Positions 1-64,000 of a DNA stretch of 64,000 bases are shown here, piece by piece; the first letter of the stretch is position 1, and each line of letters begins with the position of its first letter. A program made the position numbers and the translations under genes. The notes below the pieces were generated by a model. The model did not search any database. It was not told the DNA's origin and saw nothing but the letters and a program-made list of their open reading frames with translations. Source of the stretch: Acidithiobacillus ferrooxidans ATCC 23270 (lineage in GTDB: Bacteria; Pseudomonadota; Gammaproteobacteria; Acidithiobacillales; Acidithiobacillaceae); assembly GCF_000021485.1 (NCBI RefSeq), contig NC_011761.1, forward strand, positions 1,394,001 to 1,458,000. The letters are read 5' to 3'.

Positions 1-7
1 TCAGGGT

Positions 8-2575
8 ATGGAGGCACGGGTCTATGGTCGAGACGGACAGTTCCGCGAGATCGCTCTGGAGCAGGCCGTGGGATTCGACCGGGCTCTCGCTCCAGAGGCA
101 AAGAAAGCCCCCCAGATGAAGGAACAGGCGCTTCAGGAGTACCAGGCGTTTTACGCCCAGTTGCCACAGCGGGAAGAGAAACTGGTGACGGTAGTCCGCG
201 AGCGCTCCGAGCGTCTGGCTCCGGCGGATTTTCGGGGCTTCTCCGACATGATGCGGGATTTCCGCACAGGCGTGGACGATACCTTTGGGGTCCTCCGGGA
301 GGGAGAAAACCGGGGAGCGTCGGCCCCGGAATTGCGCCTGGCGCAGGCATTCTCTCTGGAAGAAATTTCCGATCTGCCCGCCGTCCAAACCGCCCATGAC
401 CAGGCAAGACGGCTTGGCGAGCGATTTCACGATCTGGACCGGGAAATCCGGGACACTTTCAAGGCACGGCTCAGGGAGCATGGCAAGGCACTGCTGGAGT
501 CCGGCAGCCTGCGCGAACCCCGGGAAATCGCGCAGGCGACCTACTGGAAGCACGGGATTGAGGCAAGTCCGGACAGCCCGATGATCGGAAAAGTGGTCGG
601 GGCGATTCAGGACAAGGATCTCAAAACCCTGCTGGGAATGATTGGCCACAACAGCCAAAACCCGGGATCGGAAGAGGTATTTACGCACATTACGGGTGTA
701 AAACTGGGCAAGACCCAAAAAGAACGGGTCGCACAGTTGCTGGACTGGGCCGGCCCTGAAAAGGCGCAGGCCCTGCGGGAAAGCAATGCGCTGGCGGAGC
801 GGGAACGGGAAGCTCGGGGCTTGCGGGATGGCGTGGTCAGCGCCTGGGCGGATCTGAAGGGTCTGCGCGTGGATGTTGGTGGCCAGGTGGTGAATGGACA
901 GGAGTATGTAACGCTGAAAGTCGCAGGCGGCCAGGATCGCATTGCTTCTGGCAAGGAGGGTGCGGCAACCACGTACCATCTGGTCAATGACCGGGGCGAG
1001 TATTCCCGCGTCAAGGACGTGCGGTTCACGGCCTTTGCCAAGCGGGTTTTGGCCATGGACGCCGATGGTATGGTGCGTAACGCCCTGGAGAAGGCGGACA
1101 TTGTGCAAGGGATTGCGCCGGAAGGGGTTACCCCGAAACCGGCTGCCGATCTTCAGAAAGAGCAAAAAACATCAGAAGCTCCCGGGAAGAACGCCTACGA
1201 GCAAAAAATCGAGGCGCGCAAGGAACGGTATCTTGCCCTTTCGGAAAAGACCCGGGCGCGGGCGAAAGCCCGCATGGAGCAGGCCAGGCGCATGGCGGAC
1301 GCCATCCCTTTTGGTCAGCCGATCCTGGTTGGCCACCACAGCGAAAAACGCGATCGAAAGTTTCGTGAGCGTATCCACCAGAACTTTGGCAAAGGCTTCG
1401 ACCTGCTGGAGAAGGCAGCGTATTACGAACGCCGCGCCAAGGGCGTCAACGACTACGCCATCAGCGCGGATGATCCGGATGCCGTGAAAAAACTCAGGGA
1501 ACGGGTGGAGAATCTGAAGTCTTCCCAGGAGCGCATGAAGGCGGCGAACGCCGCCATCCGCAAACATCAGAAGGAGGGCCCCGAGGCGCAGCAGGCGGCC
1601 CTGGAGCGTCTGGGTTTCCAGCCGGACCGGGCAAAAGCCATTTTGACCCCGGATGTCATGGGGACCGTGGGTTTTGCGTCGTACTCCCTCAGCAACAATA
1701 ACGCCAACATCCGGCGGCTGGAAGATCGTATTCAGATCCTGGAAAAGGCCCAGGCCCTGGAGGACCGTGAGACACCGTATGCCTGGGGAACGGTTCGGGA
1801 GAACAGGGAGATCAACCGCATCCAGTTCCGGTTCGAGGACAAGCCTGACGAAGAGGTCCGCAATCTCATGAAGTCGAGCGGCTTTCGGTGGGCGCCTTCC
1901 GAGGGCGCCTGGCAACGGCAGTGGACGGGCAATGCCGTATATGCCGCGCGGGATGTTATCAAAAAGCTGGACGCACTGATGCCGCCCGAGCAGACGGTGG
2001 CAGCACCAGAACCGGCCCAACGGCTCGACAACGCCCCCGCCCCAAAAGGTCATGCGGTGCATCCATCTGATGCTATCCGCGACCCAGGTGCCGCGCTGGT
2101 TGCGGCCATCAAGGACCGCGACGGCGACTGGTACCACCTTTCCGTGCAGGAAAACGATGGCCGTCTGGTGGGGACCTTGCAGCGGCGCGATGCGGAAACG
2201 GGTCTGGTGGAGACGATGCCAGCCGGTGTTTTTCAGCCTGACGTGAATTATGGGGTGGTGGCCAGGTTTGAGCGCGAGTCCGGGGAACTCCTGGCGGTTG
2301 GCCTTTCCCGTGGTCGGGATGGTGGTGTGGAACTGAAGGTCTTTTCCCAGTCGAGGGACGCCGCAGTCTTCGCCTGGCAGCGGATTCATGAGTACCCGGG
2401 GCATCTGAAGGCCAACGACGCGCTCCAGAAAACCCCGGACCACCGGGAGGGCAAGGTTATCGAACAGGCTTTGGGCGTGGACCCGAAGAGGCTCGATCCC
2501 CTGCCGGCGCGGGAAGCCTACAAGTCCCCCGCCAGACTGCAGGAGCGACAGAAGCAGCAGGGCATGGAGTTCTAG
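8..2575 (+). CDS. DUF3560-domain accessory protein of conjugative element (5' end may lie outside window)
   Basis: The 855-residue reading frame is mostly charged and helical. Residues about 396-655 match the DUF3560 family of plasmid and ICE proteins: a basic stretch with IPFGQPILVGHHSEKRDRK, then FGKGFDLLEKAAYYERRA, a coiled-coil segment, and a module with FRWAPSEGAWQRQ. Residues about 700-855 form a separate domain that recurs at the C terminus of the next gene. DUF3560 proteins are typical cargo of conjugative elements, and their biochemistry is not settled. The ATG lies 7 bases into the window, so the true start may be upstream. It is the first of a co-directional series leading to the relaxase. 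Function is unknown beyond a likely role in element maintenance or DNA processing. Confidence 0.8.
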   Translation: MEARVYGRDGQFREIALEQAVGFDRALAPEAKKAPQMKEQALQEYQAFYAQLPQREEKLVTVVRERSERLAPADFRGFSDMMRDFRTGVDDTFGVLREGENRGASAPELRLAQAFSLEEISDLPAVQTAHDQARRLGERFHDLDREIRDTFKARLREHGKALLESGSLREPREIAQATYWKHGIEASPDSPMIGKVVGAIQDKDLKTLLGMIGHNSQNPGSEEVFTHITGVKLGKTQKERVAQLLDWAGPEKAQALRESNALAEREREARGLRDGVVSAWADLKGLRVDVGGQVVNGQEYVTLKVAGGQDRIASGKEGAATTYHLVNDRGEYSRVKDVRFTAFAKRVLAMDADGMVRNALEKADIVQGIAPEGVTPKPAADLQKEQKTSEAPGKNAYEQKIEARKERYLALSEKTRARAKARMEQARRMADAIPFGQPILVGHHSEKRDRKFRERIHQNFGKGFDLLEKAAYYERRAKGVNDYAISADDPDAVKKLRERVENLKSSQERMKAANAAIRKHQKEGPEAQQAALERLGFQPDRAKAILTPDVMGTVGFASYSLSNNNANIRRLEDRIQILEKAQALEDRETPYAWGTVRENREINRIQFRFEDKPDEEVRNLMKSSGFRWAPSEGAWQRQWTGNAVYAARDVIKKLDALMPPEQTVAAPEPAQRLDNAPAPKGHAVHPSDAIRDPGAALVAAIKDRDGDWYHLSVQENDGRLVGTLQRRDAETGLVETMPAGVFQPDVNYGVVARFERESGELLAVGLSRGRDGGVELKVFSQSRDAAVFAWQRIHEYPGHLKANDALQKTPDHREGKVIEQALGVDPKRLDPLPAREAYKSPARLQERQKQQGMEF

Positions 2576-2633
2576 GACATAGAGCGTATGAAAGTTTTTT
2601 GACATCTTTTGCTGAGACGAAAAGGAGAAAGTG

Positions 2634-3830
2634 ATGGCTACTCGAATGATGCAACGGAACAACCTGGCGGATGCTTTTGTGCTGGTCAATGACGAACAGA
2701 CCAACGCAGCACTGAAAGCCGCGCGGGAACAGATTGGGGACGCGGAATGGAAGAAGGGGTACTCCCCGGAGAACAAGGCGATCGTCCGCGACGCTCTGAA
2801 GGAACATGGGGCACGGTACGAACAGCTGCTAAAGGGCAATCTGGTGGGTGTGCAGGTCGCGGAAACGCAGGCCAATGGGGAGACCTTCAGGAAGCTGCGC
2901 GTCACGCTGGAGAACGAAGCCGGCAGGACCATCCTGTCGGCGGACATGGGCTCCGAGTTTGCTCAGCGGCTGATCACCAAGCTCGACACAGCGACGCGGG
3001 AACATGCCGGAGGCGAAATCAGCATTGGCGCCTTTGCCAAGCAGACGGAGCGGGATGATCGGACTTTCGTGGATCATGTGGCCACCATGAAGGGCCCTGA
3101 CGGGCAGGAAGTTCCGGCTACTCCCGGGCACTTCGAGAAGGCCAGGGAGCGGGTGGAGGCGGCACAAAAGCCGATGCTGGATGCCGGTATGAAGGACAGG
3201 AAGATCCTGAACCAGATCGCCGCCAGCACCCGGGAGAGCTACTTCGCCGAGGTTGCCGCTGGTCTGTCTGAGCGGCTGGTGGAGCAAGGGATTACGCCGA
3301 AAACCGTAGCGAACGAGCGCGGCGAATTCCCGGCCCTGGAGGCGGGCATCAAGGATCGCGATGGCACCTGGCACAACATGTCCGCCTATGAGAAAGATGG
3401 GCACCTGGTGGGGACCTTGCAGCGGCGCGGCGGCCAGCCCGGAGAGTACGAGAAGGTGCCGCTGGAGTTTCACCCGGGAGAACTCGGCGGCTTGCAGGCG
3501 GAGGCACAGTTTACGGATGGTGCTCCACTGCTGGTTTCGCTGTCCCGGTCGGAGCCCTCTGAGACACAGCCTTCCAAGGTGGATGTGCGCATCTTCGCCA
3601 AGGGCCAGGATCTGGAGGGGAAGGACACCCTGGAGCAGATTCACGAGCACCCAGGGCGTCTGCGGGCCAACGACGCGCTTCAGAAGATCCCGGATCATCG
3701 GGAGGGCAAGGCCATCGAGCAGGCGTTGGGCGTGGATCCGAAGATGCTCAACCCGGTACCGGCGCGTGAGGCCCAAAGAGCTCCAGCTAAAGCACAGGAG
3801 AAGCAGCATTCCCAAGGGGTGCAGCTATGA
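2634..3830 (+). CDS. Conjugative-element protein sharing a C-terminal domain with the preceding gene
   Basis: This 398-residue soluble, charged protein has no family I recognise in its N-terminal two thirds. The ATG at 2634 is preferred over the GTG directly before it because AGGAG (2623-2627) sits 6 bases upstream. The last ~155 residues are clearly homologous to the end of the preceding protein. Both carry IKDRDG, then GTLQRR, IHE-PG, NDALQK-PDHREGK and IEQALGVDPK. This shared module marks an ancient tandem duplication or domain reuse. The gene lies 58 bases after its neighbour and its stop overlaps the next start, so it is in the same transcription unit. Function unknown. Confidence 0.75.
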   Translation: MATRMMQRNNLADAFVLVNDEQTNAALKAAREQIGDAEWKKGYSPENKAIVRDALKEHGARYEQLLKGNLVGVQVAETQANGETFRKLRVTLENEAGRTILSADMGSEFAQRLITKLDTATREHAGGEISIGAFAKQTERDDRTFVDHVATMKGPDGQEVPATPGHFEKARERVEAAQKPMLDAGMKDRKILNQIAASTRESYFAEVAAGLSERLVEQGITPKTVANERGEFPALEAGIKDRDGTWHNMSAYEKDGHLVGTLQRRGGQPGEYEKVPLEFHPGELGGLQAEAQFTDGAPLLVSLSRSEPSETQPSKVDVRIFAKGQDLEGKDTLEQIHEHPGRLRANDALQKIPDHREGKAIEQALGVDPKMLNPVPAREAQRAPAKAQEKQHSQGVQL

Positions 3831-4105
3831 GTCTGGCCGAAGAACTACTGGAGTGGGCCGAGGAAGAGCTGGAGCGCGGCGACGCCGCGCACCGGGAGCG
3901 GGTTGCGCTGATCCTCGCGCAACTCCGTGAACTGCCCGACCCCGAATCGCTGCCGGTCGGGTCCACCCAGAGATTTCTCGCACAACGGCGCGTGGACAAA
4001 CTGGCCGAGAGCGCCGAAGGGCTGGGTTTTGAAACGCCCGGGAAGGCGCTGAAAAAGGAGATCGGCAAACAGATTGCCGGTCACGTTCTGGGCATAGAAC
4101 TGTAA
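3827..4105 (+). CDS. Small hypothetical protein, conjugative element
   Basis: The 92-residue product is acidic and helical at the N terminus (AEELLEWAEEELERGD) and basic near the C terminus. There is no signal peptide or membrane segment and I recognise no family. The ATG overlaps the upstream TGA (ATGA), which implies translational coupling. The next gene follows after 10 bases, so it is an internal member of the operon. Confidence 0.65.
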   Translation: MSLAEELLEWAEEELERGDAAHRERVALILAQLRELPDPESLPVGSTQRFLAQRRVDKLAESAEGLGFETPGKALKKEIGKQIAGHVLGIEL

Positions 4106-4115
4106 GGAGACGGTG

Positions 4116-4505
4116 ATGTTCGGATTTTTCAAGGCCCTGACGGGGTTCCGTCACACCCTTGCAGGGAGCGAATCCACGAAGGGGAAAGGCCAGTGCAATC
4201 TGTGTATTGGCGGTCATCCGGATCATCTGCGTCCGGTGGACGATTCCCAGGGGCTGGGCGGGTATCAGCTGGCCATCGAGGCGCTGATTCGTGATGAATC
4301 ACCCGAGGTGATTTATCTTCTCTCGGAAACCGGAGACCTGTCCGTGGTCCGCAAGAGTCTGGAGTACCTTTCCCGAATCGGCGGGCAGGTCGGCGTTGCC
4401 GATCAGCTTCCCGATGAGGAAGTGGCCGCCATTTTTGGTGTCGATGTCCGGTCGTACCAGTCCGCCGTTGTGAATCCGCAGGGGGATGCGGCGGCCTATG
4501 GTTGA
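4116..4505 (+). CDS. Hypothetical protein, conjugative element
   Basis: A 129-residue soluble protein of unknown family. AAGGAG (4104-4109) lies 6 bases before the ATG at 4116, which favours it over the GTG at 4113. The N-terminal part carries a CNLC pair followed by HPDH, a possible metal-binding cluster. The middle reads as an alternating alpha/beta fold (EVIYLLSETGDLSVVRKSL). It sits between the small upstream gene and the LPD7-like gene, in the same direction. Confidence 0.65.
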   Translation: MFGFFKALTGFRHTLAGSESTKGKGQCNLCIGGHPDHLRPVDDSQGLGGYQLAIEALIRDESPEVIYLLSETGDLSVVRKSLEYLSRIGGQVGVADQLPDEEVAAIFGVDVRSYQSAVVNPQGDAAAYG

Positions 4506-4527
4506 GGCAATTTCGCGCGGAGGTCAC

Positions 4528-5487
4528 ATGGCAGCACAATTAGATCACCTTTTGTCCTACGGCCCTATGGATGTAGTGGCCAGCAATGATGAGAAGAACC
4601 CAGGGCTTCACATCGTCCACATGGATGCGGAAAACCGCGCGTTCATTCCCCAGGATGACCCACTGCATCGGGAAATCCGGAACCTCATTGAAAAAAACCC
4701 GCATAGCAAAGGCTTTGTGGCCAACCAGATCCACGCACGTCTGGAGCAGGAGGGGCGCTGGGATGGGCCGGGGTTGCACCCTGCGAAGGGGCATGATGCC
4801 GAGGGCCTGAGTTTCACCCCATCCCTGAACCCGGAGCAGGAGAAGGGCGAGGCCCTGAATGTCGGAGAGACTCTGGCCCAGGGGACTGCAGGGCCAGAGA
4901 TTGCGGAACCCGCACAGCCAGCGCCTGAAAAATCGGTTGAAGCGGAAATTGCGGACGCGACTGGGAAAAAGCCCGATCAGGAACCGCAGCAAAGGACGAT
5001 AACGGAACCCGACCCCCTTGCGGATTGGCCAGGGACATCCCAGAAGTCCCCTGAGCCGCTCATGCCGCCGGAGAAGCCACGATTCGAGCGCAAGAATCCG
5101 CCGGAAGTCCTCTTCGCCAATCCCAAAGGCAAGCCCTATGTGCTGGATCATGGCGACAAGGTGACGGTGACGAACCGCGCCATGCTGGGTTTGGGGCGGG
5201 AAGCTGCGGAGAAACGGCAAAAAGCGGTCGAGATCGGCCTGAAAGCCGCCGTGGACCGGTTTGGGGAGCCTGTGCGTTTTCAGGGCAATCGTGCCTTCCT
5301 GGAAGAGACGGTGAAGGTTGCCCTGGAGCCCGGCGGTCCCATGGCCCGGGACATCTACGAACGGGCGATCAAGGAGCGCGGGAATCAGCTTGGACCGTCG
5401 AAGGGCTGCACCCTGCCAAGGGTTGCCCCATATCGGGCGCCGGAGAAGAAGCGGGAAGTGGATAAAGGCAAAGGCATCGGGCTCTGA
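4528..5487 (+). CDS. LPD7-like domain protein of conjugative element
   Basis: The start at 4528 is chosen because GGAGG (4519-4523) precedes it; a longer frame from 4486 would overlap the previous gene. The 319-residue protein has an N-terminal region of unknown family and a proline- and glutamate-rich linker (about 95-190). The C-terminal region (about 195-300) resembles the LPD7 'large polyvalent protein' domain found fused to relaxases: VLFANPKGKPYVLDHGDKV, then a segment with RFGEPVRFQGNRAFLEETVKVA. The tail is strongly basic. LPD7 domains occur in mobile-element proteins with DNA-handling functions. A role as a relaxase partner is inference. Confidence 0.65.
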   Translation: MAAQLDHLLSYGPMDVVASNDEKNPGLHIVHMDAENRAFIPQDDPLHREIRNLIEKNPHSKGFVANQIHARLEQEGRWDGPGLHPAKGHDAEGLSFTPSLNPEQEKGEALNVGETLAQGTAGPEIAEPAQPAPEKSVEAEIADATGKKPDQEPQQRTITEPDPLADWPGTSQKSPEPLMPPEKPRFERKNPPEVLFANPKGKPYVLDHGDKVTVTNRAMLGLGREAAEKRQKAVEIGLKAAVDRFGEPVRFQGNRAFLEETVKVALEPGGPMARDIYERAIKERGNQLGPSKGCTLPRVAPYRAPEKKREVDKGKGIGL

Positions 5488-5510
5488 GGCCGGTTATCCC
5501 TCCGTGCGCT

Positions 5511-5521
5511 GATCTATACCC
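5511..5521 (+). promoter_or_regulatory. GATCTATACCC motif, copy 1
   Basis: This 11-base word lies in the 63-base gap before the membrane-protein gene, 40 bases before its preferred ATG. Identical words precede three other genes of the element (11937, 14735, 18363). A CTCCG lies 6 bases upstream. It could be an operator or a non-consensus promoter element (TATACC as a -10). Confidence 0.55.
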
Positions 5522-5550
5522 TGTCGATGCTCCTGATGACAGGAATGGCC

Positions 5551-6330
5551 ATGGATGAACTGGACGAAATCGCACAACTGGAGGCGGCAGGTCAGAAGCT
5601 GATGGCCGAACCCATCTCCGCGCTGCGAAAACGGGAGGCGGCAGAGGCAAAGCGGGCGTCCATCGCGGACTCCGTCCATGTCGAAGCCCTGCTCGCCGAG
5701 ATCCGTGATCGCCTGGATCTCCTGTTGCAGGCGAATGGCTCCTCGCAGGGTACCAACGCCTCGCAGGGTGCCAACCCGTCGCAGGGGAGCCTTCCTGAAA
5801 CCCCGCCGGTTCCCGACACGTCGGTTCCCACAGCCGAGGAAACCGATGAACTCCGGAAAGTGTTTCCGCATGAGGACGCAGGCCCGCCAGTGGCAGCCCC
5901 GCCGCGTGCAGCCCTGCCGGGTGCAGCCCCCGCGAACATCATGATTTCCGACCCGGATATGACACGGTTGTTGGCCACCGTGGAGGACCGGGTGACCCGT
6001 CATGCGTTGACGCACCATTCTTCGGTCGTCGTTCTGCTGGGGTGGGCAATGGCCCTGCTGGCGGCGGGTCTGGGCATGGGGTATGGCGCCATCGTCGCGT
6101 CGGGTCGGTATCCATTCTGGGCTACGGCCAGCCAAGCCAGTGTTCTGTCCAGGATTTCCGCCGCAGTTCTCGGTGCCCCGGTTGGTGTGGTCCTGTTACC
6201 CATCGCGGGGGCAATCCTCTGGGAAGCAAGCAAGGAAGCCAGCAGTGAGAAGCAGCAAACGGTATGGAGACTGGCGGCGATCGGGGTATTTCTCGCGGGC
6301 ATTCTGCTTCCCCTGTTTTCGCTGTTCTGA
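5551..6330 (+). CDS. Conjugative-element membrane protein
   Basis: The ATG at 5551 is preferred because AGGA (5541-5544) precedes it; an upstream ATG at 5527 has no clear ribosome site. The 259-residue protein has a soluble N-terminal half with a short repeat (SQGTN, SQGAN, SQGSL) and proline/alanine-rich linkers. Three hydrophobic segments occupy the C-terminal third (starting near VVVLLGWAMALLAAGLGMG). It resembles membrane proteins encoded next to mobilisation relaxases, but I cannot name a family. The stop overlaps the relaxase start, so the two are probably translated together. Confidence 0.65.
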   Translation: MDELDEIAQLEAAGQKLMAEPISALRKREAAEAKRASIADSVHVEALLAEIRDRLDLLLQANGSSQGTNASQGANPSQGSLPETPPVPDTSVPTAEETDELRKVFPHEDAGPPVAAPPRAALPGAAPANIMISDPDMTRLLATVEDRVTRHALTHHSSVVVLLGWAMALLAAGLGMGYGAIVASGRYPFWATASQASVLSRISAAVLGAPVGVVLLPIAGAILWEASKEASSEKQQTVWRLAAIGVFLAGILLPLFSLF

Positions 6331-7880
6331 TGAATCCCAAAACATCACCCAGCCAAACCCGGAAGGGGCGATTTCTGTCGTCCACCGAAACGCTGGATGA
6401 TCAGCTTTCTCCGGACGGTTCTCCACGTGGACACCATCGCGCAGTCGCATCTCGTGTTCACAACAAGGTGCATCGAGTAAGGGGGAAACAGGGATCCGGG
6501 GCGGTACGCTCCCTGATCAGGCGTCTGCTTCCCCATGCCGGGAGCAATTTCTACAAGGCCCCGTCGTCCCGAGGGCCGGCGTTGCAGCATGCCGGGCGTC
6601 GCTGCACGGTAAAGGTGTCCTATGTGCGGAGCAAGGGGCCGGATCAGTGGCAGGCCCACGGCAAGTACCTGAGCCGCGAGGGCGCGCAGCAGGACGGCGA
6701 GAAAGGCGAGGGCTTTGACCGGGATTCCGATAGCGTCAACCTGTCGTCGCGTTTGTCTTCCTGGCAGGAGGAAAACGATCCACACCTGTTCAAGGTCATT
6801 CTGGCACCCGAAGACCCGCTGCGGCCAGAGGCCCTGCGGGATATGACGCGCCGATTCAATGCGCGCATCCAGCGGCAGATCGGGCGGGATTATGAGTGGG
6901 CGGCCATCGACCACCACAACACCAGCCACCCCCATGTTCACCTGCTGATTCGTGGCAAGGGCAAGCTCGAACTGGAGCCAGATATGATTCGCCGGGGGAT
7001 GCGCGCCGCCGCCCAGGAGATTCTCACGGAAAGCCTGGGATATCGCAGCGAACGGGAAATTCAGGCAGCGCGGGAGCGGGAACTGGATCAGCGGCGTTTC
7101 ACCGCCCTGGATCGGGGAATTCTCGACAAGGCGACATCCGCGCCGCAAGGCGGCCACCTGCAAGGCTATTCACTGGTCGATGAGTCGCCCCCCAACTTAT
7201 TGAATGACAAAGATCGCGAAAACCGACGACTCCGGCTCGCCCGACTGGAAAAGCTCGTGGAAATTGGTGTGGCCGACAAGATCGGGCCGAATCTCTGGCG
7301 ACTGGAGCCTGGTTGGGACAAGGCCCTCAAGGAGCTCCAGATATTGCAGACCCGGACGAAGATGCTGGCTGAGGCGCGGGCCTTGATGACGGAGCCTCGC
7401 TGCCCGCCACAGGTCACGAAGATCCGGGCAGGCGACCGTCTGGTGGGACGTGTGCTGAGTACGGGACTGGATGAGCAATATGACCGCAGCTTCGTACTCA
7501 TCGAGGGCGTCGATAACCGGGCGCACATCGTCTACCAGACGGGATCGATAGAGAAAGCCAGAGGAAGGCAGGATCTGGGCCTTCGGCATCTCGTCGCCCT
7601 CACCGGCCTCGACCGTGGCGTTGCCGTCAAGGACTACGGCATCGAGATCCCGGACCAGGGCTGGAAACGGACAGAGATTCCCGAAGCGGCACTGGATGAC
7701 CAACTGGCGCATGAACGACGGAATCCACCCAAGGAAATGATGGACCCGACTACCGGCTTCGCGGCGGAATGGCATCGCCGGCTGCTGGATCGGCGCAAGC
7801 AAAAAGAGAAAGAACGGGCACTACAGAAAAAACGGGCCCGGGAACAGGCAAAGCCGCAGCGGGGATCGGAGATCGAGTAG
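6330..7880 (+). CDS. Relaxase/mobilisation nuclease with DUF3363 domain
   Basis: The 516-residue protein should nick the transfer origin and lead the DNA strand into the recipient. The relaxase fold includes VSYVRSKG...HGKYLSREG near residues 96-118. The metal-binding histidine motif DHHNTSHPHVHLL is near residues 192-204. The C-terminal half (about 350-470) matches DUF3363, with RLVGRVLSTGLDEQYDRSFVLIE-type sequence, and the tail is very basic. The ATG overlaps the TGA of the membrane-protein gene (TGATG), so I prefer it to the longer frame beginning at 6264. A near-identical copy of its last ~112 codons lies at 10195-10533. No coupling protein (TraG/VirD4) gene is in the window. Confidence 0.88.
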   Translation: MNPKTSPSQTRKGRFLSSTETLDDQLSPDGSPRGHHRAVASRVHNKVHRVRGKQGSGAVRSLIRRLLPHAGSNFYKAPSSRGPALQHAGRRCTVKVSYVRSKGPDQWQAHGKYLSREGAQQDGEKGEGFDRDSDSVNLSSRLSSWQEENDPHLFKVILAPEDPLRPEALRDMTRRFNARIQRQIGRDYEWAAIDHHNTSHPHVHLLIRGKGKLELEPDMIRRGMRAAAQEILTESLGYRSEREIQAARERELDQRRFTALDRGILDKATSAPQGGHLQGYSLVDESPPNLLNDKDRENRRLRLARLEKLVEIGVADKIGPNLWRLEPGWDKALKELQILQTRTKMLAEARALMTEPRCPPQVTKIRAGDRLVGRVLSTGLDEQYDRSFVLIEGVDNRAHIVYQTGSIEKARGRQDLGLRHLVALTGLDRGVAVKDYGIEIPDQGWKRTEIPEAALDDQLAHERRNPPKEMMDPTTGFAAEWHRRLLDRRKQKEKERALQKKRAREQAKPQRGSEIE

Positions 7881-7896
7881 AGATTTGGGAGCGGGA

Positions 7897-8267
7897 ATGG
7901 ACAAGATTGGGGATTTTGCGTTCAGTGTGTTGGTATACTCTTGCTGCTGGATCATATTCAGGAAGCGAAAGACGGTGGATTTTTTCGTGCGGTGAGCTAC
8001 TGGATCAGCCTTGGTGCGGAAAGCCGTGAAGGCAGTGCCGAAGATCGTGTTTTGTGATACCTGTCAGAAGTATATGACCCCGGTATCTCTTTGCCCTGGG
8101 TGAGCCGCCTGCTGGCGGGCTTGGGGTTAGTCGGTTGCGTGGCGGCGCTAATCATACTGGTCAACGGGCTCTGCTCCCTCTATCTCATGTCAGCTCCACT
8201 TTCGCGGTATTGGATCGGTTGGTTTGAAATGGCCATGCTCATCGGTGTCCTTCTGCCTATTTGGTGA
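7897..8267 (+). pseudogene. Decayed small membrane-protein gene, copy 1
   Basis: Just after the relaxase, an ATG opens a frame starting MDKIGDFAFSVLVY, also found at 10550. Here a 53-base segment bounded by CTGGATCA direct repeats breaks the frame. After it, the frame resumes as SYWISLGAESREGSAEDRVL, meets a TGA where the other copy has CGA, and continues through a hydrophobic stretch (LVGCVAALIILVNGLCSLYL) to a TGA at 8265-8267. The ancestral product was probably a ~105-residue membrane protein. As it stands the gene should not make it. Confidence 0.6.
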
Positions 8268-8740
8268 TATTTTCTGGAAAATGGCGGGACACGGTCAATC
8301 AGCGGCGACTCGGTGCTGATTGCAGGATTTTTGGCAATCTTGATCGAGCGGCCGCAGTAGCCTATGGGTTGCGAAACAAATATCCAGACGCATCCGATGT
8401 ACCTACCACCTGGGTCTGCTTCCGCCGACGGCAAAGCTCTTGATGGCGCCGCTCAGGTAAGGCCAGAATGAATCGCAGAGCCTGTCCGTTTGCTCAAGGT
8501 TAGTCGCCTAGTCAGGCCACCGGGATCACGACACGCCGGCCGGTGGACGACGAAATATATGCTATACTTCAAGGTGATATTTATAAGGACTTGTTGTGGT
8601 ATGGTATTGATAGTTTAAATTGTTCTTCTGCTTGGTAGATTATAAGTTTTGCTTCATTAATAAACATAACCAATACGATGCTGTGCGGGTGTTAGAGATA
8701 GAACCAAATATTGCTACAATACAGACCAAGGAGATATGAG
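8268..8740. other. Gap without a convincing gene
   Basis: I see no supported coding region here. From about 8550 the base composition turns AT-rich. A 7-base inverted repeat (CCACCGG 8517-8523, CCGGTGG 8540-8546) lies in the gap without a following T-run. Stretches such as TATGCTATACTT (about 8560-8571) could supply a promoter for the small membrane-protein gene that follows. Confidence 0.4.
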
Positions 8741-8920
8741 ATGACACCTTTGATTCACATAGTGCTGGTCCTGATCGTGGTTGGCGTCCTTCTCTGGCTC
8801 GTCAATAACTATATACCCATGGCATCTTCCATTAAGTCAATACTGAATCTGGTCGTGGTCGTTGTTGTGATTTTATGGCTGCTAAGCGTCTTTGGGATTT
8901 TTAGTCTTCCCTCCAGATAA
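8741..8920 (+). CDS. Thivi_2564-family small membrane protein
   Basis: A 59-residue protein made of two membrane helices joined by NNYIPMASSIKSILN, which is the signature of the Thivi_2564 family as I remember it. AAGGAG lies directly upstream of the ATG, and an alternative start at 8711 lacks one. Members are small inner-membrane proteins of unknown function. The following gene starts 18 bases later. Confidence 0.75.
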   Translation: MTPLIHIVLVLIVVGVLLWLVNNYIPMASSIKSILNLVVVVVVILWLLSVFGIFSLPSR

Positions 8921-8938
8921 AGCCAGCGAGGTGCTACT

Positions 8939-9754
8939 GTGGATGATCTCATCATAAGCATGAACTACGGGCGTGCGGTGGACATCATGCGCGCAAATAG
9001 CCCATTGGATTTGTTAACTCGCTTGGGGACAAGTGTGCAGGACAAAGCTCAGGACATGGTGATGTTCTGGCGTAAAAAACTTTTCAGGAAGGATGTCGTG
9101 GGGGTATTAATGGGGCTATATTGTGCTGTTATGGGTCTGGCTTATTCCCAGTTCGCTGCAGCGCAAATCATCAGTGATCCTGCTGACGCCTGTAGCTTTC
9201 TGGCACGTAATGTCTTGCCAGTGAACACCTCAGAGCAACAAGCCGTACAGAATACCGAGGCGTTGGAGCCCGTTCCCACACCTGTGCCGGTATATCTGGA
9301 TCCTCCCGAGATCATCGCGCGTGTTGCGCACATACCAGGCGCGCCTTATCTTACGGCCGTTAGCGGAAACACCATACGCTGTGTCGCGGTAGCGCCGCAG
9401 TGGCTATTACCCCTGTCTACGCCAGAACGCACCTGGCTCATTCTCGTGGGTATCGCCAACAGTCAGGATCCGCACACTTACCATCTGTTGGTGCTCGCGG
9501 CCGGCAATCAACTGCCCGGATGGCTCTCCGGACTTACCGACTGGTTTGGCAAGCGCGCAGCCCACCAAGCCATCCTGCGCTCAGAGACGCAGGCCACGAT
9601 CTGGTTGGCGCAGGATCATGGGGGTGCCGTGGGCATCGCCAGCCATGCGATACTCATGTTGGGCAGGGTGCCAACTTTTGCCACGAACCCCTGGTTGCCA
9701 TCGCTCGTGGAACAACTTGCGGCCATCGGGAAAGCGTTCACAGTTCCAGGTTAA
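8939..9754 (+). CDS. Hypothetical membrane-anchored protein
   Basis: A GTG start with GAGG upstream gives 271 residues. One hydrophobic segment (about 53-75: VVGVLMGLYCAVMGLAYSQF) follows a basic cytoplasmic stretch. The rest is probably periplasmic, with a proline-rich linker (PVPTPVPVYLDPPE) and a globular C-terminal part. I recognise no family. It follows the Thivi_2564 gene closely and may share its transcript. Confidence 0.6.
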   Translation: MDDLIISMNYGRAVDIMRANSPLDLLTRLGTSVQDKAQDMVMFWRKKLFRKDVVGVLMGLYCAVMGLAYSQFAAAQIISDPADACSFLARNVLPVNTSEQQAVQNTEALEPVPTPVPVYLDPPEIIARVAHIPGAPYLTAVSGNTIRCVAVAPQWLLPLSTPERTWLILVGIANSQDPHTYHLLVLAAGNQLPGWLSGLTDWFGKRAAHQAILRSETQATIWLAQDHGGAVGIASHAILMLGRVPTFATNPWLPSLVEQLAAIGKAFTVPG

Positions 9755-10034
9755 GAGGTGGCAAGTATCGAAACTTTCAGTGGTCAGTGACTGTTTCCGC
9801 TGTAATGTGCTGCACGACCGGTTGGGCGAAAGAACCAGCCCGCACGGCCTGCGCGAGATCCACAGTCTTGCCCACCCGAGTTCGACAGTTCATCGGCAAA
9901 AATCGTCAATTTCGTAACGCCGCCCCAGCATTCATGGGAGTTTCAGCGCCTATTTTCTAAAACTTCTGCGGTGGCACGTTTTATCACGTAGTCTCTTTTA
10001 TTGACATGCCTATGAACGCTGATAACGTGGCGGC
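9755..10034. other. Gap before insertion-sequence remnants
   Basis: No supported gene on either strand. TTGACA at about 10001 followed by a GATAAC near 10020 could be the promoter end of the IS1634-type element whose first codons follow. Confidence 0.35.
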
Positions 10035-10139
10035 ATGCATGTGAAGATAACCACCTCCGGCAGTCGCTGCTATGTGCAGCTTGTCGAGTCCTACCGGGAT
10101 GATGCCGGAAAGGTCAAAAAGCGCAAAAATTCAGCCTAA
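10035..10139 (+). pseudogene. IS1634-type transposase, N-terminal fragment
   Basis: Only the first 34 codons survive. The pattern MHVKITTSGSRCYVQLVES, then YRDDAGKVKKR, matches the conserved start of IS1634/IS4-group transposases. The frame ends at TAA exactly where an unrelated insertion-sequence end begins, so the element was cut there. Confidence 0.65.
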
Positions 10140-10143
10140 ACCC

Positions 10144-10186
10144 TGGTCAAAATTGGACGCTGTTAGGTGGTCAATTTTCGACGCTG
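10144..10186 (+). repeat. IS21-like terminal repeats
   Basis: Two 19-base direct repeats, TGGTCAAAATTGGACGCTG (10144-10162) and TGGTCAATTTTCGACGCTG (10168-10186), 16 of 19 identical and spaced 24 bases apart. Multiple repeats of this type are characteristic of IS21-family ends. No transposase gene of that family is adjacent, so this is a remnant end at the junction with the duplicated relaxase tail. Confidence 0.5.
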
Positions 10187-10194
10187 ATTGACAG

Positions 10195-10533
10195 GGATCG
10201 ATAAAGAAAGCCCGTGGACGGCAGGATCTGGGACTTCGGCATCTCATCGCCCTCACCGGCCTCGACCGCGGCGTTGCCGTCAAGGACTACGGCATCGAGA
10301 TCCCGGACCAGGGCTGGAAACGGACGGAGATTCCCGAAGCGGCACTGGATGACCAACTCGCGCATGAACGACGGAATCCACCCAAGGAAATGATGGACCC
10401 GACTACCGGCTTCGCGGCGGCGTGGCACAGACGGCTCCTGGAGCGGCGCAAGCAAAAAGAGAAAGAACGGGCACTACAGAAAAAACGGGTCCGGGAACAG
10501 GCAAAGCCGCAGCGGGGATCGGAGATCGAGTAG
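10195..10533 (+). pseudogene. Duplicated 3' end of the relaxase gene
   Basis: The 112 codons from GSIKKARGRQDLGL to the final GSEIE are nearly identical to the end of the relaxase at 6330-7880, including silent positions. There is no start codon or relaxase domain, so it is not functional. The left junction is the insertion-sequence end at 10144-10186; the right side continues with the small gene that also follows the intact relaxase. Confidence 0.85.
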
Positions 10534-10549
10534 CGATTTGGGAGCGGAA

Positions 10550-10741
10550 ATGGACAAAATTGGGGACTTCGCGTTCAGTGTGTTGGTATACACTTGCTAC
10601 TGGATCAGCCTTGGCGTGGAAAGGCGTCAAGGCAGCGCCGAGGATCGTGTTTTGCGATACCAGTCCGAAGTATATGGCTCCGTGATTTCGATACCCCGGG
10701 TGAACCGCCTGCTGGCGGGCTTCGGGATGGTTGTACGGTAA
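10550..10741 (+). pseudogene. Small gene copy 2, truncated at the 3' end
   Basis: An open frame of 63 codons starts MDKIGDFAFSVLVYTCYWIS and ends LLAGFGMVVR. It matches the copy at 7897 and is free of the insertion and stop found there. However, it loses homology just where the other copy enters its membrane segment, so the hydrophobic C-terminal half is missing. It may still make a short soluble peptide. Confidence 0.5.
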
Positions 10742-10777
10742 CTGAGCGGCGTACTCCTCACAACCGGACCCAGCGGC

Positions 10778-10805
10778 TTGACAGGTGTATAATTTGGGAT
10801 ACACT
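10778..10805 (+). promoter_or_regulatory. Promoter of the toxin-antitoxin module
   Basis: TTGACA (10778-10783), a 16-base spacer and TACACT (10800-10805) form a good sigma-70 promoter 8 bases upstream of the toxin ATG. Confidence 0.6.
10785..10804 (+). promoter_or_regulatory. Operator-like inverted repeat GTGTAT-N8-ATACAC
   Basis: Perfect 6-base arms (10785-10790 and 10799-10804) fill the spacer and part of the -10 of the module's promoter. The antitoxin has a helix-turn-helix, so autoregulation at this site is the natural inference. Confidence 0.6.
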
Positions 10806-10812
10806 CCTCCAC

Positions 10813-11109
10813 ATGATCAGCATCAAAACGACGGTGACTTTTGATCGCTGACTCCATGGCCTGCGGGATCGCAGGGCGAGGGCGCGCGTTCAGGTGCGAA
10901 TCGATCGCATGGAGTTGGCCCATTTTGGCGACTGCGAACCCGTCGGAGAGGGCGTATCCGAGATGCGTATCCATTACGGTCCCGGCTATCGGGTGTACTT
11001 GAAGCGGTTTGGCCTGGAACTCGTCGTGCTTCTGGCCGGAGGCGACAAATCCACGCAATCGGCCGACATTGCCCTAGCATTGAAGTTGGCACGACAACTG
11101 GAGGGGTGA
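10813..11109 (+). pseudogene. RelE/HigB-type toxin gene with in-frame TGA
   Basis: The full frame is 98 codons and matches the 'addiction module killer' RelE/HigB family: MISIKTTVTFDR, stop, LHGLRDRRARARVQ, then FGDCEPVGEGVSEMRIHYG and VVLLAGGDKSTQ. Codon 13 (10849-10851) is TGA where the family normally has tryptophan (TGG), a single-base change. The rest, including the conserved RIHYGPGYRVY core, is intact. Re-initiation at the ATG at 10909 or the GTG at 10894 would give a product lacking the first helix. The toxin is probably inactive or made only by read-through. Confidence 0.8.
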
Positions 11110-11112
11110 ATC

Positions 11113-11412
11113 ATGGAAAAATTGGAATTGCACACATGGGACAGTGCCGAGCACCTGAAAACCGAAGCGGACATCGCGGCTTATCTCGACGCCTGTTTTG
11201 AAGAGGCGGGGGATGACGCGGCCTTCATCGCCAGGGCGCTGGGTACCGTTGCCCGCGCGCGCGGCATGACCCGGCTGGCCCATGACGCCGGCATGGGCAG
11301 GGAAAGCCTCTACAAAGCCCTTTCCGGAGAAGGCAACCCCAGTTTTGCCACCATTCTCAAGGTAGCCAAAGCCTTGGGTGTGCGCATTCGCGCCGAAGCT
11401 CTGCACGTCTGA
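11113..11412 (+). CDS. HigA-type antitoxin (addiction module antidote protein)
   Basis: The 99-residue protein belongs to the antidote family that pairs with the upstream toxin. Its helix-turn-helix lies near residues 50-85 (GMTRLAHDAGMGRESLYKAL), with SGEGNPSFATILKVAKALG behind it. It should bind the toxin and the inverted repeat at 10785-10804. It starts 3 bases after the toxin stop. The antitoxin is complete although the toxin is interrupted, as expected if the toxin decayed first. Confidence 0.85.
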   Translation: MEKLELHTWDSAEHLKTEADIAAYLDACFEEAGDDAAFIARALGTVARARGMTRLAHDAGMGRESLYKALSGEGNPSFATILKVAKALGVRIRAEALHV

Positions 11413-11520
11413 CCGGATCATTGCTGGGGTCATTCCGGCATCCTGTCAGCGGCTTATCGCATCCAATCCTCTGCCACAGGTGGTTTTTGCAGTCATAGTG
11501 TCACCACCACGTCGTCGGCG

Positions 11521-11826
11521 TTGATCTCGCTGGGCCTTTCGATCCGCCCGGACTACGCCGCATTTGAAGCTGGAAAATCGTTTTTGTTTGCCTACGGATT
11601 TCTGGTGCTCTCTTCCCTGTATGCTGCGCATACAGCGCCTCGCTTTTTGGAGACGGTAATTTTGGCGTTATCACTCTATTTCGTGCCAGTCGTATTTCAA
11701 GGGGTACTTGCCGCCTTTAGCGAATGGAGTCAGAAACGAGACGATCTCATGGCCTACCCGATGTCTGTTTTTTTGCGGGATATCCGAATCCTCGAAAATC
11801 AAAGAAAACTATTTTCCTTTGATTGA
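11521..11826 (+). CDS. Possible small membrane protein (weak call)
   Basis: A TTG-initiated frame of 101 residues contains two hydrophobic segments (SFLFAYGFLVLSSLYAA and TVILALSLYFVPVVFQGVLAA) and a charged tail. No good ribosome site precedes it and I know no family. It is listed because the residue pattern looks like a membrane protein and nothing else explains the interval. Confidence 0.3.
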   Translation: MISLGLSIRPDYAAFEAGKSFLFAYGFLVLSSLYAAHTAPRFLETVILALSLYFVPVVFQGVLAAFSEWSQKRDDLMAYPMSVFLRDIRILENQRKLFSFD

Positions 11827-11936
11827 GGGGGGGCTTTCGTTCGCATAGGATCCCAGCGCAGATCCCTTTGCGCATGTCCCCAGTATCCGTCCCGCCGAAT
11901 CTGCTGCTCCCTGGGGCAGCTATCGTCTCCGCGCCC

Positions 11937-11947
11937 GATCTATACCC
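11937..11947 (+). promoter_or_regulatory. GATCTATACCC motif, copy 2
   Basis: Identical to the word at 5511; 41 bases before the ATG of the next gene. CTCCG lies 5 bases upstream of the word (GTCTCCGCGCCC), as in copy 1. Confidence 0.55.
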
Positions 11948-11977
11948 AAATGGAATAATAGCGATAGGGATAGATTC

Positions 11978-12430
11978 ATGGCACTGCCCATCACGGTAAA
12001 GATCAAGCTCACGGGCACCTACGCCGACAAGGTGCGGGTCGAGGCGGCATCCCGGCGCATGTCTTTGGCGGCCCTGACCGCCGAGTATGCCATGCGCGGG
12101 CTCGATGCAGAGGCGCAAGATGGCAGCGAACTGGCCGGTTTTGAGCGCCGGATTGCTGCAACCATACTGGCGTCCAGAAGTGACCTCGAAGCCGTCCAGG
12201 CGGAGATCGATACCCTGGCCGCGATGCTCGACACCTTCGTCAAACTCATGCTGGTTCACCTGCCGGAACCGGGCACGGAGAAGGAGGCAACCCAGGCTTC
12301 CGCCCTGGCCCGGTATGAACGATTCATCCAGCAGGTCGGCACGGCCTTCGAAGGTGACCGTCCGCAGGCCCTGAAAAAGATCGGAGAGCTGATTCAGCAG
12401 CGGATTGGGACGGCGGATGAAAATCAGTGA
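11978..12430 (+). CDS. Hypothetical conjugation-region protein upstream of trbB
   Basis: A 150-residue protein. The N-terminal ~45 residues (MALPITVKIKLTGTYADKV, then EAASRRMSLAALTAEYAMRGL) look like a short beta strand followed by two helices, consistent with a ribbon-helix-helix DNA-binding fold. A helical C-terminal region follows. The stop overlaps the trbB GTG. A role in operon control or at the transfer origin is inference; I do not recognise a named family. Confidence 0.6.
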   Translation: MALPITVKIKLTGTYADKVRVEAASRRMSLAALTAEYAMRGLDAEAQDGSELAGFERRIAATILASRSDLEAVQAEIDTLAAMLDTFVKLMLVHLPEPGTEKEATQASALARYERFIQQVGTAFEGDRPQALKKIGELIQQRIGTADENQ

Positions 12431-13395
12431 ACATCCACGCGCACGATCAGCAGGAACAGCAGGCCCATGCCCGCCGGATCGAGCAGATGCGGCGCATTCT
12501 GGGGCTGGAGATCGCCGCCCTGTTCGATGACACTGGCGTCGTCGAGATTATGGCCAACCCCGACGGACGGGTCTTCGTCGAGCGTCTGGGGTCGGGAATA
12601 TCCCCCCTGGGCGAGATCGATGCGAGCCGAGTCCAGTCCCTGCTGGGGCTCATGGCTGACTACCTGCATACCACGGTGAGCCGTGACCGGCCCATCGTCG
12701 AGGGGGCCATGCCCATCGAGTTCCTGCGCAGCCGCTTTGCCGGCGCGATTCCGCCCCTGGTGGAGGGCGCGTCTTTCAGTATCCGCCTGCCGGCCCGTTC
12801 GGTGTACACCCTCGATCAGTACGTTGAGGCGGGCATCATCACGGCGGCGCAGATGGACACCCTCTCCGATGCCGTGCTTTCCCGCAAGAATATCCTGGTG
12901 AGCGGTGGCACAGGATCCGGCAAGACCACCCTGGCCAACGCCCTCATCGACAGGATCTCCAAACTATCCGATATCGGCACCCGCATCGTGATTATCGAAG
13001 ATACCCGGGAGCTCCAATGCACCGCTCCCAATGTGATCCAGTTCCTGACCGACGATGATGCGGGCATCGACATGACGCGCCTCTTAAAGCTCACGTTGCG
13101 CTATCGGCCCGACCGCATACTGGTGGGCGAGGTCCGCGACAAGGCGGCCCTGGCGCTGCTCAAAGCCTGGAATACGGGACATCCGGGCGGCATCGCCACC
13201 CTGCACGCCAACAACCCCGAAGCGGCCTTGTTGCGTTTGGACCAGCTCTGCCAGGAAGCGGGTGTTCCCGCGCAGCAGACGCTGATCCATGAGGCGGTGG
13301 ATATCGTTTTGCAGATTGCCCGTGACCCGAATCATCCTGCTGGTCGCAGGATTTCGGCCATCCTCAATGTGAAAGACGGCGTGCTGATCTCGTGA
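12427..13395 (+). CDS. trbB: P-type conjugative transfer ATPase TrbB (VirB11 family)
   Basis: The 322-residue secretion ATPase energises pilus assembly and DNA transfer from the cytoplasmic face of the mating pore. The Walker A motif GGTGSGKTT is near residue 160, the Asp box IVIIEDTRELQC follows, the Walker B region is RILVGEVRDKAAL, and the His box is GGIATLHANN. The GTG start overlaps the upstream TGA (GTGA). Length fits the TrbB family. It is the first mating-pore gene of the operon but is separated from trbC by two AT-rich membrane-protein genes. Confidence 0.92.
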   Translation: MNIHAHDQQEQQAHARRIEQMRRILGLEIAALFDDTGVVEIMANPDGRVFVERLGSGISPLGEIDASRVQSLLGLMADYLHTTVSRDRPIVEGAMPIEFLRSRFAGAIPPLVEGASFSIRLPARSVYTLDQYVEAGIITAAQMDTLSDAVLSRKNILVSGGTGSGKTTLANALIDRISKLSDIGTRIVIIEDTRELQCTAPNVIQFLTDDDAGIDMTRLLKLTLRYRPDRILVGEVRDKAALALLKAWNTGHPGGIATLHANNPEAALLRLDQLCQEAGVPAQQTLIHEAVDIVLQIARDPNHPAGRRISAILNVKDGVLIS

Positions 13396-13443
13396 TTCCT
13401 CAAACGAAGTGACGTTTTTCTCGCCAATCGGAGGTGGTAAGTA

Positions 13444-13824
13444 ATGAATAGGCAAACAAAGACGTCTATGAGTCGGTTCATGATGTTGTGGCTCATAATT
13501 ACATGGGCGATTCCGACGGTTTTGGAAATATACCGACCAGGAGGTCCTCTTTGGATAGGCATAGTAGCGGCTGGTTCACCTTTACTCTTCGTATTTTTTA
13601 TCGTCTTGATAAACAAATCGCTGATTGTCAAATACTATACGCAAAGAGCATATGCCATCACCATGTTGATCACTGCTACCATAGCTATAATCACCAGAAT
13701 GGTACTCGTTATAGGAGCTTACTGGATAAACGTGTCTATCCTAGTATATCTTGTATCTGTGATAGGATTTATTGCCAGTCTCACCTCGTTATTACTTTTT
13801 AACTACGAGGCTTTTGAAGATTGA
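13444..13824 (+). CDS. Four-helix hypothetical membrane protein in the trb operon
   Basis: A 126-residue protein with about four membrane segments (e.g. MMLWLIITWAIPTVLEIY, LLFVFFIVLINKSLIV). GGAGG lies 8 bases before the ATG. Base composition is clearly more AT-rich than trbB or trbC, which points to recent acquisition. Its last 33 bases overlap the end of an opposite-strand membrane-protein gene. Family unknown. It may be cargo rather than part of the pore. Confidence 0.6.
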   Translation: MNRQTKTSMSRFMMLWLIITWAIPTVLEIYRPGGPLWIGIVAAGSPLLFVFFIVLINKSLIVKYYTQRAYAITMLITATIAIITRMVLVIGAYWINVSILVYLVSVIGFIASLTSLLLFNYEAFED

Positions 13825-14583
13825 CATCTGCTGATCTGTCGGAACAGTTGCAAATATAGCAATATTCCTCCTTTGCAGGATCACATAGTCTCCAGAAACA
13901 TTACCATTGGAAAGATAAGGTGAAACGACAAGATGCTCAGCTCCGATGAATCGTATATCAACTTTGTTAAAGTCCTTAGTTTGCGATGAATAAATATAGG
14001 CTCCGGGCTTGGCTATGCCCGTGAGATCTATCAGGAACCTCGGGTATACTGGTATTATGACTGCCAATATCATAATCAGGTAAGTCGCTTTTATCAGCGA
14101 CAACAGCTTCTTTTCGTTGAAATGGCGTCCTGCAATTTTATAGCTCACCAAGCTAATTAATAAGGTTATCGCCGTAACGGCCAGATTGCTAATAAGCCTG
14201 CTTAAAGATCCCTCGTTATCAACCCACAAGAATACTACAAACATCACTGTACAAATAGATATACCAAACGGTAGGACCCACCCATCCGCCTGTCTCAGAT
14301 CTCTAGAGGTCATTAAATATTTTGCAAAAAGGCCAGGAGCAGAAGCAATAAAATAAACGTATAAAACAACAGCAAGCCCTACGACAAATATATAAGGAGC
14401 AAGTATTATCACTCCAGACAATGTTGATGGAGCGTAATGTATTTGAAAAAGATATGCGAATACAACGATAACGCCATAAAGTGAAGCCGCCCTTATCACC
14501 ACCGTAACTATAGGCGCATAAACATGTTTGTGACGTCTGATCATGTCGTCGATCAGCATCATTATGGATTTTGTATTGATCAT
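13792..14583 (-). CDS. Hypothetical polytopic membrane protein, convergent within the trb operon
   Basis: A 263-residue protein with five to six membrane helices (starting at residues ~25-45), then a C-terminal domain of ~80 residues predicted outside the membrane (YIYSSQTKDFNKVDIRFIGAEH). It is transcribed against the trb genes, AT-rich like its neighbour, and overlaps it tail to tail. I recognise no family. The layout (opposite strand, own intergenic region with two dyads) suggests an independently regulated cargo gene. Confidence 0.65.
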   Translation of the reverse strand: MINTKSIMMLIDDMIRRHKHVYAPIVTVVIRAASLYGVIVVFAYLFQIHYAPSTLSGVIILAPYIFVVGLAVVLYVYFIASAPGLFAKYLMTSRDLRQADGWVLPFGISICTVMFVVFLWVDNEGSLSRLISNLAVTAITLLISLVSYKIAGRHFNEKKLLSLIKATYLIMILAVIIPVYPRFLIDLTGIAKPGAYIYSSQTKDFNKVDIRFIGAEHLVVSPYLSNGNVSGDYVILQRRNIAIFATVPTDQQMSIFKSLVVKK

Positions 14584-14600
14584 TTGTTTTTCCTAATGCA

Positions 14601-14648
14601 ACTCAACTTGAGTACCATCAAGCCTCCCAGCCGTGAATCGTGATTCAC
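14601..14648. promoter_or_regulatory. Two dyad elements between the membrane gene and trbC
   Basis: ACTCAA-C-TTGAGT (14601-14613) and GTGAATC-GT-GATTCAC (14633-14648) are perfect short inverted repeats just upstream of the minus-strand membrane-protein start (14583). They look like operator sites for a dimeric repressor. Confidence 0.4.
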
Positions 14649-14734
14649 CCGCCTTGAGACTGGCGGAATCAGAGGCGCGCGATCGGGCCTTTACGCCTGA
14701 TCCTCTTGCCCCCTAAGGTATACCAAAACCCGCC

Positions 14735-14745
14735 GATCTATACCC
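14735..14745 (+). promoter_or_regulatory. GATCTATACCC motif, copy 3
   Basis: Identical to the words at 5511, 11937 and 18363; 53 bases before the trbC start. A GGTATACC palindrome lies just upstream (14717-14724). Confidence 0.55.
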
Positions 14746-14787
14746 GCGCAAGGACAAATGCGTGTCCGTCCACGAAAGGGTGTTCAC

Positions 14788-15174
14788 ATGAAAAAGCGGT
14801 TGAAGGCAATATTCTCCGGGGTTCGCAAGGTCAGCGCCGCGGGCCTCATGGTCCTGGCCCCCGGCATGGCGTTCGCGTCCACATCCGGCGGTGTGTTTTC
14901 TCCCATTGCGGGGCCGCTGAATACGGTCCTGACGGGTATGCAGGATTTGGGCGGGCTGGTCGCCGCTGGCGGCTTCGTCGCGACGGGACTTTCCTGGTGG
15001 CATGGCGGCGAACACAAAAAGGCCATGATGATTGGCATGGGTGCGACGGTCGGGGGCATTGCCATGGCCAATGCGAAATCGCTCGCCACCAGCATCACCG
15101 GCGGCGCCACGATGGGCCATGTGGGCATCCTGGGCCTCGCCGCATCACACGCGCTGCACGTCGTGGGGCTCTAG
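14788..15174 (+). CDS. trbC: Conjugal transfer pilin TrbC (VirB2 family)
   Basis: A 128-residue pilin precursor. The N-terminal signal region (MKKRLKAIFSG to GMAFA) is followed by two hydrophobic segments (LGGLVAAGGFVATGLSWW and GHVGILGLAASHALHVVGL) with a polar link, the usual VirB2/TrbC layout. The ATG at 14788 is preferred because the signal peptide starts there and GAAAGGG lies upstream; a 10-residue longer form is possible from 14758. trbD follows after 3 bases. Confidence 0.85.
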   Translation: MKKRLKAIFSGVRKVSAAGLMVLAPGMAFASTSGGVFSPIAGPLNTVLTGMQDLGGLVAAGGFVATGLSWWHGGEHKKAMMIGMGATVGGIAMANAKSLATSITGGATMGHVGILGLAASHALHVVGL

Positions 15175-15177
15175 GCC

Positions 15178-15555
15178 ATGGCGGCGGAGCATACCCGCCG
15201 TCTCCCGCTCCACCCCTCCCTGACCAAGCCCATGCTCGTCGCGGGGGGTGAGCGGGAGGCCACATTTGCCCTTTGGTTCGTCTGTCTCTCTATACCGGTT
15301 CTGGTCTCTCTCTGGTTCATCCCGGTGGGTCTCATCGTCGGCGGAGTGGGGCAGTCGTTTCTGCGAACACTCGCAAAACACGACCCGCAATCCTTTGGCG
15401 TCGTGCGTCGCCACTGGAGCCAGCAATCCGTCTACCTGGGCGGGGCCAGCGCTTATGCGCCAGTCCAATACAAGGCCCCCAAAGAACAGACGCAAAGTGC
15501 CGCGTCTGGTGGCGTGCTCAAGGCCTTGGCAAACCTCATGAGGAAGAATAAATAA
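15178..15555 (+). CDS. trbD: Conjugal transfer protein TrbD (VirB3 family)
   Basis: A 125-residue inner-membrane protein. The conserved N-terminal segment LHPSLTKPMLVAGGERE and two adjacent hydrophobic stretches (TFALWFVCLSIPVLVSLWFI, VGLIVGGVGQSF) match TrbD. The family works with TrbC and TrbE at the inner-membrane base of the pore. Its TAA overlaps the trbE ATG (TAATG). The tail is ~30 residues longer than minimal TrbD. Confidence 0.88.
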   Translation: MAAEHTRRLPLHPSLTKPMLVAGGEREATFALWFVCLSIPVLVSLWFIPVGLIVGGVGQSFLRTLAKHDPQSFGVVRRHWSQQSVYLGGASAYAPVQYKAPKEQTQSAASGGVLKALANLMRKNK

Positions 15556-18077
15556 TGCGCTCCCTGAAACAGTACCGCGATCAGGCCCTGGGTCTTCCCG
15601 ATCTGTTGAACATCGCTTTTCTGGTGGATGGCTGGCAGACGGATGCCGGGGAAATGGCCATCGCGCTGCAAAAAGACGGGAGCTTTCTGGCGGGGTTCCG
15701 CTATGACGGGCCTGATCTCGAAAGCCAGTCCACGCAGGATCTGGAGGCGCTCTCGGCCACCTGGAATAACGCCATCGCCCGGCTGGGCACGGACTGGGGC
15801 GTGCATGTCACGGCGATTCGCGAGCCGGCCGACGGCTATATCGACGAATCGGAGTGCGCCTTTCGCGACCCGGTGTCGCGCCTCATCGAGGCCGAGAGGC
15901 GGGCGCAGTTTGGATCGGAAACCCATCACTATGTCAGCCGCTATTACCTTACAGTTGCCTGGCGAACGCCCATTGATGCGGAAGTGCAGTTGGTACAGTC
16001 CATGATCCAAAAGAAAGCCGGTAAACAACCCGGGCAGCTGGCCGATGCGGCATTCCGGGACACGCTGGCCCGCTACCGGCAGGTGATTGAAGTTATCCTG
16101 GGCATTTTCAGGCACGGATACCGGGTGAAGGCCATGGATGCCGACGCCCTGCTGACCCATATCCATGAGTGCCTGACCGGCGCCACGCATCGCGTCAATG
16201 CGCCCCGGATTCCGGCGTATCTGGATGCCCTCATCGGGCACCATGATTTTGTGGGCGGTCTGGAGCCGTCCATGGACGGGGAAGAGATTCGCGTCGTAAC
16301 GGTTCTGGGCTATCCCAGCATGACCTTCCCCGAGATGCTGGAGAACCTGCATAGCCTGCCCATTCCCCTACGCTACACGCTCCGCTTCCTGCCCCTTGAT
16401 CCGCCGGATGCGGTGGCGGACATGGCGAAGATCCGGGATCGCTGGTTTGGCTCCCGGGCCAACATGAAATCCCTGCTTACGGAGAAGATGACGGGCGAAG
16501 CCCAGGGACAGTTGTCCGCCGACGATACGGTGGTGAACCTCGCCTATGACGCCAAGCAGGCCGTCAATGAGGCGCGGGAGGGCGCTGTGAAGTTTGGCAA
16601 CTTCACGCTATCCGTCGTGCTGCGTTCCGCCGATGAAAAAGTGCTCGCGGACCGGATCAAGGCGATCAAGACCTTCTTCGACAATGCCGGCTATGTCGCC
16701 CACCTGGAAACGACCAATACGGTAGAAGCGTTCCTGGGCAGCATCCCGGGTCATCTCTATGAGAACATCCGCCGGCCACTGATGCACTCGCTGAATGTTG
16801 CGGATTTCGCGCCCAAGACGGAAATCTGGGCCGGTGAAGCGCGTTGCCCGAGTCCGCTGATGAATCTGTCTGACGGCCGCAAAGCTCCGCCCCTGCTGTA
16901 CGCGGCGACCACGGGAAATACGCCCTTCCGACTGAATCTCCATGTCGGCGATCTGGGGCACAGCCTGATTGCCGGCATGACCGGGGGCGGAAAGAGTACG
17001 CTCCTGGCCCTGTTGGCCGCGCAATGGCAACGTTATCCCGACAGCCGGGTGATTGCCTTCGACAAGGGCATGAGTCTCTACGCCCTCACGGAAGCCATGG
17101 GTGGGCAGCATTATGATCTGAACGGCCCGACCTCCGATCTGTTTTTTGCACCCCTGCAGCACGTCGATGATCCGGCCGAGGCGGCTTTTGCGGCCGACTG
17201 GGTGGAAGCGTTGGCCACCTTGCAGGGCATGACGATCACCTCTACGGAGCGTTCGGCCATTCGTGACGCTGTGCATGGCCTGGCCCGGGAATCCGGGCGC
17301 TCGCTCACGGCGCTGGTCCAGATGATCCAGAACCGGGGGATCAAGGATGCCTTGCAGTATTACACCCTGACCGGGCAAACGGGGAAGCTGCTTGATGCCG
17401 AGAGTGACGGGCTGTCGATGGCCGATGCCAGCATGATCACTTTCGAGATGAGTCACCTGATGAACGGCGGCCCGGCGGAGCACCGGGTAACGGTTCCGGT
17501 ACTGCTGTATCTGTTCCACCGGATCGAACAGATGCTGGATGGACGGCCCACCCTCATTTTGCTCGATGAGGCCTGGACCTTCCTGGACAACGAGCTGTTT
17601 CTGGCGAAGTTGCGGCAATGGCTGAAGGAACTGCGGAAGAAGAATGCCGCCGTCGTTTTTGCCACACAGTCCCTGAATGATCTCAAGAACAGCCCCTTGC
17701 TCCCGGTCCTGAAGGAGTCCTGCCCGACGAAAATCTTCCTGCCCAACCGGGCTGCCACCAGTCCGGATCTCAGACCCCTGTATATCGACATGGGGCTGAA
17801 TGATCGGCAAATCGATCTGGTGGCGGCGTCCACGCCGAAGCAGGACTACTACCTGTCCACACCCGAATGTCAGCGCCGGATTCAGTTTGGCATGGGGCCG
17901 GTCACCCTGGCTTTTTGCGGTGTCTCCGATCCACGTGAGGTCAAGCGGGTAGTGGAGCTCAAGACGCAGCACGGCGATCGATGGCCGATCGCCTGGCTGA
18001 AAGAGCGGCTGTCACCCAGCATCCGGGATGGCTGGGTGAGCTATGCGGAGTCCCTTTACCAGGGAGAACGGGCATGA
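15555..18077 (+). CDS. trbE: Conjugal transfer ATPase TrbE (VirB4 family)
   Basis: The 840-residue ATPase powers assembly of the mating channel. The CagE/VirB4 N-terminal domain spans about 1-400. Walker A GMTGGGKST is near residues 474-482 and Walker B LILLDEAWTFLD near 667-678, followed by LRKKNAAVVFATQSL. Length is normal for TrbE. Start and stop both overlap the neighbouring genes, showing tight translational coupling with trbD and the small exported protein. Confidence 0.93.
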   Translation: MRSLKQYRDQALGLPDLLNIAFLVDGWQTDAGEMAIALQKDGSFLAGFRYDGPDLESQSTQDLEALSATWNNAIARLGTDWGVHVTAIREPADGYIDESECAFRDPVSRLIEAERRAQFGSETHHYVSRYYLTVAWRTPIDAEVQLVQSMIQKKAGKQPGQLADAAFRDTLARYRQVIEVILGIFRHGYRVKAMDADALLTHIHECLTGATHRVNAPRIPAYLDALIGHHDFVGGLEPSMDGEEIRVVTVLGYPSMTFPEMLENLHSLPIPLRYTLRFLPLDPPDAVADMAKIRDRWFGSRANMKSLLTEKMTGEAQGQLSADDTVVNLAYDAKQAVNEAREGAVKFGNFTLSVVLRSADEKVLADRIKAIKTFFDNAGYVAHLETTNTVEAFLGSIPGHLYENIRRPLMHSLNVADFAPKTEIWAGEARCPSPLMNLSDGRKAPPLLYAATTGNTPFRLNLHVGDLGHSLIAGMTGGGKSTLLALLAAQWQRYPDSRVIAFDKGMSLYALTEAMGGQHYDLNGPTSDLFFAPLQHVDDPAEAAFAADWVEALATLQGMTITSTERSAIRDAVHGLARESGRSLTALVQMIQNRGIKDALQYYTLTGQTGKLLDAESDGLSMADASMITFEMSHLMNGGPAEHRVTVPVLLYLFHRIEQMLDGRPTLILLDEAWTFLDNELFLAKLRQWLKELRKKNAAVVFATQSLNDLKNSPLLPVLKESCPTKIFLPNRAATSPDLRPLYIDMGLNDRQIDLVAASTPKQDYYLSTPECQRRIQFGMGPVTLAFCGVSDPREVKRVVELKTQHGDRWPIAWLKERLSPSIRDGWVSYAESLYQGERA

Positions 18078-18337
18078 AAAAGCAGATCGAAGTGGCGGTT
18101 CTTGGGTCCCTGTTTGCGGCCTTGTCAGTTTTTGCGCTGGGCGGCGATTCCGCGACAATGGCGCAGTTGCAGGCGGAGAACGCCGCGATCACCGCAGGAA
18201 ACCTTTCGGTGAACCCGCAGGCGTCCTTGCGGGCCATTACCCCAGTGGGGCAGGGGGGTGGAACCGTATCCTCCGAATCCTCCGAATTGCAGGCCGTCCA
18301 GGCGGACAATGCGCTGACGCAATCGCTATCGCAGTAA
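18074..18337 (+). CDS. Small exported protein between trbE and trbJ
   Basis: The ATG at 18074 overlaps the trbE stop (ATGA). The 87-residue product begins MKKQIEVAVLGSLFAALSVFALGG, a likely signal peptide or anchor, followed by a helical, serine- and glutamine-rich periplasmic part. It occupies the place where small accessory genes often lie in trb operons. I cannot assign a family. Confidence 0.6.
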   Translation: MKKQIEVAVLGSLFAALSVFALGGDSATMAQLQAENAAITAGNLSVNPQASLRAITPVGQGGGTVSSESSELQAVQADNALTQSLSQ

Positions 18338-18362
18338 GCGACAGGCATCTCCACCCAGCCCT

Positions 18363-18373
18363 GATCTATACCC
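18363..18373 (+). promoter_or_regulatory. GATCTATACCC motif, copy 4
   Basis: Identical to the words at 5511, 11937 and 14735; 57 bases before the trbJ start, in an 82-base gap of an otherwise compact operon. Confidence 0.55.
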
Positions 18374-18419
18374 ATGGAGTCCGGATGATTGCGCCTGGAT
18401 CGGCGCAGGGAGGTTTTCG

Positions 18420-19160
18420 ATGAGCATCCAAAGCAAGGCAGTCATGCTGAGCGTGAGCCTCGCTCTATTGCCGGCGCCCGCCTTTGCCGTCAGTGAAGTG
18501 GCCGGTGCCACTTTTCCTGAACAGATCGTCCAGGAAGCGACGTCTGTTCAGCAGTTGGCGAAGCAGGCGCAGGAAGTGACGACACAGATCAGCATGTACG
18601 CCAACGATATTGAGCGCTATCAGAACATGGTGGCCAACACCCTGAACATGCCGGCGGCCATGTACGCCCAGATCTGGAATCCGCTGGTGGGATCCATTCA
18701 GAAACTGACCAGCATTTATAGCCAGGCACAGGCGCTGGGCTACGCCGGGCAGAATATCGGCGCTGAACTCGCGCAGGAGTATCAGGGGGCTGGCAGCTCC
18801 ATCCAGAATCTGTCCTCCGTCTATGCCAACTGGAACCAGACGACCAACACCGACATGGAAGACGCGCTGGAGTCCCAGCACCTGGCGGCGCAGAACTTCG
18901 CGACACAGGATGCATCCATGCAGACGATCCAGAATGAAGCGCAGACAGCTCAAGGCCGGGAGCAGGTGGCCGCTGCCGCCGTGGCTGCGGCCAACGTCAC
19001 CACCAAGTCGATCCAGCAACTGGAGCAGATCACCATGGCTGGCAAGGACGCGCAGATCGCTTATCTGAAGCAGAAGAAGGCGGAAAAGAACGTGACTGCG
19101 CAAGAAGCTGCAGACGGACTCTTTTCCGGTGGCACGAACAACCCCAGCCTTTTGCCTTGA
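18420..19160 (+). CDS. trbJ: P-type conjugative transfer protein TrbJ (VirB5 family)
   Basis: The 246-residue protein has a signal peptide (to about PAPAFA, residue 23) and a long helical body rich in glutamine and alanine, as in TrbJ/VirB5 pilus-tip proteins. Typical features are FPEQIVQEATSVQQLAKQAQE and the region AMYAQIWNPLVGSIQKLTSIYSQAQAL. The last 18 residues, from EAADGLFSGGTNNPSLLP, are almost the same as the tail of the next protein. The stop directly precedes the lipoprotein ribosome site. Confidence 0.88.
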   Translation: MSIQSKAVMLSVSLALLPAPAFAVSEVAGATFPEQIVQEATSVQQLAKQAQEVTTQISMYANDIERYQNMVANTLNMPAAMYAQIWNPLVGSIQKLTSIYSQAQALGYAGQNIGAELAQEYQGAGSSIQNLSSVYANWNQTTNTDMEDALESQHLAAQNFATQDASMQTIQNEAQTAQGREQVAAAAVAAANVTTKSIQQLEQITMAGKDAQIAYLKQKKAEKNVTAQEAADGLFSGGTNNPSLLP

Positions 19161-19171
19161 AGGAGATGATG

Positions 19172-19426
19172 ATGAAAAAAGCGCTATTACTTGCAGTGCT
19201 GGGCGCCATGCTGGCCGGTTGCGCACACCAGCCTGTGTACACCGCGCAGTATTACCGGACCCACAAGGCAGCGCTCAAAAAGGAAATCGCCTTCTGCGCG
19301 AAGGCGGAAAAGGTTTCCGATAGCGAGGCGAAGAACTGTCGGACGGCGCAGGCGGTACAGTCGGATGAAGAGGCGGCAAATGGGCTCTTCTCCGGCGGTA
19401 CGAACAACCCCGCATTGCTGCCGTAA
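19172..19426 (+). CDS. EexN-like entry-exclusion lipoprotein
   Basis: AAGGAG (19160-19165) selects the ATG at 19172. The 84-residue product has a lipoprotein signal with the lipobox LAGC (residues ~15-18), then QYYRTHKAALKKEIAFCAKAEKVSDSEAKNC, the EexN-family pattern (YY..H, two cysteines). EexN proteins reduce transfer into cells already holding the element. It lies between trbJ and trbL. Its C terminus (EEAANGLFSGGTNNPALLP) repeats the end of TrbJ. Confidence 0.8.
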   Translation: MKKALLLAVLGAMLAGCAHQPVYTAQYYRTHKAALKKEIAFCAKAEKVSDSEAKNCRTAQAVQSDEEAANGLFSGGTNNPALLP

Positions 19427-19441
19427 GGAGCGACCAGGCTT

Positions 19442-21211
19442 ATGCGTGGACACCGCAGGTTTCCGTGGGTCATGGGCATGCTTCTGGGTGCCTTCCCCGG
19501 CATTTCGTTCGCAGCGGGTTCGGGATCGTTGAGTCAGGTGCAAAGCCTTTTGCGAGGCAAAATTCTTCCCTGGCAAAGTGTCATGCAAACGGCGGCCACG
19601 GATCTGTTCTACGTCCTGGCGGCGGTCGAGTTCTCCGTCCTGTTTCTGAACCATGTTCTGCAAAAGCGTGGGCACGAAGATCTCTTTGCCGGTATCATCA
19701 AGAAGGTGGTGACGCTGGGGTTTTTCCTGACCCTGCTCGACAACTCCGGGACCTGGATTCCCGACATCATCAATGGTCTGGCCGGTGGAGCGCACGCGCT
19801 TGGCGTGACGGCCGTGACACCCGGGCAGATCGCGACGGAGGCTCTTCAGGCATTTCTCGGGATCGTGCTGTCTCCAATAGCTGCCGCGACCCACAACCTG
19901 GGCAATACCTTCAGCGACATTTTCAGTGGTAACTTCTCTGCGGCTTTTTCTTCTGCGGGCAAAGCGGTCGCCAGCAGCAACCCGGCATCGCTCCTGGTAG
20001 AGACCCTCCTGGCGGGGATCATTGGCCTACTGGCGGGCGTGGGCATTCTGGTCATGGCCCTGGAGTTTCTGATGGTCCAGATCGAGAGTTACCTGGTGAT
20101 CGCCCTGGGCGTGATCATGCTGGCCGGCGGCGGGCTGCGCTGGACGGCCAAGTATGTCGGCAGTTATTTCGATTACGCCATCAACGTGGGTGTCCGTCTT
20201 TTTATCCTGACCGCGCTGGCGTATCTGGTGACCTACAGCATCGTGCCGCTGATCCAGACGATCCTGGAGAATGTCACGAATCCTTTGCAGGCTGGATTCG
20301 AGGTGCTTATTCTGGGCGCCCTCATCGCCCTGTTGCCCCGCAAGGCATCCAGCATTGCCAGTAGCCTCCTGTCCGGTAACTCATCCTTCTCCGGCGGAGA
20401 ACTGGCCAAGGAAGGCGGGATGATCGCTGGTGGTACGGTAGCACTGGGAGCGGCTGGCGTGGGCCTGGCCGCCGCTGCGGGCGGGGGGCTTGCCGCTGGT
20501 GGACTCTCCGCGGCGGCGGGTGCTGGAGGCGGTGCTGCCGGAGGGGCTGGCAGTCTTGCAGGCGGCCTTACCGGGGCGGCGGGCGCGGGAGAAACCGGCG
20601 CGGCGGCTGGTGTGGCGGCACCGGAAGCTGGGGCGATGTCCGCAAGCGGTGGCGCGAGTTCCGGCGCGGGCGCAGGGAACGCCGTACTGGCCCCCGGCAT
20701 GGGTGGTTCGGCGGGTAGTGAGGCTCCACAGGCAGCCAGGGCTGTGCAGGCTCCAGCGCCCATTACGCAATCCACTGGCCAGCAAAACCCATCCAAGGGT
20801 GTCGAGGCGCCGAGCCAGGAAACTGTAAAGGAAGCGGGCCAGGATAAGCGGAACGATCAGGAAATGAGTGCAAGCGAACCCTTCGCAGGGGGCGAACCCC
20901 AGCCCGACGCGCCGCCCGTCCCGGTCAATGCGGTTCCGGCGCCAGAACCCGTCAGCGCGCCTTCCGGCGGTGGCGGTCAGGGAAGCACGGCGGCTCCGGC
21001 TCCGGGTGCGGCCGTGAGTGGCGGTGCCACGATGGACGATGTGGTCGAGCAGCTGAAACAGATGCAGGGGCAGCCCAAGGGAGTGGCGGATAGGATCAAA
21101 AAAGGTTTTGCCGGTAGATTTCTAAAACATGTGGAGGAAATAACTACGGCAAAATCAAATCAAGTCCAGAAGAACGCCATAGATTCCAGTCACCCAAGAG
21201 ATTTTGATTGA
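19442..21211 (+). CDS. trbL: P-type conjugative transfer protein TrbL (VirB6 family)
   Basis: The 589-residue polytopic protein has a signal-like N terminus (ending near ISFAAG). Six or more membrane helices lie between about residues 55 and 300, with the TrbL/VirB6 signature around VMALEFLMVQIESYLVIALG. After residue ~310 comes a ~270-residue alanine/glycine/proline-rich low-complexity tail. TrbL forms the inner-membrane channel for DNA passage. It is the last recognisable pore gene; TrbF, TrbG and TrbI genes, which usually follow, are absent here. Confidence 0.9.
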   Translation: MRGHRRFPWVMGMLLGAFPGISFAAGSGSLSQVQSLLRGKILPWQSVMQTAATDLFYVLAAVEFSVLFLNHVLQKRGHEDLFAGIIKKVVTLGFFLTLLDNSGTWIPDIINGLAGGAHALGVTAVTPGQIATEALQAFLGIVLSPIAAATHNLGNTFSDIFSGNFSAAFSSAGKAVASSNPASLLVETLLAGIIGLLAGVGILVMALEFLMVQIESYLVIALGVIMLAGGGLRWTAKYVGSYFDYAINVGVRLFILTALAYLVTYSIVPLIQTILENVTNPLQAGFEVLILGALIALLPRKASSIASSLLSGNSSFSGGELAKEGGMIAGGTVALGAAGVGLAAAAGGGLAAGGLSAAAGAGGGAAGGAGSLAGGLTGAAGAGETGAAAGVAAPEAGAMSASGGASSGAGAGNAVLAPGMGGSAGSEAPQAARAVQAPAPITQSTGQQNPSKGVEAPSQETVKEAGQDKRNDQEMSASEPFAGGEPQPDAPPVPVNAVPAPEPVSAPSGGGGQGSTAAPAPGAAVSGGATMDDVVEQLKQMQGQPKGVADRIKKGFAGRFLKHVEEITTAKSNQVQKNAIDSSHPRDFD

Positions 21212-21296
21212 TGGCCTGCTCTTGACATGGCGGGATATCCGTGACGGTATACCACAAACAACGGGATTGGCAGGGCCACGGGCCAGGATATCTGAA

Positions 21297-21677
21297 ATGA
21301 CCGCAACGATTTTTCGTTATAAACCTAATGGCGAGCGGGACTATTACCTTGAGCAGATAGAACGCGAGGCGGCGGAGCTTCGCGCCCGGCCTGTGGACGG
21401 CGAGCTTTGGGCGTATATTTTTGGTCTTCCCATCAGGGCCCTCGCTTTTGTCCTGTTCCTACCCGTCCGCTACGGCTACGGCAAGCAATATCTGTGGGCG
21501 CTGCTTTTCCTGTTTTTCGTGGCTCCCGTCACCCTTTTCGTTGGGGCGTTTGTCTTGGGAGTCCACGCACACCCCCAGGCATTCCTTGCGTTCTGGCAGA
21601 CGTATGTCATCCGGCACCCGGGAGCAGCCTCGTGGACTTGGGCGATTCGGGGATTCACGGATCTCTGCCGTTGGTAA
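21297..21677 (+). CDS. Hypothetical two-helix membrane protein after trbL
   Basis: AGGA lies 8 bases before the ATG at 21297, giving 126 residues; a TTG at 21204 would add 31 residues and overlap trbL. The N-terminal part is charged (RYKPNGERDYYLEQIEREAAELRARP). Two hydrophobic stretches follow (AYIFGLPIRALAFVLFLPV, LWALLFLFFVAPVTLFVGAFVLGV). It is not TrbF. It may be the end of the operon, since the following gene is on the other strand. Confidence 0.55.
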   Translation: MTATIFRYKPNGERDYYLEQIEREAAELRARPVDGELWAYIFGLPIRALAFVLFLPVRYGYGKQYLWALLFLFFVAPVTLFVGAFVLGVHAHPQAFLAFWQTYVIRHPGAASWTWAIRGFTDLCRW

Positions 21678-21850
21678 GGGATATCCGGTGGGACCAAGGC
21701 CAGTCCCACGATAGCCAGGAGTTCTTCTGGTGGGAGGGGGACACGTTGGTGGTCAACATTCTGGGCAAACCCAGCGCGGGCCGGGATCAAGACATAAGTT
21801 GTCGCCTTTCTGAAAATAGAGTCAGACGTAGGGTAGGGGCGGAAAGTGGA

Positions 21851-22318
21851 TTATCGAAATGACGAATTACTGCTCTCCCTGATATCAAGAACATAGTAAA
21901 CTATTCCCAGGCACAATATAGAAATTCCATAGCCAACGATGATGGCGGCGTGCAGTGGTTTTGCGTCTAGCAGAATGTACTCTCTCGAAATGCCTAATAT
22001 CGCAATGAGGACAACGGTTTTCACGCGGACTATTTGTCCACGGTGTTGAATGGAATGGAAAATCGTATGGTTAAATTCCAGGGCCATCAATAAACTCATG
22101 ATGGATCCAAAGACGACTGGAAACTGGTCTTCCTGCACTACAGCGCCTGGCGTGTTGATTAGATGCGCGACGCTGGAAATCAGGTTCCAAAGAGCAGCCA
22201 TGATGAGAATCGAAAGCAATAGCGAAATCACTAATGAGACGATCTGCTCGAAACGTTCGTAAATCGTAAGAACCGTCCAGTTTGTGCGGAGTCTTTCAAG
22301 AAACCATCTGTTCCTCAT
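21851..22318 (-). CDS. PsiE-family membrane protein
   Basis: A 155-residue protein with four membrane segments and the PsiE-family region VVLIAILGISREYILLD near residues 103-119. The family includes the phosphate-starvation-inducible PsiE of E. coli; its function is unclear. It starts the minus-strand run next to the small membrane protein and the HtrA-type protease. Composition is more AT-rich than the trb genes, so this is likely a different segment of DNA. Confidence 0.75.
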   Translation of the reverse strand: MRNRWFLERLRTNWTVLTIYERFEQIVSLVISLLLSILIMAALWNLISSVAHLINTPGAVVQEDQFPVVFGSIMSLLMALEFNHTIFHSIQHRGQIVRVKTVVLIAILGISREYILLDAKPLHAAIIVGYGISILCLGIVYYVLDIRESSNSSFR

Positions 22319-22345
22319 CGCGTGATCTCCAGTCTCTATTTCGCA

Positions 22346-22552
22346 TTATTTATTCTTTCTTTTTTGAAATACGTAAATATTCATCACCTGAAATGCTATT
22401 AATAACAGAAAGACAGTGGATGTTGTCGTGTAGCACATCGGCCATGACATGCCAGAAATGAAGAAATCAACACCTGTCATGACGGATGTCCATAGAATTA
22501 TGCTTTTTATATGATTTATATACATATGAATCAGATCCTTGCACAGCGCCAT
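22346..22552 (-). CDS. Small hypothetical membrane protein
   Basis: A 68-residue frame with two hydrophobic stretches (SIILWTSVMTGVDFFISGM, STVFLLLIAFQVMNIYVF) and a basic C-terminal tail. It lies 27 bases upstream of the PsiE-family gene on the same strand and could be cotranscribed. No family recognised. Confidence 0.45.
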   Translation of the reverse strand: MALCKDLIHMYINHIKSIILWTSVMTGVDFFISGMSWPMCYTTTSTVFLLLIAFQVMNIYVFQKRKNK

Positions 22553-22684
22553 TGTTTATCTGGATGATTTTCTTGCCATTGCCTGACCGCTGCTTGTGGA
22601 ATCTGCTCTGTCAAGCAGCGGTGAATGGGCACCATGGAGACACCAACAAATGGATAATCACATCCCGAACAATCTCCACTTCGA

Positions 22685-24169
22685 CTATCGTGTGGGCAGC
22701 GTAATCACGACGAAAATACTCCCATGGTGATTGCGAATACGCATGGAAATGGGTGTATTCGCAGGGAGAGATTTCACCAGTTGAGCCAATTGTTCAGGGC
22801 TGGTTACCCGCAGTTGGTTGATGGACAAAATCGCCATTCCACTCCGTAGGCCAATAAAAGATGCTGGCCCCGGATAGACGGACTGAATCAATACGCCGTG
22901 ATCCACCCCGAGTTTCTGCTGCTCCTTTGGTCCCAAGGTGCCAACGCGTACCCCTAGACGACGAATGTCGATGCTCTGTTGATCGGCAGCCACCAGCATC
23001 TTTTGCGGCATCTCGCCGACCTGAACCTGCAATGTCCTGGGCTTCCCGTGATCGAGGATGCCGATGGGCACAATCCTGCCTGGTGGTGTGTCACCTACTA
23101 ATGGAGGGAGCGTGCTAACGTTGTAAATAGGACGGTGATCATAAGCCACGATCACTTCCCCGGACTTAATGCCCGCTTTTGCCGCAGGACTCGAGGGCAT
23201 AACCTGCGCGATCAATGCGCCTACTGGTTCCGGAAGGTGCATCGCCTGCGCCATTTGTGGCGTCATTGACTGAATTTCGACACCCAGCCAACCAAATTTT
23301 ACTTTCTGATGGCGCTCGAATGCATGAACGGCACGCATCGCGGTATCAATCGGGATGCTGAAGGATAACCCCATGTAGCCGCCATCGTTAGTATAAATCT
23401 GATCATTGATCCCGACGACCTGTCCACGCATGTTGAAAAGCGGACCGCCAGAATTTCCAGGATTGATGGGCACATCGCTTTGAATGAATGGTATGTACTG
23501 ATTATCATGAGGTAGTGATCTATTCATGGCGCTGACCACGCCTTGGGTTACGGTGTTATAGAGTCCAAACGGCATACCAATAGCCAGCAGCCACTGACCG
23601 ACCTGAAGGTTCTTTGAGTTCCCCAGTTGTACGATAGGCAGATCGTGGGCATGAATCTTCAGCAACGCGGTATCATAATGGACGGATAATCCGACCACTT
23701 TGGCTCGATACGCGTGATGATTATTCAGGGTCACCATAATATGGTGCATGCCTCTCACGACATGTCCCGCCGTGACGATGTAACCGTTGTGAGAGATGAT
23801 GAATCCAGACCCGAGAGCCTTGGTCACCTCCTTTTCCGGGGGCGTGTAATTTGGTAGCCCATGAAAGAAACCAAAAAACGGCGAGTCTTTCGGAAATGGA
23901 TTAAAAAACCCCTGATGTTCATGAACTATTTTTGTGTCAGAATCGCTGATTCTAACGATTGCGTTGCCATATTTTTTTACGATTGGGCTAAAGTCCGGTA
24001 TCTTGACCAATCTTGGCCTTGTTTCTGCCTCACTTGGTGAGGGCAGAGGCGTAATGGTATGACCTGATTCCCCAAAAACCCATCCCGTTGCTCCCAGTCC
24101 GAAACCCAACGCAACGGCAACAGCAAGGGATACTATATAGCGTGGTCTTTTCCATTGGATTTTTCTCAT
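22685..24169 (-). CDS. HtrA/DegP-type periplasmic serine protease
   Basis: The 494-residue protein has an N-terminal membrane anchor or signal (YIVSLAVAVALGFGLGATGW). A trypsin-like domain carries the triad His136 (TAGHVV), Asp166 (HYDTALL) and Ser240 (NPGNSGGPLF). Two PDZ domains follow, about 275-360 and 400-490. The fold and length match DegP/DegQ/DegS-type proteases that degrade or refold envelope proteins. It neighbours an exported protein and Hsp20, suggesting an envelope or protein-folding stress cluster. Which Deg subtype it is cannot be told by eye. Confidence 0.9.
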   Translation of the reverse strand: MRKIQWKRPRYIVSLAVAVALGFGLGATGWVFGESGHTITPLPSPSEAETRPRLVKIPDFSPIVKKYGNAIVRISDSDTKIVHEHQGFFNPFPKDSPFFGFFHGLPNYTPPEKEVTKALGSGFIISHNGYIVTAGHVVRGMHHIMVTLNNHHAYRAKVVGLSVHYDTALLKIHAHDLPIVQLGNSKNLQVGQWLLAIGMPFGLYNTVTQGVVSAMNRSLPHDNQYIPFIQSDVPINPGNSGGPLFNMRGQVVGINDQIYTNDGGYMGLSFSIPIDTAMRAVHAFERHQKVKFGWLGVEIQSMTPQMAQAMHLPEPVGALIAQVMPSSPAAKAGIKSGEVIVAYDHRPIYNVSTLPPLVGDTPPGRIVPIGILDHGKPRTLQVQVGEMPQKMLVAADQQSIDIRRLGVRVGTLGPKEQQKLGVDHGVLIQSVYPGPASFIGLRSGMAILSINQLRVTSPEQLAQLVKSLPANTPISMRIRNHHGSIFVVITLPTR

Positions 24170-24219
24170 GACGCACCTCTATCGTATGCTTCTTAACACT
24201 TAACTCTCTATCAAGGGAG

Positions 24220-24483
24220 CTATCCACGGCCTGTTTCCGCTTCCCGGTGGTGGTTAGTCTTTGTCGTCCACAAATCCGATATGTCTGGTGAAGGTTTGTA
24301 AATTCGGCAGCCCGGGACGAGATAATCCGGATTGATATGCTGCATCCTGGCCTGCTCTGATGTCTTACATGCGTATATATCACCGGCCACCTGCGTCAAA
24401 TGGTTTGACAACTGGGCGAATGCCGGAACAGAGAAGGACAACGGCAGGATGATGGCAGGTAACACCATTTTTTGGGTGTTCAT
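24220..24483 (-). CDS. Small exported protein of unknown function
   Basis: GGAGG lies upstream of the ATG at 24483. The 87-residue product has a signal peptide (MNTQKMVLPAIILPLSFSVPAFA). The mature part contains two cysteines (IYACKTSEQ, LVPGCRIYK), probably a disulfide, and a polar tail. It is 50 bases upstream of the protease gene on the same strand. Family unknown. Confidence 0.6.
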   Translation of the reverse strand: MNTQKMVLPAIILPLSFSVPAFAQLSNHLTQVAGDIYACKTSEQARMQHINPDYLVPGCRIYKPSPDISDLWTTKTNHHREAETGRG

Positions 24484-24628
24484 TTGAAGTCCTCCAGACA
24501 ATTGGCAGGGTTGTACCTGTGCCGTTTCTGCTAAATCGGATCAGACACCGATCATCTGGATCAGTTCCACTATGAAGTTATCAATTTCCAATATGTTATC
24601 ACCCGTTCCAGGCGATATCATGGAGGAA

Positions 24629-24660
24629 GTGAGACCTCATGAAAATACACGAGGCCTCAC
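24629..24660 (-). terminator. Hairpin downstream of hsp20
   Basis: A 10-base stem (24629-24638 with 24651-24660, one G-U pair) and a 12-base loop lie 10 bases past the Hsp20 stop. No clear U-run follows on the minus strand, so it is either a weak terminator or an mRNA-protecting stem. Confidence 0.4.
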
Positions 24661-24669
24661 CCCTATCGC

Positions 24670-25116
24670 TCAGGAAATCGCAATCTTTTTGCGTTTGGCA
24701 GATTCTGTTTTAGGCAGAGTCAACTCTAAAACACCATCTTTGTATATGGCCTTGGTTTGATCGCCATTCACATCTGCAGGGAGCTGCACGGTGCGAGAAA
24801 ACTCTCCATATCGACGCTCTCGGTAGATATAATTCCCTTCTTCCCGAGAGCTATCTTCTTCCTTGACGCCACTGATATAGACCTGGTTACCGTGTACCTG
24901 GACATCCAGCTTATCCTTATCTACGCCGGCAATCTCCGCCTTCAATACAAAAGCGTCATCGTGATCAAGGACATCAATATGCGCGATTTGGGGTTGCGTG
25001 GCCTGTCGGGTAATGAAAGGAGAAAATACTCCAGGCCACACTGTTTCTATTAAGTTTTCCAAAGGTTCTACCTGACGAACACTCTTGACCACCGGACGTG
25101 AAACTTCATTTGCCAT
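24670..25116 (-). CDS. Hsp20/alpha-crystallin family small heat-shock protein
   Basis: The 148-residue protein has a variable N-terminal arm and an alpha-crystallin domain (about 42-140). The domain shows FVLKAEIAGVDKDKLDVQVHGNQV, then YIYRERRYGEFSRTVQLP and the hallmark DGVLELTLPK (A-x-x-x-G-V-L type). Such proteins hold unfolding proteins as ATP-independent chaperones. AAGGAGG precedes the ATG. The gene begins directly against the transposase relic at its 5' side, so its original promoter may have been replaced. Confidence 0.93.
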   Translation of the reverse strand: MANEVSRPVVKSVRQVEPLENLIETVWPGVFSPFITRQATQPQIAHIDVLDHDDAFVLKAEIAGVDKDKLDVQVHGNQVYISGVKEEDSSREEGNYIYRERRYGEFSRTVQLPADVNGDQTKAIYKDGVLELTLPKTESAKRKKIAIS

Positions 25117-25252
25117 TTTACACCTCCTTCACGGGCATCAATAGGACGCCAGCCAAGCGACTGTACGCCTGGACTCTGGCATGCAACGTTATGGGTACGA
25201 GTTCAGATGATTTCAAGGGGGGCTTTAGGCCTTTTGGAGGAAACTGAACCGC

Positions 25253-26206
25253 CCCGGGTTTCAAATAGCCTTCTGCCTGGGGCAGTGACTTGAGCTTGTC
25301 ATAGGGCGTCATCATGTTTTCGTAGCGGTAGAGCTTGCGTTGTTTGCCTTTGGTATCGGTGCGGGTTTCCGGGAAGAAGCAGAGGCGGTGGAAGTTGATA
25401 TAGGGGTTGAGGTGTTGCTGGTTGAAGGTGTTGATCAGCGCCGCCCAGCGTTATGGAATATGGCTGTAACCGAATAGCTTTCTCACCACGGCGCCGTTTT
25501 TGCTTTCGGCCCGGGCGTTGTCATTGGAATGACGTGAGCGGGACTTGGTGAACTCGATGCGCAGTTTCTCCAGCAGCTCGGCGACCCGTTTGTTGATGTA
25601 TTCCGAGCCGTTGTCGGAGTGGAAGCTGAGCACGGTAAAAGGGAAGCTGTCCAACAGCTGTTCCAGGGCCGGAATGAGGTGCTGCTCGCTGATTTTCTCG
25701 ACGCTCACGACGATCTCAAACTGTGTCTGTTCATCCACCGCGTTGATGTGATACACGCCTTTCTGTTTGTCCAAGTCGCCTTGATGAACCGTATCGATGC
25801 GGATATAGCCGGGTCGACCGTTGGGCTGGGGTTGGCGCCGCTCGCCGAGCGTTGACGGCTTGGGTCGGGTCTTTGCAAAGTGGCGCCGCTGGCGAGTGTA
25901 GATGGTGGATTTTCTCAGGTTATAGAGGTGGTTCACGGAGATCGAGGCCAGCCGCTCATACTCGGCCTGACCGAAGACCGCGCAGGCGCGCTCACACAGC
26001 TTCTTGATGGCCTGACCGCAGGACGTGTCGTGGCGCTCATCCATCGCCGCCAGCAGGCGGATATCTTTGGCGGTGTACTGGTGCTGGAAACCAGCCACGG
26101 TGCGCTGGCGGCGCTGTAACCGACCGTGTTGGCGATACTGGGCAATCAGCCGGGTGATCTGCTGACGGAAGTAACCACTGATTTTCATCAGATAGCGGAT
26201 CACCAT
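25253..26206 (-). pseudogene. DDE transposase relic with in-frame stop and lost ends
   Basis: The frame carries a DDE integrase core (IDTVHQGDLDKQKGVYH, FHSDNGSEYIN, NARAESKNG) preceded by GYFRQQITRLIAQYR. It stops at TAA (25451-25453) after FGYSHIP where relatives continue QRWAAL. The same frame resumes as RWAALINTFNQQHLNPYINF and runs to NMMTPYDKLKSLPQ and YLKPG before homology ends near 25253. The usual N-terminal residues before IRYLMKISGY are also missing. So it has one nonsense change and truncation at both ends. Confidence 0.8.
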
Positions 26207-26248
26207 CCCTCCATCATGAACGGAGCCCGATTCCGTTGCAGCTCACTC

Positions 26249-26304
26249 CAGACTCATTTCATGTTGGAAACACGATCCACCCTTCAGACTCATTTCATAT
26301 TGGA
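26249..26304 (-). repeat. Terminal repeats of the transposase relic's element
   Basis: CAGACTCATTTCATGTTGGA (26249-26268) and CAGACTCATTTCATATTGGA (26285-26304) differ at one base and lie 36 bases apart, upstream of the relic transposase. Multiple end repeats of this sort are binding sites for the transposase, so this is probably the surviving left end of the element. Confidence 0.55.
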
Positions 26305-26350
26305 CAAGGCCCATTGTTGACGGAAACAGTAACTCTAACTAAGATCTATG

Positions 26351-26362
26351 CCGACCGGTCGG
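26351..26362 (+). promoter_or_regulatory. TetR-type palindromic operator CCGACCGGTCGG
   Basis: A perfect 12-base palindrome, 31 bases upstream of the dehydrogenase ATG. Its GACCGGTC core is a common target of TetR-family repressors. No TetR gene lies next to it, so the repressor would be encoded elsewhere. Confidence 0.5.
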
Positions 26363-26393
26363 TATGTAACGGATACAAGTGAAGGAGGTCATC

Positions 26394-27275
26394 ATGCAAG
26401 TAGGTTTCATTGGATTGGGGCAGATGGGTTCGGGAATGGCGGCCAGACTGCTAACTTCCGGAGAGAATATCAAGGTGTTCAACCGCACTCCCGAAAAAAT
26501 GCAGGCTCTTGCGGACCAAGGTGCACAAGCCGCCAGCAATCTTCAGGACTTTGCAGATGCCGATGTGGTATTCACCATGCTCGCCGATGATCCTGCCGTG
26601 ACATCCCTGGTTCTGGAAGAAAACGGCCTGATAACGCAGTTGCGGCCGGGGGCCGTGCATGTGTCCTGCAGTACCATCAGTGTTGCCCTTTCAGCGCAAC
26701 TGGCCGCAGCCCATGCCAAAGCCGGACAGGAGTATCTGGCCGCGCCGGTTTTCGGAAGACCCGATGCTGCGGCTGCTGGCAAGCTGTTCCTGGTCTTGGC
26801 GGGAAAACCGGAACTCATTACCCGTCTGCAAACACTTTTTGACGTGATAGGTCAACGCAGCTTTGTGGTGGCAGAGGCACCGGAAAAGGCCAATCTGGTC
26901 AAACTCAGTGGTAATTTTTTGATTGCTTCGGTCATTGAATCGCTGGGTGAGGCCATGGCGCTGGTGGAAAAAGGGGGGGTAGACCGCCATGCCTATCTGG
27001 ATCTGCTGACCTCTAGCCTGTTCAATGTGCCCCTCTACAAAAACTATGGTGCACTGCTTGCCGACCGGAAATTTACGCCTCCAGGCTTTGCCGCGCCCTT
27101 GGGCCAGAAAGATATGCGTCTGGTTCTGGCAGCAGCGGAAAATCTGGATGTCCCTCTGCCTCTTGCAAGCCTCTTGCGTGATCGCTTTATTCGCCTTGCT
27201 GCTGAGGGCGGTGCCACCCGTGACTGGTCTGCCGTAGGCGCATTGGCCGCGCAGGATGCCGGTCTTCTGCCCTGA
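26394..27275 (+). CDS. NAD(P)-dependent beta-hydroxyacid dehydrogenase family protein
   Basis: AAGGAGG lies 6 bases before the ATG at 26394. The 293-residue protein has an N-terminal Rossmann fold (VGFIGLGQMGSGMAARLL), the substrate motif VSCSTISVALSAQLA, and the catalytic-lysine region KLSGNFLIASVIESLGEA of the 3-hydroxyisobutyrate dehydrogenase superfamily. Members reduce or oxidise small hydroxyacids or aldehydes, such as tartronate semialdehyde, succinic semialdehyde or glyoxylate. The substrate cannot be told here. It precedes the YdeP-like gene by 29 bases and probably shares its transcript. Confidence 0.85.
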   Translation: MQVGFIGLGQMGSGMAARLLTSGENIKVFNRTPEKMQALADQGAQAASNLQDFADADVVFTMLADDPAVTSLVLEENGLITQLRPGAVHVSCSTISVALSAQLAAAHAKAGQEYLAAPVFGRPDAAAAGKLFLVLAGKPELITRLQTLFDVIGQRSFVVAEAPEKANLVKLSGNFLIASVIESLGEAMALVEKGGVDRHAYLDLLTSSLFNVPLYKNYGALLADRKFTPPGFAAPLGQKDMRLVLAAAENLDVPLPLASLLRDRFIRLAAEGGATRDWSAVGALAAQDAGLLP

Positions 27276-27304
27276 AAGTCGGTGATACTTCACAAGGAGA
27301 AACC

Positions 27305-29572
27305 ATGTCTGAGCTGAAATTCCATCCATATCGTCAACCAGCGGGAGGCTGGGGGGCGCTTCGCGCTTCCATGCAGAGCCTGCGCCAGCAAGGCATTCTC
27401 TCGGCAGGAACTGCCCTGCTGCTGAAGTCCAATCAGGCCGAAGGTTTTGATTGCCCGGGCTGCGCCTGGCCCGACCCCGATGCCCACTCCACCTTTGAAT
27501 TTTGTGAAAACGGGGTGAAGGCCGTTGCTGCCGAAGCCACCAGCAAACGCGTAACGGCCGATTTTTTTGCCCGGCATTCCGTGCGCTGGCTTGCCCAGCA
27601 AAGTGATTATGATCTGGAAGAATTCGGCCGCCTGACGGAACCGATGATGTATGATGCAGCCAGCGACCATTATCAACCCGTTTCCTGGGAGCAGGCATTT
27701 GCCCAAATAGCCCGTCACCTGCACGCGCTCGAATCCCCCAACCAGGCTATTTTTTATACGTCCGGCAGAACTTCTAACGAAGCAGCTTTTCTCTATCAGC
27801 TTTTTGTCCGTGAGTTTGGTACCAACAACATGCCGGACTGCTCCAACATGTGTCACGAACCTACCAGTCTCGGAATGCCTGAATCTATTGGTATTGGCAA
27901 AGGTACTGTCACCCTGGAAGACTTTGACCATGCCGACACACTGCTCCTCTTTGGTCATAATCCTGGCACCAATCACCCGCGTATGCTGGGCACCTTGCGG
28001 GATGCGGCCAAGCGCGGCTGCCGGATTCTGGTTTTCAACCCGCTTCGGGAACGCGGCCTGCAGCGGTTTGTGAACCCTCAGGATCCCGGCGAGATGCTCA
28101 CCAATCATGGGACCGAAATCGCCACCCATTATTATCAGCCCCGCATTGGCGGCGACTATGCCATTGCCCTCGGCATAGCGCGTTATCTGTTGGAGCAGGG
28201 CTCTCTGGATCAGGATTTTATTGACATCCATACCGAAGGTTTTAATGCTCTGAAAAAAATTGCCCTGGATACCCCTTGGGCAGAAATTGAGTCAGAAAGC
28301 GGTCTCAGCCATGCCGAGCTTATGGAAATCGGTAAAATTTATGATTCGGGCAAAGCCAGCATCATCACCTGGGGAATGGGCATCACCCAACACAAGCATG
28401 CCGTCGCTACCATTCAAATGCTGGTCAATGTGCTCCTATTGAAAGGGAATATGGGTAAGCCAGGAGCCGGAGCTTGCCCCATTCGCGGGCATAGTAATGT
28501 TCAGGGCGATCGCACCATGGGGATATGGGAACGTCCCGCTGCCGATTTTCTGGATCGTCTGGGTAAGGAGTTTGGTTTTGAGCCGCCCCGAGAACCCGGC
28601 CATGACGTCATTGGCAGTATTGCCGCCCTGGAAAAAGGCGAGGCCAAGGTGTTTTTCGGGATGGGAGGCAATTTTGCCAACGCTACCCCGGATACCCAGC
28701 GCGTACATGAAGCATTGCGCCATTGTGAACTCACCGTACATGTGACCACCAAACTCAATCGTTCTCATGTGGTTCACGGGAAAAATGCCCTGATTCTCCC
28801 TTGTCTGGGTCGGACGGAAATAGATATTCAAAATGGTCAGCCCCAGGGCATCACCGTTGAGGATTCCATGAGCATGGTGCACATTTCCCAGGGAATTCGG
28901 GTGCCGGCTTCCCCACAACTGAAATCCGAATGTGCCATCATTGCCGAATTGGCTGAAGCCACTTTGCCCAACAGCAAAACTCCATGGCGCGCCCTGGTAG
29001 AGGATTACGACCGGATTCGCGACCGCATCTCAAGAGTGGTTGCGGGTTTTGAGGACTTCAATGCCCGGGTCCATCAACCCAGAGGGTTTCATCTCGATCT
29101 GCCGCCTCGCTCCCGACGCTGGACAACGCCATCCGGCAAGGCTCAGTTTATTGCCCAGCCATTGCATCACATCACTGAAGGCCGCTTTGTTCCCAAAAGT
29201 ACGGCGCGGATTTTCAATCTGATGACGATTCGTAGTCACGATCAGTACAACACCACTATTTATGGGTATGAAGATCGCTACCGGGGGGTATCAGGTGCCC
29301 GCAATATTTGCTTCATGCATCCGGAAGACATGGCTGAATTGGGTTTTGCAGAAAATTCGCTGGTGGATATTATTTCGCACTGGACTGACGGCGAGCGCGT
29401 TGCCCGGAGTTTTCGCCTGCTGCCTTATGATATTCCCCGCTCCTGTGTGGCGGGTTACTATCCCGAACTGAATGTGCTGGTTCCTCTGTCCAGCCATGCA
29501 GACCGAGCCAACACCCCGACTTCCAAATCCATTCGGGTGACCTTTCACGCGGTGACCAAGCGTGACGACTGA
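27305..29572 (+). CDS. FdhF/YdeP-family molybdopterin oxidoreductase
   Basis: The 755-residue protein belongs to the molybdopterin oxidoreductase superfamily, YdeP branch. It begins YRQPAGGWGALRASMQSLRQQG, then FDCPGCAWPDP, and has YTSGRTSNEAAFLYQLFVREFGTNNMPDCSNMCHE-type cofactor-binding sequence and MTIRSHDQYNTTIYGYEDRYRG near the C terminus. YdeP is linked to acid resistance in E. coli; the reaction is not established. AAGGAG precedes the ATG. The small following gene overlaps its end and FdhD, which activates such enzymes, comes after. Confidence 0.88.
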   Translation: MSELKFHPYRQPAGGWGALRASMQSLRQQGILSAGTALLLKSNQAEGFDCPGCAWPDPDAHSTFEFCENGVKAVAAEATSKRVTADFFARHSVRWLAQQSDYDLEEFGRLTEPMMYDAASDHYQPVSWEQAFAQIARHLHALESPNQAIFYTSGRTSNEAAFLYQLFVREFGTNNMPDCSNMCHEPTSLGMPESIGIGKGTVTLEDFDHADTLLLFGHNPGTNHPRMLGTLRDAAKRGCRILVFNPLRERGLQRFVNPQDPGEMLTNHGTEIATHYYQPRIGGDYAIALGIARYLLEQGSLDQDFIDIHTEGFNALKKIALDTPWAEIESESGLSHAELMEIGKIYDSGKASIITWGMGITQHKHAVATIQMLVNVLLLKGNMGKPGAGACPIRGHSNVQGDRTMGIWERPAADFLDRLGKEFGFEPPREPGHDVIGSIAALEKGEAKVFFGMGGNFANATPDTQRVHEALRHCELTVHVTTKLNRSHVVHGKNALILPCLGRTEIDIQNGQPQGITVEDSMSMVHISQGIRVPASPQLKSECAIIAELAEATLPNSKTPWRALVEDYDRIRDRISRVVAGFEDFNARVHQPRGFHLDLPPRSRRWTTPSGKAQFIAQPLHHITEGRFVPKSTARIFNLMTIRSHDQYNTTIYGYEDRYRGVSGARNICFMHPEDMAELGFAENSLVDIISHWTDGERVARSFRLLPYDIPRSCVAGYYPELNVLVPLSSHADRANTPTSKSIRVTFHAVTKRDD

Positions 29573-29831
29573 GTCTGTTCCAGAATCGGCCACGGAGGAT
29601 TGGGTCATCGCTCTGCTGCAAGCACTGTGTAATGAACCGGTCATTTCTCTGGCAAAAATAGGGAAACAGATGAATTTGCGGCGTAGTCAACTGGAACGTC
29701 TGTTGTTACTGCTTGGTGAAAATGAAAGCTGGGGTGGTATGGGTTATCTGACCCAAAGCGAACAACGTGGTCGTGCTGTGATCCTTCTTACCCAGAAAGG
29801 AAAGGATTTATGCGCATCCATGGCGAATTAG
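29562..29831 (+). CDS. Small winged-helix-like protein between ydeP-like gene and fdhD
   Basis: A GTG start overlapping the upstream stop gives 89 residues. The sequence DWVIALLQALCNEPVISLAKIGKQ, LRRSQLERLLLLLGE, then LTQSEQRGRAVILLTQKGKDL has the helix-helix-wing pattern of a winged-helix DNA-binding domain. It overlaps fdhD by 22 bases. It may control the cluster. The start is not certain because no strong ribosome site is visible. Confidence 0.6.
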   Translation: MTTESVPESATEDWVIALLQALCNEPVISLAKIGKQMNLRRSQLERLLLLLGENESWGGMGYLTQSEQRGRAVILLTQKGKDLCASMAN

Positions 29832-30658
29832 ATAGTTGCATCGGCTGGTCAGCAGCGACCCTGCTGACCGGAAAAGGGTTATCGGTTGCCCACCAGGAAG
29901 CTGTCCTTGAAGAACGGGCAGTATCCATTGTCATCAACGGTCAGGCTTATGCGGTGATGATGGTGACGCCGGAGCATCTGGATGATTTCTTTATGGGTTT
30001 TCTGTGGAGCGAAGCCATTATTCACGGCCCCGAGGAAATTATCGCCTGGGAACGGATGACCGAAAATGGCGCCTGGGCCATCTACCTCCAGCTCACGGCA
30101 GCAGCTGCAGAACGCGCGCAACACAAGCGTCGTCACGTCCTTGGCGGAAGTGCCTGCGGCTTGTGCGGGACACCACTCCTGGCCGGGCTCATTCCCTTTG
30201 CGCCACTGGAAAGCAGTTTTTGCTGCAATCCGGCCTCCATCCGCACTCTCATGGTCCAGATGCAGGAGCGACAGGCGCTCAACCACAGTACCGGGACAGC
30301 CCATGCAGCCATTCTCGGCTATCAACGGGATTATCTGGTGCGCGAAGATATTGGTCGCCACAATGCGGTGGATAAAAGTATTGGTGCAGCCATTCAGCAT
30401 GGGCTGAGGCCCGGCGAAGTCAATGTGCTGGGGATTTCCTCGCGCCTGAGTTTTGAAATCGTCCTCAAAGCCATTGGCTTTGGTATTCCGGTGATTGCGG
30501 CTATTTCCGGGGTCAGCAGTCTCGCTATCAAGCTGGCTGAAAGCCATGGTGTTACCCTGATTGGTTTCGCCCGGAATGATCGCATGACTTTGTATGCCCA
30601 CCCCGAACGCATCCAGAAAGACTGGGTGCCCGCACTTTCCCCGGTTTGTGATTATTAA
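29810..30658 (+). CDS. fdhD: Sulfurtransferase FdhD
   Basis: The 282-residue protein transfers sulfur to the molybdenum cofactor of formate-dehydrogenase-type enzymes. Visible marks are the Cys pair in GGSACGLCG (about residues 109-117), STGTAHAAIL, REDIGRHNAVDK and SRLSFEIVLKAIGFGIPVIAAISGVSSLAI. AAAGGA lies before the ATG. Its position after the YdeP-like gene supports that gene being its client. Confidence 0.92.
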   Translation: MRIHGELDSCIGWSAATLLTGKGLSVAHQEAVLEERAVSIVINGQAYAVMMVTPEHLDDFFMGFLWSEAIIHGPEEIIAWERMTENGAWAIYLQLTAAAAERAQHKRRHVLGGSACGLCGTPLLAGLIPFAPLESSFCCNPASIRTLMVQMQERQALNHSTGTAHAAILGYQRDYLVREDIGRHNAVDKSIGAAIQHGLRPGEVNVLGISSRLSFEIVLKAIGFGIPVIAAISGVSSLAIKLAESHGVTLIGFARNDRMTLYAHPERIQKDWVPALSPVCDY

Positions 30659-30666
30659 CCAGGCAC

Positions 30667-31506
30667 TTAAATATCCGACATAGCATAGTGGGCAGAAGGG
30701 TGGCGAAAATAGCTGGTGACCTGGTGCGGCATTTGGCGCAGACGCTCCATGAAGGCTGTTGCCTTGGCTATCAGCGAGTTTTTCTCAGTGCTGACCGTGC
30801 CGACACGTAGAGCCGTTTTGAAGTCCCGATTCAGGTATTCGTCGGGGTTGGATTCCGGCGCATAGGGCGGCAGAAAGGCCAGTTCAATACGGTCTTTTTT
30901 ATCCGCGAGCCAAGTCGTTACCATCTTGGCATGATGCACACGCAGATTATCGACTACCAGATAGATTTTCTTGGGCGCATTCTGAATCAAGGCCGTGAGA
31001 AAAGCGATGAAACGCTCCGCATCCATGCTGCCTTCGACAATCTGGAAAGCGACTTTGCCCTGCGGAGAAATCGCCGAGATCATGGATAGCGTGGTCCATC
31101 GGGCGGGAACAGCCAATACCGGCGTTTGTCCCCGAGGAGCATACCCGCGCACCCAATGGGCATCTTCCTTGACGGCCGTCTCGTCCCCCCAATAAATCAC
31201 CGCTCCCTCTTGGGCCGCTTGCGCGCGTAGGCGGGGATAATCCTGCTCCAACCACTGACGGACCGCTTCTGGATTCTGCTCCAACGCCCTTTTGACAGGA
31301 CGTTGCGGAGTGAAGCTCCAACGCTTGAAATACTTACCCACCAGACGCTCCTGGACCATCCGTACAGCAGAAAACTCTTCCAGCAATACGGCCACCTCTG
31401 TCTCTATGGCCTGTTCGATCAGGGAACGTGCCGCTCGCCGAAGTACGCCTTCGATGCCCAGGCCCAACTCTCCCATACCACCCTCAAATACGGTATTCTT
31501 TTCCAC
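30667..31506 (-). pseudogene. Chimeric transposase: IS256 N terminus fused to IS630 C-terminal domain
   Basis: A GTG at 31506 with GGAG upstream starts VEKNTVFEGG, then LGIEGVLRRAARSLIEQAIE and VAVLLEEFSAVRMV, the N terminus of an IS256-family transposase. After about 51 residues the sequence switches to VGKYFKRWSFTPQRPVKRALEQ and a complete IS630 DDE domain (YWGDETAVKEDAHWVRGY, VVDNLRVHHAKM, PPYAPESNPDEYLNRD). The IS630 N-terminal helix-turn-helix is missing. The frame is open for 279 codons, but the product lacks its normal DNA-binding part, so it is probably inactive. Confidence 0.8.
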
Positions 31507-31616
31507 GGCGTACTCCTTACGTTGCTCACTTGGCCTGCAAACCCTTTGTAGCAACAGTACGCCACCTTGCTCAAGTCACTTGTAACCCGTCTATACACCA
31601 GTTTCGATCATAGCTC

Positions 31617-32645
31617 CTATGCGGACAAAAACCGTTCGAACTGCAAACAGGAGTCCGGCAACCCTTGGCTCAGAGCTAATTCCGTCACCCCCTGGACCAA
31701 TCGCGTTGATCCGCAAACATACAGATCCGGTAAAGTGGCAAGACTTCCCAGATCGTCGCGCAAGGCATCCACCACGCTGCCTCGATAATCCACCCAGTGA
31801 TTGCCAGGACGTGAAAGGCATATCTTCACCTGCAGTTGGGGAAGTTTATCCTGGATCTGACGGATTTCCTCCTGACAGAAGAGTTCGTCTTCATATCTTG
31901 CGCCGAAGTACAGACGTGCCGGAAGCATTTCTCCCCAATCTGCCATGCGTCGCAGCATCGACAGTAGCGGCACGAGACCTGTCCCGCCACCAATGAACCA
32001 ACGTGGCCGCAGGCCGTTTTCTCTCAGGGTAAAGGTTCCCAGTGGTCCACGTATGTTCAGGCGATCGCCCACCAAGGCGGATTCCAGATAGGTAGAGAAG
32101 GCACCACCTGGTCGTAGCGTGATGAAAAATTCCAGGTCGCCATTCCAGTTGGTGTTGTTGGCTAGAGAATAGGCGCGACGCGCATCGCTGCCAGGTACCT
32201 GGATTTCCATAAATTGCCCAGCTTCGAATTCCGCAGCTCCCCCTTGCTCATCAGGTTGCAGGCGTAATAACAGTCGTCGCGTACCCGTAGCCACCATAGT
32301 GACGTCCACTACTTCTGCCTCGCGCTCCGGGATGCGCTCAAAGCGGATGTAGTTGTAGTCATAAGGCGCCTCCAGAATCAGATCCGCTCGCGGATAGGTA
32401 CGGCACAGAAGTACATCGCCTCGTGCCTGCGCTTTCTCTGGCAGGGCTTCCATACTGACTTCACCCAGGTGATAAGTGCCTGCGGTAACGGTGGCCACGC
32501 AGGCTCCGCAAGTTCCCTTCCGGCATTGGGAAGGAAGCAGGATACTTTCCCGGTCCGCAGCAGAGAGTAAATCTTCCGCCTCAGAACAGACGAAGGACAC
32601 CTGTTGCTTATCACGGGTATGGATAGTGATATCGTAGTTGGTCAT
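31617..32645 (-). CDS. hcr: NADH oxidoreductase with 2Fe-2S and FAD domains (Hcr-like)
   Basis: The start at 32645 (MTNYDITIHTRD) gives 342 residues; a longer upstream extension has no protein-like composition. A plant-type 2Fe-2S domain comes first (CRKGTCGACVATV, then LCRTYP), followed by an FAD-binding domain (RAYSLANNTN) and an NAD-binding domain (FIGGGTGLVPLLSML, YVCGSTRLV). This layout is that of phenol-hydroxylase-type reductases. Placement 58 bases after hcp on the same strand indicates it feeds electrons to the hybrid-cluster protein, as E. coli Hcr does, although in E. coli Hcr the 2Fe-2S domain is C-terminal. Confidence 0.8.
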   Translation of the reverse strand: MTNYDITIHTRDKQQVSFVCSEAEDLLSAADRESILLPSQCRKGTCGACVATVTAGTYHLGEVSMEALPEKAQARGDVLLCRTYPRADLILEAPYDYNYIRFERIPEREAEVVDVTMVATGTRRLLLRLQPDEQGGAAEFEAGQFMEIQVPGSDARRAYSLANNTNWNGDLEFFITLRPGGAFSTYLESALVGDRLNIRGPLGTFTLRENGLRPRWFIGGGTGLVPLLSMLRRMADWGEMLPARLYFGARYEDELFCQEEIRQIQDKLPQLQVKICLSRPGNHWVDYRGSVVDALRDDLGSLATLPDLYVCGSTRLVQGVTELALSQGLPDSCLQFERFLSA

Positions 32646-32703
32646 GATGTGCTCATCCTTATGCCGCTTCGTCCGTTGCAGAACGAAGCGGCGTTCCATT
32701 GTG

Positions 32704-34377
32704 CTATGCCGTATGCGCCAGAGCCGTCTGCAAATCCGCTTGCGCCTCGCCAATAAGATCGAGATCAAGATCGAAACGTGATTGGAGCTTCTGCACCAAA
32801 GTTGGTGTGAGATAGGCAGGCAGGGTGGGCCCCAGCTTGATTCCCTTGATACCCAGAGCCAGCAGGGAAAGGTGAATGGCGGTAGCCTTTTGTTCAAACC
32901 AGGAGAGCATGATCGACAACGGCAGGTCATTGACCCCACAATTGAATGCCTCGGCCAGGGCACCCGCTACCCGGATGGCGGAGTGGGCATCATTGCACTG
33001 GCCTATATCCAGCAGGCGGGGGATGCCTCCAATATCTCCGAATTCATGCTTGTTGAATCGATACTTACCGCATCCCAGGGTCATCACTACCGAATCGGCG
33101 GGGGCATTATCCGCCACCTCCGTGAAGTAGTTGCGCGCCGGAGAAACACCATCGCACCCACCGACGAGGAAGAAGTGGCGAATATCTCCGTGTTTCACCG
33201 CATCGACGATTTTATCCGCCACACCCAGGAGAGTGTGATGCCCAAAACCGATGGTGATACGCTGCTCTTTTGCATCGGCAGTAAATCCCGGTAATGCCTT
33301 GGCGGCCTGGATCACCGGGGTGAAATCCCCATTGTCGATATGGCGGACGCCGGGCCACCCCACTGGGCCAAGGGTAAAAATTCGATTTTTATAACTTCTG
33401 CCCGGCTCAATGATACAGTTGGAAGTCATGACAATGGGCCCAGGGAAATCTGCAAATTCACGCTGCTGATCTTGCCATGCTCCCCCTAGATTCCCGGCCA
33501 GATGAGGGTATGCCTTGAGCAAGGGATAGGCGTTGGCTGGCAACATCTCCCCATGGGTGTAAACATTGATCCCCTGATCCTTGGTCTGCTCCAGGATTTG
33601 TTTGAGATCATGGAGATCGTGACCGCTGACCAGGATTGCCTTGCCCTGGATCGGGGAGATGCGCACAGAGGTAATTTCCTGCGCTCCAAAACTGTCCGTA
33701 TTGGCAACGTCAAGCAACTCCATCACCTTCAGGTTCAAACGGCCGACTTCCAATGATTCTTCCAACATTTCATCGAGGTCCGTTGGATTACTTGCCAAGT
33801 AGTCCAGGATTTCCTCTGCCTGCGCATCGACTTCGTCGCTCTGATAACCCAGGACGCGGGCATGTTGAGCATAAGCGGCTACGCCTTTCATGCCGTAGAG
33901 GATGAGGGCACGAGCACCGATCACATCGGATCCGAGATGTTCTACGTCGGCGTTTATGGCGACGCTAGGGGCTTGACGCAGCAGTTGTTCCAGACTATCG
34001 GCAGGTTGGAAGAGGGCCGGACCGGACAGGATTTCGGGAGTCTTGCCCTGCTCTCGCGCCGCTTCCTCGTACAATAATTTGATCCGTTCACGCCTTTTGC
34101 TGGCCTCCTGGATCAGGTGGACAAAACGTGTGGCAGTGAAGTTCACATTGGTGAGCGTGGTGAAAAGCCCATAAAAAATGAAGTCGTCCGTACGTCTGTC
34201 GGCAACACCCATCGCCCGCGCCCGGCGCGCATACTGGGCAATGCCCTTCATAAGGTGCGTGAGAATGTCCTGCAGACCGGCAGTGGCCTCATCCTTGCCG
34301 CACGTTCCCGGCTCACTGGTACAGCCTATTCCGGCGGGGCTGCGGGTGGTTTGTTCGCATTGATAGCAAAACATCAT
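32704..34377 (-). CDS. hcp: Hybrid-cluster protein (hydroxylamine/NO reductase)
   Basis: The 557-residue protein has the N-terminal cysteine cluster CYQCEQT, then [11 protein letters not shown]. The hybrid Fe-S-O cluster ligands are in [36 protein letters not shown] and [12 protein letters not shown]. Length is standard. Hcp reduces nitric oxide or hydroxylamine and also has S-nitrosylase activity in E. coli. It is transcribed divergently from a Crp/Fnr-type gene, with a perfect TTGAT-N4-ATCAA box 62 bases upstream of its ATG. Confidence 0.95.
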
Positions 34378-34438
34378 GGTGTCTCCTGAGGTTGTGGTGC
34401 TTGTTTGTCAACAATATCTGCTGTGATCAGGACCATCC

Positions 34439-34452
34439 TTGATTTCAATCAA
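34439..34452 (-). promoter_or_regulatory. Dnr/Anr/FNR-type box TTGAT-N4-ATCAA
   Basis: A perfect consensus 14-mer (TTGATTTCAATCAA) centred 68 bases upstream of the hcp ATG, a place suited to class II activation with a leader of ~25 bases. The regulator gene that probably acts here lies on the other side of the same intergenic region. Confidence 0.8.
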
Positions 34453-34717
34453 GTGGCTGCGCCACTTCCTCATGATCGTCGACGGGAAACCCTAAGCAAA
34501 AGACAGGCGATTGACCCTGCCCGGAGATTCGGCGTAACGTATTTAACGTCACACTACGCTCCGCCTATCCCGATCAATTGTCTGGAATCCGGCGGCTGAA
34601 TCCGCCTGCGAGACGCCACCCGCAGGCACATAACAGGCTGAGTTATGGTCCGTAAAAGCCGCATCATGGGGTAAAGATGGTTTTAGACACGGTTTTGTTC
34701 GCCCAAAAGCCAGATTG

Positions 34718-35416
34718 ATGACAATCGGCCAAGTAGAGTTAACAGAAATGGAGCGATTGCGCCGAACAGAAATATTCTCTGTCTGGTCGGATGAGGACCT
34801 TTCGCATTTGTTTAAGGGCGCACGTGTTCTGGAGATGAGTGTCGGGCAAATCCTTTTCCTCGAAGGCGATGCAGCTACCGCTTTCTATTTTCTTCTGGAT
34901 GGACAAGTGAAGCTGGTGACGTCGGCTGCTGACGGCCACGAGAAAATAGTTGATATTTTGCAAGGCGGAGACCTTTTTGCAGAAGCTGTAGCCTTTTTGG
35001 GATATCGTTATCCTGTGCAGGCAATAGCGGCCATGCCGAGCCGGGTTCTGGAAATTCCCCTTACGATATTTCTCGTCACCCTACAGCAGCATCAGGAGCT
35101 GATGCTGCAAATGTTGGGCAGACTGAGTCTGCGTTTACGTCATTTAATAATGGAGTTGCGACATCTTACTGTGGAATCCGCTGACCAACGGGTTGTAGGA
35201 TATCTGCTGGAACTTTGCCCATCGGGAAATTCTCCCGTGAGTTTGCTTCTACCTGCCAAAAAGGCCATGATCGCGGCGCGACTAGGTTTAACCCCGGAAA
35301 CATTTTCTCGTGTGTTGAAGCGATTGCGAGAGGAGCATTTGATCACGGTTGAAAAACTCAAGATATACATTCACCGCCCTTCTGCGTTACGGCAATGGGC
35401 GAAGGAAGACCGCTGA
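34718..35416 (+). CDS. Crp/Fnr-family regulator (Dnr-like)
   Basis: The 232-residue protein has a cyclic-nucleotide-binding-like sensor domain (about 20-130: GQILFLEGDAATAFYFLLDGQVKL), a dimer helix, and a C-terminal Crp helix-turn-helix (KKAMIAARLGLTPETFSRVLKRL). The cysteine cluster of FNR is absent, which fits the Dnr/NNR group that senses nitric oxide through haem. It is divergent from hcp, and the box upstream of hcp is its expected target. Confidence 0.85.
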   Translation: MTIGQVELTEMERLRRTEIFSVWSDEDLSHLFKGARVLEMSVGQILFLEGDAATAFYFLLDGQVKLVTSAADGHEKIVDILQGGDLFAEAVAFLGYRYPVQAIAAMPSRVLEIPLTIFLVTLQQHQELMLQMLGRLSLRLRHLIMELRHLTVESADQRVVGYLLELCPSGNSPVSLLLPAKKAMIAARLGLTPETFSRVLKRLREEHLITVEKLKIYIHRPSALRQWAKEDR

Positions 35417-35612
35417 AGAGACACGAACCATGGGGCCTCCAACCGGTTTGTGGCCTGGCAATACCAGGCGATATCAGGCGACCCGGCGGCTTTGCGCTCT
35501 CTGCATGGCGCGCAAAGGCGCCGATTCGGTGATTTTGATCTGTTCCGGTCGCAGGCAGGGCTGCTTGGCCAACACCTCCAGGAATCTAGCATCCAGCAGA
35601 GATGGGGCAAAG

Positions 35613-35631
35613 CTCCCGGTTTTGCCGGGAG
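35613..35631. terminator. Hairpin between convergent regulator and PDC-sensor genes
   Basis: CTCCCGG-TTTTG-CCGGGAG, a perfect 7-base stem, followed on the plus strand by an AT-rich run. It lies in the 265-base convergent gap and may stop both transcripts. A second stem, GCCTGG-CAATA-CCAGGC, lies at 35453-35469. Confidence 0.5.
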
Positions 35632-35681
35632 ATATTTACCTATTTATGCTGTGCTATTGCTTGGTGACCGTCTTTTGGCCA

Positions 35682-36710
35682 TCAACCATTATTCCATAAC
35701 GTATGATCTCTTTTGAGAAAGTCGTCATGCGAAATATAATGAGAGCAATCGGAGGAAAATGTCAACCCTACGGTGCCGTTAAAGATGTTGACAGATCCTG
35801 AGCGCAAATAAAATATTCCTTGCATAAATCTCAATGTTCGTAAATTGCTCAATATTTTCCGGACCTCTTGCTGGGGTACCACAGCTTCATCCGGATATGG
35901 ACGCTTGGGATACGCCAAGCAAATATTGGGGTCTATCAGTTCGTCTATAGTCAGCAGACGGTACCGATACGGATCATCCATCACCCAGAGTATGGCTTGG
36001 CTGCTAGAGAAATGGAGAATTATATGGTATACACCATGTACGAGTATCAATTCTTCCACGACACTAAGCACGGTATCCAGATGTCTATCCATTTTGCTTT
36101 CGGAACGCATCTTCGTATCGGCCGTATCCGATATGAATGGGTCTCCTTCAAACCGCCGGGGATACCGGGGCTCTTCGTATATTTCGCCTGCCTGAGGCAA
36201 GTCCCTCAAGGCAAAATCCGCACCGATGAAACCGAGAAGTGTGCCGTCGGTGTCACGCACAAATTGGACGGCGGTCAACGAAGGCCGTAGCGCATGCAGA
36301 CTGATATAGGCTTCGCACAACAGAAAGTCGACAGCTTGGACCCCTTCTCGTATGTAGGGCCACTGCTGATACTGCGCTTCACGATATTTGTTAGAATACT
36401 CGGCAGCCAGCAAGGCTTCTCTGACATATGGCCGGTCCGATCGATCCCGGCCAAAGTGCTCGGCGAGCAGACCTTCACGGCTGATGTTGGACGTTATCTG
36501 CACTCCGCCGGTGTCCAACACATATAAAAACTTACAGTACGGTACGTTGGAGAATGCCTCGCTCAATGCAGTCTCCATTTTTGGACGGTCACCCCACACA
36601 CGACTGCATGCATCTGCCAGGCGCCGCATTGGCTCGTACAGCAACCCGGTAAGCAACGCGCGTTGCTGAAAAACCCGTCTTGGCAGGGAAGAGTCTTCTA
36701 GCGCTGTCAT
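35682..36710 (-). CDS. Stand-alone PDC-type sensor domain protein
   Basis: The 342-residue protein contains a PDC/Cache-like region (about 35-190: FLYVLDTGGVQITSN, RDRSDRPYVREAL, LGFIGADFALRDLP). No membrane helix, kinase, GGDEF or receiver domain follows; instead there is a ~150-residue C-terminal part of unknown fold. It lies 126 bases downstream of dabA on the same strand, so it may be cotranscribed and sense a ligand related to carbon or pH status. That role is inference. Confidence 0.65.
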   Translation of the reverse strand: MTALEDSSLPRRVFQQRALLTGLLYEPMRRLADACSRVWGDRPKMETALSEAFSNVPYCKFLYVLDTGGVQITSNISREGLLAEHFGRDRSDRPYVREALLAAEYSNKYREAQYQQWPYIREGVQAVDFLLCEAYISLHALRPSLTAVQFVRDTDGTLLGFIGADFALRDLPQAGEIYEEPRYPRRFEGDPFISDTADTKMRSESKMDRHLDTVLSVVEELILVHGVYHIILHFSSSQAILWVMDDPYRYRLLTIDELIDPNICLAYPKRPYPDEAVVPQQEVRKILSNLRTLRFMQGIFYLRSGSVNIFNGTVGLTFSSDCSHYISHDDFLKRDHTLWNNG

Positions 36711-36836
36711 AAAAAAGAAATCTCCATTGTGGCTTGCGTCTCCTGCCGGCGTTGGACGGCTCTCTTACACATATCTTGCATCTTCCCTCCAATGGCTGTC
36801 TCTAGCAAGACCAGGTTTGCAATGCGGCAGAAATTT

Positions 36837-39314
36837 TCACGTCATCCGTGGCCACTGCTTGTCGCATACGCGACGGTAAACACTGCCATCATCATCAATT
36901 TGGAAGAGATAAAGCCAACCATTATCCACCAGTTCTCGGACGAGAATGTGGCGGGAAATGATGCTCTCCATCTCTGCCTGCGGAGCCTCAATCACCACGT
37001 TGAGACGGACCGGCTCATGGATCCAACGCTTACCGTCGTGCAGGGACTGCAAGGCAAAACCGACACGCAAATCTCCTCCATTCCCCTCTAAAACGCCGAT
37101 AGATCCCCCAACGACATTATGTAGCACTTTATTGCCGCTGCCGAAACGCAGATTGTCTACCATGGAGCCGTAGTATTGCATGTTGATCCAGTTTGCCACC
37201 ACCATGGGTGCGGTCATAATCAACTCCAATGTGGAGAAGCCCGCGTCCTTATGCCAGTCATAGTCATGCAAAAAAGCCCGACCTTCCAAGTCAACACCCC
37301 TTGTCCTCTGGCGGGGGGCTGCGATAAAAGCGGCGTTGCCTGCTAGTGCCCATTCGGGTCTGACTTCGGCCCAGTCCCGAGTGCGTCGCCGCATATCGCG
37401 CGTGACCACCTCAGGAGCTTGAGAGGCCGTACCCAGCAGGGTGGCGCGCTCCAACCGCGTAAGCTCACCCGCATCCGCCAGCCATTGGCGGAGTTGCGCC
37501 AGATCTTTGGCGTGTGTTGTCGGCAAATCTTCCGTATCAAAGATCGTCACTTCATCGGTTGTGGTGTCATGCAATCCGGCGATAAAATAGGTGTCTTTCG
37601 GAATTTTAAGCCCTTTTTCCTCAAGACCCCGGCGGGTCGCCGGATCGTTTAGCAAGGTTACCGCAATCCTGGCACTGGCTTCTCCCGTCTGCCCGGCACA
37701 AGCACCGCAATCGAGTCCAGTCCCCTGTGGATTATTGACCGTAGTGCTGCCATGGCCTGCCAACAAGATCAGGCGTGCGAATGTCTGCGTCAGCCCCATG
37801 TTTTTAAGGATGAATTCTCCGACACCCGCCCGCTCAGTTTCTGGTATTCCGGTACTTTTCGCACTGGATTTACCGTTACCGCTAGCGATCAAGCGTGGGC
37901 GCAATCTCTGTTTCGTCCCACTATCAAGGCCCCTTTCGTCCGGATGGGGTACGGTGCGAGTCCAACCCATGCTGTCACCGAAAAGCTTCGGGGCATATAG
38001 CAACCCGGTGGCTTCCACAAAGGTGAAAGTCGACACTGCTGATGTTTTGAAACTCTTCCAGGCGGTGGCTACCCGTAGGCGTAATTGCCTTTTTGCGGCA
38101 TGCCGTTGCGTTTCATCCTCGCTTGCATGACTCAGGTCCTCGCACACCCGATAAGGCGGATTGAAAATGACTGGGAGATGCCCCTTAGGCGCATTCGAAC
38201 CGAATGGGACGTATTCCATGAGTACGCCAAAGAAACCCGCAAAGCCCAAGGTTTGAATGCCTGGAGCCACTGTTTCCAGTGCCCGGCGGATGATTTCGGA
38301 GCGCACGTCTATGCAAAACGCAGCCTGCGCCACGGGTCGCTCAATGACTGTATTGCTTGGCCTCGATGCTTCTTTTAGTGATTTGATTAATGACCGCTGA
38401 TAGCCGATCTCCAGCGCGGTTTGCAAAATGGCATCAACATGCTCCGACGGTTTTTCTATCGCCCTATTTTGTTGGGTGTGCAACATCAGGTGCCATTGTT
38501 TTCGTACGGCGATATCTGCGCAGGTCTTGTGAAGAATGGCATCCCAACACACGCGGATGGCGAGAAGATCACGCAAGGATTGATCGGTCTCACCCTTCAA
38601 TTCGGCCTGCCAACGCAAATATCTAGCCCAACCCGCCCAGCCGCCGATACTCAGGAGTGCTGCAAAGAGATAATCATCGATCAGATCGAACGGGACGGAG
38701 AGTTCCTTCAGAGCCAAGGCAATGGCCGTTTCAGCGGCTGCCGGGAGTGCGGCGGCCGCTTCTCCAATCCCGCGCAAACCGACCATTCGCGGGCTCTTGT
38801 CGAAATGCATGAACTTTAACCAAGCCTGATACATCGGGTCATCGCGCCACGGCATGCTCCATGTGGCCTGCCCCTCGTCAAAGTACGCCGCGCAATATTG
38901 GCTAATCCTTTCCACAACGAAGCCTGGCCAATCCCGACGATCATCGGCAAACATGGCATCCGCGAAGACCGGAAAGGGCACGTTCCGGCTTGCCGATCGT
39001 TGTTTCATCACCTGCTTGAGCTGGGTAACACTCCAATTGCTGTGCATTTGCTTCAGTGCTTCGTCTAAATCCTCTTGGATGATCCGTCCGTTGGCGATCT
39101 GTTCTTCATAATATGGCCGGGGCATGGTCAGTCCCTTGCCAGTGATTTTGCGAAGCGTCTGATCCGCTCGCCAAAATGGTTGATCGCGCAAGCCAACGTA
39201 TGGATTTACTGCAACAAAGTGCTTGAGCGGCCAGAGTGGAGCAATTCTCTGGCATGCTCCCTCAATGTTCGCTTTGATGTCCTGATATGACTTTATTGTC
39301 GCTGGTGTTGGCAT
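36837..39314 (-). CDS. dabA: Inorganic-carbon pump subunit DabA (DUF2309)
   Basis: The 825-residue protein is the cytoplasmic, carbonic-anhydrase-like subunit of the DAB bicarbonate/CO2 accumulation complex. Zinc and catalytic residues are visible as Cys334 and Asp336 (FCIDVRSE), His521 (AGHGSTT) and Cys536 (GLDCGACAG), at the spacing known from Halothiobacillus DabA. Length is typical. It starts 2 bases after the dabB stop, so the two form one operon. DAB converts CO2 to bicarbonate in the cell, feeding the carboxysome encoded at 60-64 kb. Confidence 0.94.
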   Translation of the reverse strand: MPTPATIKSYQDIKANIEGACQRIAPLWPLKHFVAVNPYVGLRDQPFWRADQTLRKITGKGLTMPRPYYEEQIANGRIIQEDLDEALKQMHSNWSVTQLKQVMKQRSASRNVPFPVFADAMFADDRRDWPGFVVERISQYCAAYFDEGQATWSMPWRDDPMYQAWLKFMHFDKSPRMVGLRGIGEAAAALPAAAETAIALALKELSVPFDLIDDYLFAALLSIGGWAGWARYLRWQAELKGETDQSLRDLLAIRVCWDAILHKTCADIAVRKQWHLMLHTQQNRAIEKPSEHVDAILQTALEIGYQRSLIKSLKEASRPSNTVIERPVAQAAFCIDVRSEIIRRALETVAPGIQTLGFAGFFGVLMEYVPFGSNAPKGHLPVIFNPPYRVCEDLSHASEDETQRHAAKRQLRLRVATAWKSFKTSAVSTFTFVEATGLLYAPKLFGDSMGWTRTVPHPDERGLDSGTKQRLRPRLIASGNGKSSAKSTGIPETERAGVGEFILKNMGLTQTFARLILLAGHGSTTVNNPQGTGLDCGACAGQTGEASARIAVTLLNDPATRRGLEEKGLKIPKDTYFIAGLHDTTTDEVTIFDTEDLPTTHAKDLAQLRQWLADAGELTRLERATLLGTASQAPEVVTRDMRRRTRDWAEVRPEWALAGNAAFIAAPRQRTRGVDLEGRAFLHDYDWHKDAGFSTLELIMTAPMVVANWINMQYYGSMVDNLRFGSGNKVLHNVVGGSIGVLEGNGGDLRVGFALQSLHDGKRWIHEPVRLNVVIEAPQAEMESIISRHILVRELVDNGWLYLFQIDDDGSVYRRVCDKQWPRMT

Positions 39315-39316
39315 GC

Positions 39317-40957
39317 CTACTCCTCCGGGAACCGAACTTGTGGATTTGCCGCGTCCACCGTTTTTCCTATCTTCGATGCGTGCAGAAAGGCCATCTGGCT
39401 AAAAACAAGATCAACATACAGTCCATTATATAGGTTCACATATACGGCCTGCCAAAAAGCCGACTTCTGCAGACGGGGCAAAAGTTGCTGAATGTGCAAC
39501 AAGGAAAGAAAAGCCACGACGATAAGCGCCAGTAACCAGATTGGAATACGATCAGCCTGCACGGTATCACTGGGAATGCTGGTTCCCAGCAAGTCGCTAG
39601 ACAGATCATGCAGCCCAAAATAGGCTGAACAGACCATGATGCTTAACAGAGCCACTCGGGAAAGCAATGTGCCGGCTCCGACTCCGGACCTATTGAGGGC
39701 TTGCAGCAGAAGCTGACCCATCGCAATGGCGACGATGGCGCCGATCGTCAGCAAAGTAGGTTGCTTTTGCAAATCGATGCCAAATGCCATGGCAACTACA
39801 AAGGTCACTATCCCTGATATAACAATTGCCAATTCCGCTCGTCCGAGCGTTTGCGTTGTAGTGAGCTTCTGGATCGTCGGTCCACGGAAATTGTCTACCA
39901 CACTTCCGGAAGACAGGAACGCATGCGCCTTATAGACGGAGTGAGCGATAATATGGAGTACGGCGATACTGTACAAACCCAAACCGCATTCCATGAGCAT
40001 GAAACCTAGCTGCGCAGAAGTGGAATACGCCAGTGATTCTTTGATATTGGTTTCCGTCATCATCATGAGAGATGCCACTGTTACAGATAAAAGTCCCGCA
40101 AGAATGAGTGCGGTCCAGGCCCAGCTTACGTGGGTGATCATGGGACTGACACGCAAGAGAAGGAATGCCCCGGTATAAATGAGCCCTGCGTGTAATAGTG
40201 CCGAAACCTGCGTGGGGGACTCCATAACCTGAATAAGCCAACCATGCAATGGAAATATTCCGCTCTTTAAAATAGCACAGAGTACAATCAGGCCTGTTGC
40301 GATCTGCAAGCTGGCAGGAAGACTTCCGTGCCACGTGTGCATCCACTGTGCGATTCCTGAAAACTCTGCTCTTCCTGTGGTCCGTGCTATCAGCAGAAAT
40401 GCGGTGAAAAGGCTCACGTCAGCGATACGCGAAAACAAATACTTTTTGCGTGCCGCAATCACGGCGATCGGACGTTCGCGGTAGAATATCAATAACTGGT
40501 GTAAAAACAGACTGGCGGCGACAAATGAAATCCAGAATCCCCAGATATTATCTGTCACAATCAGTACTAGAAATGCTCCAACGGTCAGACTCAGCCACCG
40601 ATGGAACTGTCCCTCATGGGCGTCCCCTACCATATACGAAGCGGAATACCGAGAGACAATCATTCCCATAAAGGAGACCAACACGAACATGACGAACGTC
40701 AACGGATTAATCAATACTCGGACCGCAAATGAGCCTAGTTCCCATGGAAGATGGATCGACAGTAGGGTCTGCGAATGCTGTATTATCGCCAAATATATTG
40801 TCGTAGCAGCGATGCTACAAAGCAGTGCAAACCAATTGGCACCGTTGCTCAGCGTCTTGACCCAGCGCGCATGATGGTCCGCGCGGATTCCTACAAGTAA
40901 ACCCACCAATAGCAATGGCCATGGTGCAACCAACATAAGAAGAGAGGATGCAATCAT
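39317..40957 (-). CDS. dabB: Inorganic-carbon pump membrane subunit DabB (NuoL/Mrp-like)
   Basis: The 546-residue protein has about 14 membrane helices and the proton-antiporter fold of NADH-quinone oxidoreductase subunit L. Marks include VSFMGMIVSRYSASYMVGD, KSGIFPLHGWLIQVMESPTQVSALLHAG and MMMTETNIKESLAYSTSAQLGFM. Its partner dabA follows directly. DabB is thought to couple cation flow to CO2 hydration by DabA. AGGAGT lies before the ATG. Confidence 0.93.
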   Translation of the reverse strand: MIASSLLMLVAPWPLLLVGLLVGIRADHHARWVKTLSNGANWFALLCSIAATTIYLAIIQHSQTLLSIHLPWELGSFAVRVLINPLTFVMFVLVSFMGMIVSRYSASYMVGDAHEGQFHRWLSLTVGAFLVLIVTDNIWGFWISFVAASLFLHQLLIFYRERPIAVIAARKKYLFSRIADVSLFTAFLLIARTTGRAEFSGIAQWMHTWHGSLPASLQIATGLIVLCAILKSGIFPLHGWLIQVMESPTQVSALLHAGLIYTGAFLLLRVSPMITHVSWAWTALILAGLLSVTVASLMMMTETNIKESLAYSTSAQLGFMLMECGLGLYSIAVLHIIAHSVYKAHAFLSSGSVVDNFRGPTIQKLTTTQTLGRAELAIVISGIVTFVVAMAFGIDLQKQPTLLTIGAIVAIAMGQLLLQALNRSGVGAGTLLSRVALLSIMVCSAYFGLHDLSSDLLGTSIPSDTVQADRIPIWLLALIVVAFLSLLHIQQLLPRLQKSAFWQAVYVNLYNGLYVDLVFSQMAFLHASKIGKTVDAANPQVRFPEE

Positions 40958-41260
40958 TCACAACTCCTGCGTGAAGTCAGAAATGTAGCTCGGTGACCAT
41001 TTGCTACAGTCTTGCGAAGTGAACAGTAACCTGTACATCGATAAATAATAAGTTAAGATTTTTAACCATGATGTTTTACTTATATAAATGGGTTATGGAT
41101 CGGCACTCTAGTTGCTATTACGTAGAAGGCAGTAGTGACGGTAGGATTGGATATAGTGGAGGTGCTGATGATGGCCGGGGTGTTTTACCGCACGGGGGCG
41201 TTACGGTCGGGTTGAGGGCGCCATCTTCACGATGGCGGCGACTTCATCGCCACCTGTGGA
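40958..41260. other. Regulatory gap upstream of dabB
   Basis: No gene is supported in these 303 bases. The part nearest dabB is AT-rich and should hold the dab promoter; the part nearest glcF is GC-rich and holds its 3' flank. Confidence 0.5.
41052..41066 (-). promoter_or_regulatory. Candidate LysR/CbbR-type site upstream of dabB
   Basis: GTTAA-N5-TTAAC is a perfect inverted repeat and contains TTA-N7-TAA, the T-N11-A type core bound by CbbR and other LysR regulators. It lies about 100 bases upstream of the dabB ATG. Confidence 0.4.
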
Positions 41261-42511
41261 TCAGTCGCTACAATCCTCCAACAGAGGAGCCAGGGCATCG
41301 GCACACAGATCCAGCCAATGGCAAACCGGTGTCTCACTGCCGCTTTGAAGGTGTATTTGGCAGCCCACGTTGGCCGTGGCGATGCAGTCCGGCTGCCCTG
41401 CCTGCAAAGCCTCCAGTTTCTGATTGCGTAGCTGCTGGGATAGGGTAGGCTGCAAAATAGAGTAACTGCCTGCCGAACCACAACAAAGATGGCTATCTCG
41501 AACATTGGTTAATTGGTAGCCGGCTTGTTGTAAGAGCGTTTCGACCCTGCCTTGCAAGCGCTGGGCATGTTGCAGAGAACAGGGCGCATGGAAGGCGACT
41601 GTGCCGCGATTAGCGGCCACGAAAGGAATTTCCCCGGCGCGTTCCAGGAGCCATTCACTGGGATCGCAGGCCAGAGCGGCGACACGCGCAGCCTTTTCAG
41701 CATAGTGCGGGTCGTTTTGTAATGCTTCCCCGTATTCCTTGACCATGCTGCCACAGCCGCTGGCGCTGACCAGAATGGCTTCAGCGCCGGCTTCGATCAG
41801 CGGCCACCAGGCGTCGATATTGCGACGCATATAGTTGTGCGCTTCGTTGTGTGCGTTGAGGTGCAGGCTGAGGGCACCACAACAACCGGCGCTGGCAGGC
41901 ACATCGACAGCCACACCGAGGGAGCCGAGTATTTGCTCCAGCGCCACCCCGGTCGAGGGGGTCATGACGCTTTGCACGCATCCGGCGAGGGCAATGACCC
42001 GGTGCGTCGCATGGAACGTGGCCCGGGGCGCCTTCAGTCGGGGCTTGGGCAGGGTCGGAACCATGCGCGCCAAAGCATCCGGCAACAGGGGCTTAAAGAT
42101 GTCACCGAGTCGTACCAGCAGATGGAAGCGCTCGGGATGTGGAACAATGGCGCGCAGCAGGCGGCGCTTCAGCCGCTCCAGTGTCGAGCGGCCCACTTCT
42201 GCCTCAATATGCGCGCGGCCGATTTCCGCCAGCCGCGCGTAGCGCACGCCGGAAGGACAGGTGGTTTCGCAGGCGCGGCAGGTGAGACAGCGGTCCAGAT
42301 GTTCCAGGGTATGTTCCGTGGCCGGGGCACCGGCGAGGAATTCCTTGATGAGGTAGATGCGACCACGCGGACCATCCAGTTCATCGCCGAGAATCTGGTA
42401 GGTGGGGCAGGTGGCGGTACAGAAGCCGCAGTGGACGCAGCTGCGCAGTATGGCATCGGCTTCGGTTACGCTGGGATCATTTTGGAAGCGGGGGGCGATA
42501 TGGGTTTGCAT
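41261..42511 (-). CDS. glcF: Glycolate oxidase iron-sulfur subunit GlcF
   Basis: The 416-residue protein carries two 4Fe-4S motifs (CVHCGFCTATCP near residue 25 and CLTCRACETTCPSG near residue 75) and two cysteine-rich CCG domains (GCCGALSLHLNAH, CCGSAGSYSIL). With GlcD and GlcE it oxidises glycolate to glyoxylate and passes electrons to the membrane. It begins 9 bases after glcE. In an autotroph with RuBisCO, the substrate would come from 2-phosphoglycolate. Confidence 0.93.
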   Translation of the reverse strand: MQTHIAPRFQNDPSVTEADAILRSCVHCGFCTATCPTYQILGDELDGPRGRIYLIKEFLAGAPATEHTLEHLDRCLTCRACETTCPSGVRYARLAEIGRAHIEAEVGRSTLERLKRRLLRAIVPHPERFHLLVRLGDIFKPLLPDALARMVPTLPKPRLKAPRATFHATHRVIALAGCVQSVMTPSTGVALEQILGSLGVAVDVPASAGCCGALSLHLNAHNEAHNYMRRNIDAWWPLIEAGAEAILVSASGCGSMVKEYGEALQNDPHYAEKAARVAALACDPSEWLLERAGEIPFVAANRGTVAFHAPCSLQHAQRLQGRVETLLQQAGYQLTNVRDSHLCCGSAGSYSILQPTLSQQLRNQKLEALQAGQPDCIATANVGCQIHLQSGSETPVCHWLDLCADALAPLLEDCSD

Positions 42512-42520
42512 GGGCAGACC

Positions 42521-43624
42521 TCAGAGGGTGGCGTAAAGACGGCCCGAATTGAGGATGCCGCGCGGATCGAAGGCCGCTTTGAGCCGTTGTTGCATCGCCA
42601 GCAGCGGTGGTGCGAGGGGATGAAAGACCTCGCCACGGCGATTTCCACCACGAAACAGGGTGGCGTGACCACCGTGCTCCGCTGCCAACTGCCGCAAGGC
42701 AGTCGCATCAAGGGCACCACGCAGCCAGCGTTGACCGCCGCCCCATTCGATAAGGGTCTGATCCCCGAGCGGCAAGGGGGGGGTGGCCGGGGCCACGGCC
42801 AGACGCCATAAGGGTGCGTCCCCCTGAAAAAAATCGTTCCGCTGTTCGCGCAGTGCCACCCAGAAGGCCGCCGCCTCGGCATCGGGCAACCTTTCGCCGC
42901 CCAGCCGGGTCTGTGCCGCCCGCACGGCGCTTCCGGTGCCGGAAAGACGTATATACAGGTGCTCACCATCATACGCCGTAGCGGAGAGCGGCAGTGGCTG
43001 TCCAGCCCAGTCATTCATGCGTTGGACGGCGGTAACGGGGTCCATCGGCCACACCAGAGTCACGGTACTATCGGGACGCGGCAGCACCTTGAGGCTCACC
43101 TCGAGCAGAACGCCCAGGGTGCCGAGGGCACCTACCATCAAACGGGAAACATCATAACCGGCGACATTTTTCATGACCTGCCCGCCGAAGCGCAGGATTT
43201 CGCCTTGTCCGTTGAGGATGCGCATGCCCAGCACCATATCGCGAGCCGACCCTGCGTAGGGACGGCGCGGACCGGAAAACCCACAGGCCAGCGTCCCGCC
43301 AATGGTCGCGGCGGGTCCGAAATGCGGGGGCTCGAACGGGAGCATCTGCCCGGCTTCCGCCAGTTGTGCCTCCAGTGCTTGCAAGGAAGTACCCGCGCGC
43401 AGAGTGATGAAAAGCTCGTTGGGCGCGTAGTCGATGATGCCCCGGTGGCCACCGAGATCGAGCAGATCGCATGCCGGCGTTTGGCGGCCATAAAACGTCT
43501 TGCTCCCGCCACCACGAATAGCGAGCGGTTGGGATCTGGCGTGGGCCTCTTGTACGGCCACTTGCAAAGTCTGGCTCTGATCTATGTCAAAAACGCTCCA
43601 GTTCGGGGAAAGGCAACTGGCCAT
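42521..43624 (-). CDS. glcE: Glycolate oxidase subunit GlcE
   Basis: The 367-residue FAD-binding protein shows the FAD_binding_4 pattern: LAIRGGGSKTFYGR, then PPHFGPAATIGGTLACGFSGPRRPYAGSARDMVLG and MKNVAGYDVSRLMVG. The start at 43624 is chosen because protein homology begins there; a longer frame to 43885 is the antisense-like shadow of glcD. It overlaps the end of glcD by 38 bases. Confidence 0.9.
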   Translation of the reverse strand: MASCLSPNWSVFDIDQSQTLQVAVQEAHARSQPLAIRGGGSKTFYGRQTPACDLLDLGGHRGIIDYAPNELFITLRAGTSLQALEAQLAEAGQMLPFEPPHFGPAATIGGTLACGFSGPRRPYAGSARDMVLGMRILNGQGEILRFGGQVMKNVAGYDVSRLMVGALGTLGVLLEVSLKVLPRPDSTVTLVWPMDPVTAVQRMNDWAGQPLPLSATAYDGEHLYIRLSGTGSAVRAAQTRLGGERLPDAEAAAFWVALREQRNDFFQGDAPLWRLAVAPATPPLPLGDQTLIEWGGGQRWLRGALDATALRQLAAEHGGHATLFRGGNRRGEVFHPLAPPLLAMQQRLKAAFDPRGILNSGRLYATL

Positions 43625-45053
43625 GATGCACATGCATGGCCCCCAACTCGGCGCAGCGATGCAGGCTGGGTACGGCCTTTCCGGGGTTGAGGCGACCTTC
43701 GGGGTCGAAGGCGTGTTTGATGCGATGCAACTGCGCCAGTTCGGCGGCGTTGAACTGAACGCACATGCTGTCCAGTTTCTCGACGCCGACGCCGTGTTCG
43801 CCGGTGACGCTGCCACCGACGGACACGCAGAGTTCAAGGATGCGGCGCCCAAATTCCTCAGCGGTGTGCAGCTGTCCCTCGGCATTCGCGTCGTAAAGGA
43901 TCAGCGGGTGCAGATTACCATCGCCCGCGTGGAAGACATTGGCGACCCGCAATCCATATTCGGCGGACCAGGCGGTGATTCGCTCCAGCACTTCCGCCAG
44001 GCGCTGGCGCGGAATGGTCCCGTCCATGCAGTAATAATCCGGAGCCAGACGCCCCACCGCCGGAAAGGCCGCCTTGCGGCCTTTCCAAAGCAGCAGACGG
44101 GTTGCTGCGTCCTCGGCTATGCGGATAGCGCGGGCACCGTGGCGTTGGAGCAGGGTTTCGACCTCTCGTAGCTGTTCCTCCAGTTCCACGGCCGGGCCAT
44201 CCAACTCACAAAGGAGGATGGCTGCGGCATCGCGGGGATAACCGGCATGGACAAAATCCTCCGCTGCTTCGATGGCGAGCCGATCCATCATCTCCAGGCC
44301 GGCGGGAATGATGCCCGAGGCAATGATGGCGCTGACCGACTCCGCTGCCGCCTCGACGCTGGAAAAGGCCGCCAGCAGGACGAGGACATGCTCCGGCATC
44401 GGCAACAAACGCACCGTGCATTCCGTCACCACACCCAGCAATCCTTCGGAACCGGTCATTAGCGCCAGCAGATCGTAGCCGGGGCTGTCGAGAGCCTGAC
44501 TGCCGATCCGCAGGGTTTCACCCGTGGCGGTCAGCACATCCAGCTCCAGAATGTTGTGGACGGTAAGCCCGTATTTCAGGCAATGCACACCGCCGGAGTT
44601 CTCCGCTACATTGCCGCCAATACTGCAGGCGATCTGCGAGGAGGGATCGGGCGCGTAATACAAACCCAAAGGGCGGGCCGCTTCGCTGATGGCCAGATTG
44701 CGCACGCCCGGCTGAACCCGAGCGGTTCGGTTTTCCCGGTCGATGGCGACAATATGACGTAAGCGGGCCAGACTGAGAAGCACCGCATCACGGAGCGGGC
44801 GCGCGCCCCCGGAAAGGCCCGTACCCGCGCCACGCGGCACCACCGCCACGCCGTGGCGCTGACAGATTTGCAAGACCGCCTGTACGCCCTCCCGGTCCGT
44901 GGGCAATGCCACACAAAGCGGCAACTCGCGCACTGCCGCGAGGCCGTCGCATTCATATGGCCGTAAATCTTCCGCACCATGCAAGACCGCATCCGCGGAC
45001 AAGGCCGCCTGCAATTCCGCAAGGAGAGCGGTAGGGTAGGGGGACGCGGGCAT
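43587..45053 (-). CDS. glcD: Glycolate oxidase subunit GlcD
   Basis: The 488-residue FAD-linked subunit has the FAD-binding segment VVPRGAGTGLSGGARP and IGGNVAENSGGVHCLKYG, the middle MTGSEGLLGVVTE, and the C-terminal FHAGDGNLHPLI and TGEHGVGVEKL. It is the catalytic subunit of the glycolate dehydrogenase complex. The start at 45053 (MPASPYPTALL) is preferred over 45071, since the latter overlaps the kinase gene. Confidence 0.92.
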   Translation of the reverse strand: MPASPYPTALLAELQAALSADAVLHGAEDLRPYECDGLAAVRELPLCVALPTDREGVQAVLQICQRHGVAVVPRGAGTGLSGGARPLRDAVLLSLARLRHIVAIDRENRTARVQPGVRNLAISEAARPLGLYYAPDPSSQIACSIGGNVAENSGGVHCLKYGLTVHNILELDVLTATGETLRIGSQALDSPGYDLLALMTGSEGLLGVVTECTVRLLPMPEHVLVLLAAFSSVEAAAESVSAIIASGIIPAGLEMMDRLAIEAAEDFVHAGYPRDAAAILLCELDGPAVELEEQLREVETLLQRHGARAIRIAEDAATRLLLWKGRKAAFPAVGRLAPDYYCMDGTIPRQRLAEVLERITAWSAEYGLRVANVFHAGDGNLHPLILYDANAEGQLHTAEEFGRRILELCVSVGGSVTGEHGVGVEKLDSMCVQFNAAELAQLHRIKHAFDPEGRLNPGKAVPSLHRCAELGAMHVHHGQLPFPELERF

Positions 45054-45067
45054 GCTGGGCCGGCACC

Positions 45068-46405
45068 TCACGCAGGAGCGTCGCCGCGTAAGCGGCGGCG
45101 GGCGAGGGCGAGGCTCCCTGCATCCCCCACATTGCCGGGGAAAATCACCACCGGCAGTTGGGGGGTGCGAGGGTGATCGGCGGGGCAGACCACCACAGAG
45201 CAGCCCGGCAGTATCTGCCCCATGACCCGCGCCATGCGCAGGGCGAGGCCGTCGCTGAGGACATCGTTGGAAGTGATACCGCCCTTGCTGATGAGGAAAC
45301 CGAGATCCTCCGGCAAGCTTCGGACCACCTCCATCAAGAAGGCCGACACAGCCTCCCCAAAGGCCAGACGGGCAGCTTGATCGGCAAAACGGCGCTCACC
45401 ACGGCTGGTGTAGATGACGACATCCAGCCCTTTGCCGTGAGCCGCCGCCGCTCGCCGCACAATGGCCTCCAACTGTGCAGGGCGCTGCGCGCCCGCACAA
45501 CGGTCCACATCGACCTCTATAGCCTCCAAGCCGGGTTCCAGGAGCAGACATTCCAGTTGCTCCGTGGTTTTGCGCACGTGCGAGCCGACGACGATGGCAC
45601 CGGCCCGGCTACCGCGCACCACTTGCGCCATATCCTTGGCCGCCACAGGTTGCGGCGGCAAGTCCGCCAGCGCCGTCAACAGGCTGGCGGCACTACGGAA
45701 GAGAAAGCGCCTGCCTTGTGCCGCGGCAGCCCGTAAATCCCGGGCAAAGGCGGCGAGGTCCGCGGGTTCCACCGCATCCACCACGGCGCAAACGTTGTCC
45801 CTCAGGGCCAGAAGGTGCCCCAGGCAGCCCGCGCGCAACTCCGCCAGCGTGAAGCGCTCCACCGCCGCCGCCGGAATCCGTCCCTGGGTCTTCTCCTCCA
45901 CGTAGTCCGGCAGAAAGCCGTGATGAAAGGCAAACACCGAATCCTTCGCAAATTCGGTCTTATGGGCGGGCGTCTCCACACCGTTCTGGCGCACGTAATG
46001 CACGCCGTCCCGCGTGATGCGTTCGCCCTCAAAAAAGGCGGGAATAAGAAAATGGGCGTCGAAGGGCCCCAACTCTTCGGCCATCACGTCGGTTTCCACC
46101 GGATAATGGCCGCGCAAGGTGGAGTCGGAACGACTCACCAGAATAGGCCGCACCGCCCGCCCCGCCGCTGCTGCTCGATCCAGTGCCACCCGCAGATTCC
46201 GGCAGATGTCGCGGGTGACCGCCGCCGCTCGCTCCCCCACCATGCCCCGGGTGTTACTGAGGATGAAAAAGAGCGGAGCCGCATCGCGCAGAGCGATGGC
46301 CAGCGTTTCCACATCCCAGCGCGTGAGCAGCAGGCACGAATGCACCGTCTGCGAACCCGTGGGGTCGTCATCGATGACGATGATTTTATTGTCGGCGTCG
46401 ACCAT
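45068..46405 (-). CDS. Four-carbon acid sugar kinase family protein (DUF1537)
   Basis: The 445-residue protein matches the OtnK/DtnK/YgbK family: IIVIDDDPTGSQTVH at the N terminus, VSRSDSTLRGHYPVETDVM, and the C-terminal nucleotide-binding GFLISKGGITSNDVLSDGL. Known members phosphorylate tetronates and related hydroxyacids. The gene lies between the transketolase-like gene and glcD with gaps of 12 and 14 bases, so it is in the glycolate operon. The substrate is unknown; a C2-C4 hydroxyacid made in phosphoglycolate salvage is a guess. Confidence 0.85.
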   Translation of the reverse strand: MVDADNKIIVIDDDPTGSQTVHSCLLLTRWDVETLAIALRDAAPLFFILSNTRGMVGERAAAVTRDICRNLRVALDRAAAAGRAVRPILVSRSDSTLRGHYPVETDVMAEELGPFDAHFLIPAFFEGERITRDGVHYVRQNGVETPAHKTEFAKDSVFAFHHGFLPDYVEEKTQGRIPAAAVERFTLAELRAGCLGHLLALRDNVCAVVDAVEPADLAAFARDLRAAAAQGRRFLFRSAASLLTALADLPPQPVAAKDMAQVVRGSRAGAIVVGSHVRKTTEQLECLLLEPGLEAIEVDVDRCAGAQRPAQLEAIVRRAAAAHGKGLDVVIYTSRGERRFADQAARLAFGEAVSAFLMEVVRSLPEDLGFLISKGGITSNDVLSDGLALRMARVMGQILPGCSVVVCPADHPRTPQLPVVIFPGNVGDAGSLALARRRLRGDAPA

Positions 46406-46417
46406 CCGCTACCATCC

Positions 46418-48637
46418 TTATCCGGCGTCGAGGCCGTGGATTTTATTGACGATGCTCTCGACGGTAATCCCGTTGAAGGCCATGAGTTCGGCCGGGGTGG
46501 CCGTGGTCTCACCGCGCAACCAGGCCAGCACATCGCGCTGCCTTGCCCGGCTGCGCAGCAGCACCGGCTCCAGCGCCCCGGAAGTACCGCCGCTGATACC
46601 TAGCAGCACCTCCCCGATGAAGAGGTCGTGGAAGTCGGTGTCGCACATGAAGCCCTTATCCGCCTCGGAAACCGTGTGCGCGGCCACATCTGCCGGGCGG
46701 TAAAGCTGGCGAGGGTTGATCACCGACAGGATTCGCACCCGGTATCCCTCCTTCTCCAGCACCTGACTGGCCGCGAAAACCGGTAGCAGGACCATATCGC
46801 CGGTCACTGCCAGGGTCACGGTGCCACGGCTGCCCGTACCCGCATCATGCAGGAGCGCCGCTCCCTTGCGCACCGCCTCCCGCGCCTGTGTCATGGTCAG
46901 CCGTACCGGCAGCGGACTTTTGGAAGCGATAATGACCATCGACTTGTTGACGCTGTTCACTGCGTACTCGTAGGCGGCCTGAATGGCGTTGGCATCCGTG
47001 GGATAAAGCAGAAAGACATTGCCGTTGCGCATCTGAGCGGCAAAGTAGTTCTCGATCTCCGGGCGCTGGTGGGTCCAACCGTTGCGGCCCTGCTCCAGAG
47101 CTCCGGCGGTGAACATGCAGACCGTGGATGGGGTCTTGCGCCGCAATTCCGCCATCGCCTGTGCGACTGTCTGCATGATGGGCCAGCCATTGATGGCAAA
47201 GGATTCATAAGACAGCCACAAGGAACGGCTGCCGAAAAGGGCCAGTCCCGCCGCCAAACCCGCGCAGGCATCCTCGTTCAGGGGTTCATAGACCTGCCCG
47301 CCGGGTTGCTGGTTATAGAGCGGATCTTCCGTGGGGTGGCGGATTTTCAGGGCGTCATTGATGTTCTTCATGGCCGAGGCTTCGTTGCCGTCGGCATTGG
47401 TCACCACAAAGCGCGGATCCTGCTGTCCCACCCAGGCCACCAATGCGCCCATGGCTGTGGCGGGTACGACCGGTTCGCCTAAGGCAAAATCCTCCAGGGG
47501 GAACTCGCCCAGCTTGGCGATTTCCAGCACTTGCTCGGTTACCGCCGTCTTGGCGGCGGGGCCACCCCCGGCACGCAGGAAGTTTTCGCGCACCAGCGCC
47601 CAGGATTCGGGACTGAGGGCGCGGCACTCCAGGGCAGCCTTGATTTCCGGGGAATCCGGAGTGTCTTTGGGATACAGGTTATGGGATTTGGCCCCCAGCA
47701 CATGCACGCCCGCACCTTTCATCTGCTTGAGGATGAAGGCTGTGTGGCGGCCCCCCAAGGCGCCGTCCGCCGCCTTGGCCATGCCGGTCAGCACCGCTTC
47801 CATAAAGGCCAACCGCTGGCCAAAGGAAAAGCGCGTGGAGTCGACATAGGCACCTTCCTGACCGGCATCGTCGAAGTTCTTGGCATCCACCAGGATGACT
47901 TCGTCGAAGTCATGGGCGCGCCAGTAGGCGATCATCTCGTCATTCGTCATCAGGGAAACCATGGAGTGATGTTCCTGACTAAAGCCATTCCAGACCAGCA
48001 CCGGCAGATAATTGGTAACCCTCGGATAAGCGAAGTGAAAGTGCTTCATGGCGCTCAGCACATAAGGCTCCCCAAAACCGCCGTCACCGATGGTCACCGG
48101 GAAGAGGGTGCCAGGGTGCAGCAATGCGCCCGCCATGGCAAAGTGCTGTCCCTGCCCCAATGGGCCCGCGGGAGCCAGCAGGCCAGGGATTGCTCCGGAG
48201 AGATGACCGAGCAGTCCATGCTGTTCGCGGAAACGCGCCATCATGTCGTTCATGTCGCGGATACCCATTTCCTCCAGGGAACAGTCAAGGAACATGGCGC
48301 TGTAGAAACCCGGGGCGTGGTGACCTACTTCGGTGACGATGTTGGTGTGGCCGAGCATCACCAGTGCGGCATACGCCTCCGTACTAGAGGCAAAACCGCC
48401 AGGATGTCCTGAGGACTTGGCGGCGCAGATCTGTAAAGTGCAGTAACGCAGGGCATCAGCCATGAGCAGGGTCTGGTATACGGCCTCCATGGCCGCAGGA
48501 TTGGGAATGGCCTTGCGTCCGGTCGCTATGGCGGCACTGCGGCCATACTCCTGGAAATTCGGCCAGGATTCACCAAAGTGGAACATGCCGGCGCAAAAGG
48601 CAGGGGCGTTGGCGGGCAGGGCGGTATGGGCGGTCAT
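46418..48637 (-). CDS. ThDP-dependent transketolase/phosphoketolase-like enzyme
   Basis: The 739-residue protein has an N-terminal ThDP-binding domain (LRYCTLQICAAKSSGHPGGF, then GPLGQGQHFAMAGALLHPG and TIGDGGFGEP). A transketolase-like pyrimidine domain follows (ATAMGALVAWVG, LNEDACAGLAAGLALFGSRSLW, EIENYFAAQMRNGNVFLLYP), then a C-terminal domain. It is not a canonical Xfp phosphoketolase in sequence, though similar in size. The reaction is therefore uncertain: cleavage or exchange of a sugar phosphate. The start at 48637 has AGGA upstream. It heads the glycolate operon and is divergent from an IclR gene. Confidence 0.8.
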   Translation of the reverse strand: MTAHTALPANAPAFCAGMFHFGESWPNFQEYGRSAAIATGRKAIPNPAAMEAVYQTLLMADALRYCTLQICAAKSSGHPGGFASSTEAYAALVMLGHTNIVTEVGHHAPGFYSAMFLDCSLEEMGIRDMNDMMARFREQHGLLGHLSGAIPGLLAPAGPLGQGQHFAMAGALLHPGTLFPVTIGDGGFGEPYVLSAMKHFHFAYPRVTNYLPVLVWNGFSQEHHSMVSLMTNDEMIAYWRAHDFDEVILVDAKNFDDAGQEGAYVDSTRFSFGQRLAFMEAVLTGMAKAADGALGGRHTAFILKQMKGAGVHVLGAKSHNLYPKDTPDSPEIKAALECRALSPESWALVRENFLRAGGGPAAKTAVTEQVLEIAKLGEFPLEDFALGEPVVPATAMGALVAWVGQQDPRFVVTNADGNEASAMKNINDALKIRHPTEDPLYNQQPGGQVYEPLNEDACAGLAAGLALFGSRSLWLSYESFAINGWPIMQTVAQAMAELRRKTPSTVCMFTAGALEQGRNGWTHQRPEIENYFAAQMRNGNVFLLYPTDANAIQAAYEYAVNSVNKSMVIIASKSPLPVRLTMTQAREAVRKGAALLHDAGTGSRGTVTLAVTGDMVLLPVFAASQVLEKEGYRVRILSVINPRQLYRPADVAAHTVSEADKGFMCDTDFHDLFIGEVLLGISGGTSGALEPVLLRSRARQRDVLAWLRGETTATPAELMAFNGITVESIVNKIHGLDAG

Positions 48638-48693
48638 GGTGCGATCATCCTGTGACAAAAAGAAATTGCATCCACTCTAAGCAAGACGATATG

Positions 48694-48729
48694 ATTCCGC
48701 AATGGGTAATCGTTTCCATAATACGGAAT
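48694..48729. promoter_or_regulatory. Candidate IclR operator in the divergent promoter region
   Basis: ATTCCG (48694-48699) and CGGAAT (48724-48729) form an inverted repeat, and a shorter TTCC-N7-GGAA lies inside (48714-48728). IclR proteins often bind TTCC/GGAA half sites. The site lies within the 97 bases between the two divergent starts. Confidence 0.5.
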
Positions 48730-48734
48730 AAGTT

Positions 48735-49514
48735 ATGTCAACATCTACCACCGATAAAAACTCCTCCATCCAGGTGATCGCCCGGTTGCGTGCTCTGCTG
48801 GATGCCCTCGCGGCGGAAGGGGGGAGCGCACCACTCAAAATACTCGCCGCCGTCACCGGACTCGCACCCTCCACCGCCTTCCGCATTCTGGCCTCAGCAC
48901 AGGACAACCAACTGATCGCTCGCGATGCTGGCGGCCATTACCGCTTCGGCCAGCGCTTGCAAGACTGGGCGCAGCTCGCCCATGGCCGCAGCGACCTACG
49001 CGCCGTCGCCCGGCCCATCATGGCCTGGCTGCGCGATCAGGTGCAGGAGACGGTGAATCTTACCATCCAGGAGGGCGACGAAGTGATCTATGTAGAGCGC
49101 GCCACCTCGTCGCGGATGATGCGGGTGGAGCAGGTGATCGGCAGTCGCGCGCCGCTACATACCACCGCCGTCGGCAAGCTCATGCTGGCGCTGAATGGCG
49201 AAGCTGCTGTCCAAAGTTACGCTACCCGCACCGGCTTGCCGGCGCTTACTGTTCATACCCTGCGTCAGGCCGATGCCCTCTGGGAAAACGCCAGAAGCGG
49301 ACTTGAACGTGGCTATGCACTGGACAATGAGGAAGCCGAGATTGGCGTCGGTTGTCTCGGCGTGCTGCTCCACAGCCGATTGCCCTGGAATGCCGGCCTC
49401 AGTATCTCCGCGCCTATTGAGCGTCTCCAGGAAAGCTGGGTACCGATGCTACAGGAGGCTGCGCGGCGGATAGATAGGGGCCACCAGAAAAATGATGTAC
49501 CGTCCATAAGTTGA
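48735..49514 (+). CDS. IclR-family transcriptional regulator
   Basis: The 259-residue protein has an N-terminal winged helix (ARLRALLDALAAEGGSAPLKILAAVTGLAPSTAFRIL pattern, residues ~15-50, then RFGQRLQDW) and a C-terminal IclR effector domain (ETVNLTIQEGDEVIYVER, APLHTTAVGKLMLA, ERGYALDNEEAEIGVGCLG). It is divergent from the transketolase-like gene and probably controls the glycolate operon and itself. Confidence 0.9.
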   Translation: MSTSTTDKNSSIQVIARLRALLDALAAEGGSAPLKILAAVTGLAPSTAFRILASAQDNQLIARDAGGHYRFGQRLQDWAQLAHGRSDLRAVARPIMAWLRDQVQETVNLTIQEGDEVIYVERATSSRMMRVEQVIGSRAPLHTTAVGKLMLALNGEAAVQSYATRTGLPALTVHTLRQADALWENARSGLERGYALDNEEAEIGVGCLGVLLHSRLPWNAGLSISAPIERLQESWVPMLQEAARRIDRGHQKNDVPSIS

Positions 49515-49813
49515 AGGGCCTGTAGGTGCATAGCGTGATGGGCAACGAGTAACCCCCATTTGATGGAAATGCTTGCTGACCGGTACTCTCAATTAGAGTT
49601 AATATTTATTAACTATAATAATAAATATAATTAACTTTTATCAATTATACGCTTCTCCCATACTGCACTCCAGTCAACGTCCTCTATGCGCGCTGACGGA
49701 CCCGATGACGAGTATTCCCCCCGCGTGATATCGGGTGCGAGCCATGAGGTCCCGTGACCAACGCAATGAGTGTTCCGGATGATCCGCTCTTGAATGGAGC
49801 AATGGGAGGTTTT
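49515..49813. other. AT-rich gap with inverted repeat
   Basis: No gene supported. From 49590 to 49650 the sequence is nearly pure A/T and contains GTTAATA-TT-TATTAAC (49598-49613), a perfect inverted repeat. It probably holds the promoter of the three-gene unit that follows. A longer GTG start at 49754 for the next gene cannot be excluded. Confidence 0.45.
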
Positions 49814-50083
49814 ATGTCGCTTTTCAGGCAGATGGTAAGACCCGCAGAAGACTTGAGGCTTTTGGCTTTCGAACTCGCTCAGGACATTGATGCCATTTCG
49901 TCAAAGGGGGCGCAGTCCCCTGAAAAATTCAACGGCGCCCACGCACGGGCGGCAGGGCATTATGTCTGCGTACGTTATCACCACAATCAAGAGCCGTCTC
50001 TGCTTAGTATCTATGAAGCGCGCCGTTACTTGGCATGGCTCCGTGCCGGTCACGTTGGAACCCACTGGAATGTGGCGGATTGA
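49814..50083 (+). CDS. Small hypothetical protein, first gene of DUF6671 unit
   Basis: GGGAGG lies 6 bases before the ATG at 49814, giving 89 residues; a GTG at 49754 would add 20. The sequence is soluble and mixed: LRLLAFELAQDIDAISSK, then HYVCVRYHHNQEPSLLSIYEARRYLAWL. No family recognised. It is co-directional with the two genes that follow. Confidence 0.55.
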   Translation: MSLFRQMVRPAEDLRLLAFELAQDIDAISSKGAQSPEKFNGAHARAAGHYVCVRYHHNQEPSLLSIYEARRYLAWLRAGHVGTHWNVAD

Positions 50084-50095
50084 CCAAATGAAGTC

Positions 50096-50115
50096 GGGGT
50101 TGCCATGGCAACCCC
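50096..50115. promoter_or_regulatory. Perfect 20-base palindrome
   Basis: GGGGTTGCCA followed directly by its reverse complement, 12 bases after the stop of the small gene and covering one possible start of the DUF6671 gene. With no loop it is more like an operator than a terminator. Confidence 0.55.
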
Positions 50116-51028
50116 ATGGCCTGTGCTTTTTTGGGAGTCATGCCATCAAATGCGTGAGATAGAGCATGCAAAATATTCGCGTTTGAAAAACGCCATCTAC
50201 AAAGATGCAAGCGTGGCCCTACTTACCCAGCACGGCAAGGAGAAAGTCGTTACTCCTATACTGGCTTCCGCCATTGGCTGCGAAGTTACACTGGTGACGG
50301 GCTTTGACACGGACCAACTGGGTACCTTTACCCGAGACATCCCCCGTGCTGGCACCCAGATCGAGGCGGCGCGGAAAAAGGCGCGCATCGGTATGGAGCT
50401 AGCGCATTTGCCCCTGGGGCTCGCTAGCGAAGGCAGCTTCGGACCGGACCCGTTTACCGGGTTGTTTTCCTTGAACGTAGAAATGGTTGTCTGGATCGAC
50501 GATACGCTCGGGATCGAAGTGGTGGGTGTTGCCTCGGGTAGGACCAACTTCTCTCATCTGCTCGCTGCCAACTGGGAGCAGGCCGAGGCATTCGCCCGTG
50601 CGATAGATTTTCCTGAACACGGGATCGTAGTGCGCCCGCGCCATGAGGACGACTCCCGCGTCCGCAAAGGGATTGCCGACTGGGAATCGCTGCGTGAGGC
50701 CTTTTTCTGGGCCTGTGGCGAGGCGGATAACGGCTGCGTCTTCCTGGAAACCGACGTGCGTGCGCATATGAACCCTATGCGCATGGAGATCATAGCTTCG
50801 GCTACACGAGATCTCGCAGACAAGCTTGCTACCCCATGCCCGGTCTGCAACACGCCCGGCTTCCAGATCGTGGAGCGCGTCCCAGGCCTGCCTTGCGAAG
50901 GTTGCGGCGCCCCGACCCGGGATACCTGGGCGGACATCCACCGTTGTGGCAGGTGTGGCCACCAGGTCGCGCTGGAACGTCTGGAGAAGGCCGCTCCAGC
51001 GGGTCACTGCGACTGGTGCAATCCATGA
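50105..51028 (+). CDS. DUF6671 protein with C-terminal zinc ribbons
   Basis: The body matches DUF6671: ASVALLTQHGKEKVVTPIL, then GFDTDQLGTFTRDIPR, ARKKARIGMELAHLPLGLASEGSFGPDPF. The C-terminal third has two zinc-ribbon-like cysteine sets (CPVCNTPG...CEGCGAP and HRCGRCGH...CDWCNP). The start is uncertain. The ATG at 50105 lies inside a palindrome; the ATG at 50150 gives 292 residues and fits the family better. The biochemical role of DUF6671 is unknown. The stop overlaps the next gene's ATG. Confidence 0.75.
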   Translation: MATPWPVLFWESCHQMREIEHAKYSRLKNAIYKDASVALLTQHGKEKVVTPILASAIGCEVTLVTGFDTDQLGTFTRDIPRAGTQIEAARKKARIGMELAHLPLGLASEGSFGPDPFTGLFSLNVEMVVWIDDTLGIEVVGVASGRTNFSHLLAANWEQAEAFARAIDFPEHGIVVRPRHEDDSRVRKGIADWESLREAFFWACGEADNGCVFLETDVRAHMNPMRMEIIASATRDLADKLATPCPVCNTPGFQIVERVPGLPCEGCGAPTRDTWADIHRCGRCGHQVALERLEKAAPAGHCDWCNP

Positions 51029-51645
51029 TTCCGAAGCGGCATGGCAGCCATGTGACGACAGCCCGAATGGAGGTGTATCGCGTTATGATGACTACGATTA
51101 CCGAAGCAGGGCGGGATATTTCAGTAACACGTCTGTTTCTTTTCGTTCGGAGAACAGACGACCTTGCCAGTGCCTGCCAGCAGGTCGAGGAGTTTCTTGC
51201 ATTTTGTCGCAGTCGCCAAAGCGATCCCTTTGCCAATGAACGTTTCTTGGGAGTCTGGGTGGAGGAGCACATAGTCACCAGTCTCCCTCAAGAGTGGGTA
51301 CAGCCATTGTCAGCCACTCAGACCCTTCTTCTAACGATGCGGGAGATTTTTGCATTATGGGGTATCTGGTCAGTCGCCTCGATGGATGCGGTATGCCTGG
51401 AGACCAATGAGGGGATGGCCCTTTCCCACAATCTAGTGCTTGATGCGCTGATTGCACTTACGCAGGGGGACGCCGGAACAGTTGGCGCTTATTCACCGGT
51501 CTTCGCGCGTGGCACGCCAATGGAACAAGTGCATGCAGAGATCAAACAACTGAATTTTCTGTATCCGCTTCGGATCGCAGGCCCGGTTTATTGCGACCCG
51601 GATACGGGTGCTTTGTCCTTACAGGACGAATTGTCATGCCATTGA
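51025..51645 (+). CDS. Hypothetical protein coupled to the DUF6671 gene
   Basis: The ATG at 51025 overlaps the upstream TGA (ATGA), giving 206 residues; internal ATGs at 51067 and 51085 are alternatives. The protein looks like a soluble alpha/beta fold: [20 protein letters not shown], then [20 protein letters not shown]. No family recognised. Coupling to DUF6671 suggests a shared function. Confidence 0.6.
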
Positions 51646-51712
51646 AAAAATGAACACGGTAAAACCCGACGCGGATGGTTATACTCCGACTTTGTGCGCC
51701 AGGAGGGTACCC

Positions 51713-52750
51713 ATGGTGAAGCGATTCACTCTCATACGCCCCGACGATTGGCATCTCCATCTTCGGGATGGCGCGATGATGGCCGCGGCACTCCCCGACA
51801 CGGCGAGGCATTTTGCGCGCGCCATTGTTATGCCCAATCTTCAAACTCCCATCACGACAGTCGATCTGGCGCAGGCCTACCGCGACCGCATCCTCGCGGC
51901 ACTCCCAGCGGATATGCGCTTCGAGCCGCTCATGACCCTTTATCTCACGGACAATATGCCGGTGTCCGAGATCGCGAAGGCAAAAAACAGTGGCTTTGTG
52001 CAGGCGGTCAAGTACTACCCGACCGGCGCGACCACCCATTCCGAGCATGGTGTGACCGATCTGAAGCGTGCCTATTCAGTGCTCGCGGCGATGGAAAAAC
52101 TGGATCTGCCGCTGCTGCTGCACGGCGAAGTGACCGATTCGGCGGTGGACATGTTTGACCGTGAGGCGGTGTTCATCGACCGGCACCTCATGCCGTTGAC
52201 GCGCGATTTTCCCGGCCTGCGCATGGTGCTCGAGCACATCACCACACGCGCGGCGGTCGACTTCGTTCGGCAGGCCCCCAACAACGTCGCCGCGACGATT
52301 ACCGCGCACCATCTGCTGCTCAACCGCAACGCGCTATTCGAGGGTGGGTTACAACCACATCATTACTGCCTGCCGCTCCTAAAGCGGGAGACGCAGCGCG
52401 CAGCGCTTGTCGACGCAGCCACGAGCGGCAACCCGAAGTTTTTTCTCGGCACCGACAGTGCGCCGCATTCGCGTCAAGCCAAGGAGTCCGCCTGCGGCTG
52501 CGCTGGCATCTATACCGCGCACGCTGCAATGGAACTGTATACCGAGATTTTCGAGCGCGCCGGTGCGCTTGACCGGCTGGAGGCCTTCGCAAGCTTCCAC
52601 GGGTCCGATTTCTACCGGCTGCCGCGCAACCGGGACACCCTCACCCTGGAGCAACGGAGCTGGACGGTGCCTGAAGAACTGTATTTCGGGAAGGACACGG
52701 TCGTGCCGCTACGCGCCGGAAAAACGATGGCGTGGACGGTGCTGACATGA
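51713..52750 (+). CDS. pyrC: Dihydroorotase (class II, PyrC type)
   Basis: The 345-residue enzyme closes carbamoyl-aspartate to dihydroorotate in pyrimidine synthesis. Metal and active-site residues are visible: DWHLHLRDG (two His), the carboxylated Lys in [31 protein letters not shown] and [16 protein letters not shown] lies 6 bases before the ATG at 51713. It is upstream of ilvD with a 78-base gap. Confidence 0.95.
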
Positions 52751-52831
52751 GCAGGCAGCGTGCTGGCCCGCAGGATTCGGTAAATTTCCGCTGCATTTTG
52801 CTGCAGCTTACGCATACTCAGGAGGGTAATG

Positions 52832-54505
52832 ATGTCTGACAACCGCAGAAGCAAGACCATCACGCAGGGCGTGCAGCGCTCGCCCAACCGGGCCCTGCTG
52901 CGTGCGGTGGGGTTTGGTGATTGGGACTTCGACAAGCCTATCGTCGGCGTGGCGAACGCGCACAGCAGCATCACGCCTTGCAATATCGGTATCGGCGTGC
53001 TTGCCGCCCGTGCGGAAGCGGCGCTCAAATCGGCTGGTGCCATGCCGCAAACGTTTGGCACCATCACCATTTCCGATGGTATTTCGATGGGTACCGCCGG
53101 CATGAAATATTCGCTGGTGTCACGCGAAGTGATTGCCGACTCCATTGAAACGGTGTGTCAGGGCCAGAGCATGGACGGCGTGCTCGCCCTCGGCGGCTGC
53201 GATAAGAACATGCCGGGCGCAATGATCGCCATCGCCCGCATGAACATTCCGGCCATTTTCGTTTATGGCGGCACCATCAAGCCGGGCCACTACCGGGGCC
53301 AAGATCTGACCATCATGAGCGCCTTTGAGGCGGTGGGGCAACACACCGTCCATAAAATTGACGACGAAGAACTGCTGGAAATCGAGCGTCGCGCCTGCCC
53401 TGGCGCGGGCTCCTGCGGCGGCATGTATACCGCCAACACCATGTCTTCCATCTTCGAAGCCATGGGCATGAGCTTGCCGTACTCCTCCACCATGGCGGCG
53501 GAGGATGCAGAAAAGGCGGAGAGTGCGGCACAGTCCGCAGAGGTATTGGTAAGCGCCATCCGAAAACAAATCCTGCCGCGCCAGATATTGACGCGGCAGG
53601 CGTTTGAAAACGCCATTGCGGTGGCCATGGCCGTGGGCGGCTCCACCAACGCGGTATTACACCTGTTGGCCATTGCGCATGCGGCACAGGTACCACTCAC
53701 CCTTGATGATTTCGAGGCCATGCGCGAGCGTGTGCCGGTACTCTGCGACCTGAAACCATCGGGCCGTTACGTCTCTACCGATCTGCATCGGGCGGGCGGC
53801 ATTCCCCAGGTGATGAAAATATTGCTCGCCCACGGCGTGTTACACGGCGATGCGCTGACCATCAGCGGTCAGACGCTTGCGGAAGTTTTACAGGATGTGC
53901 CGAGCGAAGCGCGTACGGATCAGGAGGTGATACGTCCGTGGAATAATCCCATTTATGCCCAAGGGCACCTTGCCATCCTGAAGGGCAATCTTGCGCCCGA
54001 GGGCGCGGTGGCGAAAACCACCGGCTTCATGGCGCACAAAATCACCGGTCCGGCACGGGTTTTTGAATCCGAGGAGTCGTGCATGGAAGCGATCCTGGCG
54101 CAGAAAATCAAGCCCGGCGATGTCGTGGTCATCCGCTACGAAGGGCCCAAGGGCGGACCCGGTATGCGCGAAATGTTATCCCCCACCTCGGCGATCATCG
54201 GCGAAGGATTGGGCGATTCGGTTGGCCTTATTACTGACGGCCGCTTTTCCGGCGCCACATACGGCATGGTAGTCGGTCATGTCGCGCCGGAAGCCGCAGT
54301 GGGGGGCACGATCGCACTAGTCATCGAGGGAGACTCGGTGACTATAGACGCCGGACAGCGTTTGCTGCAACTCAACGTGTCTGATGAAGAAATCGGACGC
54401 CGCCGCGCCGTCTGGCAAGCACCCGCACCGCGCCACACGCGCGGCGTTTTGGCGAAGTACGCCAAATTGGTTTCCTCGGCCAGTAAGGGGGCCGTAACAG
54501 ATTGA
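52832..54505 (+). CDS. ilvD: Dihydroxy-acid dehydratase IlvD
   Basis: The 557-residue Fe-S enzyme acts in branched-chain amino-acid synthesis. Typical motifs are [58 protein letters not shown] and [13 protein letters not shown]. The second of two adjacent ATGs is chosen because AGGAGG (52819-52824) then lies 7 bases upstream. The gene is convergent with sua5, with a gap of 3 bases and no visible terminator. Confidence 0.96.
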
Positions 54506-54508
54506 ACG

Positions 54509-55495
54509 TTAGAAACGAAAGGTCGTATGCGCTGATGCGGCGCGCGCCAGTCGGTCGCTTACTGCCTGCCAGTCGGCACCGCTGGGTGGTGCCTCAATCA
54601 GCAGACCATCGAGCCCTTGCTGATCCAGAGCGCGCAACTGCGCGTAGAGTTCGCGGGCCCACCCTGCCGGATGCGGCGGCATATGGTGCCGGAGGCAGGA
54701 TTCGGGCAACTGCGTGGCGGGCATCGCCAGCACCCCGACGCGTTGCCCCTGCCTGAGGCGCCGGCATATTTCCGCTTTCAGATGCCCCGTCGGCACCAAG
54801 TAGAGAGGGGTTCTTGGGGCGTAATGGGAGCGCAACATCCCCGGCGCCCGCAGCGCATCATTTCCCTGCGGAATGACGGGCTGCTCCAGGACCGCTTCGA
54901 TCTCGGCAAGCGTAATCGCGCCGGGACGCAGCAGCCGGGGCTGATGCCCGCTCAGGTCGAGAATGGTGGACTCGATGCCCACCCGGCAGGGCCCGCCGTC
55001 CAGGATGAAGTCCATGGCATCGCCCAGTTCCTCGCGCACATGTGCTACGGTGGTGGGGCTTACCTGGCCAAAGCGGTTGGCCGAAGGGGCGGCGATGCCG
55101 CCGCTGAAAGCTTCGAGCAGCATCAGGGCGAGGGGATGATCGGGAACCCGCAGTCCTACCGTATCCTGACCACCGGTGACCCTATCGGGCACGCGGCAGG
55201 CACGGTGCAGAATCAAGGTAAGTGGACCTGGCCAATAACGCCGCGCGAGGACGAAGGCCGCTGGCGGGATATCCCTGGACCATTGACTAAGGTGATCGCG
55301 CCGTGCCATATGCACGATCAGCGGGTGATCAGCCGGTCTACCCTTCGCCGCGAAAATGCGGGCCACGGCGGCGGGGTTTTCCGCATCGGCCCCGAGGCCG
55401 TAGACGGTCTCCGTGGGGAAGACGACGAGGCCGCCGCTGCGCAGGATCTCCGCAGCCCGCTGCATGGCGGCGAGCAATTTCTTACTCGAAGGCAT
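54509..55495 (-). CDS. Threonylcarbamoyl-AMP synthase (Sua5/TsaC family)
   Basis: The 328-residue protein makes the threonylcarbamoyl-AMP intermediate for tRNA t6A. The YrdC domain shows VVFPTETVYGLGADA, KGRPADHPLIVHM, PGPLTLIL and APSANRFGQVSPTT. A C-terminal Sua5 domain (after LRPGAITL) follows, with the APGMLRSHYAPRTPL linker. Length fits Sua5 rather than short TsaC. It is last in the run bioD, 64-residue gene, sua5. Confidence 0.93.
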   Translation of the reverse strand: MPSSKKLLAAMQRAAEILRSGGLVVFPTETVYGLGADAENPAAVARIFAAKGRPADHPLIVHMARRDHLSQWSRDIPPAAFVLARRYWPGPLTLILHRACRVPDRVTGGQDTVGLRVPDHPLALMLLEAFSGGIAAPSANRFGQVSPTTVAHVREELGDAMDFILDGGPCRVGIESTILDLSGHQPRLLRPGAITLAEIEAVLEQPVIPQGNDALRAPGMLRSHYAPRTPLYLVPTGHLKAEICRRLRQGQRVGVLAMPATQLPESCLRHHMPPHPAGWARELYAQLRALDQQGLDGLLIEAPPSGADWQAVSDRLARAASAHTTFRF

Positions 55496-55498
55496 GGT

Positions 55499-55693
55499 TT
55501 AGTTGCTCCCCGCCGCGGCTGGCAGCGCCGAACGCGGGTCATAAGAGGACCACTCCAACCGCTGCCGGTGGAGTCTCAGCCAGACAGTGTTCCGGCCAAT
55601 AAAGACCAAATTTGGGTTGTAGGCGAGCGGGTGTATCTCTTTGTCTTCAGCCAGAGCCCTGTTCACATCGCATAGAATGGCCCTCTGATTCAT
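55499..55693 (-). CDS. Small hypothetical protein between bioD and sua5
   Basis: A 64-residue frame whose ATG overlaps the bioD stop (ATGA). The sequence is polar with two strand-like pieces (NPNLVFIGRNTVWLRLH, RLEWSSYDPRSALP). No family recognised. The overlap and the 3-base distance to sua5 support it being real. Confidence 0.5.
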   Translation of the reverse strand: MNQRAILCDVNRALAEDKEIHPLAYNPNLVFIGRNTVWLRLHRQRLEWSSYDPRSALPAAAGSN

Positions 55694-56478
55694 TTCTGCG
55701 CCGCACAGTTTGCGGTGATGGGAGGGGTTGCTTTTGGCGCGGTATGGGCGGCTGCAAGCCGGCTGGCAAGGCCATGAAGAAACGGACCAATGCCCATCCA
55801 CGTGGTGGCGTGGTGCCCCGACCGATGCGGTATTCGCTCTACCGGACAGTCCAGCCAGCATGCCAAATCTGCGGCATTATCCAAGAGCGGATCGATCACC
55901 GGCCCCGTCTGGTTCAGCACCACGCCAACCAGTGGTAATGCCCGGTGCTGTAATACCTCCACAGTGAGCAGGGTGTGGTTGATGACGCCGAGGCGATCGG
56001 CGGCTACTACCAGCACAGGCAGCCGCAGTGCGGCGGCCAAGTCGGCGTTGGTGGTTCCCGCCGCCAGCGGGGAGAGCAGGCCGCCAGCCCCTTCCACTAG
56101 CAAGAAGTCGTCTGCGCCAATGCCCGACTGGCAAGCGGTTACCAGTTGATCCAGAGTCAGCGTCCGACCTTCCAGGGCAGCAGCCCGCTCCGGTGAGAGC
56201 GCCGCCCGCAGTGGATAAGCACAAACCTGTTGCAGCGATTCGGTACTGTCCGCAGCCTTCCAGAGCGCGGCCGCGTCCTGGGGCAGCAGGCCATCCTCGC
56301 CCGAGGCACACCCCGATTCCACCGGTTTGCGCGGGCGCACCGATAGGCCCCGCTGCACCAGGAGACGGGTCAGTGCCACCGCCACCCAGGTTTTGCCGAC
56401 GCCCGTGTCAGTACCAGTGACAAATAGTCCGGTGAGGCCCGCCATATCCAGCTCAACGGCGTGCTGAATGCTTTTCAT
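55690..56478 (-). CDS. bioD: Dethiobiotin synthetase BioD
   Basis: The 262-residue ATP-dependent enzyme closes the ureido ring in biotin synthesis. The P-loop GLFVTGTDTGVGKTWVA is at residues ~15-32, followed by RKPVESGC, LVEGAGGLLSPLA and VVADRLGVINHTLLTVE. The ATG at 56478 overlaps the stop of the aldolase-like gene (ATGA); the ATG at 56445 would remove 11 residues and also fits the family. Confidence 0.92.
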   Translation of the reverse strand: MKSIQHAVELDMAGLTGLFVTGTDTGVGKTWVAVALTRLLVQRGLSVRPRKPVESGCASGEDGLLPQDAAALWKAADSTESLQQVCAYPLRAALSPERAAALEGRTLTLDQLVTACQSGIGADDFLLVEGAGGLLSPLAAGTTNADLAAALRLPVLVVAADRLGVINHTLLTVEVLQHRALPLVGVVLNQTGPVIDPLLDNAADLACWLDCPVERIPHRSGHHATTWMGIGPFLHGLASRLAAAHTAPKATPPITANCAAQK

Positions 56479-57656
56479 AAGCTTTCCATGGCGTAGTCGA
56501 TGCTGATTTCTCTGTCGGCCACAGGTAGGAAACGCCGGTTGGTGAAGGCTGTATAGTCAGGATGCCTGTGGTAGGAATCAATCACTTCCGGTGCCGCAAA
56601 ACGTACCCGCCAGCAGTAGCGGTATTGAGCGTGTTCTTTCATCGCCTTACCCGTAATCACTGACCGCACTCCAGGAATGGTGCTCAGCGCTTGCTGCCCC
56701 TCACTCATCATCGCAGCCACTTCCTTTTCAGAAATGCCAATAACATTGTGGATGATCAGGTGTTCCACGGGTGCCCACGGACGACAGCATGCCAATACCT
56801 CAGCAGCCCGCCCGGCAGCACCCAACACGCGCATACATCGTTCAGCCTTAGCACTGATTGCCGCACCAACGCTCTGAACCAAATCCAGGTAACCAGCACC
56901 CGGCGCTGACCTTGCCCGTGCGCGGATCGCCGCATTCGCAGCTTCAGCCAACGCTGTAAAACAGTTGATCTTGGCCACGCCGTGGACAATGAGTCGCCGA
57001 AATTGGTCATCGTCGAGCCGGACCCTGCAGTGGATTGACAGCGGAATACCAAGCGCCTGGTTGATGCTGCGAAGCCGTTGGATATCCAGCTTGGCTTTAC
57101 TGTTTGGACAACTCTGTTCCACCCGAATGGACACCTCGAGGAAGTCTACTCCCGTGCGTTCGACAAAGCCTTTTGCCTCGGCCACTGTGGTGGAAGGTAA
57201 CGCGGCGGTATGCCATTGGGCGTTTATATCCATTGCATCAGTGAGATAACTCAAGCTCCCTTCGACAGGCACCCCGCAGGCATGGGCCATCTCGACTACA
57301 GTCTTCGTATGCGCCAGGTTATCGGAAAAAGTCGACTGGGAGGCGTCCATCATCACGCTGTTGCAGCCCAGGCGGATGGCCCGCACCGCCGCTTCCAGGT
57401 TTGCCCCACGGTCAAGATGAAGGGCCACGGGTACCGAGCTACGGCGTGCCGCTGCCTCTACCCCTGACATCAGCAGTTCGAAGTCATAGTGTTCCAGTTG
57501 CGACTCAGCTAGAGAGAGGATTACGGGTGCGCGAGACCGCTCGGCAGCGGCCATGACGCCCTCCACGAACTCCAGATTCACGACGTCGAAAGCACCTACC
57601 GCGTATCCGTGCGCATAGGCATGGTTCAGAAGATCTTTCATGTGCACCAAAGGCAT
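56475..57656 (-). CDS. Class II aldolase-like protein fused to a Dabb domain, metal site degenerate
   Basis: The start at 57656 (MPLVHMKDLLNHAYAHGYAVGAFDV) fits the class II fructose-bisphosphate aldolase family. The barrel is visible through VALHLDRG, NSVMMDASQSTFSDN and KINCFTALAEAA. Of the three zinc histidines, the one in LDH is Arg (HLDRG), the one normally in GTxHG is lost (SIRVEQS), and only PLSIH remains. The phosphate-binding GxSG loop is also replaced (HCRVR). After ~300 residues a Dabb-like domain follows (YRYCWRVRFAAPEVIDSYHRHPDYTAF pattern, split here by description). It lies 125 bases downstream of cbbO. Aldolase activity is doubtful. Confidence 0.75.
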   Translation of the reverse strand: MPLVHMKDLLNHAYAHGYAVGAFDVVNLEFVEGVMAAAERSRAPVILSLAESQLEHYDFELLMSGVEAAARRSSVPVALHLDRGANLEAAVRAIRLGCNSVMMDASQSTFSDNLAHTKTVVEMAHACGVPVEGSLSYLTDAMDINAQWHTAALPSTTVAEAKGFVERTGVDFLEVSIRVEQSCPNSKAKLDIQRLRSINQALGIPLSIHCRVRLDDDQFRRLIVHGVAKINCFTALAEAANAAIRARARSAPGAGYLDLVQSVGAAISAKAERCMRVLGAAGRAAEVLACCRPWAPVEHLIIHNVIGISEKEVAAMMSEGQQALSTIPGVRSVITGKAMKEHAQYRYCWRVRFAAPEVIDSYHRHPDYTAFTNRRFLPVADREISIDYAMESL

Positions 57657-57781
57657 AACGCTACCCTCCGAATAAATCCTATACGGAAAGATTTCCGTTC
57701 TGACCGTCGCATCACAGGATCTACCCCCTGTAATGCCTGACACTGCACAAATCGCTCACCCTTCATCGCGCGGCAGGTTTT

Positions 57782-60133
57782 TCATCGGGTGAGTCCCATG
57801 TAAAGGATCGGCAGCTTTTCTGGCAGCCTCTGCACGTGATCCAGAACCACATAGTTCTTTGCGCCAAAAATGCGGGATACATACTGGTCGGCTCTGGGAT
57901 CAAGACTCAGGCAGTAGGGCGCGATGCCGGCTTGGGTCAGATCTTCCACCGCTTTCCTGGCGTCATATCGCAGGTATTGGGGATCGCGCACATCGTTATC
58001 CGCCGGCTCACCGTCGGTGATCACCAGCAACAGTTTTTTGTTGCTGGGCTGACGTTTCAAAATCGAGCCGGCATGACGGATCGCCGCGCCCATGCGCGTG
58101 GATAACTGTCCGCTCATACCCGCCAGGCGGGATTTGGCCTGATCGTTGTAAGACGCACCGAAATCCTTGTAGCGAAAATATTCCACATCGTGGCGGCCGT
58201 TTGAATCGAATCCATGAATGGCGAAGGGGTCGCCGATCTTGTCGAGGGCATCGGCGAGCAGCACCGTGGCCTCACGTGCCAGTTGTAACACGGTGCTGTT
58301 CGAACCCAGCACCGGGTCATTGGTAGATTCGGATAAGTCGATCAGCAGCAGCACCGAGAGATCACGCACCTTGCGCACATTGCGCATCATGATGCGCGGA
58401 TCGGGCTGCTCGCCCATACGCATCTCGATCATGGCGCGCACAGCGGCGTTCAGGTCGATTTCGTCGCCATCTTCCTGCTTGCGCAGGCGCTGCACCCCTT
58501 GCGGCTGCAATGCTTCGATCAGAAACTTGAGTCGGCCGATGATAGGTTTGTGCTTGGCTACAATTTCATGGATGGTCTCCAACGTGCCACTCTTGGCACG
58601 CTTTTCCAGTACGGTGCACCACTCTGGGCGCTCCAACTGCATCTGGTAGTCCCACTCCGGGTAATGGTAGGGATCCGGCGGTGGCTCGCGCCCCTCCTGC
58701 TGGTTCAGACTGGTGGGTTCCTCGTCGCGGAAAAATTCGCTGGATAGCACCCATATTTCGTTCGCGTCGTCGCCTGCGCCGGGCACGTCGAGGGCGTTGA
58801 CCATTTCCATCACGCTGACGTACTTGCGGATTTGCTGTGTGGTGACGCCGGCGATTACCTGCCCGTCTGCGCGGATATCCTCGAACTCCCACATATAACG
58901 GTTGTCATCGCGGTAGGGGATATCCGGCACATCAGTAGTGGCTGAATAGGCCACACCGAGCTGCAGCATTTCCGCGGCAAGGCGCAGCCCGACCTCTCGC
59001 GACCATTCGGTGGAGACCAGCCGTTCCTGTTGCTCGCTGAATATCTGGCGACCCATCGCCACCCAAGGATGGTCATCGCGGTAATCCGGGTCTAGTAGTG
59101 CATGCGCCAGACGCGCCATCAAGGACGCGGCTTCATTGCCAGACGCGGGCGTTGCCGTGTGCAGCGGCAACCAAATGTGCCTGAGGCCAGGAAATTGCTT
59201 GAGGGCAATGGTTTCCACGCGCGCATCTTCGATCAGGCCAATAAGCGCACTCTGCAATGTACTTAGCCCAGTGCTGTCGAATTGGTCTGTGGTGTATACC
59301 TGATGGCAGGCCGCGTGGGCGGCACTGGCGCGGTATAGCTCAATGCCGTGAATGTGCGTTTCCTCACCTGACGGTGCCTGCCACACCAGATCATCATACG
59401 CATCGGGGAGATGTATGATGTACCCCTCGATCGAGGGGCGGTAGCCTTCGCGCTGCTCGAAGTCGCCGCTGGTGGGACGCATGAAGAAATCGCGGCCCCA
59501 TAGCGCGCGCAAATACATGCTGATGCGGCGCTGCACATCGATGAACAGTGTGCCCTTGCGTTCTTTTTGCAGTACGCCGATGGATTCCGGGCTTTCCAGC
59601 GCGAAATATTTTGCCTGGCCGTCGAAGTCGGTCTTGTGCGCCTGCGCGCCCCACAGCGCCCAGCGCCGCAGCCCGCCCAGGGTAAGCTGGCCCAGAAGTG
59701 TGCTGAGGTGATCCAGCATCGGACGCACGCCGCGCGGAGCTTGCGCGAGCAGGGTGTCGAGCAAGTGCAAATAGCCACGGAACAGCTCCGGATCACCCAG
59801 CCGCGCAGCCGCCACGGGACTGCTGGAAAACATCGCGGCAATGACGGTAGCGCTGGTCTTGGAGTACATCTTGATGGCGGCGGCCAGCATTTCGCGGACG
59901 GCATCTTCGCCCAGTTCGTGCGCCACCGCCGGTGCGCTCTGAATGAACGACACCACTAGATCAGTGCCGCGTCCCAGGGATTTCAGGCTGGTCGCGCCAT
60001 TCAAATAGTAATTTTCCAGTCCACGCGGGGTGAATACTCGCGCTGCCTCATCCCAGGAGGCACGCAGCACTTCGACGGCGTGCTCCCCGAGTTCGGCCAA
60101 TATGTCCTGGTACTTTTCGAGTTCGACCGCCAT
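57782..60133 (-). CDS. cbbO: CbbO-type RuBisCO activase subunit (VWA domain)
   Basis: The 783-residue protein has a long helical N-terminal region and a C-terminal von Willebrand A domain (about 590-783). Its intact MIDAS motif is LLLIDLSESTND (DxSxS). With CbbQ it removes inhibitory sugar phosphates from form I RuBisCO. It follows cbbQ by 15 bases, as in other alpha-carboxysome bacteria. The NorD protein of denitrification is a relative, but context decides for CbbO. Confidence 0.9.
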   Translation of the reverse strand: MAVELEKYQDILAELGEHAVEVLRASWDEAARVFTPRGLENYYLNGATSLKSLGRGTDLVVSFIQSAPAVAHELGEDAVREMLAAAIKMYSKTSATVIAAMFSSSPVAAARLGDPELFRGYLHLLDTLLAQAPRGVRPMLDHLSTLLGQLTLGGLRRWALWGAQAHKTDFDGQAKYFALESPESIGVLQKERKGTLFIDVQRRISMYLRALWGRDFFMRPTSGDFEQREGYRPSIEGYIIHLPDAYDDLVWQAPSGEETHIHGIELYRASAAHAACHQVYTTDQFDSTGLSTLQSALIGLIEDARVETIALKQFPGLRHIWLPLHTATPASGNEAASLMARLAHALLDPDYRDDHPWVAMGRQIFSEQQERLVSTEWSREVGLRLAAEMLQLGVAYSATTDVPDIPYRDDNRYMWEFEDIRADGQVIAGVTTQQIRKYVSVMEMVNALDVPGAGDDANEIWVLSSEFFRDEEPTSLNQQEGREPPPDPYHYPEWDYQMQLERPEWCTVLEKRAKSGTLETIHEIVAKHKPIIGRLKFLIEALQPQGVQRLRKQEDGDEIDLNAAVRAMIEMRMGEQPDPRIMMRNVRKVRDLSVLLLIDLSESTNDPVLGSNSTVLQLAREATVLLADALDKIGDPFAIHGFDSNGRHDVEYFRYKDFGASYNDQAKSRLAGMSGQLSTRMGAAIRHAGSILKRQPSNKKLLLVITDGEPADNDVRDPQYLRYDARKAVEDLTQAGIAPYCLSLDPRADQYVSRIFGAKNYVVLDHVQRLPEKLPILYMGLTR

Positions 60134-60148
60134 TTTCGGCTCCGGATA

Positions 60149-60952
60149 TCAGAAAAAAGTACTCACCGCCGCGTCAAGCGCATCGCGCATGTCGGGATCA
60201 TCGGTGATCGGGCGCACCAACGTCATGTGGCACGCCGCCAGGGGTTCCACACCTTTGGTAATGAGACTGCCAGCGTAGATCAGCATGCGTGTGGAGATAC
60301 CCTCGTCGAGACCATGTCCCTTGAGGTTGCGCGCGCGTTCGGCGATGGACACCAGCTTGCCGGCGATTTCAACGCTGACGCCGGTTTCGTGGGCGACGAT
60401 CTCGGTTTCTATGTCGTGTGCAGGATAGTTGAAATCCAGTGCACCGAAACGCTGTTTGGTAGACTGTTTCAGGTCTTTCATCAGACTCTGATAGCCCGGG
60501 TTGTAGGAAATTACTATCTGGAAATCGGGATGGGCCTGCACCAGTTCGCCCTTCTTCTCCAGCGGCAGCACACGCCGCGCGTCGGTGAGCGGGTGGATCA
60601 CCACCGTGGTGTCCTGGCGGGCTTCCACCACTTCGTCGAGATAGCAGATGGCTCCAAAACGCGCGGCAATGGCCAGTGGGCCGTCCTGCCAGCGGGTGCC
60701 GGAAGCGTCGAGCAAGAAACGGCCGACCAGGTCGGATGCCGTCATATCTTCGTTACACGCCACAGTGATCAGTGGCTTACCCAGTTTCCACGCCATGTAT
60801 TCAATAAAGCGCGTTTTCCCGCAGCCTGTGGGTCCTTTCAGCATCATTGGCATGCGTACCGAATAGGCGGCTTCGTACAGGTCGACTTCGTCGGCTACGG
60901 TGCGGTAATAAGGCATATTACGAACGAGATATTGATCAATTTCTGGTGACAT
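60149..60952 (-). CDS. cbbQ: CbbQ-type MoxR AAA+ ATPase, RuBisCO activase
   Basis: The 267-residue protein has Walker [16 protein letters not shown] (near residue 37), [16 protein letters not shown], Walker [13 protein letters not shown] and sensor region [12 protein letters not shown]. CbbQ forms a hexamer that binds one CbbO and remodels inhibited RuBisCO. AGGAGT lies before the ATG. It is 31 bases downstream of mcdB. Confidence 0.94.
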
Positions 60953-60982
60953 TTTTCACTCCTGAAGCCAAAAATGAGGCGT

Positions 60983-61237
60983 TTAATCTGGCCAAACCCG
61001 ACGCGGGTGCAGCCTCTGCTGATGTTCTGAGCGAGGTGCAGAGGGCCGTTTTTCCTCAGTGGAGTTCGATAATGGCGGAGGCTTCTCGCCCGGACGGACC
61101 GTGCTCAGACCATTCGGTTGGGCGTCTGGTGCCGCAGCAGCACACGCGTCTACTATCGGTGCCGACTTTTCGACTTGCTGCGCTTGAACCTGGCGTACCC
61201 CTTGCGCCAGTTTGGATCCCAATTTCTTCACAGGCAT
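60983..61237 (-). CDS. mcdB: McdB-like carboxysome positioning adaptor
   Basis: The 84-residue protein is basic, rich in Gln, Ala, Pro and Ser, and looks mostly disordered. It ends HPRRVWPD, with a single tryptophan three residues from the end, as alpha-type McdB proteins have. Its ATG lies within the last codons of mcdA (10-base overlap). McdB links the McdA ATPase to the carboxysome so that carboxysomes spread over the nucleoid. The call rests on position, size and composition. Confidence 0.75.
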   Translation of the reverse strand: MPVKKLGSKLAQGVRQVQAQQVEKSAPIVDACAAAAPDAQPNGLSTVRPGEKPPPLSNSTEEKRPSAPRSEHQQRLHPRRVWPD

Positions 61238-61863
61238 AAGACCTCCTCAATGATCGCTTCCATATCCGCTACGGCTGCTTGGGCGCGTTTGCCCAGTCCG
61301 TAGACGCTTACCCCTTCAACCGCAGCACTGCGGTAAGCCGCACGCCGCTGCATGCCGGCCTGCAATATCGGTACGTCAAACTCCGCCAGGGCCTCGCGCA
61401 TGGCGCGGGACAGGGCATTACGCGATTCCAGTTGATTCAGCACCAGGCCTGCACGCAAGCCTGGATTCAAGCGCCGGACTCCGCCCAGCGCTGCCGCCAT
61501 CCCCACGCTGGCCCACAGATCAATCGGGGAGGGCAACACCGGAATTAATATCACCTGAACCGAGCGCATCATCGCGGCGACCACGTCACCCTGAATGGCG
61601 GGCGGGCAGTCCACCACCACGTAGCGGTAGGTGTATGCCAGTTGCGCAATGGTAGCGAAGGGATCACGACCAGCCTGCGCCACCGGCGGCAGTCCGGCGC
61701 TACCATCTGCCATGGCGACCCACTGACTGATCGAACCCTGAGGATCGGCATCTATCAGGTGAGTAGAACCCCGCCGAGCCAAGCCCGCCGCGAGATTCAA
61801 CGCCAGAGTGGTTTTGCCGGTACCACCCTTTTGGTTGATTACCGCGATGATGCTGTCCGCCAT
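61228..61863 (-). CDS. mcdA: ParA/MinD-family ATPase McdA for carboxysome positioning
   Basis: The 211-residue protein has the deviant Walker A KGGTGKTT (residues ~12-19), LIDADPQGS and VVDCPPAIQGD. It lacks the N-terminal extension of plasmid ParA proteins. Small ParA-type ATPases at this place in cso operons distribute carboxysomes on the nucleoid. It lies between acRAF and mcdB. Confidence 0.92.
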   Translation of the reverse strand: MADSIIAVINQKGGTGKTTLALNLAAGLARRGSTHLIDADPQGSISQWVAMADGSAGLPPVAQAGRDPFATIAQLAYTYRYVVVDCPPAIQGDVVAAMMRSVQVILIPVLPSPIDLWASVGMAAALGGVRRLNPGLRAGLVLNQLESRNALSRAMREALAEFDVPILQAGMQRRAAYRSAAVEGVSVYGLGKRAQAAVADMEAIIEEVLCL

Positions 61864-61899
61864 GCTTGCCCCTGGTGCCGATTCTATCGGTCCGCCGGT

Positions 61900-62178
61900 T
61901 TAGGTTCTTGCCGTAGCGGCCAGCGCTTCCATCTCGCCAGTGAATCTGGAGTTGCGCTCGGTCAGCTCAGCCCGACCTTCGGCATCAATACTGATGTTGA
62001 CGTAGGTTTTCCCGAAGCTCACATTCGGATAGTAGCCCTCGCGTTTGGACAGATCAGCCATTTGATCCAGAAAATGGCGTGTCTGAACGTAACTTCCAAA
62101 CTCAAATCGCCAGTTCAGCGTGGGCAGAAGTTCCTGTGGTCCTGATGAGGCCGCATTCAGATCCTTTACAGCGTTCAT
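61900..62178 (-). CDS. acRAF, RuBisCO assembly factor of the pterin dehydratase fold
   Basis: The 92-residue protein resembles pterin-4a-carbinolamine dehydratase: LNWRFEFGSYVQTRHFLDQMADLSKREGYYPNVSF-type sequence (here in outline), then VNISIDAEGRAELTERN. In alpha-carboxysome operons this homologue helps RuBisCO assembly instead of recycling pterin. The ATG overlaps the upstream stop (ATGA). Confidence 0.85.
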   Translation of the reverse strand: MNAVKDLNAASSGPQELLPTLNWRFEFGSYVQTRHFLDQMADLSKREGYYPNVSFGKTYVNISIDAEGRAELTERNSRFTGEMEALAATART

Positions 62179-62618
62179 GATGTTGCTCCTCGATGCATCT
62201 CGATCAACAGGTGATCCAGGTCGCGCAAGTGACCCAACTCCTCTTGCAGCAGACCGGCGAACAAGGCTTGTAACTCTTCTGCGCGCATGCGGGCGCAGTA
62301 GTGGGCCGCTTCTTCATACAGGCGGATCACGTCGATCTCCAGTCCGCGATCGATCAGTAGCATTTCCTCCAGGGATCGACCCGGACGAATGGGCGGCAGT
62401 TGCGTACCATTGGAAGCAATACCCAATATCAACATGCGCTCAATCAATTGCTGTGCATGTCCGAGCTCTTCTTCCGCATCACGGCGGAAACGGCTACTGT
62501 ATTCCTTCAACTGCCACATGGCGGTCAGGCTGGCCTGGGTGAGATACTGTTGCACGGCGGCCATCTCGGCACTGAGCGCGCGCGTCAGGTAGCCCGTCAT
62601 TCGCGGATCGTTCGCCAT
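62175..62618 (-). CDS. Bacterioferritin-like protein of the carboxysome operon
   Basis: The start at 62618 (MANDPRMTGYLTRAL) gives 147 residues. The four-helix ferritin-like fold shows EMAAVQQYLTQASL, EEELGHAQQLIERMLILG, YEEAAHYCARMR and LLQEELGHLRDLDHLL, with the E...ExxH metal-ligand pattern twice. Such genes lie between csoS1B and acRAF in other alpha-carboxysome operons; the role may be iron or redox protection. Confidence 0.88.
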   Translation of the reverse strand: MANDPRMTGYLTRALSAEMAAVQQYLTQASLTAMWQLKEYSSRFRRDAEEELGHAQQLIERMLILGIASNGTQLPPIRPGRSLEEMLLIDRGLEIDVIRLYEEAAHYCARMRAEELQALFAGLLQEELGHLRDLDHLLIEMHRGATS

Positions 62619-62631
62619 GGCCGCGCCGGCG

Positions 62632-62970
62632 CTAGCTGAGTGACTGCCTGACCACGCCATCCAGGCCGCTGTCACCGGCATCGGGCGTCTTCGGTAGTAT
62701 GTTTTCTACCTCTGAGTGCACGCGGGCGATGATATGGGCGGCCACCAGTCCGTCGCCAACACGCTCACACGCATCCGCCCCTGCCCGTACCGCCGCATTC
62801 ACCGCACCAGTCTCACCGCGCACCAGCACGGTGACATAGCCGCCGCCCACGAACTGGCGGCCCACCAGGCGCACTTCTGCCGCCTTGGTCATCGCGTCCG
62901 CCGCCTCAATCGCCGGCACCAGGCCGCGCGTCTCGATCATACCCAGTGCCACTCCGCTGACATTTATCAT
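62632..62970 (-). CDS. csoS1B: Carboxysome shell hexamer protein CsoS1B (extended tail)
   Basis: The 112-residue BMC-domain protein is the same as the two other copies through ENILP and then has a distinct tail [19 protein letters not shown]. The start at 62970 is chosen by analogy with the other copies: GGAG lies 8 bases upstream of it. CsoS1 hexamers tile the shell faces with a central pore for bicarbonate and sugar phosphates. Confidence 0.93.
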
Positions 62971-63015
62971 TTCCATCACTCCATGTTCCGGTTCGGTTGA
63001 TTCGGATAATACGGT

Positions 63016-63312
63016 TCATTCCACCGGGCTGCTGGGCAGAATATTCTCCACTTCACTGTGTACGCGGGCGATGATATGGGCGGCTACCAGTCCGTCACCG
63101 ACACGCTCACACGCATCTGCTCCGGCGCGTACCGCCGCATTTACCGCACCGGTCTCACCGCGCACCAGTACGGTGACATACCCACCGCCCACGAACTGGC
63201 GGCCCACCAGACGCACTTCCGCCGCCTTGGTCATCGCGTCTGCCGCTTCAATCGCTGGCACCAGGCCGCGCGTCTCGATCATACCCAGTGCCACTCCGCT
63301 GACGTTTGCCAT
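63016..63312 (-). CDS. csoS1A: Carboxysome shell hexamer protein CsoS1A
   Basis: A 98-residue BMC-domain protein: [40 protein letters not shown] and [24 protein letters not shown] lies 8 bases before the ATG at 63312; an ATG two codons earlier is only 2 bases from it. It differs from the next copy by one residue (Ile/Val). Confidence 0.94.
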
Positions 63313-63356
63313 TTTCATTACTCCTTCTCTGGTTCAGTTGACTCAAGTAATACTGC

Positions 63357-63653
63357 TCATTCCACCGGGCTGCTGGGCAGAATATTCTCCACTTCACTGT
63401 GTACGCGGGCGATGATGTGGGCGGCTACCAGTCCGTCACCGACACGCTCACACGCATCTGCTCCGGCGCGTACTGCCGCATTTACCGCACCGGTCTCACC
63501 GCGCACCAGCACGGTGACGTAGCCGCCGCCCACGAACTGGCGACCCACCAGACGCACTTCTGCCGCCTTGGTCATCGCGTCTGCCGCTTCAACCGCCGGC
63601 ACCAGGCCGCGCGTCTCGATCATACCCAGTGCCACTCCGCTTACGTTTGCCAT
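63357..63653 (-). CDS. csoS1C: Carboxysome shell hexamer protein CsoS1C
   Basis: A 98-residue BMC-domain protein, 97 of 98 residues identical to the following copy (GLVPAVEA here). AAAAGGAG precedes the ATG at 63653. It is first of the three csoS1 genes, and lies 31 bases after csoS4B, the order known from Halothiobacillus. Confidence 0.94.
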   Translation of the reverse strand: MANVSGVALGMIETRGLVPAVEAADAMTKAAEVRLVGRQFVGGGYVTVLVRGETGAVNAAVRAGADACERVGDGLVAAHIIARVHSEVENILPSSPVE

Positions 63654-63684
63654 GTCCACTACTCCTTTTGGGTTAAAAAAATGG

Positions 63685-63951
63685 TTAGTTTCCTGTCTGG
63701 CTACCGCTGGGGTCCCAATGATCAATGATCCCGGCGATGGTCAGGTCTGTCAGTATCCGGTAATCTCCCGCAGCGTAACGGGCTGCCGAACCGCTCACGG
63801 CAATCACCCATTTGCCTGGTGGCACACCTACTGGGTCGGCGGCCACGCTGATCCGACCTTTCGCATCGGTGAGTACCCGGAGCGATGCATTCTGCAGCCC
63901 GGGTATTCTCCGGGTGGCCACGAGATCAGAGACGACGCGCATAATGTCCAT
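63685..63951 (-). CDS. csoS4B: Carboxysome shell vertex pentamer protein CsoS4B
   Basis: An 88-residue EutN/CcmL-type protein that caps shell vertices. It shows MDIMRVVSDLVATRRIPGL, ADPVGVPPGKWVIAVSGSAAR and LTIAGIIDHWD. AGGA lies 8 bases before the ATG at 63951. It is immediately downstream of the csoS4A end. Confidence 0.92.
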   Translation of the reverse strand: MDIMRVVSDLVATRRIPGLQNASLRVLTDAKGRISVAADPVGVPPGKWVIAVSGSAARYAAGDYRILTDLTIAGIIDHWDPSGSQTGN

Positions 63952-63961
63952 ATCGGATATC

Positions 63962-64000
63962 CTAATCTTCCGACCAGTGGTCGATGATGCCGACGATGGT
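63962..64000 (-). CDS. csoS4A: CsoS4A, C-terminal end only (window edge)
   Basis: The last 12 codons read TIVGIIDHWSED and then TAG. This matches the end of the CsoS4 pentamer family and is paralogous to the end of CsoS4B (TIAGIIDHWD). The remainder lies beyond the window. Confidence 0.8.
   Translation of the reverse strand, partial: TIVGIIDHWSED

Follow-up and report, generated by a model that had tools for sequence, protein, structure and literature searches.

A three-gene DUF6671 unit of Acidithiobacillus ferrooxidans as a probable accessory part of an inorganic-carbon uptake operon

Three genes on the + strand lie close together in the 64,000-nt stretch of Acidithiobacillus ferrooxidans DNA that we analysed (the window, part of the 2,982,397-bp single-contig genome that was searched). 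The first, g1 (49814..50083), encodes 89 amino acids from an ATG at 49814, and the GGGAGG ribosome site upstream of it is preserved in relatives. The second, g2 (50150..51028), encodes a 292-aa protein of family PF20376 (DUF6671; E 9.7e-47, 160 bits against a Pfam gathering cut-off of 23.8). An alternative g2 start at 50105 sits within a palindrome that separates g1 from g2, and 50150 is favoured because a homologous ATG stands there, 3′ of dabA, in two relatives that contain dab genes (G006 and G017). The third, g3 (51025..51645), has a candidate ATG at 51025 that overlaps the g2 stop codon as ATGA, whereas a nearly invariant Met in the g3 alignment falls on the ATGs at 51085/51088, either of which may be the start instead. 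The unit is flanked by a gene for an IclR-type regulator (48735-49514) on one side and by pyrC and ilvD on the other, the latter named by eye and by similarity.

All three are real genes. The first-pass annotation of this DNA described them as coupled, with two lacking a family, and both points hold. Neither g1 nor g3 matches a Pfam, NCBIfam or PADLOC family at E≤1, the best PHROGs match of g3 reaches E 0.36 only, and the structure model of g3 (pLDDT 41) is uninformative. Among 40 related genomes, fragments included, g2 was matched in 12, g1 in 13 and g3 in 9, and g2 lies immediately upstream of g3 in all nine of the latter. Strong g3 matches occur at 12 loci, a count that leaves out weak matches at L104 and L077 (22 and 39 bits), and are always directly downstream of g2. 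In the class sample g1 was found in 1 of 229 genomes, namely the source genome itself, and no g1 relative appeared in viral contigs (none among 117 pattern stretches).

The unit is preceded by an A/T-rich promoter region, as had been noted at first pass; this region is conserved and has dyads at 49592-49641. Within it lies a 26-bp element (49615..49640, + strand) that resembles a CbbR operator and carries TNA-N7-TNA boxes. At ≤3 mismatches the only other genome match of a 26-nt pattern for this element is the cbbR-cbbL1 intergenic region; the pattern was derived from both sites, so its two zero-mismatch matches are by construction, and the reversed control pattern had no genome match. The local alignment score of the element exceeds those of all 500 shuffles in five of five genomes. 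CbbR binds the upstream regions of cbb1-3 in EMSA, according to the available part of one report (PMC2942843). In G007 (L052:4418-8073), g1 leads the RuBisCO genes, standing ahead of the one for the large subunit and divergent from a LysR gene. This arrangement and the A/T element together place the unit in the carbon-fixation regulon, and it probably belongs to the CbbR regulon, driven by CbbR like the carboxysome operon; we infer that CbbR binds at 49615-49640. Between the promoter region and g1 runs a conserved leader (49641..49813, + strand) with 40 of 200 columns invariant in nine sequences. Its last ~150 nt (49660-49813) carry a short inverted repeat in the nine aligned sequences. An Rfam search of 49500-51750 returned two chance-level matches and none above chance in the leader.

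Comparing the gene neighbourhoods of DUF6671 in other genomes, as the first-pass annotation had suggested, tied one branch of the family to inorganic-carbon transporters. We collected 67 DUF6671 loci by scanning genome contigs with a 12-sequence alignment and peptide patterns, blind to neighbours, and called transporters with purpose-built HMMs, of which one or two members per family were checked in Pfam. Within 2 kb of g2 homologues there were dab genes at 24 loci, SbtA at 9 and SulP at 3, so that 36 of 67 loci had at least one; within 5 kb the figures were 24, 12, 5 and 39 of 67, with one weak SulP match (L102, 63 bits) among the five. The same test applied to rdgB gave 0 of 20 loci (stretches of 5.8-20 kb in relatives, 14 of them owning dab genes). 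Removal of nine Acidithiobacillus-type loci left a transporter within 5 kb at 33 of 58, and among loci with 5 kb of sequence on both sides the proportion was 20 of 35. At 28 of the 67 loci no DabBA, SbtA or SulP transporter was found within 5 kb; some loci lie on short contigs, so part of these misses may be cut-offs.

The order dabB-dabA-g2 recurs in distant genomes, with g2 immediately after dabA at many dab loci, and DUF6671 genes adjoin SbtA-SbtB pairs as well as DAB and SulP genes. The link depends on the branch of the family. Loci whose protein is >40% identical to the window DUF6671 are transporter-linked within 5 kb in 35 of 53 cases, against 4 of 14 at ≤40%, and ten loci (L115-L122, L125 and L127) have no transporter nearby; the link thus holds for one branch of DUF6671, not for the whole family. 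A separately drawn phylum sample, whose genomes may overlap with the 67 loci, contained DUF6671 above cut-off in 8 of 398 genomes, and in the seven besides the source, dab genes lay beside it in four, SbtA in one and neither in two. To our knowledge neither the SulP nor the DabB-like proteins are specific to carbon. The association of DUF6671 with inorganic-carbon uptake is well supported. At one locus (L131:3835-7935) dabB and dabA matches fall in a single open frame right before the DUF6671 gene, an apparent DabB-DabA fusion.

The first-pass annotation had also proposed structure prediction. An AlphaFold2 model of DUF6671 built from 53 sequences had a mean pLDDT of 89.6 and a pTM of 0.84. 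Residues ~19-229 match the ITPase superfamily, with Z scores of 12.9 for HAM1 (1vp2), 12.7 for RdgB (2q16) and 12.2 for YjjX (1u5w). Of the ATP-grasp domain set just one lobe is matched, by residues ~131-204 (Z 8.0-10.3 over 56-70 aligned residues), as found in cyanophycin synthetase, biotin carboxylase, PurD and carbamoyl-phosphate synthetase. Foldseek with the same model gave a probability of 1.00, but its best E was 1.6e-3 and no match fell below 0.001. Positions invariant in the 53 sequences include T26, H28, K30, R66, K77, E94, G95, E111, K173, R211 and eight cysteines. As a correction to the zinc-ribbon protein named at first pass, these cysteines, present in 53 of 53 sequences, lie C-terminal to the ITPase-like fold. 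DUF6671 is predicted to have an ITPase-like fold into which an ATP-grasp-like lobe is inserted, and zinc ribbons at its C-terminal end.

Neither the ITPase nor the ATP-grasp relation is confirmed by sequence methods. When the 53 sequences were scanned against Pfam, the best 25 of 70 weakly scoring families other than DUF6671 itself were mostly of zinc-finger or ribbon types and included no Ham1, NTPase_I-T or ATP-grasp family. A PDB sequence search with the DUF6671 profile gave eight matches (best E 0.02), mostly zinc-ribbon pieces plus one designed protein. RdgB was taken for a direct profile comparison, since the YjjX family occurs in 0 of 75 genomes of the class and offered no close profile; hhalign gave a probability of 4.3% over 54 columns, which is not significant.

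Several other roles for DUF6671 have to be weighed against one in carbon uptake. First, the zinc ribbons and a nucleotide site could serve to load zinc into DabA, making DUF6671 a zinc or assembly chaperone. The eight invariant cysteines, the position of g2 immediately 3′ of dabA at many dab loci and the single catalytic zinc of DabA2 in the available text of PMC13144422 would fit such a function. It does not account for the DUF6671 genes within 2 kb of SbtA (nine loci) or SulP (three loci). We know of no evidence that SbtA or SulP are zinc enzymes, and we consider the chaperone role unlikely. Second, the protein could be a house-cleaning NTP pyrophosphatase (ITPase) that is merely co-regulated with the pump under stress. 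Its predicted fold agrees with this, as does a Leptospirillum operon described in the available part of PMC9080137, which is chromate-induced and whose DUF2309 gene lowered ROS in E. coli. On the other side, an RdgB/HAM1 gene exists elsewhere in the genome, sequence comparison does not securely recover the canonical motifs, and the linkage to three transporter families would be left unexplained, all of which makes a plain ITPase improbable.

Third, g2 could be a passive passenger in a biosynthetic cluster that uses bicarbonate, with no part in transport. TsaC, BioD and PurK use bicarbonate or CO2, and within 5 kb of g2 at the 67 loci we found tsaC 15 times, pyrC 15, ilvD 12, bioD 6 and purK 3. 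Transporters are both nearer and commoner (36 of 67 loci within 2 kb), and the repeated dabB-dabA-g2 order in distant genomes speaks against chance company, so we rate hitchhiking as distinctly improbable. A carbon-uptake role for DUF6671 is the reading that we carry forward.

Between g1 and g2 lies a perfect 20-bp palindrome (50096..50115, + strand). Perfect palindromes of this length arise by chance at 4^-10 per position, or ~0.002 per 1.8 kb and ~3 per genome. The first-pass annotation called it loop-free; its perfection and place stand, whereas as RNA it forms an 8-bp stem with a 4-base loop. The homologous stem is recognisable 3′ of g1 at 12 of the 14 g1 loci whose downstream sequence was read (G000, G012, G002, G013, G010, G008 contig 277, G006, G017, G004, G007 and two in G020); the two exceptions are G008 contig 53 and G016, the latter with an unrelated inverted repeat at this place. 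In 11 aligned sequences 96.6% of stem cells are paired, against 37-62% in slid versions. One of the eight stem pairs is changed on both sides, from UA to CG in five sequences; the covariation score was reached by 9 of 500 shuffles and the count of compensated pairs by 413 of 500, so that covariation gives the hairpin modest backing. A 67-nt hairpin fold has z -1.9, and 9 of 200 shuffles fold equally well. A T6 run begins 11 bases 3′ of the palindrome, with no such run in G017 or G020b. Terminator scoring picked out an alternative stem at 50102-50120 for the + strand and, for the - strand, the palindrome itself (five terminator-like sites in the region against 2.1 expected); the stem at 50102-50120 may be used in this way.

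The palindrome was at first taken as a possible target of the DUF6671 protein, the whole forming an undescribed stand-alone system for nucleic-acid contact or metal sensing. The zinc ribbons, and a palindrome that is also perfect in G012, G010, G008 contig 277, G006 and G017, would suit such binding. As a DNA operator, however, it has one exact genome copy (the next best site has three mismatches), the symmetry of its centre is lost in G002, G013 and other relatives with the stem kept, and a hairpin is present 3′ of g1 also at loci that lack g2, such as G007, where RuBisCO genes come next. With the dab synteny described below, these points led us to reject the operator and make a stand-alone system very improbable. 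The stem and the unit are both conserved in relatives, and the palindrome is best understood as a hairpin in intercistronic mRNA, apparently a former g1-dabB stem-loop with one compensated pair.

The history of the unit can be read from its relatives. In G006 and G017 the order is g1-dabB-dabA-g2-g3, where one gene for a NuoL-like protein and one for DabA separate g1 from g2; a Pfam check of the G006 pair gave PF00361/PF00662 for dabB and PF10070 for dabA. In the window g1 and g2 are adjacent, as they are throughout G000, G012, G002, G013 and G010. The gap between them terminates ...GGGAGTC-ATGCCATCAA-ATGCGTGAG, and dabB begins with ATGCCATCAA(A) in G006, G017 and G004, while g2 begins with ATGCGTGAG. 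Positions 50140..50149 (+ strand) are thus the first ten dabB bases fused to g2, a deletion scar. A gap of the same form in G012, G002, G013 and G010 (with two base changes in G002) points to a single deletion before these genomes split. Intermediate and related arrangements were also found: in G004 a remnant of dabB (137 aa) still lies between g1 and g2; g2 stands immediately 3′ of a dabA in G004 (second copy) and in G011; G008 contig 53 still has dabB, with g1 and dabA incomplete; and G016 has dabB-dabA-g1-g2 without g3.

The reverse event, insertion of dabB-dabA between g1 and g2 in G006 and G017, would suit the greater number of sampled Acidithiobacillus genomes with g1 and g2 joined (five, against two interrupted by dab), but it can be all but dismissed in view of the dabB start codon and leader retained in the window and of the dabA-g2 adjacency in Ferrovum, in Nitrospirota loci and in G026, a member of another family of the order in which g2 is a broken gene immediately after dabA. 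The genes that survived the deletion have remained under constraint. Between pairs of genomes that share the scar, dN/dS ranges over 0.17-0.25 in g2 and 0.23-0.32 in g1 (G000, G002, G013 and G010) and over 0.19-0.28 in g3 (G000, G002 and G013), and these low values indicate that the genes have been retained since dabB-dabA was lost.

A second, intact dab pair remains in the window. The genome's only PF10070 gene, dabA (36837..39314, - strand), and its partner dabB (39317..40957, - strand) have the composition of a DAB pump, with 946 bits for DabA and E 3.3e-36 for Proton_antipo_M in DabB. By motif and spacing, window DabA residues C334-x-D336-x-R338, H521 and C536 correspond to C351/D353/R355/H524/C539 of DabA2, which covers the zinc and Asp-Arg residues. 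In a DabA tree, from which the broken G002 gene was left out, the window copy groups with those of G012, G010, G008 and G014, apart from the G006 and G017 copies between g1 and g2; it is a paralogue of the lost copy. In G014 a dabA of the window clade stands divergent beside a g1 truncated by the contig end, and in G002 a divergent dabB adjoins g1, whereas in the window dabB lies 8.9 kb from g1.

The divergent dabA of G002 (L058:10716-15873) is split into several frames, with unrelated ORFs between them that look transposase-like by eye. The stretch between dabB and g1 in the window (41261-49514) holds FAD-oxidase, Fe-S, sugar-acid kinase (SBD_N), phosphoketolase-like and IclR genes, which may act in glycolate or sugar-acid metabolism. 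Immediately downstream of dabA lies a 342-aa gene without a Pfam family at E≤1e-5 (35682-36710), also found beside dabA in L138, L139, L141 and L142. At 62645-63627 there are three ~300-bp direct repeats (identity to the reference copy 79% and 94%), which probably represent the three carboxysome shell genes. VWA/CbbO-like, ParA-like and ferritin genes are arranged in an order similar to that in Table 2 of PMC6458275. The available part of this 2019 description of A. ferrooxidans reports no classical bicarbonate uptake system, in contrast to the intact dabBA and accessory genes seen here in the neighbourhood of carboxysome genes.

Taken together, these observations support a reading in which the three-gene unit is the accessory remainder of a DAB-type operon for inorganic-carbon uptake. 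The ancestral order would be g1-dabB-dabA-g2-g3; dabB-dabA was then deleted, and the retained g1, g2 and g3, probably driven by CbbR, would work in trans with the remaining dabBA. We put the probability of this statement as a whole at roughly 0.7. For this unit the carbon-uptake association and the deletion history are, on their own, very probable. The basis is synteny, the scar, hairpin conservation, the operator-like element and the linkage of one DUF6671 branch to three unrelated transporter families, plus the predicted fold. DUF6671 is best read as a protein that would bind a nucleotide and assist or regulate inorganic-carbon uptake as a member of the CbbR regulon, most likely a soluble partner of carbon pumps that may act by gating, assembly or enzymatic action; the biochemical step itself we infer.

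A mechanism can be outlined on this basis. CbbR would bind the A/T element and drive the unit, and the hairpin would tune g1 against the downstream message. The products of g1, g2 and g3, kept under purifying selection after the loss of dabB-dabA, would work in trans with the remaining dabBA (36837-40957) and elsewhere with other carbon pumps. The ITPase-like cleft of DUF6671, together with its ATP-grasp-like lobe, would bind a nucleotide, and this binding would license, gate or assemble the transporter by analogy with SbtB. More tentatively, and less likely than not, one branch of DUF6671 could be a common, unrecognised nucleotide-binding protein for control or assembly, interchangeable among unrelated pumps (DabAB, SbtA and SulP/BicA-like). 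On that view its core and lobe could form a joint sensor of ATP and bicarbonate, the substrate pair of ATP-grasp carboxylases and of TsaC, whose genes often adjoin DUF6671. No paper, title or abstract opening about DUF6671 was found in the open-licence literature, and the present analysis gives a family of unknown function a predicted fold and a concrete, testable role in CO2-concentrating mechanisms.

The unit can be set beside several known systems. Like the DAB/DAC pumps (DabA PF10070 with DabB PF00361), its ancestral operon held dabB-dabA, between g1 and g2, and an intact paralogue persists in the window. The unit has no DabA or DabB between g1 and g3, just the ten-base dabB scar, and is accessory, not itself a DAB. 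The available parts of two DAB/DAC accounts name no DUF6671-like component (PMC13144422, PMC12628692). With the ITPase superfamily (RdgB/HAM1, YjjX, Maf and HcgB) DUF6671 shares the predicted fold over residues ~19-229, best Z 12.9, but it differs in its added ATP-grasp-like lobe and zinc ribbons and in motifs that align weakly. The PII-like protein SbtB is a nucleotide-binding regulator of the bicarbonate transporter SbtA. DUF6671 is likewise predicted to be a soluble partner that binds a nucleotide and has its gene next to that of a bicarbonate transporter; the fold of DUF6671 is unlike that of SbtB, and its genes stand beside SbtA-SbtB pairs, DAB and SulP genes.

Finally, the 'och' operon of Leptospirillum invites comparison. 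The available part of its description (PMC9080137) gives a co-transcribed, chromate-induced order NuoL-DUF2309-hypothetical-dihydroxyacid dehydratase (ilvD), then Sua5, and an A. ferrooxidans homologue of the hypothetical protein at 54% identity (Table 1). Two Nitrospirae MAGs (L098 and L106) have dabB-dabA-g2-ilvD-tsaC, with g2 products 56% and 51% identical to that of the window. The published DUF2309 primer matches both exactly, and the primer for the hypothetical gene, which encodes the DUF6671 motif GKEAVI, falls in their g2 with 3-4 mismatches. The other four primers find chance-level best matches there (5-6 mismatches), and the two fitting primers are about 235 and 283 bases apart, against a published 388-bp product, so the MAGs are relatives and not the same strain. 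Primer matches and gene order together indicate that the third och gene is probably DUF6671, and NuoL-DUF2309-hypothetical-ilvD-Sua5 then corresponds to dabB-dabA-DUF6671-ilvD-tsaC. In the text available, the authors read an oxidative-stress operon unique to Leptospirillum, with no domain in the third protein and the genes not operonic outside that genus. The clustering of dabB-dabA-DUF6671 does occur beyond Leptospirillum, judging by the gene orders found here. The analysis suggests that the 'och' operon is a carbon-pump operon.
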